DNA from: Deltaproteobacteria bacterium
GTDB lineage: Bacteria > Desulfobacterota > Desulfobacteria > Desulfobacterales > SURF-15
DNA length: 32,643 nt
NCBI GenBank assembly: GCA_024644775.1
Contig: JAHEHB010000009.1
Location: 1-32,643 of the forward strand
Direction of reading: 5' to 3'
A program made the position numbers and the translations under genes. Of the stretch, positions 1-32,643 are shown piece after piece (positions within the stretch are counted from its first letter, which is position 1; the number at the start of each line of letters is the position of its first letter). A model generated the notes under the pieces. That model saw only the letters and a list, made by a program, of their open reading frames with translations, searched no databases and was not told where the DNA came from.

Positions 1-17
1 AGGAGGCATGGCGGGTA

Positions 18-344
18 ATGAGCGAGGTGCAATGTTCAAAACTTAACGCCACATTGCTCCCCATAAAAGGGATTGGTGAAGATTTTTTTTACTTGAATGA
101 AGTTTTCTACAGTCACAAAAATTTGCTCAGTTTCGAGACGCTTTATGATTACGATTTTGATGATTATAAGTTCCAGGAAGACTCCCGCAGGAAAGAGCAA
201 AAAAATTATAAAAAAAACCCCTACAGAGGTTCGCTGTATTTAACCTGGGCACGTTTGATGATAGACGACTCTTTTAGCTATGGCGTGCTAAGCATGGTTG
301 CCGGTTACCTCTACTGTCAGCTTGATGAATATGGGAATGACTAA
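18..344 (+). CDS. hypothetical protein, possibly 5'-partial
   Basis: The product is a 108-residue soluble protein rich in Tyr, Asp and Phe (LYDYDFDDYK near residue 45) with no signal peptide or membrane segment. I do not recognise the family. An AGGAGG ribosome-binding sequence lies at 1-6, 11 bases before this ATG, which supports the start. The frame is also open to the left window edge, so the gene could begin outside. Its last 20 bases overlap the following helix-turn-helix gene, so the two are probably translated together. An unknown small protein followed by an XRE regulator is a common toxin-antitoxin layout, but nothing in this protein resembles a known toxin fold, so that reading is only an inference. 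Confidence 0.45.
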   Translation: MSEVQCSKLNATLLPIKGIGEDFFYLNEVFYSHKNLLSFETLYDYDFDDYKFQEDSRRKEQKNYKKNPYRGSLYLTWARLMIDDSFSYGVLSMVAGYLYCQLDEYGND

Positions 345-633
345 TATCGAACAAAGGGACGAATACCAGAAACTCATTTATGCACAGGTCACATCATATG
401 ACCCTGACGTCTGGTTCCCAAACGGGGTTCTGGCGGCTAATGTCAGAGGAAATCGTCTTATCAAGACTTGGCGAGAGTATTGCAAGCTTACTAAAGCAGA
501 GTTAGCTGACAAAGCAGGAATGAAGCAGTCTTCTCTGGCAAGATTGGAAAAAAGCGCCACCAGTCCAGGAAAATCCACTTCGACAAAATTGGTGAAAGCT
601 ATGGGCATTGGAATTGAACAACTCATAGATTGA
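325..633 (+). CDS. XRE/Cro-CI family helix-turn-helix protein (antitoxin-like)
   Basis: The product is about 102 residues with a C-terminal helix-turn-helix. The segment IKTWREYCKLTKAELADKAG followed by MKQSSLARLEKS is the classical HTH_3 pattern, with helix 2 (KAELADKAG) and the recognition helix (KQSSLARLE). The final VKAMGIGIEQLID matches the usual last helix of this domain. A poorly conserved N-terminal half with a DPDVWFPNGVL segment precedes it, as in short XRE antitoxins. The frame is open from a TTG at 298, but ATG codons at 325, 331 and 337 are better starts. The start overlaps the end of the preceding small gene, so the pair is probably one transcript and may be autoregulated. DNA binding is well supported; an antitoxin role is inferred from size and layout. 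Confidence 0.7.
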   Translation: MNMGMTNIEQRDEYQKLIYAQVTSYDPDVWFPNGVLAANVRGNRLIKTWREYCKLTKAELADKAGMKQSSLARLEKSATSPGKSTSTKLVKAMGIGIEQLID

Positions 634-902
634 TAGAAATGGCAAATTGATCTCGAACTTTGCTGAAGTGAATTTGCGTGCAAAATTCAGGTATTATCAT
701 TTTATTTTCGAATGCGAAACCGAATGCTGATTTTGACCCACCATGCCGAGCTCCTTGAACAGACATGCGAAAAAAATCGAATTGATCAAATTTTAGTATA
801 ATATCAATATGGCCGATAAAAGGTTTTGCATGGAAACCGTCACAATTTTACCCAAACATCAAACCGTAATCCCCAATAATTTTTAGAATTGGATTATTTA
901 TA
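634..902. other. intergenic stretch with one weak hairpin
   Basis: No gene is convincing here. An imperfect palindrome at 670-688 (GAATTTGC, two bases, GCAAAATTC) is followed by an AT-rich run and could end the upstream transcript, but it is not GC-rich and is weak as an intrinsic terminator. A TATAAT-like element at about 797-802 lacks a properly spaced -35 box. The stretch is strongly AT-rich, like the rest of the first 3.4 kb. Confidence 0.3.
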
Positions 903-1403
903 ATGCATCCGTACACATTACACCTATGCATTCTTGCTGCATTCATGATTCCGGGAGTTGCACTGTTTATTATGGAAACAATTTCACCGGAAACAGGAGG
1001 TCTGCTTTTTAGAAAATACGATGCCACCAAGCTATATTGGCTTGGCTTGATGGGTTACTCAGTCATTACGACTTTTATCGTTTTATCATTGAATCTCATT
1101 TTTAGAATCAAAAGAAAACCTTTTACCAAAAAAGCTGCCAGTTTAAGTCATATTCTTCCGGTTTTTTTTGTTTCGATGTTTATTCAACTCGGTCTGCATG
1201 ATTTGATTCAAGATATTTGGCAAGAACGAGTAAAAGGGAAAAAAAGTAAACCAAAACAAATTCATAAGAAGGTTGATAGACAGAGGCCTCCAATTCCGCG
1301 CGCACCTCTTTCAAAATATTTAATTTACAAAGAACCAGGAAAACCGATTGAGCAAAAAAAGCAGACAGCGATTGTTGAATCTGAAAATAAATTGGGAGAG
1401 TAG
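903..1403 (+). CDS. hypothetical integral membrane protein
   Basis: The product is 166 residues. Three hydrophobic segments are visible, at about residues 7-26, 46-67 and 82-100, followed by a basic, proline-rich tail (about residues 105-166, with many Lys and Arg) that should lie in the cytoplasm by the positive-inside rule. I do not recognise a family. No strong ribosome-binding site precedes the ATG, and in-frame ATGs further in could also serve. The neighbours are likewise unknown, so no pathway can be inferred. The hydrophobic pattern and the sharp switch to a charged tail make it a plausible real gene rather than a chance frame. Confidence 0.5.
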   Translation: MHPYTLHLCILAAFMIPGVALFIMETISPETGGLLFRKYDATKLYWLGLMGYSVITTFIVLSLNLIFRIKRKPFTKKAASLSHILPVFFVSMFIQLGLHDLIQDIWQERVKGKKSKPKQIHKKVDRQRPPIPRAPLSKYLIYKEPGKPIEQKKQTAIVESENKLGE

Positions 1404-1552
1404 AATCGAATAAAAACCAAACTGCTGAATAATCCGGATATAAAATCCAAATTAAACATTTCATTGAGTTACTTCCCTATTTTGATCAATATAATTCAGA
1501 GTACGATGCCTTTGAGTTCAGAAATGACCGGAGTGCGAAATTTCCGAGTGTT

Positions 1553-2056
1553 GTGATAGAACCAAAAAAATATGGTATGATATATATTGACTGTTTGGCG
1601 GAAAGTAACGGGCGTGAACGAATAGGATTAATGGAGGGTATGCAAGATATGGAACCTGGAATTTTAGAACTAATTCAAAAAAGAATGGCAACGTCCTACA
1701 ATGAGCAAATTTGGGCAGTAGCTCTTGTCGGTTCGATGAGCGGTTTTGTGATCACGCAAGTTGATCGACTCGTTGCATCAATAGATTACAAAAAAATCAG
1801 ATTAGGTATCTGGATTGTGACTTCTCTCTGCGTACTTTTCATCATTTTAAGGCACGGGGTATACTGGCATTATAATAGCATAATTGACAAAGAATTTTCT
1901 ATACTAAAAGAACTTTCTCCAACAATGACATTTTTAAGATATGTGGTTTTATTCTCGGGAGCGATTCTCTACACAAGTATCACTGCCGGCATGGCCATCG
2001 CAGCTGTTCTAATCTGTAAAAAGGCCGAAAAATTGAAGGAGGAAGCAGAAAAGTAA
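1553..2056 (+). CDS. hypothetical membrane protein, start uncertain
   Basis: From the GTG at 1553 the product is 167 residues with membrane segments at about residues 54-70, 80-100 and 126-152, ending in a charged Lys/Glu tail. ATG 1649 is a better start by ribosome-binding site: GGAGGG at 1633-1638 stands 10 bases before it and would leave a protein beginning MEPGILELIQ. The frame stays open upstream to a TAA at 1430-1432, and the extra residues (for example FIELLPYFDQYNSEYDAFEF) look protein-like. There is no ATG, GTG or TTG before 1553. The upstream part may therefore be the remains of a longer or separate gene. I do not recognise the family. Confidence 0.5.
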   Translation: MIEPKKYGMIYIDCLAESNGRERIGLMEGMQDMEPGILELIQKRMATSYNEQIWAVALVGSMSGFVITQVDRLVASIDYKKIRLGIWIVTSLCVLFIILRHGVYWHYNSIIDKEFSILKELSPTMTFLRYVVLFSGAILYTSITAGMAIAAVLICKKAEKLKEEAEK

Positions 2057-2058
2057 AT

Positions 2059-2151
2059 CACCCAACCTGTCAGCTCAGTTGACAGCCAGCGCCGGGGCGT
2101 TTCGATAGGTTAAGGTAAAATTGAAATTTATCGTTCTTATCGAATTGGGTG
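2059..2151. repeat. nested inverted repeats after the membrane-protein gene
   Basis: Several overlapping inverted repeats start three bases after the upstream stop codon. CACCCAA (2059-2065) pairs with TTGGGTG (2145-2151). AACCTGTC (2064-2071) pairs with GATAGGTT (2104-2111) through one G-U pair. CTGTCA (2067-2072) pairs perfectly with TGACAG (2080-2085), and GCGCC pairs with GGCG around 2090-2099. No T run follows, so it is a poor intrinsic terminator. AATTGGGTG recurs at 2343-2351, exactly 200 bases after its copy at 2143-2151. The outer ends resemble integron attC core boxes only loosely. Confidence 0.4.
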
Positions 2152-2196
2152 GCTGCCCTGGTTGCCTCTGACTTCATCGGTTCGAGTAACAGATAT

Positions 2197-2316
2197 ATGA
2201 AAGTCAATAAGAAATCTGCAACATATAGCGTGGCAGCAATTCTATTTGCCCTAGGATCAATAATTCTTTATGAATTATTTTCCGATGCAAAGTTAATCCC
2301 GCTTTCCATTTTTTAA
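2197..2316 (+). CDS. possible 39-residue single-span membrane peptide
   Basis: A short ATG-to-TAA frame encodes a peptide with a Lys-rich N-terminus (MKVNKKSATY), one hydrophobic segment at about residues 11-27 (VAAILFALGSIILYELF) and a short tail. The charge pattern suits a small single-pass membrane protein with its N-terminus inside. There is no clear ribosome-binding site and no recognised family. It lies between two copies of AATTGGGTG. A chance frame of this length is possible, so this is a tentative call. Confidence 0.25.
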   Translation: MKVNKKSATYSVAAILFALGSIILYELFSDAKLIPLSIF

Positions 2317-2381
2317 TAAAATCAAAATTTGCATTGAGCTTCAATTGGGTGTATTATTGCGACTCGATTGTAGATAAAATT

Positions 2382-2584
2382 ATGCAATTCGTAAGTATCA
2401 GAGATTTAAAAACAAAATCATCACAAGTTTGGAAGGAACTGGCGGGGCAAATGGAAATGATCGTGACAAGTAACGGTCGACCCATTATTCTCCGCCATAA
2501 CGGGAAGGGGTAGATATTTTTTCTCCCTCTGAATTTATTGAGTTTTATAGAAAACATAATAAAGACACAGAACCAGTTGCTTAA
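2382..2584 (+). pseudogene. Phd/YefM-family antitoxin, frameshifted
   Basis: Translation from ATG 2382 gives MQFVSIRDLKTKSSQVWKEL, then a segment with VTSNGRPIIL, ending at TAG 2511-2513. This is the Phd/YefM antitoxin pattern: an N-terminal F-V-S-x-R-D-L segment, the S-x-V-W-K-x-L helix and the V-T-x-N-G-x-P-I strand. The usual C-terminal continuation is in another frame. From GAA at 2504 it reads EGVDIFSPSEFIEFYRKHNK and on to TAA 2582-2584. A single missing base in the G run at 2502-2504 would join the two halves. The intact protein would be about 67 residues. No Doc, RelE or PIN toxin follows; the next gene is an NYN-domain protein 50 bases downstream. The break could be a real mutation or a sequencing error in a homopolymer. 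Confidence 0.7.
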
Positions 2585-2633
2585 CTCAGACGGCTAATAC
2601 CGTGAAGTGCATTAGAATCATAAAGGGAAAAAC

Positions 2634-3374
2634 ATGTCAGATGGAAAAATTGAAAAATTGGCCGTACTAATAGATGCAGATAACGCCCAGCCTTCAATTG
2701 TTGACGGGCTATTATCGGAAATCGCAAAGTATGGGACAGCGAATGTAAAAAGAATTTACGGTGATTGGACGCTGTCAGGCCTTAAGGGGTGGAAGGAAGT
2801 TCTTTTACAGTATTCAATACAGCCCATACAGCAATTTGGGTATACTTCAGGAAAAAATGCAACAGACAGTGCATTGATAATTGACGCAATGGATTTACTT
2901 TACACGGGCAAATTTGACGGTTTTTGCATCGTATCCAGCGATAGTGATTTCACTAAGTTAGCGTCAAGGATAAGGGAAACTGGTCTTTTTGTACATGGAT
3001 TCGGGGAGAGAAAAACCCCTAAAGCATTCGTTTCTGCGTGTGACAAGTTTATTTACACCGAAGTTCTGCGCTCCAAAGATGATTATAGTGAGAAAATAAG
3101 ACGAAAAACAACCGGCGAACTTAAGAAAGACACGAAACTCGTTAATTTATTAAGAAACGCGGTTGAGGCATCTTCGGACGATTCTGGTTTGGCCCATCTT
3201 GCATCCGTGGGTAGTAACATTGCCAAGCAGGCACCAGAGTTTGATCCGCGAAACTATGGTTACAAAAAGCTGGGGGAACTTGCATCAGCAACAAAGCTTT
3301 TCCAAATCGAAGAAAGAGCTGTTGGCGATGGACCCTCAAAGGCGATTTATTTAAAAGACAAAAGAAAGAAATAA
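2634..3374 (+). CDS. NYN-domain (PIN-like) protein with C-terminal OST-HTH/LOTUS domain
   Basis: The product is 246 residues. The N-terminal NYN domain (LabA/DUF88 group, PIN-like nuclease fold) covers about residues 8-145. It keeps the expected acidic residues: D14 and D16 in VLIDADN, D78 and D84 in the NATDSALIIDAMD segment, and D103 and D105 in SSDSDFTKLA. The C-terminal part, about residues 160-240 (GYKKLGELASATKLFQIEER), matches an OST-HTH/LOTUS RNA-binding domain. This two-domain layout is common in bacteria and suggests a metal-dependent RNase with an RNA-binding module; substrates are unknown. A GGGA ribosome-binding site lies 6 bases before the ATG. The broken antitoxin gene just upstream may be an old partner, but that is speculation. 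Confidence 0.85.
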   Translation: MSDGKIEKLAVLIDADNAQPSIVDGLLSEIAKYGTANVKRIYGDWTLSGLKGWKEVLLQYSIQPIQQFGYTSGKNATDSALIIDAMDLLYTGKFDGFCIVSSDSDFTKLASRIRETGLFVHGFGERKTPKAFVSACDKFIYTEVLRSKDDYSEKIRRKTTGELKKDTKLVNLLRNAVEASSDDSGLAHLASVGSNIAKQAPEFDPRNYGYKKLGELASATKLFQIEERAVGDGPSKAIYLKDKRKK

Positions 3375-3519
3375 AGGGAAAAAATATTAAGTGTAAATTA
3401 TAAAAAGTTTAATGAGTTAGCAGATATTGAAAATTGTAATGTTAATGCAATGGCATCAAAGCTAATATCTTTTTATAGAAAACGGCAAGCCACCTAATTT
3501 TACATGGATCATCCAAAAG

Positions 3520-6207
3520 CTATTTTCCGTCCAGAATCTGTCGAACAACATTTGCTATTTCCCCCCTGACAATAGGTTTCGTAAGAAAGGATTTGATACC
3601 GATTTCTTTGGCCATTTTTTTATCAATCTTCTCGCTAAATCCAGTACAAAGGATAATCGGTATATCGTAGCGGATTGTCAGAATCTCCCTTGCTAAAGCA
3701 TCACCGGTCATTTGGGGCATCGTCATATCTACAATAACAAGATCAAACTTACTCGGTTCAGCTCGGAACAGCTTCAATGCGTCTATTGGATTTGTTTTTG
3801 ATTCGACCTGATACCCAAGTCGATGTAAAATCTCCTTAGACATTTTTGTTATAGACGCTTCATCATCCACAAACATAATGTTTTCATTTCCGGTAGGAAG
3901 CTCCTCGAATTTTCTGATTTCCGGGATGGTTTCTCCCTCGATTGCTGGGAAATACAGTGTAAATGTGCTACCTTTTCCAGGTTTACTTTCAACTTTTATT
4001 GCACCCTTATATTCCTTTACGATTCCGTGAATCACAAAAAGCCCCATTCCAGTACCTTTACCTACATTTTTGGTCGTAAAATAGGGGTCAAAAATCCGAT
4101 TTTGAACTTTTGGCTCCATACCTTTTCCGGTGTCGCTTACCTTCAATTTGACATATTTGCCGGCTCTAAGATCGGGGGCAAAGCTAATATCTCTATCACT
4201 GAGTCGAACATTATCGATCATTACTTCCAGCAGACCTCCTTTCTCCTGCATGGCATGTGCGGCATTTGTGCCGAGGTTTATCATTACTTGATGAATTTGA
4301 GTCGGATTGGCAAGAATGGTATCGCAATCATCCGATATGTTCTGACGTATTTCGATGGTCGTTGGAATTGAAGCCCGCAAGAACCGCAAAGACTCTTTTA
4401 TAATAGGGGCAATTTTAAGAGGTTTGTATTCATACTGCGTATATCGACTGAAGCTCAGCAACTGTCTAATGACATCCTTTGCACGAAGACCCGCAGTTTT
4501 GATCTCTTCTAAATTGTACCGGGCAGGATTCCCCTCCGGAACATCGTCAATGGCTAATTCTGTGTTCCCGATAATGATTCCAAGAATGTTATTGAAATCA
4601 TGGGCAATCCCGCCTGCCAAGGTGCCAATTGCTTCCATTTTCTGTGCTTGTTGGAGTTGGGATTCCAGTTTTTTTTGTTCGCTGATGTCACGTAGATTGA
4701 CGACGGTATAAAACGGTTTACCTCCCTGGTCTTTATAAATAGATCCGCTAACACTTACAGGTATCATGTTTCCATTCTTAGTATATCGACGCGTTTCAAT
4801 TCCGGAAAAACGTTCTCCAGCCAGCACCTTGTTAATCATCATTTCGGTTTCCGGCCAGTTATCCTCAGGCACGAAAACATCCATTTTCTTGTTAATTCGT
4901 TCCTCTAAGGTCCAACCGAAGACCTGTTCAAAAACAGGATTAAAATAGACGACATTACCCTCGATGTCGTATACAATAACAGGATCAGGATTTGCTTCCA
5001 AAACTGTTCTGTAGCGTTTTTCGGATTCTTTCAATGCTTCTTCGGCCTTCCTCCGCTCGGTAATGTCAAGAGCAAGAGATATCACTCCGATAACATTTCC
5101 ATCATCGTCGTGAAGTGGAGAATTATTCCATTCACAGGTGATTATTTGACCTTCTTTGGTAAGATTATCATTGACGGTGTGACTCGATAGTTCCCCTTTA
5201 AGGAGAGTGTCCACAACCTCTTCGACGTGAGGTCGATCCTTGGCAGGAATAAGAAAATCAAAAAAGTTGTGCCCAATGATCTCCTCTTTGGACCAGCCAA
5301 ACACTTCTTCAGCCTCCTTGTTCCAGTCAGTAACACGAGTATCCCGATCCCAAACGACAAAAGCCAAAGGTGCGGTGTTGTATACATTGCGGAAACGTTC
5401 TTCGCTTTCTCTCAACGCCTGTTCGGCTTGCTTGCGGTCGCTTATATCGGACAAAAATGCCATACAACAAAGATCTCCTTGACAGGATACCACGGAAACA
5501 AAGATCTCCATGTCGAAAATAACACCATCTTTCCGCTTACCTTTACTCTCATAGGCAGCTGTTTGCTCGATTTCTCCGGCAAGACGTTTTCGCCTCAGCT
5601 CGGCCACCTGGGCGGTCACTTCTGGCGCCAGTATATCGTCAACCAACAAGTGTCTCAAATCGTTGGATTTGTATCTGAAAATATCGAAGAACCGTTTATT
5701 GGCAAACAGAATCTTTTCTTGCCGATAGAGGATAATCGCACTTAAGCTATTTTCCACCAGACTCCGGTAACGCTCCTCACTTTCCCGAAGCGCTTCTTCT
5801 GCCAGTTTCCTGTCCGTGATGTCGACAACAACCCCTTCAAGGTACCCACGATCAGGATAAGCAGCGGCACTTAACGCAATATGAACAACGGATCCGTCAG
5901 TACGTGCCATATCGATTTCGAACCCATCCACTCTACCCTGCAACTGAATTTGCCGAAGCAGCTCTTCACGTCGCTTAGAATCAACATAGTGCTCAGAAGT
6001 TACATATTCTGCAATGAGCTGGTCTACTGAATCATAACCCATCAATTCAGCGAGCGTTTGGTTGGCTGCAAGGAATTTGCCGTCTTCAATACAAGTCCGA
6101 TATATGCCAACCATAGCGGTCTCGAATAGATGGCGATACTTTTTCTCACTCTCCGCAAGTTCCTTTACCCTTTGTTCCAATTCTTCATAGGTGGGTTTTT
6201 GAGACAT
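3520..6207 (-). CDS. hybrid sensor histidine kinase with four PAS domains and a receiver domain
   Basis: The product is 895 residues and soluble. A short N-terminal coiled coil (PTYEELEQRVKEL), typical of Desulfobacterota PAS kinases, is followed by four PAS/PAC units at about residues 22-140, 146-262, 268-388 and 396-512. The HisKA domain has the phospho-acceptor H536 in AGGIAHDFNN. The ATPase domain keeps N644/N648, the DTGKGM box at 692-697 and GKGTGMGL at 716-723. A C-terminal receiver domain (about 775-893) has acidic D781/D782, phospho-acceptor D827 in VIVDMTMPQ and K877 in LTKP. It should sense a cytoplasmic signal and relay phosphate internally. No separate response regulator lies beside it, so its output partner is unknown. 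The HDFNN box places it in the HPK4-like group of free-standing hybrid kinases. Confidence 0.95.
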   Translation of the reverse strand: MSQKPTYEELEQRVKELAESEKKYRHLFETAMVGIYRTCIEDGKFLAANQTLAELMGYDSVDQLIAEYVTSEHYVDSKRREELLRQIQLQGRVDGFEIDMARTDGSVVHIALSAAAYPDRGYLEGVVVDITDRKLAEEALRESEERYRSLVENSLSAIILYRQEKILFANKRFFDIFRYKSNDLRHLLVDDILAPEVTAQVAELRRKRLAGEIEQTAAYESKGKRKDGVIFDMEIFVSVVSCQGDLCCMAFLSDISDRKQAEQALRESEERFRNVYNTAPLAFVVWDRDTRVTDWNKEAEEVFGWSKEEIIGHNFFDFLIPAKDRPHVEEVVDTLLKGELSSHTVNDNLTKEGQIITCEWNNSPLHDDDGNVIGVISLALDITERRKAEEALKESEKRYRTVLEANPDPVIVYDIEGNVVYFNPVFEQVFGWTLEERINKKMDVFVPEDNWPETEMMINKVLAGERFSGIETRRYTKNGNMIPVSVSGSIYKDQGGKPFYTVVNLRDISEQKKLESQLQQAQKMEAIGTLAGGIAHDFNNILGIIIGNTELAIDDVPEGNPARYNLEEIKTAGLRAKDVIRQLLSFSRYTQYEYKPLKIAPIIKESLRFLRASIPTTIEIRQNISDDCDTILANPTQIHQVMINLGTNAAHAMQEKGGLLEVMIDNVRLSDRDISFAPDLRAGKYVKLKVSDTGKGMEPKVQNRIFDPYFTTKNVGKGTGMGLFVIHGIVKEYKGAIKVESKPGKGSTFTLYFPAIEGETIPEIRKFEELPTGNENIMFVDDEASITKMSKEILHRLGYQVESKTNPIDALKLFRAEPSKFDLVIVDMTMPQMTGDALAREILTIRYDIPIILCTGFSEKIDKKMAKEIGIKSFLTKPIVRGEIANVVRQILDGK

Positions 6208-6470
6208 TTTTTAAAACCTGTATCGGATGGGAATTAAGAGATGGATTTAACTTAAAGCCTGCTTTTTTCTGATATAGAAAGTCATTCTATTTTTATAAAA
6301 TTTATTGGAATTTTGCAAGGTAGGGGCATAATGATACCTTAAAGTTTATTCGGTTTAAGATTACGATGTGTTGAACAGATAAATTCATCCAGAAAATTCC
6401 AGTTTAGGGTGACGACTTCTGCTATCGTACATCAAAATATCTTCATTGAACACGAAACAATATCAATCGT
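6208..6470. other. intergenic region upstream of the hybrid kinase
   Basis: This AT-rich region should hold the promoter of the hybrid kinase and the 3' end of the ECF operon transcript, since both are on the minus strand. An AT-rich hairpin (CTTAAA at 6338-6343 with TTTAAG at 6354-6359) is the only visible structure. It is too weak to call a terminator. No gene is supported here. Confidence 0.3.
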
Positions 6471-7130
6471 TTACTCTATCACTATAAAAACCAATACCAG
6501 CAAAAAGCCGACTCCAATTATCACCCAATCCCGGCCCCGCATTTCATACTCTTTTAGGAAGGTTCGCCCGGGACGACCGAAACCGCGTGCTTCCATCGCT
6601 TCGGCCAATTCCTCTGCCAGTTGAAAAGCTTGAATCAGAGTGGGACCAAAAAACGCCGGATAGTGTCGCAACGCAACCCAGCCAGGCTCGAGAGGGATAC
6701 CACGCGCTCGCTGGGCATCCAACACATTTTTCACTTTACGGCCCATCATCGGGACAAATTGTAAGGAAGTACTCATCACAAACGCGATCGTATAGGGCAG
6801 CCCGATTTTGACCAATGAATTTGCCATATCTTCAGGTGCCGTTGTGCTGAAAAAGGCGAAAAATACGGAAGTAAGCGCCAACAGCTTTACGGCTGAAAAA
6901 ACGGCGGCACTAAAATCAACGGACCACCATATCACTGCACCGAAAAATAACGACATGGGGATGACCAATCTTGCCCACCGCAAATATTCTCTTATTTTTC
7001 CAATGGCAATGATAAACAGAAATAGGAATCCATAAGAGATTGTAAGCCATGGAATTCGGCCCACAGACACCACACACGCTGCATAAAATAAGGCCAGAAT
7101 AAGTTTTGTACGAGGGTCTAATTGTTCCAT
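6471..7130 (-). CDS. ecfT: energy-coupling factor transporter transmembrane protein EcfT (CbiQ family)
   Basis: The product is the membrane T component that links the ATPase to the substrate-binding S component of an ECF vitamin transporter. It begins MEQLDPRTKLIL, the usual EcfT opening, and has about five or six hydrophobic segments. The coupling region carries two Ala-Arg-Gly motifs, QRARGIPLE and MEARGFGRPG, which dock into the ATPases. I chose the ATG at 7130, four bases after the stop of the ATPase gene. In-frame ATGs at 7160 and 7199 would overlap that gene and add residues absent from typical family members. The chosen product is 219 residues, close to the short end of the family. It is the last gene of the thiW-ecfA-ecfT operon. 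Confidence 0.93.
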   Translation of the reverse strand: MEQLDPRTKLILALFYAACVVSVGRIPWLTISYGFLFLFIIAIGKIREYLRWARLVIPMSLFFGAVIWWSVDFSAAVFSAVKLLALTSVFFAFFSTTAPEDMANSLVKIGLPYTIAFVMSTSLQFVPMMGRKVKNVLDAQRARGIPLEPGWVALRHYPAFFGPTLIQAFQLAEELAEAMEARGFGRPGRTFLKEYEMRGRDWVIIGVGFLLVLVFIVIE

Positions 7131-7134
7131 TGTT

Positions 7135-8772
7135 TCAGTTTTTGTCCGGATCATTTTCATGTGAAGCACGATACAGTCGAAATGCTTCCGTGGGTTCAAG
7201 ATGGGCCCTCTTCATAGCTTCATTATTTGCCATAACCTCCCACGGTTTTCCTCCAGCAGTTACCCGCCCTTCTGCCAGCAGCAACCATCGGTGCGCGTGT
7301 TGTTCCGCAAAGGCCAAATCGTGAGTGACCAATATCACAGCCTGGCCAAATTCCCGCAGTTTCGCCAACAGATCGCCCAAAGCGCGACGGAAATACCAGT
7401 CTTGGCCGGCTGTCGGTTCATCTAACGCCAAAACTGCTGGTCTTGCGGCCATGGCCGCTGCAAATGCGATTCGTTTTTTTTCGCCACCACTTAGACGAAA
7501 CGGCGCTCGATTTACCAAAGATTCAAGATGAAACAGCTGAACGAGTTCCTTCAGCCACAATTCATCGTAACAATCGAGGGCTTTCGGCCCTGCGCTGATT
7601 TCATCCCAAACGTTTAACTTAAAAAACTGGTTATTCGGGTTTTGAAAGGCAATCCCCACAAACTTTGCCAATCGGGAAACCTTGATTTGCCGGCTGTCTT
7701 GACCCTTAACAAAAACTCGCCCTCTAGAGGGGCGATACAATCCGTTCAAATGCTTAAGTAACATTGTCTTTCCGGCACCGTTTGCTCCAACGATGGCAAG
7801 ACATTCACCTTCAAACAAGGTAAAACTGATATCTCGCAATATCTGTTGTCTATTTAAGACAAAAGATAACTGCACCACTTCCAATACCGGCTGGGCGTTT
7901 TTTGAGATCGGTTTCGGAATATGAGGTTCTAATTCAACGGGCAGATGTGATTTGGAAATAGAAGATATTGCAGAGGCAACGTTTAAAAGGGGTTGCTGAA
8001 CCCCGAGTCTCTGCCCCACACGTGTTGATAACGGCAATTCCAATCCGTAAGGTTCCAAATCATGGTTCAACAACTCATCGGGCTGACCATCCATAGCAAT
8101 TCGTCCCTGGTGGAGTACAACCATCCGCTGAATATCGGGTACCGTATGGGGTAAGCGGTGTTCACAAATAACAACGCCTTTGCGGTTACGGTGAATCGAC
8201 CGGAGTGTTTTACGAACACGATGAACATTAAGCGGATCTAAATTGGCGTAAGGCTCATCTAAAACAAGTAGCTGCGGATCCAACGCTAATATGGCTGCAA
8301 TAGAAACGAGTTGCTGCTCTCCACCGGACAATTCTTGTGGATTTCTCGGAAGAAGATTTGTAAGGTTAACCAGCTCTGCAGTTTCGTAAATTCGCTCCTG
8401 AATTTTCTCTTTGGGAAACCCGAGGCTCTCCAGACCAAAAGCAATCTCATTGTGTACGGTACGATTAAATAGCTGGGCCTCGGGATTCTGAAAAACCATT
8501 CCGATTTGATGAAAAAGATCTCCTATAGACTGATTCAGTGTCGTTTTGCCGGAAACGCGAACCTCCCCCTGGAGTTTACCATCGTAAAAGTGCGGGATCA
8601 GTCCGTTAAAGGTTCGACAAAGAGTGGACTTACCGGAGCCGCTGGCTCCGCAAACCAGCAAAAATTCATCCGGCTTTATCTGAAGATCGACCTTGTCCAG
8701 CACCCACAGCGTATCCTGCTTGCGATACGCATACTGAAGTTGTTCGATTTCAAGAAAAAATTTTGATTCCAC
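7135..8772 (-). CDS. fused double ATPase of an ECF transporter (EcfA1-EcfA2 type)
   Basis: The product is 545 residues with two complete ABC ATPase domains in one chain. Domain 1 has Walker A GASGSGKST (42-50), signature LSGGEQQ (about 148-154) and Walker B LLVLDEP (about 168-174). Domain 2 has Walker A GANGAGKT (329-336), signature LSGGEKK (427-433) and Walker B VLALDEP (447-453), followed by the switch His in VTHDLA. A linker of about 50 residues joins them. It powers uptake through EcfT and the S component ThiW. Most ECF systems have two separate ATPase genes; fused forms are known in other groups. A GTG start lies six bases after the thiW stop, which indicates a tight operon. Confidence 0.94.
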   Translation of the reverse strand: MESKFFLEIEQLQYAYRKQDTLWVLDKVDLQIKPDEFLLVCGASGSGKSTLCRTFNGLIPHFYDGKLQGEVRVSGKTTLNQSIGDLFHQIGMVFQNPEAQLFNRTVHNEIAFGLESLGFPKEKIQERIYETAELVNLTNLLPRNPQELSGGEQQLVSIAAILALDPQLLVLDEPYANLDPLNVHRVRKTLRSIHRNRKGVVICEHRLPHTVPDIQRMVVLHQGRIAMDGQPDELLNHDLEPYGLELPLSTRVGQRLGVQQPLLNVASAISSISKSHLPVELEPHIPKPISKNAQPVLEVVQLSFVLNRQQILRDISFTLFEGECLAIVGANGAGKTMLLKHLNGLYRPSRGRVFVKGQDSRQIKVSRLAKFVGIAFQNPNNQFFKLNVWDEISAGPKALDCYDELWLKELVQLFHLESLVNRAPFRLSGGEKKRIAFAAAMAARPAVLALDEPTAGQDWYFRRALGDLLAKLREFGQAVILVTHDLAFAEQHAHRWLLLAEGRVTAGGKPWEVMANNEAMKRAHLEPTEAFRLYRASHENDPDKN

Positions 8773-8778
8773 AGACCG

Positions 8779-9288
8779 CTATGCTTCTAACTGGACGATA
8801 TCAGCGCGTTTTAACAATTTCAAGGCGAGCACACCTAAAAGAGCGCCGACAAGGCTACTCGCTAAAAAGGAGGGAATCAAAGCGAGAAATGGCATTGCTT
8901 TCCCCATCAATACCGGAGCTACAAAAATCGCACTTACCACAGGTGCAATAAAACCAGTGCCTGCTACTTCGCCAACCGCACCAACATACAGGTTAAGGGA
9001 TCTCCGGTAAAAAAAACCTGCCAGAAATGCGCCGATCATACCGCCGGGAAACGCCAACAGGGTTCCTACCCCCATAACATTGCGAATAACCCCGATGATG
9101 GCAGCAATGATGGTTGCCCACCAGGGGCCCAGTAATACCGCACCGATAACATTGACAAAATGTTGAGTGGGATTCACCTTGGCAATTCCAATCGGAAATG
9201 AGGTATAGGGCGCCAACGCAATCCCAATGGCAACCAATACCACTGCATAGGCGACGTTTCGTGTATCTGATTTTACATTCGTCGGCAT
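8779..9288 (-). CDS. thiW: ECF transporter S component, ThiW family
   Basis: The product is 169 residues with five or six hydrophobic segments. It has the ThiW family pattern: FPIGIAKVNPTQHFVNVIGA near residue 31, LLGPWWATIIA, RNVMGVGTLLAFPGGMIGAF and the GFFYRR turn. ThiW proteins are predicted to bind the thiazole precursor of thiamine. A GGAG ribosome-binding site lies seven bases before the ATG, which fixes the start. It is the first gene of a three-gene operon that also encodes the fused ATPase and EcfT, so the transporter does not need a shared energy module. The 100 bases upstream show none of the conserved TPP riboswitch elements, although thiW genes are often under that control. Confidence 0.92.
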   Translation of the reverse strand: MPTNVKSDTRNVAYAVVLVAIGIALAPYTSFPIGIAKVNPTQHFVNVIGAVLLGPWWATIIAAIIGVIRNVMGVGTLLAFPGGMIGAFLAGFFYRRSLNLYVGAVGEVAGTGFIAPVVSAIFVAPVLMGKAMPFLALIPSFLASSLVGALLGVLALKLLKRADIVQLEA

Positions 9289-9388
9289 AATAGTTCTCCG
9301 GTCCAGATACCAATGAACACTTTTATTGCATATAAATGGGTAAAATTAAACAAATAAGGGATATCCCCGTAGGTTTTTTTATCATCAA

Positions 9389-10939
9389 TCATTCCGTCTT
9401 TACAATGCGATATACATTAAAGTCCACATTACGATACACGAGACGCATCTGGTTATTTTCGAGAAGTCTTCCTATATCATCAATTTTTATTTGGTGGTAA
9501 GCGTCACTTCGGAGATAGAGGCAAAGATAGTCACCCCGTTTAAGTTCGGACGGTCTGTCAATAATTAACGACTGTCGATTAGTAAAAAGTCGCATCACAC
9601 GGGGTTTGAAGAACACGATGATGCTATGGGGGTCTGTATTCTTAGAGATGAATGAGAAAACTTCCTTAGACGTTGAGGCATACGGACCGATAGGAACCAT
9701 CGGTTCCCGCATCAGGTTTCCCAATGTGATTCCGGCTGAAAATTTTCCGAATAAAAAAATTAGAACCACAACTGGCATGATACGTATTATCGTTGACCAC
9801 CACCTCCTGGGCTCTTTGTCAGCGGCTGTATCACCTTCGATACCTGCCAGCATGAAAGACATATAAAAAGGAAGTAGTGGAAACAAGTACCTTAACCCTT
9901 GTCCCTCCTGCCAGAAAACAAAAAGCAGACAGTTTAGAACGCCGAACACGACTATGTGGTAGTCTGTACCGAACCGCCGACGAACACCGGCGACAACCAG
10001 TGGAATGCTCACCCCGAACACCAATTCGGCATGGGGCACACCGAGGAGGAATTTGACAGGTAACTCAATATGATAATGGATATTGCGCTGTATGAGATCG
10101 AGCGTCATACCACTGAATTTAGAGGCATAAAATGAGTCTCCCCCGGGGAAAACGGATTGCCACACCAGCACACACCCCCCAAAACAAATATATGGCAAAA
10201 AAAGTGTTCGGAAATCTGTATACACAGTACGGTATATTCGAGATAAAATACTGCTCGGGGGCGGTAGCCGGCTCTCTGTGTTTTCCCTTGGTTGAGAGGT
10301 AGCGTCTTGCATTACTGCAATAAATTGTGTGACGCCTAAACTTACAAGAAGTAGAATGCCATTTGTACGGACAAAAAATGATAACGCGATAAGCGTTCCA
10401 AGCAACAATGGGTCACCGATTTTTGAAATCACCTGCCGCCTTTCAACTACCACGTTACCTATTAGGATTACTGAGAGCGTTGACAGAAAAAGATATGGTA
10501 TATCCGAAAGGACGTTGTCCATAAATAAGAGTAAGTACGGATTAAGTGCGAAAAGACAGACAAACGCTGTTTTCCACAGGGCAGATTGGAATCGCCGAAA
10601 TCCAAACCAAAGTGTGACAAGAAACAAGAGGTAGCAAATGATGTTGATGCTTTTCAGACCCACCATATTGAGCTCAAACACCGCGTAAAATGGAGCCAAA
10701 AGCACCGGAAATCCCCATGGATAGGCAACCGGTCCGATCCGGCGCGTCGATTCCTCCATAGTGAAACGATTGGCTGTTACAAACTCCGTTGGTGTACCGC
10801 GCACAATACTTTGTGCTTGCATAATGTAAGCAGCGAAGTCGCCTCCCCAGTTATGATAATTGGTGAGCCGACACCATATGAGCACGCTTGTAATCACCAA
10901 GATGACGACTAAAGTTATACCATTCTTTCTTTTTACCAT
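9389..10939 (-). CDS. GT-C fold membrane glycosyltransferase (ArnT/PMT-like, GT39-related)
   Basis: The product is 516 residues with about ten hydrophobic segments and a soluble C-terminal part after about residue 400. The first external loop has GGDFAAYIMQAQSI near residue 32, carrying the acidic residue typical of polyprenyl-phosphate-dependent GT-C enzymes. NVLSDIPYLFLSTLS near residue 142 is another common feature of this group. Such enzymes move a sugar from a lipid-linked donor to a lipid or protein acceptor outside the membrane; donor and acceptor cannot be told here. GGA stands directly beside the ATG, so the ribosome-binding site is weak. It follows arfB by 30 bases on the same strand. 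Confidence 0.8.
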   Translation of the reverse strand: MVKRKNGITLVVILVITSVLIWCRLTNYHNWGGDFAAYIMQAQSIVRGTPTEFVTANRFTMEESTRRIGPVAYPWGFPVLLAPFYAVFELNMVGLKSINIICYLLFLVTLWFGFRRFQSALWKTAFVCLFALNPYLLLFMDNVLSDIPYLFLSTLSVILIGNVVVERRQVISKIGDPLLLGTLIALSFFVRTNGILLLVSLGVTQFIAVMQDATSQPRENTESRLPPPSSILSRIYRTVYTDFRTLFLPYICFGGCVLVWQSVFPGGDSFYASKFSGMTLDLIQRNIHYHIELPVKFLLGVPHAELVFGVSIPLVVAGVRRRFGTDYHIVVFGVLNCLLFVFWQEGQGLRYLFPLLPFYMSFMLAGIEGDTAADKEPRRWWSTIIRIMPVVVLIFLFGKFSAGITLGNLMREPMVPIGPYASTSKEVFSFISKNTDPHSIIVFFKPRVMRLFTNRQSLIIDRPSELKRGDYLCLYLRSDAYHQIKIDDIGRLLENNQMRLVYRNVDFNVYRIVKTE

Positions 10940-10969
10940 TTCCGTTTTCTATATTAATAGACTATAATA

Positions 10970-11398
10970 TTACGGCTCATCATCGCTACGAATAGACCGC
11001 CGCGTTTGTTTTGTTTTGCTTCGGTGATGTTTGGCCGCGAGCCGGCGACTTTTAGACGCGAAACTGGGGCGGGTGCGTCGCCTTAATTTTGGTGTTACCG
11101 ATGCTTGACGAACCAGTTGAATGAGCCGATTCATACCATCTTTTCGATTTTGCTCCTGGGAACGATACCGCCGTGCATCAATAATAAGGACGCCCTCTTC
11201 TGTAATGCGGTTTCCCGATATAACCATGAGGCGCTTGCGGACATCTTCAGGTAGCGAAGGAGAATTTCGTACATCAAAGCGAAGCTGCACGGCGCTGGAA
11301 ACTTTGTTGACATTCTGGCCGCCGGGTCCGGACGAACGTACGAACGTCTGATGAATTTCATTTTCATCCAAGGCAACGTCTTTGGAGATATGGATCAT
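10970..11398 (-). CDS. arfB: alternative ribosome-rescue factor ArfB (YaeJ), peptidyl-tRNA hydrolase
   Basis: The product is 142 residues, close to the usual 140. The catalytic GGQ motif is at residues 26-28 in SSGPGGQNVNK, as in release factors. The C-terminus is a basic tail rich in Arg and Lys (about residues 100-142) that in this family enters the empty mRNA channel of stalled ribosomes. The enzyme frees peptides from ribosomes that lack a stop codon. The frame runs 52 codons further upstream, but the family begins at MIHISKDVALDENEI and an AGGG element lies about eight bases before that ATG, so I use 11398. It is divergent from the radical SAM gene, with 88 bases between the starts. Confidence 0.93.
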   Translation of the reverse strand: MIHISKDVALDENEIHQTFVRSSGPGGQNVNKVSSAVQLRFDVRNSPSLPEDVRKRLMVISGNRITEEGVLIIDARRYRSQEQNRKDGMNRLIQLVRQASVTPKLRRRTRPSFASKSRRLAAKHHRSKTKQTRRSIRSDDEP

Positions 11399-11486
11399 AA
11401 AAATAATCCCTGTTATTATTTTTATCTTGTGATATGCAATAAGGGTTAAAGTATAGAAAAATATCATAAAATAACAACCCAAAATT

Positions 11487-12362
11487 ATGCGATACGAAGG
11501 CCGAATATACCGCCCACCCAGCGAAGCGAACTCTCTTCTGATACAATCTACCATCGGGTGTCCTCATAACCGGTGCACATTTTGTATGATTTATAAAAAA
11601 AGACCCGGCTTTAAGGTCCGGAAGATATCCGACATAAAAGAAGATATTTTAAAAGCGCGTGAAGTCTACGGACCGGATGTAAGAACACTATTTTTTCCGG
11701 ATGGAAACACCATTGCCATGAAAACCGATGATCTTTGTGAGTTGTGTCGATTTTCACGTGAAATATTTCCATCGTTAAAACGCATTACGGTTTATGGATC
11801 ATCACAATACATCCATAAGAAGGGGCTTGAAGGGCTTCAACGCCTGGCTGAGGCGGGACTTTCAAGAATTCATGTGGGATTGGAATCCGGAGATGATGGT
11901 ATCCTTACACGCATCAAAAAAGGAACCGATTCTCATCAACAAATAGAAGCCGGGCAATGGGTGATGGCAGCGGGTTTAGAACTGAGTCAGTATGTAATTT
12001 TGGGGATTGGCGGAAAAGACCGAACCGTCGAACATGCCCAGGAAACTGCCAGAGCGCTTAACGAAATTGCTCCTGATTTCATTAGGCTTCGGACCCTTGT
12101 TCCCAAAATCGATACCCCGCTTTTAGAGGACATCGAAAACGGCACATTTAAGGTGCTTGGGCCTCACGAGATTCTCGACGAAGCAGCAATCCTCATCCGG
12201 AATATCAGAATATCCGCTTATCTAGCCAGTGATCATTATTCGAATTACCTTAACTTGAAAGGAAGGCTTCCGGATGAAAAACCGAGGTTGCTCGAATTGA
12301 TCAAAGACGCTCGGAAACGAGATGAATCAGACTTTAGGCCTCTTTTTATCGGAACAGAGTAA
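11487..12362 (+). CDS. radical SAM protein (C-x4-C-x2-C type)
   Basis: The product is 291 residues. The cluster motif is GCPHNRCTFCMIYK at about residues 24-37, a C-x4-C-x2-C variant in which the spacing of the first pair is four instead of three. This G-C-x-H-N-x-C-x-F-C form marks a family of uncharacterised radical SAM enzymes. Other SAM-domain parts are visible: the FFPDGNTIAMK strand, IHVGLESGDDGIL (the usual G-x-E-S motif for SAM binding) and VILGIGGKDR. No extra iron-sulfur or methyltransferase domain is attached. The reaction is unknown. The DUF362 gene follows after 29 bases on the same strand, so the two probably share a transcript. Confidence 0.88.
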   Translation: MRYEGRIYRPPSEANSLLIQSTIGCPHNRCTFCMIYKKRPGFKVRKISDIKEDILKAREVYGPDVRTLFFPDGNTIAMKTDDLCELCRFSREIFPSLKRITVYGSSQYIHKKGLEGLQRLAEAGLSRIHVGLESGDDGILTRIKKGTDSHQQIEAGQWVMAAGLELSQYVILGIGGKDRTVEHAQETARALNEIAPDFIRLRTLVPKIDTPLLEDIENGTFKVLGPHEILDEAAILIRNIRISAYLASDHYSNYLNLKGRLPDEKPRLLELIKDARKRDESDFRPLFIGTE

Positions 12363-12391
12363 AATCGGATATCAGAACTGAATTTAACAAA

Positions 12392-13714
12392 ATGAAACAC
12401 ATCATATCGATTGTACGATACGAAAAACCGTTTGAATCGGTTCAAAAGGCGGTTTCTCTCTGCAATGGACTGGACGCCATACCCCCCGGAGCAAAAATAT
12501 TTATCAAGCCCAATATCGTATTTTGGACCCGCTCCACGAATTTTCCCAAATGGGGCGTCATTACGACCTCAAGGGTCGTGGAAAATATGGTTGCCCTTTT
12601 AAAAGATGTTGGCGCAGATGACATCACCATTGGTGAGGGAACCGTGCTGATGGACCCAAGGGATCGGCAAACGATTCCTCATGCATTCGAGGCATTGGGT
12701 TTCGGCATGTTAAAAAAACGGTATGGTGTACATCTTATAAATATCTTCGACCGACCTTTTCGGAAAGTAGATCTCGGAGACAACACAACGCTTGCTTTCA
12801 ATGCGGACATTTTGGATAGCGATTATATCGTAAATCTCCCGGTATTAAAAACCCATGCACAAACGATTGTAAGCCTCGGTATCAAGAATTTGAAAGGCAC
12901 AATCGATCTCTCATCCCGGAAACAGTGTCATTCCGAAACGCCGGGTAAGGACCTAAATTTTAGAATCGCAAAACTCGCAGACAAAATGCCGCCGATTTTT
13001 ACGCTTATAGACGGCATATTCACAAGCGAGCGGGGACCCAGCTTTGACGGCAGGATCCGGAGAAACAACCTACTGATCGCTTCACCCGATATTCTTTCAG
13101 CGGATATGGTGGGTGCCCGTGTGTTGGGCTATGACCCGGCGGAAATTCCGCATTTAAATCATGCTGCGCGTAATCGAAAACGACCGTCAGATCTATCCGA
13201 TGTTCAAGTGGTCGGCGAACCGATAGAGACAGTGACGGATTACCACGAACACCGTTTTCCGTATAATGAGACAGGCTCGTTGCCGGCTCCCATGGAAAAA
13301 ATGGGAATTCAAGGACTTTCCTACCGAAAGTACGATCTCACGCTTTGTACCTATTGCTCGTTTATCAATGGCGCTTTGCTCTCGGCAATTGCCAAAGCTT
13401 GGAAGGGGACCCCTTGGAACGATGTGGAGGTACTTACGGGCAAAACAATGGAGCCGACACCGGGTAAGAAAAAAACCATTCTGATTGGTCGTTGTATTTA
13501 CCGAAAAAACAGGGACAATCCGAATATCGGCAAAATGATTGCCGTCAAGGGATGTCCGCCCCAGCCAAAAACCATTATCCGTGCCTTCCACCAGGCCGGA
13601 ATCGACATCGATCCGAAAATTTTAGAAAACCTCGATATGTATCCAAATTCTTTTTTGAAGCGATACAAAGACCGACCGGAATTTGACGAATCATTTTTTC
13701 GAATTGAGAGCTGA
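12392..13714 (+). CDS. DUF362 domain-containing protein with C-terminal four-Cys region
   Basis: The product is 440 residues. DUF362 features are VFIKPNI-like KIFIKPNIV near residue 35, DDITIGEGT (76-84), YIVNLPVLKTHAQT (145-158) and IKNLKGTID (164-172). DUF362 proteins are widespread in anaerobes and of unknown function; many carry ferredoxin domains. Here there is instead a C-terminal region with C319-x2-C322, C368 and C388 (in GCPP), enough to bind one metal or Fe-S centre. The same pattern recurs in the paralogue at 15522-16637. No signal peptide is present. It sits 29 bases after the radical SAM gene. No strong ribosome-binding site precedes the ATG, but the start agrees with the expected domain beginning. 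Confidence 0.85.
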   Translation: MKHIISIVRYEKPFESVQKAVSLCNGLDAIPPGAKIFIKPNIVFWTRSTNFPKWGVITTSRVVENMVALLKDVGADDITIGEGTVLMDPRDRQTIPHAFEALGFGMLKKRYGVHLINIFDRPFRKVDLGDNTTLAFNADILDSDYIVNLPVLKTHAQTIVSLGIKNLKGTIDLSSRKQCHSETPGKDLNFRIAKLADKMPPIFTLIDGIFTSERGPSFDGRIRRNNLLIASPDILSADMVGARVLGYDPAEIPHLNHAARNRKRPSDLSDVQVVGEPIETVTDYHEHRFPYNETGSLPAPMEKMGIQGLSYRKYDLTLCTYCSFINGALLSAIAKAWKGTPWNDVEVLTGKTMEPTPGKKKTILIGRCIYRKNRDNPNIGKMIAVKGCPPQPKTIIRAFHQAGIDIDPKILENLDMYPNSFLKRYKDRPEFDESFFRIES

Positions 13715-13737
13715 GAAAACGTTTATCGCAAACTAAG

Positions 13738-13754
13738 TAAATGTCTCGGAATTT
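13738..13754 (+). repeat. partial copy of a dispersed repeat
   Basis: The sequence TAAATGTCTCGGAA (13738-13751) is identical to 15313-15326 and lies in the same orientation. It continues with TTT, as does the copy at 29965-29998. It is between the first DUF362 gene and the small gene at 13769. Only the first half of the repeat unit is preserved here. Confidence 0.55.
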
Positions 13755-13768
13755 TAAAAAAGGTCGAA

Positions 13769-13963
13769 ATGTCCATAGAGGAACTATACGATCTCTTAGG
13801 AACCCGCAATGTTCCCGGGACCCCTGAAAATCTGAAAATCCTTTGTACCCGAATCGATGAGTTGCTGGAACTGAATGGCGAGGATTGGATTCGCCAAAAT
13901 CGGGAGAAACTTCTATCTGAATGGAAATATGCGTTGCGTTACCTGATTTCGGCTTCTAATTGA
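13769..13963 (+). CDS. small hypothetical protein (64 residues)
   Basis: The product is a small, acidic, mainly helical protein (MSIEELYDLLGTRNVPGTPE at the start, then a helix containing LCTRIDELLELNGEDWIRQN). There is no signal peptide or membrane segment. An AAGG element lies about five to six bases before the ATG, which supports translation. The last 25 bases overlap the 3' end of the convergent TPR gene. I recognise no domain of known function, but the balanced composition and ribosome-binding site favour a real gene. It follows the first DUF362 gene by 54 bases and may be co-transcribed with it. Confidence 0.6.
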   Translation: MSIEELYDLLGTRNVPGTPENLKILCTRIDELLELNGEDWIRQNREKLLSEWKYALRYLISASN

Positions 13964-15309
13964 CGAACCAAGTTTTGATATTCTCCCCTATCCGGCTTGA
14001 GTTCAAGCGCTTTCTTTGCATCCGACACTGCTTTCATCACATAGCTGGGGCTGCCACCGGTAAGCTCCCACTTTTTTCCCCAACACAGCGCCCGATAGTA
14101 GTAAGCCTCTGCAAAGTCGTTTTTTTTTGCGATAACTTTCGTAAAATCACCGATGGCCTGGTCAAGTTGACCTTTTGTGTACCAAGCCAGTCCACGATTG
14201 AAATACGCTTCGATGAAGTCGGGTGCCAATTCTAAAGCCTTTGCATAGTCTGCAATCGCAAGGTCGTAGTCGCCTTTTTGGTTCCATGCATTGCCCCGAT
14301 TCAAATAAGCCTCGGAAAATTGCGGATCGAGCTCTGCTGCCTTGGTAAAATCTTCGATAGCCCGTTCCATGTCTTCTTTTTCGTCCCAGGCATTTCCTCT
14401 GTTAAAGTAGGCTTCAGAAAATCCGGGATTCAATTCAACGGCTTTTGTATAGTCCTCAATCGCGCGTGTAGGATCTCCCTTTTTCTGCCAAGCGAGTCCC
14501 CGATTGTTGAACGCTTCGGGAAAATTCGGTTTTTTTTCGATGGCTTTTGTATAGTCCGCAATGGCTCTCTCAAAATTTCGTTTCTCGTCCCATACATCTC
14601 CTCGATTCAAATAAGCTTCGGCCAGGCCTGGTTCCAGTTGAATCGCCTGAGTATAATCTGCAATGGCCGGGACATAGCGGTTAAGTTCTTTCCAGACATC
14701 TCCTCGGATTACATAAATTTCTGCACGTTGTGGATTTATTTCAAGAGCTTTGGTAAAATCCGAAATGGCACGTTCCAGTTCATTTCTTTTGTATCGAATG
14801 AGCCCCCTGAGGTAGTACGCATCCGCCAGCGTTGGGTCTACTTTTAAAGCCTTTGTATAATCAGAAGCAGCCTTGTCCAAATCTCCCTTTGATTCCCAAG
14901 CATCTCCACGATTTAAGTAGACCTCGGCAAAGCGTGGTTTCAATTGAATGACTTTGTTAAAATCTTTAATGGCTTTATCAGGATCGTCCTTATTATACCA
15001 GGCTTGTCCGCGGTAATTGTAGGCTTCGGCAAATTTTGGCTTAAGCTTTATCGCTTTGGTAAAATCGTGAATAGCCTTATCGAAATCGTTTAGATTCGTC
15101 CACGCAAGGCCACGGTTTACATAGCCTTCTGCAAGTTTAGGTGTTTCTTCTATCGCTTTCGTATAGGCATCAATCGCCTCCTGATATCGTTTTGCTTCAA
15201 AATTGATATTCCCTTTTTCAAACCAATCCTCAGCACACACAGCCTCGCTGGGAATTAATCCCAAAAGAACCATTACACACGCCACTAAACCAAAGTTTAG
15301 TTGTTTCAT
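13939..15309 (-). CDS. secreted TPR-repeat protein
   Basis: The product is 456 residues. A signal peptide (about residues 1-27, MKQLNFGLVACVMVLLGLIP then SEAVCA) is followed by about eleven or twelve 34-residue TPR units with the regular pattern AEAYLNRGDAW then AIADYTKAIEL. TPR arrays bind other proteins, so this is probably a periplasmic scaffold. I chose the ATG at 15309 because it opens the signal peptide. The upstream start at 15339 would add ten residues encoded by the dispersed repeat. No enzymatic domain is present. It lies alone on the minus strand between two DUF362 paralogues. Confidence 0.88.
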   Translation of the reverse strand: MKQLNFGLVACVMVLLGLIPSEAVCAEDWFEKGNINFEAKRYQEAIDAYTKAIEETPKLAEGYVNRGLAWTNLNDFDKAIHDFTKAIKLKPKFAEAYNYRGQAWYNKDDPDKAIKDFNKVIQLKPRFAEVYLNRGDAWESKGDLDKAASDYTKALKVDPTLADAYYLRGLIRYKRNELERAISDFTKALEINPQRAEIYVIRGDVWKELNRYVPAIADYTQAIQLEPGLAEAYLNRGDVWDEKRNFERAIADYTKAIEKKPNFPEAFNNRGLAWQKKGDPTRAIEDYTKAVELNPGFSEAYFNRGNAWDEKEDMERAIEDFTKAAELDPQFSEAYLNRGNAWNQKGDYDLAIADYAKALELAPDFIEAYFNRGLAWYTKGQLDQAIGDFTKVIAKKNDFAEAYYYRALCWGKKWELTGGSPSYVMKAVSDAKKALELKPDRGEYQNLVRQLEAEIR

Positions 15310-15311
15310 CG

Positions 15312-15345
15312 TTAAATGTCTCGGAAATTCTACAAGCAATTGATA
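15312..15345 (+). repeat. 34-bp dispersed repeat, copy A
   Basis: This unit begins TTAAATGTCTCGGAAATTC and ends AAGCAATTGATA. It matches the reverse complement of 29965-29998 at 30 of 34 positions by direct alignment, and its first 14 bases after the leading T match 13738-13751 exactly. It lies just upstream of the TPR start codon, in the region divergent with the second DUF362 gene. Confidence 0.7.
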
Positions 15346-15521
15346 CGACTTTTATAGTGTACTTAACATAGGAAATTGAATTTTCATACAGATTTTTCAA
15401 TGACATAGACGTTTAAGTTGAAGGCGCTACTATATTTTCCTTTTGATCCGAAATCTGATATAAATCCGTATTGCACTAAATCGCTTGTAAATTATCAAAC
15501 GCTTCTAAATACAGGTTAAAA

Positions 15522-16637
15522 ATGAATACAGTCACCGTCATTTATGGCAACAGTCCAAAGAAAATGGTCCAAAAGCTCCTTGATCATACCGGCTCTCTCA
15601 ATCAAATCCGACCCGATGACACCGTATTAATTAAACCGAACATCGTTGTCTCGCGCCGGGACTGGATTGGAGTCAATACGGATCCGAAAGTTGTTGAAGC
15701 GATCGTTGTTGCGCTAAAAGACAAAGGCGTACATCAAATCACCATCGGAGATGGGGCTGGTATGGGATATACTGCCACAAAAGGGTTTAAAATTTGTGGT
15801 TATACCGAACTTGCAAAACACTATGGAGTGCATTTAATCGATCTCGAACAGGATCAGTTCATAAAAAAACGAGTTCCAATCGATGGTCCTTTCAAAACTC
15901 TTGAAATCGCTCGAACCGTTGCGGAATGCAAATTTCTCATCAACGTACCCTTAATGAAGGCCCATGGGCAGACGCGAATCACCTGCAGCTTGAAAAATCT
16001 TAAAGGGGTCATGCCAAGAGCGATGAAAACAAAATTCCACGGGGTTGATTTACATCGGGCCATCGCTCAACTGGCAACTGTCGTGTTGCCGGATTTGATA
16101 ATCGTCGATGGCCTTCAAGGTGATCTGATGTCAGAAACGGGACACACCCCTGTTCAAATGGAAAGAATAATGCTGGGAAATAACCCGGTGGCAGTCGATA
16201 GTGTCGTAGCAGATATGCTCGGCTACGCTCCGGGAGATATCCGCCATATCTCACATAGCGAAAATGCGGGTCTGGGCATCAGTGATCTTAAAAAAATCCA
16301 GTTCCAGGCATTGAATCGTCCTGCGAAGACAGTGCGCTTCACGCCACCGCCTCATTTTTCAAAGAGATTTCCCTGCCGAATCGACGCAAACGGCGCCTGC
16401 TGTACGTGCATGGGAAATTTGATATTTGCTTTAGAGCGGCTGCATGAAAAAGGTCTGGTATCGAAACAGCTCCGTTTTCACATCGGCCAAAAAGCAAAAA
16501 TCTCCGCCGAAGAAACCGAAACAACCGTTGCGGTCGGGCAATGTGCTGCAATACAAAAGTCTGCAGATATCACCATCGACCAATGCCCCCCAACAGCCGG
16601 TGCGATCATACATGCTGTTACCTCGGCAACTCTCTAA
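15522..16637 (+). CDS. DUF362 domain-containing protein, second paralogue
   Basis: The product is 371 residues. DUF362 landmarks are TVLIKPNIVVS near residue 34, HQITIGDGAGMG (71-82), FLINVPLMKAHGQT (138-151) and LKNLKGVM (157-164). The C-terminal region has CCTC (C293-x2-C296), C341 and C355 (in DQCPP), the same CxxC, C, CPP order as the first paralogue at 12392-13714, with an additional C285. No ferredoxin domain is present. A CAGG element lies about seven bases before the ATG. The 180-bp upstream region is shared with the divergent TPR gene. The function of this family is unknown; the Cys pattern suggests a metal or Fe-S site. Confidence 0.84.
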   Translation: MNTVTVIYGNSPKKMVQKLLDHTGSLNQIRPDDTVLIKPNIVVSRRDWIGVNTDPKVVEAIVVALKDKGVHQITIGDGAGMGYTATKGFKICGYTELAKHYGVHLIDLEQDQFIKKRVPIDGPFKTLEIARTVAECKFLINVPLMKAHGQTRITCSLKNLKGVMPRAMKTKFHGVDLHRAIAQLATVVLPDLIIVDGLQGDLMSETGHTPVQMERIMLGNNPVAVDSVVADMLGYAPGDIRHISHSENAGLGISDLKKIQFQALNRPAKTVRFTPPPHFSKRFPCRIDANGACCTCMGNLIFALERLHEKGLVSKQLRFHIGQKAKISAEETETTVAVGQCAAIQKSADITIDQCPPTAGAIIHAVTSATL

Positions 16638-16913
16638 GCCTTTGGGCACTCGAGCGGTTAGAAGCAAAGACGAAAGGAAGCGCGGGCGAGATAGAAAGAA
16701 ATCCAGATGGTATGGCTGGTTGAAAAAAAGGTCTTTTACCATTGACAGAATCGTTAACAAGAGAATCCATTATTATTTGTCCGAATGCGGCTATATTAAT
16801 GAAAATCTTTCATCTCGGCATAACGATTCAGCTGCACTGCAGGATTTATTTAGTTAAAAAGCGGATGTAAAACCGGAAAAATATCGGGGAATGATGGTCC
16901 CTTCGGTGACACT
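16638..16913. other. intergenic stretch, nothing recognised
   Basis: No gene, RNA or terminator is convincing between the second DUF362 gene and the NfeD-like gene. A frame that starts inside the DUF362 gene stays open to 16857, but its composition is Arg/Lys/Ser-rich and does not look like a protein. Confidence 0.3.
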
Positions 16914-17387
16914 TTGAACCAGCATCCTGTTACAGAGAAATCCAGTAATAAAATCGGGAGACTGAGGCATCGCGTGTTAATCAGATACGCCTTACTCCAG
17001 ATTCCGGGTCTAATCATGCTACTTCTAATTTTGATCGTTCTCAAGGAGATACTTCAAATTCCAGGATATGCTGTAGCGGCCGCCGTTGTCCTTTGGGTAG
17101 TAAAGGATGCTGCTTTATATCCTTTCGTGGGTCGCTTCTATGATCCAAGTCTGCAGACGTATAAGTTTACCATGATCGGGAAGATAGGAATCGTAAAAGA
17201 ACCGCTGGCACCAAAGGGAAAGATACTCGTAAATGGAGAACTATGGCAGGCTGAAGCGATGGGAAATCACACAACATTAAAAATCGGAGAAAGGGTTTTG
17301 GTTCAAGGAATTGTCGGACTTAAGTTGCTGGTGCAACCCGAATGGAACCAAACGAAACCAGGCGAGAAAGCTAACTCCAACACCTGA
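16914..17387 (+). CDS. NfeD-like membrane protein
   Basis: The product is about 157 residues: a basic N-terminus, two membrane segments at about residues 29-44 and 52-65, and a C-terminal OB-fold domain (residues about 88-142). That domain contains GKIGIVKEPLAPKGKILVNG, then ELWQAEA and GERVLVQGIVGLKLLVQP, which is the NfeD C-terminal pattern. NfeD proteins usually work with an SPFH/stomatin protein or a membrane serine protease. Neither is next door, so this is an orphan short form. The only early start is TTG at 16914, with a weak GGTGA element before it; a GTG at residue 21 is an alternative. Confidence 0.72.
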   Translation: MNQHPVTEKSSNKIGRLRHRVLIRYALLQIPGLIMLLLILIVLKEILQIPGYAVAAAVVLWVVKDAALYPFVGRFYDPSLQTYKFTMIGKIGIVKEPLAPKGKILVNGELWQAEAMGNHTTLKIGERVLVQGIVGLKLLVQPEWNQTKPGEKANSNT

Positions 17388-17438
17388 AAATCCGCCATCA
17401 ATCGTCAAATTCTGGGCCAAATTCAGGAATGTTTGATC

Positions 17439-18305
17439 ATGCCCATGAAAGAAAACAAAAAATCAAGCCGACAGGCTGAAAACGAAGAAAAGCTTAGTGT
17501 ATGGAAGGTGATAAATAGTCCTTTCTTTCTCTGGTTTTTATCTACCATTGTAATTGGGACGGGTACGTTCATTTTTGGAAAGTGGCAGGAGCAGCGGAAA
17601 ATATGTCTATCCAACCAAGAAATTGTAAGGAAGTTGGATCTGGAGATTTCAAACAGGTTGTCTTTTTTTTGTCAGCAGACCATCGCTAAGGTCTCCCAGG
17701 AAGAAGCATTGCTTATCTTAGAAAGACCAGCCAAATCTGATTTCCCACCCGGCGTTTTTCCCGAGTTTGCAAACAGAACGTTAAGAGCGCTCCTTTGGGA
17801 GTTGCATTCACTGGTCTTAGAACCGGAAAAAAACGAAATTGAGCGGGCAATCAACGAGGCAAATAACTTTAAGAAAGTATATTTGGCCACAATAAAAGAA
17901 CCTGATTTATTGAAAGATCTTCTGGGAAACGAAACAGACGAAGGCGGGCTTGAAATAGAAAAACAGAAGATAACTAAAGGAAAAAATGAATTTAATAGCG
18001 CTCAGTCTCCACTGCCGAAAAGAGATGAGAATACCCAAGAGAAAGATACGACACCAGCAAATAACAAAGGCGGGATCCAGGCAAAACCTTTTCATATCTC
18101 CATAGATATGAAAGTTGCCATAGATATAGATCAAACGGTATTAAATACTGCAAGGATAACCTTACAAGCGTTTAATATAAACCGCTGGGGCTTCCCTTTT
18201 CAAGATCTCGCACTCCGAACGGATGTGAAAAGCGAATCGAATTTGCCAAAAAACAGCAAGATGAAATCACGTATGAAAAGCAACATTTTCAACAAGAATA
18301 ACTAA
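17439..18305 (+). CDS. hypothetical membrane-anchored protein
   Basis: The product is about 288 residues from ATG 17439, which has AGGA about ten bases upstream; ATG 17445 is an alternative. A charged N-terminus is followed by one membrane segment (about residues 28-48, FFLWFLSTIVIGTGTFIFG). A helical domain follows (KICLSNQEIVRKLDLEISNR) with a second helical part to about residue 165. A low-complexity Lys/Glu/Asn/Thr linker (about 165-210) and a short C-terminal segment end the protein. I do not recognise the family. It follows the NfeD-like gene by 51 bases and ends 7 bases from the convergent molybdenum hydroxylase gene. Confidence 0.6.
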   Translation: MPMKENKKSSRQAENEEKLSVWKVINSPFFLWFLSTIVIGTGTFIFGKWQEQRKICLSNQEIVRKLDLEISNRLSFFCQQTIAKVSQEEALLILERPAKSDFPPGVFPEFANRTLRALLWELHSLVLEPEKNEIERAINEANNFKKVYLATIKEPDLLKDLLGNETDEGGLEIEKQKITKGKNEFNSAQSPLPKRDENTQEKDTTPANNKGGIQAKPFHISIDMKVAIDIDQTVLNTARITLQAFNINRWGFPFQDLALRTDVKSESNLPKNSKMKSRMKSNIFNKNN

Positions 18306-18312
18306 CGGGTTT

Positions 18313-20484
18313 CTAAACGCTTCCAAGCGCCTCTTTGACGCGTGCAGGCGTCATAGGAAGCTGTAAAAGCTTGGCTCCTGTGGCGTCGTGAATCGCTGTG
18401 GCAATAACACCTCCCATGTTAACGATGGCCGGTTCCCCACCGCCCTGGGGCGGTAAACTGTTGTTTTCGACTAAAACCGTTTCGATCTTTGGCAGCCACG
18501 AAAATCTTGGAATGGAATAAGTGTCGAAGTTGACATCAAGGATTTTACCGTTTCGAAAGTGGATCTCCTCACTCAGTGCATACCCCAATCCCATCGTGAC
18601 GCAACCCTCCATTTGGATACGCGCGCCTTCCGGATTCACAACAAACCCCATATCCTGTGCACAAACAATCCGCTTTACATCAACTGTACCGTTACGGCTG
18701 TCGACAGCAACCTCTGCCATCGTAGCCACATAGGCACCTGCATCAATGCTGCATGCAATGCCATAACCGCGACCACTGGGGGTTTTGGAGGGCATCCAGC
18801 CGAATTTTTTTGCGGCTGTTTTTAATACACCGATCATTCTTTTGTCTTTCAGCTGTTTTAAACGAAGTTCCAGAGGATCCACCTTTGCCTTTGAGGCCAT
18901 CAGATTAAAATGCAGTTCCCGTGCGTAGGTGTTGGTATTGTTGGCCGGTGCTCTCCACGCACCGACAGCAAAAGGGTGAGCACCTTGGTTCATCCCGCGC
19001 CAGCTTCCATAACACGCGATACGGTGATGCGGTATTTCATAAAACAGCTCACATCCCCGTCGACCGGCGAAATAAACATGATAGTCCCAGAATGCGATGT
19101 TCTTTCTTTCATCGAGTCCGGATTCTATCTTGACAATGGCAGCCGGCCGGTAGGTATCATAAAAAAATTCTTCATCGCGGCTCCAGGCGACCTGAACCGG
19201 TCGACCGGCAATTTTGGCCAAACGTGCCGCTTCCACCGCTTGCTGAGAAGCGGTTTTACCGCCAAAACCACCTCCCACAAAGGGTGTGATAATGCGAACC
19301 TGTTTCGGAGATACGTTCAATGCATCGGCGACCACTTGCTGAACCCTAAAGGGTGACTGCGTGGAGGCCCATATGGTTATCCGGTTGCCCTTGAATTGGG
19401 CGACCGCTGTGTGGGGTTCAAGGGGGGCATGGGCGACATAACTGTTCAAATACGTTTCAGAGAAAGTGACAGTGGCTTTTTCCTTGCCTATTTTCAGACG
19501 GCCCTCTTCAGAAGCGATATCCGGTGCCGGGGCTTTTTTTAAGAGATGATCAAAAATATTCATATCGTCAATGCCGGTCTGAGACTCATCAAATTGAGCC
19601 TTTATCCGGGCAAGGGCCGCTTCCGCTTCATCCGGGTATTCATGCAAAACAGCGACTAAATCACCATCACGGATGACATGTGCGCCTTTAATCCTCTGAG
19701 CATCAGAGATGTCGATGTTTTGCAACCCGGCTCCGTGGGCAGGGGGTCTCAAAATTTTAGCATAAAACATTCCAGGCAGACGAATGTCGCCGGCATATTG
19801 GGCCTGGCCGGTGACCTTTTCGTGTGCATCCCGCCGCAAATAGGAATTGCCCATGATTGTAAACTCTGAGACAGGCTTTAAGGGAGGCAATTCTTTCAAA
19901 TGTTTCTCGATGATCTTTCCTTTGGTGAGCTGGCCGTAAGTAACTCGACTAGAGGGTTTGGTGTTGTCGAATACCGTCCCGTTCTTCGTTTGCAGGCGTT
20001 CTATCGAACATTTTAGGTAGTCGGCTGCCAATCCTTTTAGGACGCCTTTCGCCTCGCATGCCGCCTCGCGAAGAAACACACCGAAATAACGTGTCGAAAG
20101 GGAACCGAATGTCCCCGCGTCCCAAGGACAAAGGTCCGTGTCCCCCATCACGATATCCACAGAATCATAAGAGACATCGAGTTCGTCTGCCAACATCTGT
20201 GGCAACGAAGTGATGGGTCCCTGGCCCATCTCGATTTTCCCCGTTAGGCAAGTGACGCGTTCATCGGTCCCTATTCGTAAAAAAGCATTGTAATCGGCGG
20301 GAATATTTTCTCCCAAAAACCCTTCCCGTCTCATCCGAGCCAGAAGAATGTCGTCTCCAACCGTGAAATATACGATGATTCCTCCTCCCAGGATCCCCAG
20401 ACGCTTGAGAAATTGTCTACGGTTCAAAGGTATCGTGGCGGTTATTGTGTCCCCGTCAATTTCCATATATTTGTCTTCTGACAT
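18313..20484 (-). CDS. molybdopterin-binding subunit of a xanthine dehydrogenase-family hydroxylase (IorB-like), Tat-exported
   Basis: The product is 723 residues. A twin-arginine signal (NRRQFLKRLGILGGG, about residues 21-35) shows folded export to the periplasm. Cofactor-binding segments include GKIEMGQGPITSLPQML near residue 83, FVGGGFGGKTASQQ near residue 405 and the C-terminal GGGEPAIVNMGG with the catalytic Glu. The Tat signal and the two-subunit gene pair match the isoquinoline 1-oxidoreductase beta-type group, which oxidises aldehydes or N-heterocycles; the substrate here is unknown. The start is GTG 20487 or ATG 20484. I prefer the ATG because the GGGGG stretch at the end of the upstream gene is then about ten bases away. 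No FAD subunit or cytochrome c gene is adjacent. Confidence 0.9.
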   Translation of the reverse strand: MSEDKYMEIDGDTITATIPLNRRQFLKRLGILGGGIIVYFTVGDDILLARMRREGFLGENIPADYNAFLRIGTDERVTCLTGKIEMGQGPITSLPQMLADELDVSYDSVDIVMGDTDLCPWDAGTFGSLSTRYFGVFLREAACEAKGVLKGLAADYLKCSIERLQTKNGTVFDNTKPSSRVTYGQLTKGKIIEKHLKELPPLKPVSEFTIMGNSYLRRDAHEKVTGQAQYAGDIRLPGMFYAKILRPPAHGAGLQNIDISDAQRIKGAHVIRDGDLVAVLHEYPDEAEAALARIKAQFDESQTGIDDMNIFDHLLKKAPAPDIASEEGRLKIGKEKATVTFSETYLNSYVAHAPLEPHTAVAQFKGNRITIWASTQSPFRVQQVVADALNVSPKQVRIITPFVGGGFGGKTASQQAVEAARLAKIAGRPVQVAWSRDEEFFYDTYRPAAIVKIESGLDERKNIAFWDYHVYFAGRRGCELFYEIPHHRIACYGSWRGMNQGAHPFAVGAWRAPANNTNTYARELHFNLMASKAKVDPLELRLKQLKDKRMIGVLKTAAKKFGWMPSKTPSGRGYGIACSIDAGAYVATMAEVAVDSRNGTVDVKRIVCAQDMGFVVNPEGARIQMEGCVTMGLGYALSEEIHFRNGKILDVNFDTYSIPRFSWLPKIETVLVENNSLPPQGGGEPAIVNMGGVIATAIHDATGAKLLQLPMTPARVKEALGSV

Positions 20485-20488
20485 CACT

Positions 20489-20962
20489 TCATCCCCCTTT
20501 CAATTTACTCGAGGCGCTTTCAATGGCCTGGATGATTCGTACATGCGCACCACAGCGGCACAAGTTGTCCTCCATGCCGTCAATGATTTCATCGCGGGAC
20601 ATTTTCGGGTTTTCTTTCAATAAACTGTATGCCTTCAGTATCATCCCGGGTGTGCAAAAACCGCACTGAAGGGCATCGTGCCGGATGAATGCCTCCTGAA
20701 GCGGATGCAAAACACCGTTCGCAGCTAAACCCTCGATGGTAACAACTTCCGCACCTGCGACCGCTTTAACAGTCGTTTGGCAGGAAAGCACCGCCTCATC
20801 ATTGACAAGTACCGTGCAAGCGCCACACAGACCTTCCCCGCATCCATATTTAGGGCCGGTTACACCCAATTCAGTGCGCAAAACCCACAAAAGCGTCCGT
20901 TCGCTATCCGTTTTCAAACTCACCGGGCGGTCATTGAGTTTAAACTGAATGGTTTCAATCAT
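20489..20962 (-). CDS. 2Fe-2S subunit of the molybdenum hydroxylase (IorA-like)
   Basis: The product is about 157 residues. The N-terminal plant-type ferredoxin domain binds one cluster through YGCGEGLCGACTV plus the later LSC. The C-terminal helical domain binds the second through CGFC and NLCRCG. This is the standard electron-transfer subunit of xanthine dehydrogenase-family enzymes. The AAAGGAGG ribosome-binding site (20969-20976) touches the first ATG (20968) but stands six bases before the second, so I start at 20962. The gene is followed after one base by the molybdopterin subunit, so the two are translationally linked. The small subunit has no signal peptide and presumably travels with the Tat-bearing large subunit. 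Confidence 0.93.
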   Translation of the reverse strand: MIETIQFKLNDRPVSLKTDSERTLLWVLRTELGVTGPKYGCGEGLCGACTVLVNDEAVLSCQTTVKAVAGAEVVTIEGLAANGVLHPLQEAFIRHDALQCGFCTPGMILKAYSLLKENPKMSRDEIIDGMEDNLCRCGAHVRIIQAIESASSKLKGG

Positions 20963-20968
20963 TGCCAT

Positions 20969-20976
20969 CCTCCTTT
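20969..20976 (-). promoter_or_regulatory. ribosome-binding site that decides the iorA-like start
   Basis: AAAGGAGG on the minus strand is a near-perfect Shine-Dalgarno sequence. It lies at zero spacing from the ATG at 20968 and six bases from the ATG at 20962, so the downstream ATG should be used. Confidence 0.75.
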
Positions 20977-21079
20977 GCTGCTAACCTCATATGAATTAGA
21001 TTTTCACCTCAGGCCGATAAATCTAAGAACGAATCTCAAATGAAATTATACCATCGATGTCAATAGGATCGGGGAAAAA

Positions 21080-23089
21080 TCATGTTTCATGGATTCTTCG
21101 CATCGTTTCTGAAAAAAATGAAATGGTAATCGTACAACCGGGTCCGTCATTGTTGGATGCCGTCACAGTCCCACCCATTAGAGAGATAAATTTTTTAACG
21201 AGCGCAAGACCGATACCGGTTCCTCCGGTATTTCGTGTAAGAGAATTGTCCACCCGGTAAAAATCATCAAAAACTTTTTTTAACGCCTGAGGAGGGATTC
21301 CGGGACCGGTGTCGCAAACCATAATGTTTACCTGCTTCTGATTTTGATCAATTCGGATGGTTATCTCATGTTGTTTTGCGGTTTTACTGAATTTCATGCT
21401 GTTTTCAATCAGATTGATCAGAACCTGGATCATCACTTCCCGATCATATTTGAACGGTTGAATTTTATCTATGTCAACATTCAGCACAAATCCCTCTTGT
21501 TTCAGTTTTTCCTGCATGACCGCCTGAACTTCCCGGATCACCTCGTCAAATGTACCGGTTTGCATGTCAAGTTGGCGTTGCTTTTTCTCTAGTTTTGAAA
21601 GCTCCAGAACATTATTGATTAAGCGGGAAAGCCGGGCACCTTCCGAATCTAAAATTCGAAAATATTCCTGTTCTCGCTCTTTATCTCGGGCGATTCCCTG
21701 CTCCAGCATTTCAATATACATTCGAATATTGGTCAACGGTGTTTTCAATTCATGGGTAACCGATGAAACAAATTGAGAGCGTCTCTCGGAGAGATCCACA
21801 ATGGTTCTGGCGCTCTGATAAATCGCGAAAAGCCCCAACAAAATAATGACCGCCAGAACAATTATCATTAGGTTTAACGTCCGTCGCCCTGCAGATCGCG
21901 GAATCTGATCACAGGTTAGCGTCGCATATAAAAAAGAAAACGGCGAAGGGAATGTTCGGTTGAGCACGAACTTCTGTCCATTTGCAGAAACACCGGCTTC
22001 AACGCTGCCGATTTCACGCCGCTGATCCACTACACGCAATCGCAAATTCGTATAGCGGGCCATGGGTTGTGATACGAAATAGGTCCCAGTAAGATGATCA
22101 AGAAACGCTTTTGTCTTGAGAATAAATCCTTGACGATAAATCTGGCTGTTAATCATGATCCGGCGGAATACAAAAATTTGATCGTCATTGATAAAAACCG
22201 ATTGCAATGGCGCCACCTCCACCTGGAAGCTATCGGCAGCGTCAACCTCGGTGGCGGAAGGCGGTTGAATAAAATCCTCCGTTTTGGCCCTAAAATTTTT
22301 TCGAGCCGGTTTGGCCTTTGCAGCAGCAGATGGTGCAGGGGCTATTCGATCCTTGGTCTCAATTAAGCTGCTTGCCCGATCTCTATTTTCTGCGGTTGAC
22401 TGTGGGGTTTTTTGGGGCTCTGCCATTTCTTGTTTGGCAATGTTTAATGCTTGGCCGACGGTAATTTTTTCATATCGTTTTTCCTTTTGTCCGAGATAGG
22501 CTTTGGGTTTTTGCGAACGCGATACATCCAGGTATTTACCCGCAAATTCGCTGGCTCGTTTCTTTTCCTCCACGGCCGATTCTTTTAGTGGTGATGGCGA
22601 TATTTTGTCTGTTGCCGCAACGCGTTTGCGGTTAAATATAATATTGGCATCTTTTAGTTGCTCCACCAGTACCATCCGCCCTGCCGACGGTTGTTCACCG
22701 CTCTCCCACAACGGTGATTGAAAAGAACCGTCCGGATTATTCTGAAAGTAGCCGAGTATAAAGTTGTCTTGCGGAAAATTTGATAGCGACGACCGAACCT
22801 CTTCGCCCAAACCTTGAGAACGGCCGGTTGATGAAATATAGTAATTGTATTCGTCTATCGCCCGTCCTTCCTCTCGCTGCACAAGGATCGTAAGGGCCTG
22901 TTCCATCTCCTCAAGTATCGTCTCTGCAAAATAGCGCAAAGTGGCGGCTTCTTCCTGTTGCAACCCCCGATAGGTCTGTACGACAAAAAAAACCAGCGGC
23001 ACGGACAGGGCAATCGAAAAAAAAACGATAAGTAGCTTCAGTCGTTTCAATTTTATATCACTTTCCCGGTTCCAGCCGATACCCCTCAC
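21080..23089 (-). CDS. membrane sensor histidine kinase (CpxA-like partner of the downstream-numbered regulator)
   Basis: The product is up to 669 residues. Membrane segments at about residues 18-38 and 405-424 bracket a periplasmic region of about 365 residues. Part of that region (about 155-290) is a low-complexity Lys/Ala/Pro/Ser-rich stretch, unusual for a sensor. The cytoplasmic part has the HisKA box SSVTHELKTPL with H446, N559/N563 in the N box, DTGPGIPP (593-600) and the GGTGIGLALV box. There is no clear HAMP domain. The GTG start at 23089 overlaps the regulator gene by 32 bases; a TTG at 23050, after the regulator stop, is an alternative. It forms an operon with the response regulator, and I infer that it controls the divergent VWA-PspA genes. 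Confidence 0.92.
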   Translation of the reverse strand: MRGIGWNRESDIKLKRLKLLIVFFSIALSVPLVFFVVQTYRGLQQEEAATLRYFAETILEEMEQALTILVQREEGRAIDEYNYYISSTGRSQGLGEEVRSSLSNFPQDNFILGYFQNNPDGSFQSPLWESGEQPSAGRMVLVEQLKDANIIFNRKRVAATDKISPSPLKESAVEEKKRASEFAGKYLDVSRSQKPKAYLGQKEKRYEKITVGQALNIAKQEMAEPQKTPQSTAENRDRASSLIETKDRIAPAPSAAAKAKPARKNFRAKTEDFIQPPSATEVDAADSFQVEVAPLQSVFINDDQIFVFRRIMINSQIYRQGFILKTKAFLDHLTGTYFVSQPMARYTNLRLRVVDQRREIGSVEAGVSANGQKFVLNRTFPSPFSFLYATLTCDQIPRSAGRRTLNLMIIVLAVIILLGLFAIYQSARTIVDLSERRSQFVSSVTHELKTPLTNIRMYIEMLEQGIARDKEREQEYFRILDSEGARLSRLINNVLELSKLEKKQRQLDMQTGTFDEVIREVQAVMQEKLKQEGFVLNVDIDKIQPFKYDREVMIQVLINLIENSMKFSKTAKQHEITIRIDQNQKQVNIMVCDTGPGIPPQALKKVFDDFYRVDNSLTRNTGGTGIGLALVKKFISLMGGTVTASNNDGPGCTITISFFSETMRRIHET

Positions 23090-23756
23090 CTCTGATGGTC
23101 AAGATAAAAGGGGTATTTTTGATCAGTGTGGCAATTTTTTTTCGGAGTTTGAGCATGTGGATATCAACGGTGCGTGTTTCGATATCTGCATCAGCGTAAT
23201 GCCAAACCTCTGTGAGAAGTTCCTTTTTGGAAACAATCCTCACCTGGTGACGATAAAGGTACATAATAATATCCATTTCTCTGCGACTGAGCTCCACGAC
23301 GCGATCGTCATATTCCGCTCTCAGATTTTTACCATCGAAGAAGACGCCTCTAAATCGGACTTCTTGATCCCCTAAATTTTTTCCTGTTCGCCGCAAAACT
23401 GCTTCCACCCGAACCATAACTTCTCTCAGCGAAAAGGGTTTGGGAATGTAGTCATCAGCCCCGGCCTTAAAACCGGTCACAATATCATCCTCTGAGCCTT
23501 TGGCCGTAATCATGATAATACCTTGATTGGGTTTTTTCTTGCGGATTTCCTTGCAAATCGCAAATCCATTTATGCTTGGCAGCATCACATCCAGCAGAAT
23601 CAAGTCATATGGGTTTTGCAGACCCGTTTTGAGTCCCTGCCCACCATCTTCGGCACCCTCGACGTCATAACCGTTAAAAACAAGCACATCCTGAAGCCCT
23701 TGTAGCAGGGCAGCATCATCCTCAACCACCAAAATACGCGCCTTGCGCTGATTCAT
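23058..23756 (-). CDS. OmpR/PhoB-family response regulator
   Basis: The product is 232 residues. The receiver domain has acidic E12/D13/D14, phospho-acceptor D56 in LILLDVMLP, T84 and K106 in YIPKPFSL. The C-terminal winged-helix domain (about 130-230) contains ELSRREMDIIMYLYRH, ETRTVDIHMLKLRKKI and the final ILTIRGEGYRLE hairpin of the OmpR type. It is the first gene of the two-component operon. GGGAG lies nine bases before the ATG. The intergenic region before it holds a GTAAA-N6-GTAAA repeat, the type of tandem site used by OmpR-family regulators such as CpxR, so both autoregulation and control of the divergent VWA operon are likely. Confidence 0.95.
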   Translation of the reverse strand: MNQRKARILVVEDDAALLQGLQDVLVFNGYDVEGAEDGGQGLKTGLQNPYDLILLDVMLPSINGFAICKEIRKKKPNQGIIMITAKGSEDDIVTGFKAGADDYIPKPFSLREVMVRVEAVLRRTGKNLGDQEVRFRGVFFDGKNLRAEYDDRVVELSRREMDIIMYLYRHQVRIVSKKELLTEVWHYADADIETRTVDIHMLKLRKKIATLIKNTPFILTIRGEGYRLEPGK

Positions 23757-23806
23757 CGGCTCCGTCTCCCGTTATCAGAGTTAATAAATTTTGAGGTCTC
23801 CAATAA

Positions 23807-23812
23807 ATTATA
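23807..23812 (-). promoter_or_regulatory. candidate -10 box for the two-component operon
   Basis: The minus strand reads TATAAT here, a perfect -10 hexamer about 50 bases before the regulator start codon. No good -35 box stands 16-18 bases upstream. That position overlaps the edge of the GTAAA repeat, which would fit an activator-dependent promoter. Confidence 0.4.
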
Positions 23813-23827
23813 CCACTTCTTCAAAAT

Positions 23828-23881
23828 TTCAAAGTAAAAGTTATGTAAAAAAACCCCTTGTTTTTTTTACACTTCTTTGAA
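23828..23881. promoter_or_regulatory. probable operator: GTAAA-N6-GTAAA inside a long inverted repeat
   Basis: The plus strand has GTAAA at 23834-23838 and 23845-23849, separated by six bases and therefore 11 bp apart, one helical turn. This matches the known CpxR box design. The same region is an imperfect inverted repeat: TTCAAAG (23828-23834) with CTTTGAA (23875-23881), AAGT (23838-23841) with ACTT (23871-23874), and GTAAAAAAA (23845-23853) with TTTTTTTAC (23862-23870). A further GTAAA lies on the minus strand at 23866-23870. It lies midway between the two divergent operons. Confidence 0.6.
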
Positions 23882-23908
23882 TTGCCTTTCGTCAGACTTG
23901 ATATAAAA

Positions 23909-23936
23909 TTAAGACACAACACCAAAACAGTATAAT
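23909..23936 (+). promoter_or_regulatory. candidate sigma70-type promoter of the VWA-PspA operon
   Basis: TTAAGA (23909-23914) and a perfect TATAAT (23931-23936) are separated by 16 bases and lie 30 bases before the VWA start codon. An alternative is TTGAAT (23877-23882) with TATAAA (23902-23907) at 19 bases. The operator-like repeat lies upstream of both. Confidence 0.45.
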
Positions 23937-23966
23937 CCATAACCAACCAACAGAAAGGGGAAAACC

Positions 23967-25403
23967 ATGGAAAAAAATCGCTTTCAATCATTTATCTTGA
24001 TCCTTCTACTAATCGCAGTAACCGGAGCAACCCTTGCTTATTCATCGGCAAAGGGGAAATCGGCGTTTTCGAACTCGCTTTCCGAGACGCGTAGGCCTGA
24101 AGCTTCACAACAAGAAATCGTAAAAATTTCCGGAAACCTGGTACAAAACAAGATTCTGCAGGGATCAGACGGAATCGTCAATCTGTCGCTGACCCTCAAT
24201 GCCCTTGATATTCAAAAATCTGAGAACACAGATGAGCACCATGTGGATATGGTAATCGTCCTGGATCGAAGCGGGTCGATGAGGGGTAAAAAAATCGAAG
24301 ATGCCCGACGAGCCATTTCAGATCTCCTGGATAGACTGACAGAAACCGACCGTATTGCCATTATCGCTTATTCGGATTCGGTTCAAAATTACTCCGGTCT
24401 CCTTAATGTGTCAAAAACCAATCGACATCGTTTAAAATCTATTATCAGCGGTATTCAGGCGGGTGGTGCGACCAACCTTGGGGCTGGGCTGCAGGAAGGT
24501 ATCAACACGCTGTTGTCAAGAATTCGTAATGGTAACACCGGCAAAGTTATTCTCATATCAGACGGACTTGCAAATAGAGGTATCACCAATTCGCAGGATC
24601 TGGGAACCATGGCCAGTGCCGCCATCGAAAACGAGTTTTCTGTAAGCACCGTCGGTGTCGGGTCAGCATTTAACGAGTTTCTAATGACGGCGATCGCAGA
24701 CAGGGGAACCGGTAACTACTACTATTTGGAAAACCCCAGTGCATTTGCAGAAGTATTTGAGAAAGAGTTTTACCACGCAAAAGCAACCATCGCCACCGGT
24801 GTTGCCGTTCATATTCCTGTCGACAATGCCATATCTCTGATAAATGCAGCCGGGTACCCGATTCAAATTCAAAATCGCCATGCAATTTTTTATCCGGGGG
24901 ATTTACGATCCGGGCAAGCCCGAAAACTGTTTCTAACGCTGCGGGTGCCCTCCCATGCAGAACAGAAATTCGAAATTGACAACATCAAAGTGAGTTATTT
25001 CCATAGCGGCCAATTGTTCGAGACACCGCTTACACAGGCGTTTAAGATTGCCTGTGTGAAAAATCGAAAAGAGGCCCACCTCTCAATCGATAAAGCGACC
25101 TGGACAGAAAAGGTACTTCAGGAGGATTACAACCGGCTTAAGCAGGAAATAGCCGGGGATATCAAAACCGGGAAAAAAAGAAGTGCCTTGAAACGCATCA
25201 ACAACTATTACGAGGAGCAAAAATCTCTGAATGACACCGTGGGGTCGGCAAAAGTAACCGAAAACCTAAATAAAGACCTCGAGGAATTACGAAATGTCGT
25301 TGAAGACTCCTTTCAGGGAGCTCCCGCGGCTGTGTCGCGCAAACAAAAACTAAATTCGAAATCTCTTCAATACGAGAGCTATAGCGGCAGACGACAAAAG
25401 TAA
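23967..25403 (+). CDS. secreted VWA-domain protein
   Basis: The product is 478 residues. A signal peptide or N-terminal anchor covers about residues 1-27 (FILILLLIAVTGATLAYS). The von Willebrand A domain (about 93-270) has the metal site DRSGSM at 100-105, the GGATNLGAGL threonine loop and ISDGLANRG. It is therefore a metal-dependent binding domain with a full MIDAS. After a beta-rich region, the C-terminal part (about 370-450) is helical and charged. The layout resembles bacterial inter-alpha-trypsin-inhibitor-like VWA proteins. An AAAGGGG ribosome-binding site stands five to six bases before the ATG. It is divergent from the two-component operon and 136 bases upstream of the PspA-like gene. 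I infer a role outside the membrane, sensing or binding partners during envelope stress. Confidence 0.9.
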   Translation: MEKNRFQSFILILLLIAVTGATLAYSSAKGKSAFSNSLSETRRPEASQQEIVKISGNLVQNKILQGSDGIVNLSLTLNALDIQKSENTDEHHVDMVIVLDRSGSMRGKKIEDARRAISDLLDRLTETDRIAIIAYSDSVQNYSGLLNVSKTNRHRLKSIISGIQAGGATNLGAGLQEGINTLLSRIRNGNTGKVILISDGLANRGITNSQDLGTMASAAIENEFSVSTVGVGSAFNEFLMTAIADRGTGNYYYLENPSAFAEVFEKEFYHAKATIATGVAVHIPVDNAISLINAAGYPIQIQNRHAIFYPGDLRSGQARKLFLTLRVPSHAEQKFEIDNIKVSYFHSGQLFETPLTQAFKIACVKNRKEAHLSIDKATWTEKVLQEDYNRLKQEIAGDIKTGKKRSALKRINNYYEEQKSLNDTVGSAKVTENLNKDLEELRNVVEDSFQGAPAAVSRKQKLNSKSLQYESYSGRRQK

Positions 25404-25539
25404 AAAAGGGATCAAAATCCAGTTTTTGATTTCGAAGCATTGATAGACAACTCACCTGATATATAACATCCAAAACACGAATTCCCGCCCGCAGTTGCCA
25501 GGCATGGCGAGCGGGTCGGAATTCGATTAGGAGGTAACA

Positions 25540-26103
25540 ATGGGAATCGCAACAAGGGTGTTGAGGATATTTAAAGCCGACATTCACGGCGTAATGGATC
25601 AATTAGAAGACAGGGGACTTTTACTCAAACAGTATCTTAGAGATATGGAAGAAGCTCTAACCCATAAAGAAGTCAGGTTAAAAAAACTGGATGTATCTCA
25701 AAGCCAAACACGCCTAAAACGTGACAACTATAATAAAGACATTGAAAAATTAGAGCAAGACCTTGAAGCGGCAATAAAAAGAGATAAGGACAATATTGCG
25801 CGATTGTTGATAAAAAAAATAAAACCGCTTATCCGGCTTCGAGATGATATCGAACGCCACATGAACGCTCTCGATCAGCAGATGGTTCAATTCAGCAACG
25901 GTTTCGACCAGCAACGTATGCAGTATCAGCAGCTTAAACAAAGGGCGACGGAATATTTCCATCAGGCAGATCGAAAAACATGGGAAGAAACCTTGACAGC
26001 CGTCACACCGGGGATGATTTCTCAGGAGCTGAGCGATGAAGAAATAGAATTTGAGCTTATCCAACGTAAAGAAGCAATGGTGGACAACAAGGGGGAAAAT
26101 TAA
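25540..26103 (+). CDS. PspA/IM30-family protein
   Basis: The product is 187 residues and almost entirely coiled coil. It starts MGIATRVLRIFKADIHGVMD, with an amphipathic N-terminal helix as in PspA, followed by the ED and YLRDMEEAL pattern of the first coiled coil. It is shorter than E. coli PspA (about 222 residues) and lacks part of the C-terminal helices. PspA/IM30 proteins coat and stabilise damaged membranes as ESCRT-III-like assemblies. GGAGG stands six bases before the ATG. The next gene starts two bases after its stop, so the two are tightly coupled. No pspB, pspC or pspF is present, so control must differ from the enterobacterial system. Confidence 0.85.
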   Translation: MGIATRVLRIFKADIHGVMDQLEDRGLLLKQYLRDMEEALTHKEVRLKKLDVSQSQTRLKRDNYNKDIEKLEQDLEAAIKRDKDNIARLLIKKIKPLIRLRDDIERHMNALDQQMVQFSNGFDQQRMQYQQLKQRATEYFHQADRKTWEETLTAVTPGMISQELSDEEIEFELIQRKEAMVDNKGEN

Positions 26104-26105
26104 CA

Positions 26106-26663
26106 ATGAAAACGATCTTGCGACCCATACGAGCAACCGTTTTTTTCGGTCTAATCTGCGGCCTCTCCTTCATTCCGCTTTTGGAAGGATTAAGCCATGT
26201 AATACCCTGGCCAAAGACCCTGACCCTTACGTTATGGATTTTTATGGCGGTCTATAGCTTTTTGTTGACGCGTTGGAGCGGAAGGAGCGTTTTGGTGATC
26301 GTTTTTCCATTGATGCTGATAATTATTTCACTTTTTTGGGTAGATTCAATTTCTCTTTTTTTGGTGCTTATGTTGGGGGTTCTTAGCTGGATTCGAAGTG
26401 GTATGTGTTTTACGAATCATATGGGAAGAAAAGTTTTTACCGAACTAATTCTAAGTACAGGCGGCGGAGCGCTTGTGATAGGTTTAACTCCTGCTTCGGT
26501 CTTGATCTGGCCCCTGGCCATCTGGATGTTCTTTTTAGTGCAGGCACTTTATTTTATGATTTTTGAAACAAATTTAGGCGAGAAAGAACAAATCGAACGA
26601 GATCCGTTTGAGCAGGCAAAAGTGAAAGCAGAAAAAATCTTATCAACCGAAGTTATCTTTTAG
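26106..26663 (+). CDS. polytopic membrane protein linked to PspA
   Basis: The product is 185 residues with about five membrane segments (residues about 10-30, 42-54, 61-90, 119-135 and 137-152). It ends in a charged cytoplasmic tail (about 155-185, EKEQIERDPFEQAKVKAEKI). I do not recognise the family. It starts two bases after the PspA-like stop codon, with GGGG about nine bases upstream, so the pair is almost certainly co-translated. A natural guess is that it serves as a membrane docking partner for the PspA-like protein, in the way PspB/PspC or LiaF-type proteins do elsewhere; that is inference only. A weak hairpin, CCGTT (26679-26683) with AACGG (26696-26700), may mark the end of the transcript. 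Confidence 0.75.
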   Translation: MKTILRPIRATVFFGLICGLSFIPLLEGLSHVIPWPKTLTLTLWIFMAVYSFLLTRWSGRSVLVIVFPLMLIIISLFWVDSISLFLVLMLGVLSWIRSGMCFTNHMGRKVFTELILSTGGGALVIGLTPASVLIWPLAIWMFFLVQALYFMIFETNLGEKEQIERDPFEQAKVKAEKILSTEVIF

Positions 26664-26741
26664 TTTGAAGTTGCCCCACCGTTTTGTTTCAATACAACGG
26701 CTATTGTGGTTTAGCTCCTTACCTGCTGATTGTTTGACTAA

Positions 26742-27173
26742 ATGGATCAGACGAGACTCTTCGGGTATATTTTGAGCAATTTTGATAAGTTAGGCAAAAA
26801 GGACTTTACAAATGCGCTGCGAATTCTCGGAGAGCCGCCAGAGTCGATTGAAGAAATCCTCTCAGCACCAATCGCACAGACAACGGAATTTGAACATGAA
26901 AAAAAGGAATCAAATTTTGTAAGTAATACTGTACACAATAATCGTTCGAGTGTCAAAACAAATATACTTTGTAAGAGAAAATCGATCGGTCAATATCGGA
27001 TTTTTCTCGGCGAATGGATGCAAGACGTAAGTCGGATTATATTTTGCCCTCAAAAATATCATCCGACTTACGTCAACAGGCACTCGAGTAAAACTGGGGA
27101 GGCGAAACTTGTGTTAAGAATCAATCTTTTTCCACCAACAAACCGGAGGCGCCGAATCCGCCGTCTACATTAA
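26742..27173 (+). CDS. doubtful ORF, possibly a 5' gene fragment
   Basis: The frame encodes 143 residues. The first 50 or so (MDQTRLFGYILSNFDKLGKK, then ALRILGEPPESIEEIL) look like a real helical protein. The rest has a random-looking composition, contains the two arms of the large hairpin at 27024-27074 and overlaps the convergent SDR gene by 53 bases. There is no ribosome-binding site before the ATG. I read it as a gene whose 3' part was replaced or lost, possibly with insertion of the palindromic element. It could also be a chance frame. Confidence 0.25.
   Translation: MDQTRLFGYILSNFDKLGKKDFTNALRILGEPPESIEEILSAPIAQTTEFEHEKKESNFVSNTVHNNRSSVKTNILCKRKSIGQYRIFLGEWMQDVSRIIFCPQKYHPTYVNRHSSKTGEAKLVLRINLFPPTNRRRRIRRLH
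27024..27074. repeat. near-perfect long inverted repeat (hairpin)
   Basis: GACGTAAGTCGGAT at 27024-27037 is the exact reverse complement of 27061-27074. The pairing continues inward through one mismatch and ATATTTT, giving a stem of about 22 pairs with a short loop around 27046-27051. No T run follows on either strand, so it is not a typical terminator, although it lies 47 bases beyond the 3' end of the SDR gene. It may be a small mobile palindromic element. Confidence 0.8.
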
Positions 27174-27888
27174 CGGTGTGCCCTACGATCCAGCTGCTCT
27201 CTTCCGAGGCCAAGAAGACCACCGCGTCAGCGATTTCCTTTTCTTGGCCATAGCGGTGTGCAGGAATAAGACGAAAATACGCGTTGCGGGTGGCATCATC
27301 ATGACATTCCCGGCTCATTACCGTATCCACCGGCCCTGGAGATACGGCATTTACATTGATTCCACTGCCGATAAGCTCCAGTGCCATCACTTTGGTAAGC
27401 AGTATGATACCAGCCTTGGAAGCACCGTAAGCCGCTCGGCCAAAACCGCCCCGTTCCCCGGAAATAGAAGCGATGTTGATAATTTTGCCGGAACGGTTTT
27501 CGATCATCGGTCGCGCAACCGCCTGACCGCATAAAAAGGTTCCAGTCAGGTTGGTATCGAGAACCCGCTGCCATTGGTCGAGTGTTGTTTCCATAAATGC
27601 TTTGGTGAGCCCCACACCGGCATTGTTCACGAGAATATCAATACCCCCAAAGCCTGTTATCGTCTCATCAATCATAGAATCGATCTGAGCTTTATCGCAG
27701 ATGTCAGCGACACAAGCTAACGCCTTTCCGCCTTCAGCCTGGATTTCGGCTGCCACGCGAACAGCGTTTTCCTTCACTACGTCAACAACGGTGACCGCAG
27801 CGCCTTCTTCGCTGAGACGGTGGGCGATTGTTCGGCCGATTCCGCGACCGGCTCCGGTGACGATAGCCACTTTTTTATCCAATCTCAT
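27121..27888 (-). CDS. short-chain dehydrogenase/reductase (FabG-like)
   Basis: The product is 255 residues. It has the classical SDR parts: NAD(P)-binding TGAGRGIG (residues 11-18), an acidic DVV after the second strand that favours NAD, NNAG (88-91) and catalytic S141, Y154 and K158 in YGASK. The C-terminus has the usual VNVDGGFGASG. The substrate is unknown; 3-oxoacyl or sugar alcohol oxidoreductases look alike. I start at ATG 27888 because GGGAAGG lies eight bases before it. The GTG at 27897 would touch that site. It stands alone, 38 bases downstream of the HtrA protease gene on the same strand. Confidence 0.92.
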   Translation of the reverse strand: MRLDKKVAIVTGAGRGIGRTIAHRLSEEGAAVTVVDVVKENAVRVAAEIQAEGGKALACVADICDKAQIDSMIDETITGFGGIDILVNNAGVGLTKAFMETTLDQWQRVLDTNLTGTFLCGQAVARPMIENRSGKIINIASISGERGGFGRAAYGASKAGIILLTKVMALELIGSGINVNAVSPGPVDTVMSRECHDDATRNAYFRLIPAHRYGQEKEIADAVVFLASEESSWIVGHTVNVDGGFGASGLLVEKD

Positions 27889-27926
27889 CACAATCACCTT
27901 CCCAACGCATGCCTTCGGTCACAATC

Positions 27927-29375
27927 CTATTTCGTGATCTTTATGACCAGAAAGCCTGCATTTGCCCGCTTAACGAACATCTGAATGGTTTCACCTTCGT
28001 TGACCTTGGCAACCGCTTCACTATAATCTTCGACACTCTTTACATCCGTGTGGTTAACCTCTTTGATGATATCCCTGACCATCAAACCTGCTTCAGCCCC
28101 TTTACTATCCGGTTTGACACCTGATACGATCACGCCTTCTTTTTCTGACAAATTAAACCGGCTTGCAATTTCAGGAGTGATGGCCTCAACTCGGATGCCG
28201 AGTTCATCCTCTTTTTGTTCTTTAAATCTTCGGGCGGAAATCTTATCTTCTTCTCGCTTGGCAATTTTCACTTGGAGCGCCATCGGCTTACGATCTCGGA
28301 ACACCGTAATATTGGCAACTTCACCGACATTTAACCCGGCAATCAATGTGGTCAGATCTCGAGTGGTTTCCACTTTTTTTCCGTTCACTTCAACAATGAT
28401 GTCTCGGGGTTTGATACCCGCTTGGTCAGCCGGATCACCTGAAAAAACCTCGGTAACCAGCACGCCCTCTCCGTTCTTAAACCCGTAGTATTCCGCAAGT
28501 TCTTTGCTGAGATCCTGAATCGCAACACCGAGCCAACCACGGGTAACCTCTCCTTTGGCCTTGAGCTGCTCGAGAATTCCACGCGCAAGATTGATGGGAA
28601 TCGCAAATCCGATCCCTTGTCCAGCGGCGACAATGGCCGTGTTAATCCCAACGACTTCGCCCCGAATATTGAGAAGTGGCCCCCCGCTGTTTCCCGGGTT
28701 GATTGATGCATCTGTCTGAATAAAATTATCATAAGGGCCGGATCCGATTACGCGGCCTTTGGCGCTTACGATCCCGGCCGTTACTGTATGGGACAATCCG
28801 AACGGGTTTCCGATAGCGACCACCCACTCACCCACTTTTACCGTATCGGAATCCCCCAATTCGGCGATGGGAAAATTGTTAGCAGACTTTATCTTAATGA
28901 GTGCGATGTCCGTGTTGGGATCTCTCCCAACCACTTCAGCATCGTATTCTTTTTCGTTTCTCAGGATGGCTTTAATCTGATCAGCGCCCTCCACGACATG
29001 ATTGTTCGTGACAATATAGCCTTCCCGATCGATAATAAAGCCTGAGCCAAGGCTCCTCTGTTTAAAATCTCGCTGCCGCTCCGGTCCAAAAAATTTGTCA
29101 AAAAATTCCCGCATCGGATCATCCTTATCAAAGGGCCCCCTAAAGTGACGAAAAACTCGGCCACCTCCTTTGATGGTTTTAACGGTCCGGATGTTGACCA
29201 CCGCAGGGCTGACCAACTCCGCAAGGCCGGTAAAATTTTCAGGCACCATCTTTACGGGTGGTGTGGCAGATCCAGTAATTGGAACAAAAAATAGATTAAT
29301 AGCGATGGTAAGACCGATCACCCATAATGGCGTAATCAGAAAACCACCGAACTGTAGTTTCTTTCGATCATTCAT
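27927..29375 (-). CDS. Do/DegP-family periplasmic serine protease (HtrA)
   Basis: The product is 482 residues. An N-terminal hydrophobic segment (about residues 11-32) acts as signal or anchor. The trypsin-like domain has H126 (TNNHVV), D156 (NTDIALIKI) and S230 (GNSGGPL). Two PDZ domains follow, at about residues 275-365 and 385-475, the second with the VSGVKPDSKGAEAGL loop. The enzyme degrades or refolds damaged envelope proteins. AAGGAG stands eight bases before ATG 29375, which decides the start; the open frame runs 20 codons further. It follows the DUF1844 gene by 67 bases. An envelope-quality-control role fits the neighbouring PspA-type module, though it lies on the other strand with no shared promoter. 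Confidence 0.95.
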   Translation of the reverse strand: MNDRKKLQFGGFLITPLWVIGLTIAINLFFVPITGSATPPVKMVPENFTGLAELVSPAVVNIRTVKTIKGGGRVFRHFRGPFDKDDPMREFFDKFFGPERQRDFKQRSLGSGFIIDREGYIVTNNHVVEGADQIKAILRNEKEYDAEVVGRDPNTDIALIKIKSANNFPIAELGDSDTVKVGEWVVAIGNPFGLSHTVTAGIVSAKGRVIGSGPYDNFIQTDASINPGNSGGPLLNIRGEVVGINTAIVAAGQGIGFAIPINLARGILEQLKAKGEVTRGWLGVAIQDLSKELAEYYGFKNGEGVLVTEVFSGDPADQAGIKPRDIIVEVNGKKVETTRDLTTLIAGLNVGEVANITVFRDRKPMALQVKIAKREEDKISARRFKEQKEDELGIRVEAITPEIASRFNLSEKEGVIVSGVKPDSKGAEAGLMVRDIIKEVNHTDVKSVEDYSEAVAKVNEGETIQMFVKRANAGFLVIKITK

Positions 29376-29442
29376 TGGGTATACTCCTTGTTGATCATAA
29401 ATCGAATTAATAACGGCACCGGATGGCATCGTCACATCCCGG

Positions 29443-29859
29443 CTATCCTTTCTCCTTCACATATCGCATTCTCAGATCGTAGAGAATATGTTTTAGCAAT
29501 TCTTCTTCTTCTTTTGTTAAGTTTCCGGCTGTTTTTTCTTTCAGCATCGAAAGCATATCGATGGTTTGTTTTGCCAAAGGTAGATTTTTTTCTTTCTTGG
29601 CTGTGGCAGGATCTTCCATGGCACCCAACTGCACCAGTGCCGATGCATTCAGAGAAAAAACAAAGGTTTGAAAATTGATTTCGGGTAATTGAGGCTGCTC
29701 TTTACTTTCATCCCCAGCAGATTCTTTTTCCGGAACGGTTTCTTCAGATTCTTTCTCGACCTCTGCTGCTTTCGAATCTTTCTCTTCCTCTTTTTCACCC
29801 TCCTCTTGTGAGAAAATCCTCCGGTCCTTGATTACGAAATCCTTTTTTTCTTCTGACAT
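29443..29859 (-). CDS. DUF1844 domain-containing protein
   Basis: The product is 138 residues. It opens MSEEKKDFVIKDRRIFS, then a Glu/Lys-rich linker (about residues 18-60). The DUF1844 domain follows: LPEINFQTFVFSLNASALVQ, LGAMEDP, KNLPLAKQTIDMLSMLKEKT and LLKHILYDLRMRYV. The family is conserved in Desulfobacterota and many other bacteria and has no assigned function. GGAGG stands nine bases before ATG 29859, so the 37 extra codons of the open frame upstream are not used. It is probably transcribed with the HtrA gene. Confidence 0.9.
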   Translation of the reverse strand: MSEEKKDFVIKDRRIFSQEEGEKEEEKDSKAAEVEKESEETVPEKESAGDESKEQPQLPEINFQTFVFSLNASALVQLGAMEDPATAKKEKNLPLAKQTIDMLSMLKEKTAGNLTKEEEELLKHILYDLRMRYVKEKG

Positions 29860-29964
29860 TATTGGCCTCCTCCATAATTTTCCGGGTGGATAATAAATGA
29901 TCGCATAGACCTCAGGGGCTATCCCCCAATTGCTGCACCGCAAGAAACGAATGCCGAAAAAAAA

Positions 29965-29998
29965 TATCAATTGCTTATAGAAATTCCGAGACGTTAAA
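29965..29998 (-). repeat. 34-bp dispersed repeat, copy B
   Basis: Read on the minus strand it runs from TTTAACGTCTCGGAATTTC to AAGCAATTGATA. It differs from copy A (15312-15345) at four of 34 positions. It lies between the truncated serA gene and the DUF1844 gene, outside both coding regions. Confidence 0.7.
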
Positions 29999-30028
29999 TT
30001 ATTACATTATATACCATCCATTTCAAAA

Positions 30029-30859
30029 TTAAAGCTCCAAAAGAGTTACCGATTTCACCGTCGGTAAAATCTGCAACTCTTCAAGTACGGATTCCGGAAT
30101 GGGGGTATCCGTATCGAGAAAGATAAGATTCCGGTTGCCTTCCTCTTCCTGCCCTACCTGCATGCGGCCGATATTGATGCGATGATTTCCCAGTGTCGTC
30201 CCGATTTCACCGATCGATCCCGGTCGATCCACATTATGGATTAATGCAATATGGCCTTGGGGTATCATCTCCAGTCGAAACGAATTGATTCTAACAATCC
30301 TCGCCTGATTCTTACCGAAAATCGTACCGGAAACGGTATCGGTTGTTTCCGCAGTAATAATGCGCACAGTTATCAGATTCAAATACTCTTCGGCATCGGC
30401 AACGTTTGTTTCAGTCACAGTAATGCCCATTTCCTTAGCAATAATATGCGCATTGACAAAATTGACATCATCTTTAACGGTGAGAGCGAGGAGCCCTTTT
30501 AACACCGAAGATGATATTGAAGTAATATCTATACTCTGGAAATCGCCTCTATATTCGATAATGACCTCTCTTATGGGGCCGTTGCAAAGTTGTGACTGAA
30601 GACAACCTATCTGATCTGCGAGCTCAATATATGGCCTTAGCCTTGCTAAGAGTTCGCCGGAAACAGCCGGGACATTAACGGCATTAACGATAGTCCCTTT
30701 TTTCAGATAGTCAATGATTTGATTTGCCAACGCGATGGATACATTCGCCTGGGCTTCCTGAGTGGAAGCTCCCAAATACTGAATACCCGCTTCATCCAGC
30801 ATATCTGAAATTAAAACTCTCAATGACGCTTCTTTCAAAACCGTCTCCGCACAAGGCAT
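30029..30859 (-). CDS. serA: SerA (D-3-phosphoglycerate dehydrogenase) lacking its catalytic domain
   Basis: The product is 276 residues; full-length long-form SerA is about 525. LRVLISDMLDEAGIQ (residues 13-27) matches the extreme N-terminus of SerA. It is followed directly by YLGASTQEAQANVSIALANQ (28-47), which belongs after the NAD-binding domain. The allosteric substrate-binding domain (about 55-200, with VNAVNVPAVSGELL) and the C-terminal ACT domain (about 203-276, HNVDRPGSIGEIG and INIGRMQVG) are intact. The whole catalytic and NAD-binding part, about 285 residues, is missing in frame near 30778-30781. The protein cannot be a dehydrogenase but might still bind serine. A TTG at 30823 (LRVLISD) with AAGAAG five bases upstream may be the true start. 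An assembly artefact is possible. Confidence 0.85.
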   Translation of the reverse strand: MPCAETVLKEASLRVLISDMLDEAGIQYLGASTQEAQANVSIALANQIIDYLKKGTIVNAVNVPAVSGELLARLRPYIELADQIGCLQSQLCNGPIREVIIEYRGDFQSIDITSISSSVLKGLLALTVKDDVNFVNAHIIAKEMGITVTETNVADAEEYLNLITVRIITAETTDTVSGTIFGKNQARIVRINSFRLEMIPQGHIALIHNVDRPGSIGEIGTTLGNHRINIGRMQVGQEEEGNRNLIFLDTDTPIPESVLEELQILPTVKSVTLLEL

Positions 30860-31092
30860 GATTTTTGATTTTTCTGCCGCGTCTCATTATTTGCTATTTT
30901 TGGTTCGTATTCAAGTGAAAGATGAATTTGTAAAAAGCCGAATTCATTAACTTTGATTTTGACAGAAACATATTTCGCAAAACCGATTTGTCAAGGCGCC
31001 CCATTGTAATGTAATACATGGACAGTTGAATAAAAACCGTGTAGTTATAAATACCGTAACCCTGTTTTTCACCCTGAATTAAAAACAGTCAT

Positions 31093-31815
31093 ATGGCGAA
31101 GTCAAAAAAATCCGCATGGTTAGCCTGGCCCCCTCTTGTAAATGGTATCCTTATTCGACGCTATAAACGTTTTATGGCCGATGTGAAACTCAAAGATCAT
31201 GGCATTGTCACGGCCCATTGTCCCAACTCCGGGAGTATGAAAGAATGCTGCGAACCGGGAAGACCCGTCTTTCTATCGTATCATGACAATCCCAAGCGGA
31301 AATTAAAATATACATGGGAGCTCATTCAAATGCCAACGTCTCTTGTTGGCGTCAATACGCTGGTACCGAACCGATTGGTTTTTGAGTCGATACAGTCAAA
31401 GAAAATCAAAGGGCTTTCAGGATTCAATGAAATTAAACGGGAAGTGGCTACAAGCAAAGGGTCACGACTCGATCTCATGTTAGGTGGTGACGACACGAAC
31501 CGCTGTTATGTTGAAGTTAAAAACTGTACGTTGGTGGAAAACAAGATTGCCTATTTTCCCGACGCAGTGACGACCAGAGGTTTGAAACACCTTTCTGAGC
31601 TGCAACGGCTTGCTCGCATCGGATACCGATGTGTCATGTTTTATTTAATTCAACGAATGGATGCGGCGGTTTTTAAACCGGCGGACCATATCGATCCCGA
31701 TTATGGAAAGGGCTTACGAAAGGCGGTAAAGAACGGTGTCGAAATATTGGTGTATGATGTAAAGATCGATCTAAAAACGATTCGACTCAACAAAGAAATT
31801 CCGTGGATGCTTTAA
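31093..31815 (+). CDS. sfsA: SfsA-family nuclease / sugar fermentation stimulation protein homologue
   Basis: The product is 240 residues, the normal SfsA length. It shows the N-terminal OB-like part (LIRRYKRFMADVKLKDHGIV, then AHCPNSGSMKECCEPG) and the nuclease-like core with SRLDLML, CYVEVKNCTLVE and FPDAVTTRGLKHLSEL. The D and E-x-K set resembles PD-(D/E)XK nucleases, and DNA or RNA cleavage has been reported for family members, although the name comes from a maltose-metabolism effect in E. coli. The ribosome-binding site is weak. The gene stands alone, with a strong terminator 78 bases after its stop. Confidence 0.93.
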   Translation: MAKSKKSAWLAWPPLVNGILIRRYKRFMADVKLKDHGIVTAHCPNSGSMKECCEPGRPVFLSYHDNPKRKLKYTWELIQMPTSLVGVNTLVPNRLVFESIQSKKIKGLSGFNEIKREVATSKGSRLDLMLGGDDTNRCYVEVKNCTLVENKIAYFPDAVTTRGLKHLSELQRLARIGYRCVMFYLIQRMDAAVFKPADHIDPDYGKGLRKAVKNGVEILVYDVKIDLKTIRLNKEIPWML

Positions 31816-31892
31816 CCGGCTTATCATTAGTTAAATAGGGAAGGAACTCAACCGATGGTTCGGGCGAGCGGTCAGGGCCGGAACGGCAAATT

Positions 31893-31925
31893 AAAAACGG
31901 GGCTCATTACTTGAACCCCGTTTTT
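31893..31925. terminator. bidirectional rho-independent terminator
   Basis: AAAAACGGGG (31893-31902) pairs perfectly with CCCCGTTTTT (31916-31925) around a 13-base loop, with a T run on each strand. It separates the convergent sfsA and cooS genes and should end both transcripts. Confidence 0.9.
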
Positions 31926-31948
31926 TAATATCGATGGCTCCTATATTG

Positions 31949-32643
31949 CTATGCTGCATCCAACGCGCGTCTATCGGCCATATCGACCAGAATTCTATCT
32001 CTGGCTTTATCGATACCAAGCGCCTTGCGCTTCTTATCGATATGGGCGATCATCATCTTTGCCATCTCGTATGGATCGGTTGCAAACCCCCACTTGCCGA
32101 AACCTTCTTTCTCGAGCCCCTCGAACAGCAGCTTGTGGAACTTGGTTTCCTCAACAATCGGAAAAGTGACACCGAATACCGTAAACACACCGGAGGCAAC
32201 GAAGTATTGCCCAATGGAAATGGCCTTTTCACTCATCCATTCCGGTGCCGCGCCAACGGCCGGAAGATCGGCAATGCTTTCTCCCAGTCCACCAGTGCGC
32301 ACCATTTCAGATGCGGCAATCAGAATTCGGCTGTTGTCTACACAAGATCCAATACCCAACACCGGTGGCATACCGACAGCTTCACAAACTTCCTTTAGAC
32401 CGGGTCCTGCCAGATGGGCGGCTTCCGGAGTTGTCATGCCGGCTTTGGCAAGCGCGATTTGGGAACAACCTGTCTGAAGAACCAACACGTCATTCTTTAT
32501 CAACTCTTTAACCAGCTCAACATGCACGTAGTCTTGCTTGACTCTTGGATTCGTACATCCGACCACACCGGCAACTCCTCGGATTCTACCGTTAATAATA
32601 TTTTCATTTAACGGCGTGTAGGATGCCCTGAAGGTGCCGCCAA
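31949..32643 (-). CDS. cooS: anaerobic carbon monoxide dehydrogenase catalytic subunit CooS, C-terminal part
   Basis: The frame is open to the right window edge, so about 231 C-terminal residues of a roughly 630-residue enzyme are present. CooS oxidises CO to CO2, or reduces CO2 in the Wood-Ljungdahl pathway, at a Ni-Fe-S C-cluster. Three cluster cysteines are visible in order: GVVGCTNPR, LQTGCSQIALAKAG 30 residues later, and GIGSCVDNSRI. The conserved Lys follows in WMSEKAISIG. These correspond to C446, C476, C526 and K563 of Carboxydothermus CODH-II. The upstream GTG at 32566 is internal (within GVAGVVGC), not a start. Partners such as acsB or cooF would lie outside the window. Confidence 0.95.
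   Translation of the reverse strand, partial: GGTFRASYTPLNENIINGRIRGVAGVVGCTNPRVKQDYVHVELVKELIKNDVLVLQTGCSQIALAKAGMTTPEAAHLAGPGLKEVCEAVGMPPVLGIGSCVDNSRILIAASEMVRTGGLGESIADLPAVGAAPEWMSEKAISIGQYFVASGVFTVFGVTFPIVEETKFHKLLFEGLEKEGFGKWGFATDPYEMAKMMIAHIDKKRKALGIDKARDRILVDMADRRALDAA

Follow-up and report, generated by a model that had tools for sequence, protein, structure and literature searches.

PspA is a bacterial relative of ESCRT-III, and to our knowledge, its recruitment to the membrane and its switching-on are understood for few systems. The window analyzed here (a 32,643-nucleotide stretch of a deltaproteobacterial genome, contig JAHEHB010000009.1) encodes a short PspA in an operon with a VWA protein and a membrane protein, back to back with a two-component pair. 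Do these five genes form a membrane-stress system of their own, and if so, how would PspA be controlled and recruited? A sequence-only reading of the window had proposed a self-contained envelope-stress unit with its own regulator; we compared this proposal with protein family models, predicted structures, and related genomes.

Gene content of the locus

All five open reading frames were found at the coordinates and on the strands that had been proposed (Table 1). The two transcription units do diverge, and the membrane-protein gene does start two bases past the PspA stop (26106 versus 26103). In a Pfam scan of the five proteins, HisKA/HATPase, Response_reg/Trans_reg_C, VWA, and PspA_IM30 scored above their gathering thresholds, and no family exceeded its cut-off in the membrane protein. 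None of the five has a LiaF- or Toastrack-type match, and PspF, PspB, and PspC were not found among the nine proteins encoded at 20489 to 29435. The earlier statement that PspF and PspBC are absent thus holds for the locus but not for whole genomes: of the 53 genomes with the unit that were searched, 20 contain a classical PspF elsewhere and 21 contain PspC. Therefore, the unit can coexist with classical Psp.

Table 1. Features of the five-gene unit (positions in the window)
Feature	Position	Strand	Remarks
Sensor histidine kinase gene	21080..23089	-	HisKA at residues 437-501, HATPase at 549-658
Kinase periplasmic sensor region	21890..22984	-	Residues 36-400; conserved GYFQNNPDGSFQTPL; low-confidence insert in model
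OmpR/PhoB-type response regulator gene	23058..23756	-	Pfam Response_reg/Trans_reg_C; NCBIfam models below cut-off
Bipartite operator-like element	23830..23884	.	55 bp; CAAAGYAAAASTTATGTAAAA-N13-TTTTTACAYTTCTTTGAATTG with 0 mismatches; 100 shuffles gave no match
Element, left half	23830..23850	.	Still precedes the regulator gene where the pair has relocated (three loci)
Element, right half	23864..23884	.	Stays upstream of VWA in loci without an adjacent pair
Putative sigma-70-type promoter, VWA operon	23882..23909	+	TTGCCT (23882-23887), 16-bp spacer, TAAAAT (23904-23909)
VWA protein gene	23967..25403	+	Pfam VWA; MIDAS-type motifs
Short PspA/IM30-family gene	25540..26103	+	187 aa; Pfam PspA_IM30; distinct subfamily
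PspA conserved C-terminal segment	26038..26079	+	EEEVELELLQRKEAL type
Six-helix membrane protein gene	26106..26663	+	No Pfam family
Tail helix, putative PspA-docking motif	26601..26648	+	DPFExAxxxAEKIL; conserved tail of membrane protein

The kinase (HisKA plus HATPase) and the regulator (receiver plus DNA-binding domain) have the makeup of a two-component pair, but not of CpxAR, to which they had been likened. They scored below the NCBIfam cut-offs for CpxA (PRK09470; 121 versus 486 bits) and CpxR (139 versus 341 bits), and the Pfam scan found no HAMP domain in the kinase; a HAMP linker is a feature of CpxA. In the predicted model of the kinase, a single helix (residues 400-463) runs from the membrane segment to the HisKA domain. 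The NCBIfam models that scored higher than the Cpx models, all still below cut-off, were of PnpS, WalK, and PhoR type for the kinase and of PhoB type for the regulator. No Pfam family matched kinase residues 36-400, the large periplasmic sensor region. The start of the kinase is uncertain: nearly all of the aligned relatives begin about 13 residues later, and with that start, the overlap with the regulator gene would vanish.

The VWA domain (PF00092, 86.7 bits) has the DxSxS...T...D pattern of a MIDAS site, and by eye, the protein begins with a hydrophobic segment that could be a signal or an anchor. Among 63 VWA sequences of at least 420 amino acids, including the one in the window, 56 have the full MIDAS pattern; in the other 7, which have DxSxS and SDG, the T was not caught by the search pattern. 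The short PspA belongs to the PspA_IM30 family (49.6 bits versus a gathering threshold of 33.9, across residues 5-160), and its sequence matches to Vipp1/PspA in the PDB are weak (best E = 0.0045). It is far from the NCBIfam models for the PspA equivalog (phageshock_pspA, 21.9 bits versus a cut-off of 242.95) and for LiaH (21.7 versus 380 bits). For the membrane protein, structure prediction gave six long helices and a short C-terminal helix, rather than the five spans counted earlier, and the C-terminal tail is probably cytosolic. The predicted topology fits the proposed layout of a kinase that senses the periplasm, a VWA protein outside, and PspA with its membrane protein inside.

Conservation of the unit

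The arrangement of the five genes is not due to chance, because it recurs in relatives. Among deltaproteobacterial relatives, 60 loci could be judged: 49 have the regulator divergent and beside the operon genes, and 53 keep the order VWA, PspA, membrane gene. In 9 of the 11 genomes with a non-adjacent pair, a kinase orthologue was found elsewhere, and in the other 2, none was detected; none of 19 genomes that lack the unit has one (E up to 1e-100 throughout). Thus, the VWA-PspA set does not occur mostly without the two-component pair, and this co-conservation supports the idea of a unit with its own regulator. Within one order, 51 of 291 genomes encode the short PspA (120 bits or more), and 50 of these 51 have the membrane gene; in the exception, PspA lies at a contig end. 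The unit is present in related sulfate reducers (Desulfobacterota) and in methane-oxidizing bacteria (Methylococcales), and some of the distant loci have a different gene order and a different type of VWA protein. Desulfatibacillum alkenivorans (locus L024) is one carrier that can be cultured.

Across 42 loci, the evolutionary distances of PspA and the membrane protein correlate at 0.82, and those of the membrane protein correlate with the kinase at 0.73 and with the regulator at 0.65. Part of these correlations is due to common descent, and other pairs match or exceed the value for PspA and the membrane protein, with VWA and the kinase at 0.90.

A dedicated element between the transcription units

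The gap between the regulator and the VWA gene contains a bipartite element, which we found in 51 of 53 such gaps at nearly fixed spacing. It is conserved at 1.33 bits per position on average, versus 0.32 and 0.37 in the flanks. The final TTG of its right half is the beginning of the putative -35 box, and the 16-bp promoter spacing is seen in 39 of 51 loci. Allowing up to three mismatches, 44 of 61 genomes with the unit have exactly one copy, at the unit, and the remaining 17 have none; there were no matches in 19 genomes without the unit, nor with the reversed pattern as a control. The right half was present at the unit, within one mismatch, in 50 of 57 genomes. In 11 of 13 distant loci, including those of methanotrophs, the core had no better match outside the gap between regulator and operon. 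Equal matches lie elsewhere for L197, L198, and L204 (the core match in L204 is weak, with 5 mismatches), and better ones for the other two loci, L029 and L199.

Where the pair is not adjacent to the operon, the left half is degraded (mean of 3.8 mismatches, n = 10, versus 1.5, n = 51; P = 0.01, rank test), and the right half is not (0.8 versus 1.6; P = 0.09). At the relocated two-component loci, the left half alone was kept upstream of the regulator in L245, L246, and L247, and neither half was near it in L241, L243, and L244. When the genes are separated, one half thus tends to stay with each promoter. As far as sequence can tell, the promoter of the VWA operon carries a dedicated conserved element, the putative target of the regulator.

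A large regulon is not supported. At one mismatch, the right half matched away from the unit 11 times in 57 genomes with the unit and once in 19 controls, and the reversed right half matched 3 times in the 76 genomes. We inspected 6 of these 12 matches: three are not operator-like and three are (L280, L281, and L282), with poor left halves and, in L281, one extra base between the halves. Four loci have operator-like copies ahead of a gene for a secreted VWA_4 protein; in Methylococcales, the third gene of the operon itself encodes a VWA_4 protein that is 52% identical. A YkuD L,D-transpeptidase-like gene may be a further target.

A conserved tail on the membrane protein

The membrane protein ends in a conserved helix, whose presence we counted by the aligned F position. 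Of 58 membrane proteins with an adjoining PspA, 57 have the F, and the remaining one is cut by a contig end; the F is missing in 3 of 6 membrane proteins without an adjoining PspA. In the four loci that cleanly lack PspA (L156, L157, L158, and L160), the F was lost in all but L160, which has no PspA yet keeps the tail as DRFEIAR; no other full-length aligned membrane protein lost it. These three losses may represent a single event. In two other loci (L122 and L140), the tail is kept beside a mere remnant of PspA. The motif is also visible in distant homologues, whose homology hhalign supports at 98.3%, and the PspA and membrane genes are neighbors in both of the operon orders.

Proposed function and alternatives

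The unit, its element, and the tail are conserved, and they are in part lost or split together. From these patterns we infer DNA binding by the regulator, docking of PspA on the tail, a stress signal, and an output in membrane repair. The kinase would sense a periplasmic signal and phosphorylate the PhoB-type regulator, which would bind the bipartite element: the right half abuts the -35 box, so binding there would switch on the VWA-PspA-membrane operon, and the left half would serve the promoter of the regulator gene. The VWA protein would act in the periplasm. The six-span protein would be embedded in the inner membrane, and its tail helix, on the cytosolic side, would recruit the ESCRT-III-like short PspA; once at the membrane face, PspA might stabilize or remodel the membrane. 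We give a probability of about two in three to this reading, that is, to a two-component-controlled, PspF-independent Psp-type system whose tail recruits PspA.

A different division of labor would leave the regulation as proposed and make the membrane protein a VWA-linked transport or assembly factor rather than an anchor, with PspA as an accessory that protects the surrounding membrane. The VWA and membrane proteins do persist in the four loci that cleanly lack PspA, and the element is still present in L156, L158, and L160, where the gap is readable. However, the loss of the tail F in three of these four loci and in no other full-length aligned protein, along with the adjacency of PspA and the membrane gene in both operon orders, speaks against this alternative, and we consider it unlikely. 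It is also rather improbable that a phosphate- or cell-wall-type system (PhoB/PhoR or WalKR) recruited the operon, so that the signal would be nutrient or wall status instead of membrane damage. The best models for the kinase (PnpS, WalK, and PhoR) and the regulator (PhoB) point that way, as does the YkuD-like candidate target, but all of these models are below cut-off, most genomes have one target for the element and no large regulon, and the outputs include an ESCRT-III-like membrane protein.

Finally, the five genes might be useful independently and be neighbors merely by descent. Most of the loci come from one bacterial group, so co-occurrence is inflated by shared ancestry. Nevertheless, gene order, the element, and its spacing hold even though the mean pairwise identity is 40-51% for four of the proteins (69% for the regulator); the kinase and the operon co-occur even when separated; and the distant loci keep the unit despite changes in gene order and VWA type. 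A lack of any common function is therefore very improbable.

Overall, the unit has the look of a second type of response to membrane stress that has not been described. We lean slightly towards a broader claim: that this is a second, widespread Psp architecture, found in Desulfobacterota and Methylococcales, in which a trans-envelope module recruits PspA by the portable tail of the six-span protein, is coupled to the outside by a periplasmic VWA protein, and is driven by a private two-component system and a bipartite operator, with VWA and VWA_4 proteins exchangeable on the same operator. The unit also suggests that PspA, along with a periplasmic VWA protein, has been wired to a two-component system of its own. 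As an operator and a partner can be named and the candidate motif for docking is short, both the recruitment of PspA and its regulation are directly testable.

Comparison with known systems

Judging by titles and the beginnings of abstracts, none of the matches listed from the open-licence literature describes the five-gene unit, and VWA or von Willebrand has no match in the main text of two genome surveys of PSP systems (PMC9239133 and PMC11237479). These papers describe two-component control of PSP-type proteins. In Bacillus, LiaFSR controls the PspA homologue LiaH, which is made with the membrane anchor LiaI (PMC9239133, PMC11237479). On that description, our unit is similar in combining a PspA-family protein and a membrane protein with a two-component pair, but its regulator is of OmpR/PhoB type, the partner has six spans and belongs to no Pfam family, and a periplasmic VWA protein is added; it has no LiaF- or Toastrack-type Pfam match, and its PspA scores 22 versus 380 bits for LiaH. 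In Actinobacteria, PspC-fused kinases occur, as does PspA-PspAA with a two-component system (PMC11237479). As far as described there, two-component control of a PSP-type output is shared, but our kinase lacks a PspC domain and our operon has VWA and six-span genes. The pairing of a kinase with an OmpR-family regulator and the envelope theme are shared with CpxAR, from which the unit differs in failing the CpxA and CpxR models, in lacking HAMP, and in having an operator with mostly a single target. In the unit as in the classical Psp system (PspF-PspABC), a member of the PspA family probably acts as effector at the inner membrane, with a membrane protein as its partner. In contrast to the classical protein, the PspA of the unit is short and far below the equivalog cut-off (22 versus 243 bits). 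PspF, PspB, and PspC were not found at the locus, where control would fall to the two-component pair and the element dedicated to the unit.

Genes of the unit

All five genes that the sequence-only reading had placed in the window are present (see table). Domain searches found HisKA and HATPase domains in the kinase, a receiver and a winged-helix DNA-binding domain in the regulator, a VWA domain in the first product of the divergent operon, and PspA_IM30 in the second, but no family above its cut-off for the membrane protein. The proposed likeness to CpxAR did not hold up: the scores of the kinase for CpxA and of the regulator for CpxR both fell well short of the cut-offs. Below threshold, the kinase resembles PnpS, WalK, and PhoR, and the regulator resembles PhoB. 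Similarly, the membrane protein had been described as having five spans, but its structure model (mean pLDDT of 76) contains six long helices followed by a short seventh one at the C terminus (the tail). Positive residues, read from the sequence, lie at the N terminus and behind helices two and four, which would place the tail in the cytosol.

The sensor of the kinase includes a strongly conserved GYFQNNPDGSFQTPL stretch. Within a low-confidence insert, it also has the conserved peptide FADKYLDxSRSxxxKxYLGQKxKRVExIT, which is perhaps a protein-binding site. Elsewhere in the window, a [2Fe-2S] subunit adjoins the molybdenum-hydroxylase-like ORF, and the CbiQ-type protein and ABC ATPase perhaps form an ECF-type transporter.

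Features in the window
Feature	Position	Strand
PAS hybrid histidine kinase, then CbiQ-type protein and two-domain ABC ATPase	3520-8772	-
Large ORF past the kinase gene end, like molybdenum hydroxylase large subunit (by eye)	18313-20968	-
Kinase	21080-23089	-
Kinase sensor	21890-22984	
Regulator	23058-23756	-
Element, left half	23830-23850	
Element, right half	23864-23884	
VWA protein	23967-25403	+
Short PspA	25540-26103	+
Membrane protein	26106-26663	+
143-aa ORF behind operon, no Pfam match, may be spurious	26742-27173	+
Downstream protease of HtrA/DegP type by domain content (trypsin-like, PDZ)	27927-29435	-

Conservation of the unit

Genomes searched with the short PspA as the query yielded 29 loci, and the kinase and regulator are divergent from the VWA gene in 21 of the 26 that are deltaproteobacterial. 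Of 291 genomes sampled from a single order, 58 had the membrane gene (including G338, whose 20-bit match we take to be spurious) and 51 had the short PspA with a score of at least 120 bits; the remaining PspA matches were two fragments at 64 bits and others at 50 bits or less. Just 3 of 297 genomes from a phylum-wide draw had the membrane gene, so the unit is concentrated in that one order.

Relatives share the arrangement: after duplicates were removed, and with 8 further loci outside the judged set, the regulator is divergently adjacent in 49 of 60 loci. The VWA-PspA set thus does not occur mostly without the two-component pair. Among the 11 other loci, L140 has the kinase beside the operon and a short regulator frame. 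A kinase orthologue (E up to 1e-100) was found elsewhere in 9 of the 11 genomes without an adjacent pair, which include the genome of L012 (1.8 kb upstream without a regulator); the match in G417 covers the C-terminal 60% only. In 19 genomes lacking the unit, no such orthologue was found.

A putative private operator

A bipartite element, CAAAGYAAAASTTATGTAAAA-N13-TTTTTACAYTTCTTTGAATTG, is present in 51 of 53 regulator-VWA gaps, including the window's. Its halves start 34 bases apart, except in L018 (33) and L143 (35). The window's copy (23830-23884) is a perfect match (0 in 100 shuffles), with no second copy anywhere in the window. Every position of the block TTTGAATTG has 2.0 bits. In 39 of the 51 loci, a -35 sequence starting at its TTG is 16 bases from a TAnnnT-like hexamer, as would be expected for an activator in contact with RNA polymerase. 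Across 80 genomes, the element occurs once and only once (up to 3 mismatches) in 44 of the 61 that carry the unit, and each copy lies at the unit when contig and position are compared by eye; in G387, the copy is on the contig carrying its PspA fragment. At the same threshold, the element was absent from the 19 genomes without the unit, and the reversed pattern had no matches in the 80 genomes. In two loci, L024 (4263-6065) and L025 (4845-6533), a second, weakly matching VWA gene separates the regulator from the VWA gene, and the element is near the regulator.

Where the genes are separated, the halves tend to be so too. Near the VWA gene, the right half is kept in the ten loci that lack an adjacent pair (mean of 0.8 mismatches). 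Their left half averages 3.8 mismatches, versus 1.5 where the pair is adjacent (51 loci; rank test, P = 0.01); the left half still has 0 to 3 mismatches in four of the ten (L012, L013, L019, and L022). Three relocated pairs (L245, L246, and L247) have only the left half, 103 to 146 bases upstream of the regulator, and three others (L241, L243, and L244) kept neither half near the regulator. This verdict leaves out L248, L249, and L250, the last of which contains a perfect left half. The split suggests that each half may have its own target: the promoter of the regulator for the left half, the operon for the right.

We also found the short PspA in Methylococcales (14 matches in 151 genomes, 9 at E ≤ 1e-16) and in a small order that includes G021 (8 matches in 15 genomes, 7 at E ≤ 1e-12). 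Among 16 regions fetched, five (L192, L201, L203, L204, and L205) have the window's gene order, and in three (L193, L197, and L198) the pair adjoins PspA, membrane, and VWA genes in that order. No VWA gene was seen in L194 or L199 and no pair in L202; L195, L196, and L200 are short contigs. The candidates L206 and L207 proved to be ordinary PspAs. In 11 of the 13 loci with a recognized regulator, the best match to the core TGTAAAA-N13-TTTTTACA in the regulator-operon gap (0 to 5 mismatches) is unbeaten elsewhere, with ties in L197, L198, and L204; L029 and L199 have a better match outside the gap.

In L193 and L197, the operon's third gene encodes a VWA_4 protein. A close VWA_4 homologue is present in 6 of 57 genomes that carry the unit, compared with 0 of 19 that lack it; four of the six genes have an upstream right-half match (1 to 4 mismatches), the L290 gene has none, and in G563 the homologue is in two pieces directly behind the membrane gene. 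The element and the accessory protein are thus associated in both phyla, along different routes, which we read as evidence that the regulator probably reads the element. The architecture and private operator are well supported. Separately, a secreted L,D-transpeptidase-like (YkuD) gene of G498 follows an operator-like sequence with 6 mismatches across the element as a whole (L282, 3893-4769), hinting that the regulon may include wall remodelling.

The tail of the membrane protein

The membrane protein ends in DPFExAxxxAEKIL, and a similar DxFxxAxxxAExxL is kept in homologues whose spans have diverged; profiles of the two groups are homologous (hhalign, 98.3%, E = 1.7e-14). The phenylalanine is kept in 57 of 58 membrane proteins with an adjacent PspA (the remaining one is cut off) and in 3 of 6 without a full PspA. 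Two of these three (L122 and L140) have PspA remnants, and L160 is a real exception; L156, L157, and L158 lost the residue. Because its retention largely follows the presence of PspA, the tail is a putative PspA-docking motif, as judged from few loss events. We infer such docking, as well as DNA binding, the signal, and a repair function, from family knowledge and anatomy. In L160, the VWA-membrane gene gap has a right-half-like sequence (6 mismatches) upstream of the membrane gene, perhaps that gene's own promoter.

Comparison with known systems

All 21 genomes scanned had a PspA_IM30 match, and the short type was the sole kind in 8 of the 18 deltaproteobacterial ones; PspF and PspC were above their cut-offs in 20 and 21 of 53 genomes. 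Thus, the unit occurs alone or alongside the classical Psp system. Outside Proteobacteria, according to PMC9239133, the core PspABC set is kept in genome location only in Desulfobacterota. The main text of that paper and of PMC11237479 mentions neither VWA nor von Willebrand, and within our literature searches the unit was not found. In the membership tests run for each, it failed to qualify as a classical Psp, Cpx, or Lia system. With Lia, it shares in outline the two-component control of a PspA homologue that has a membrane anchor.
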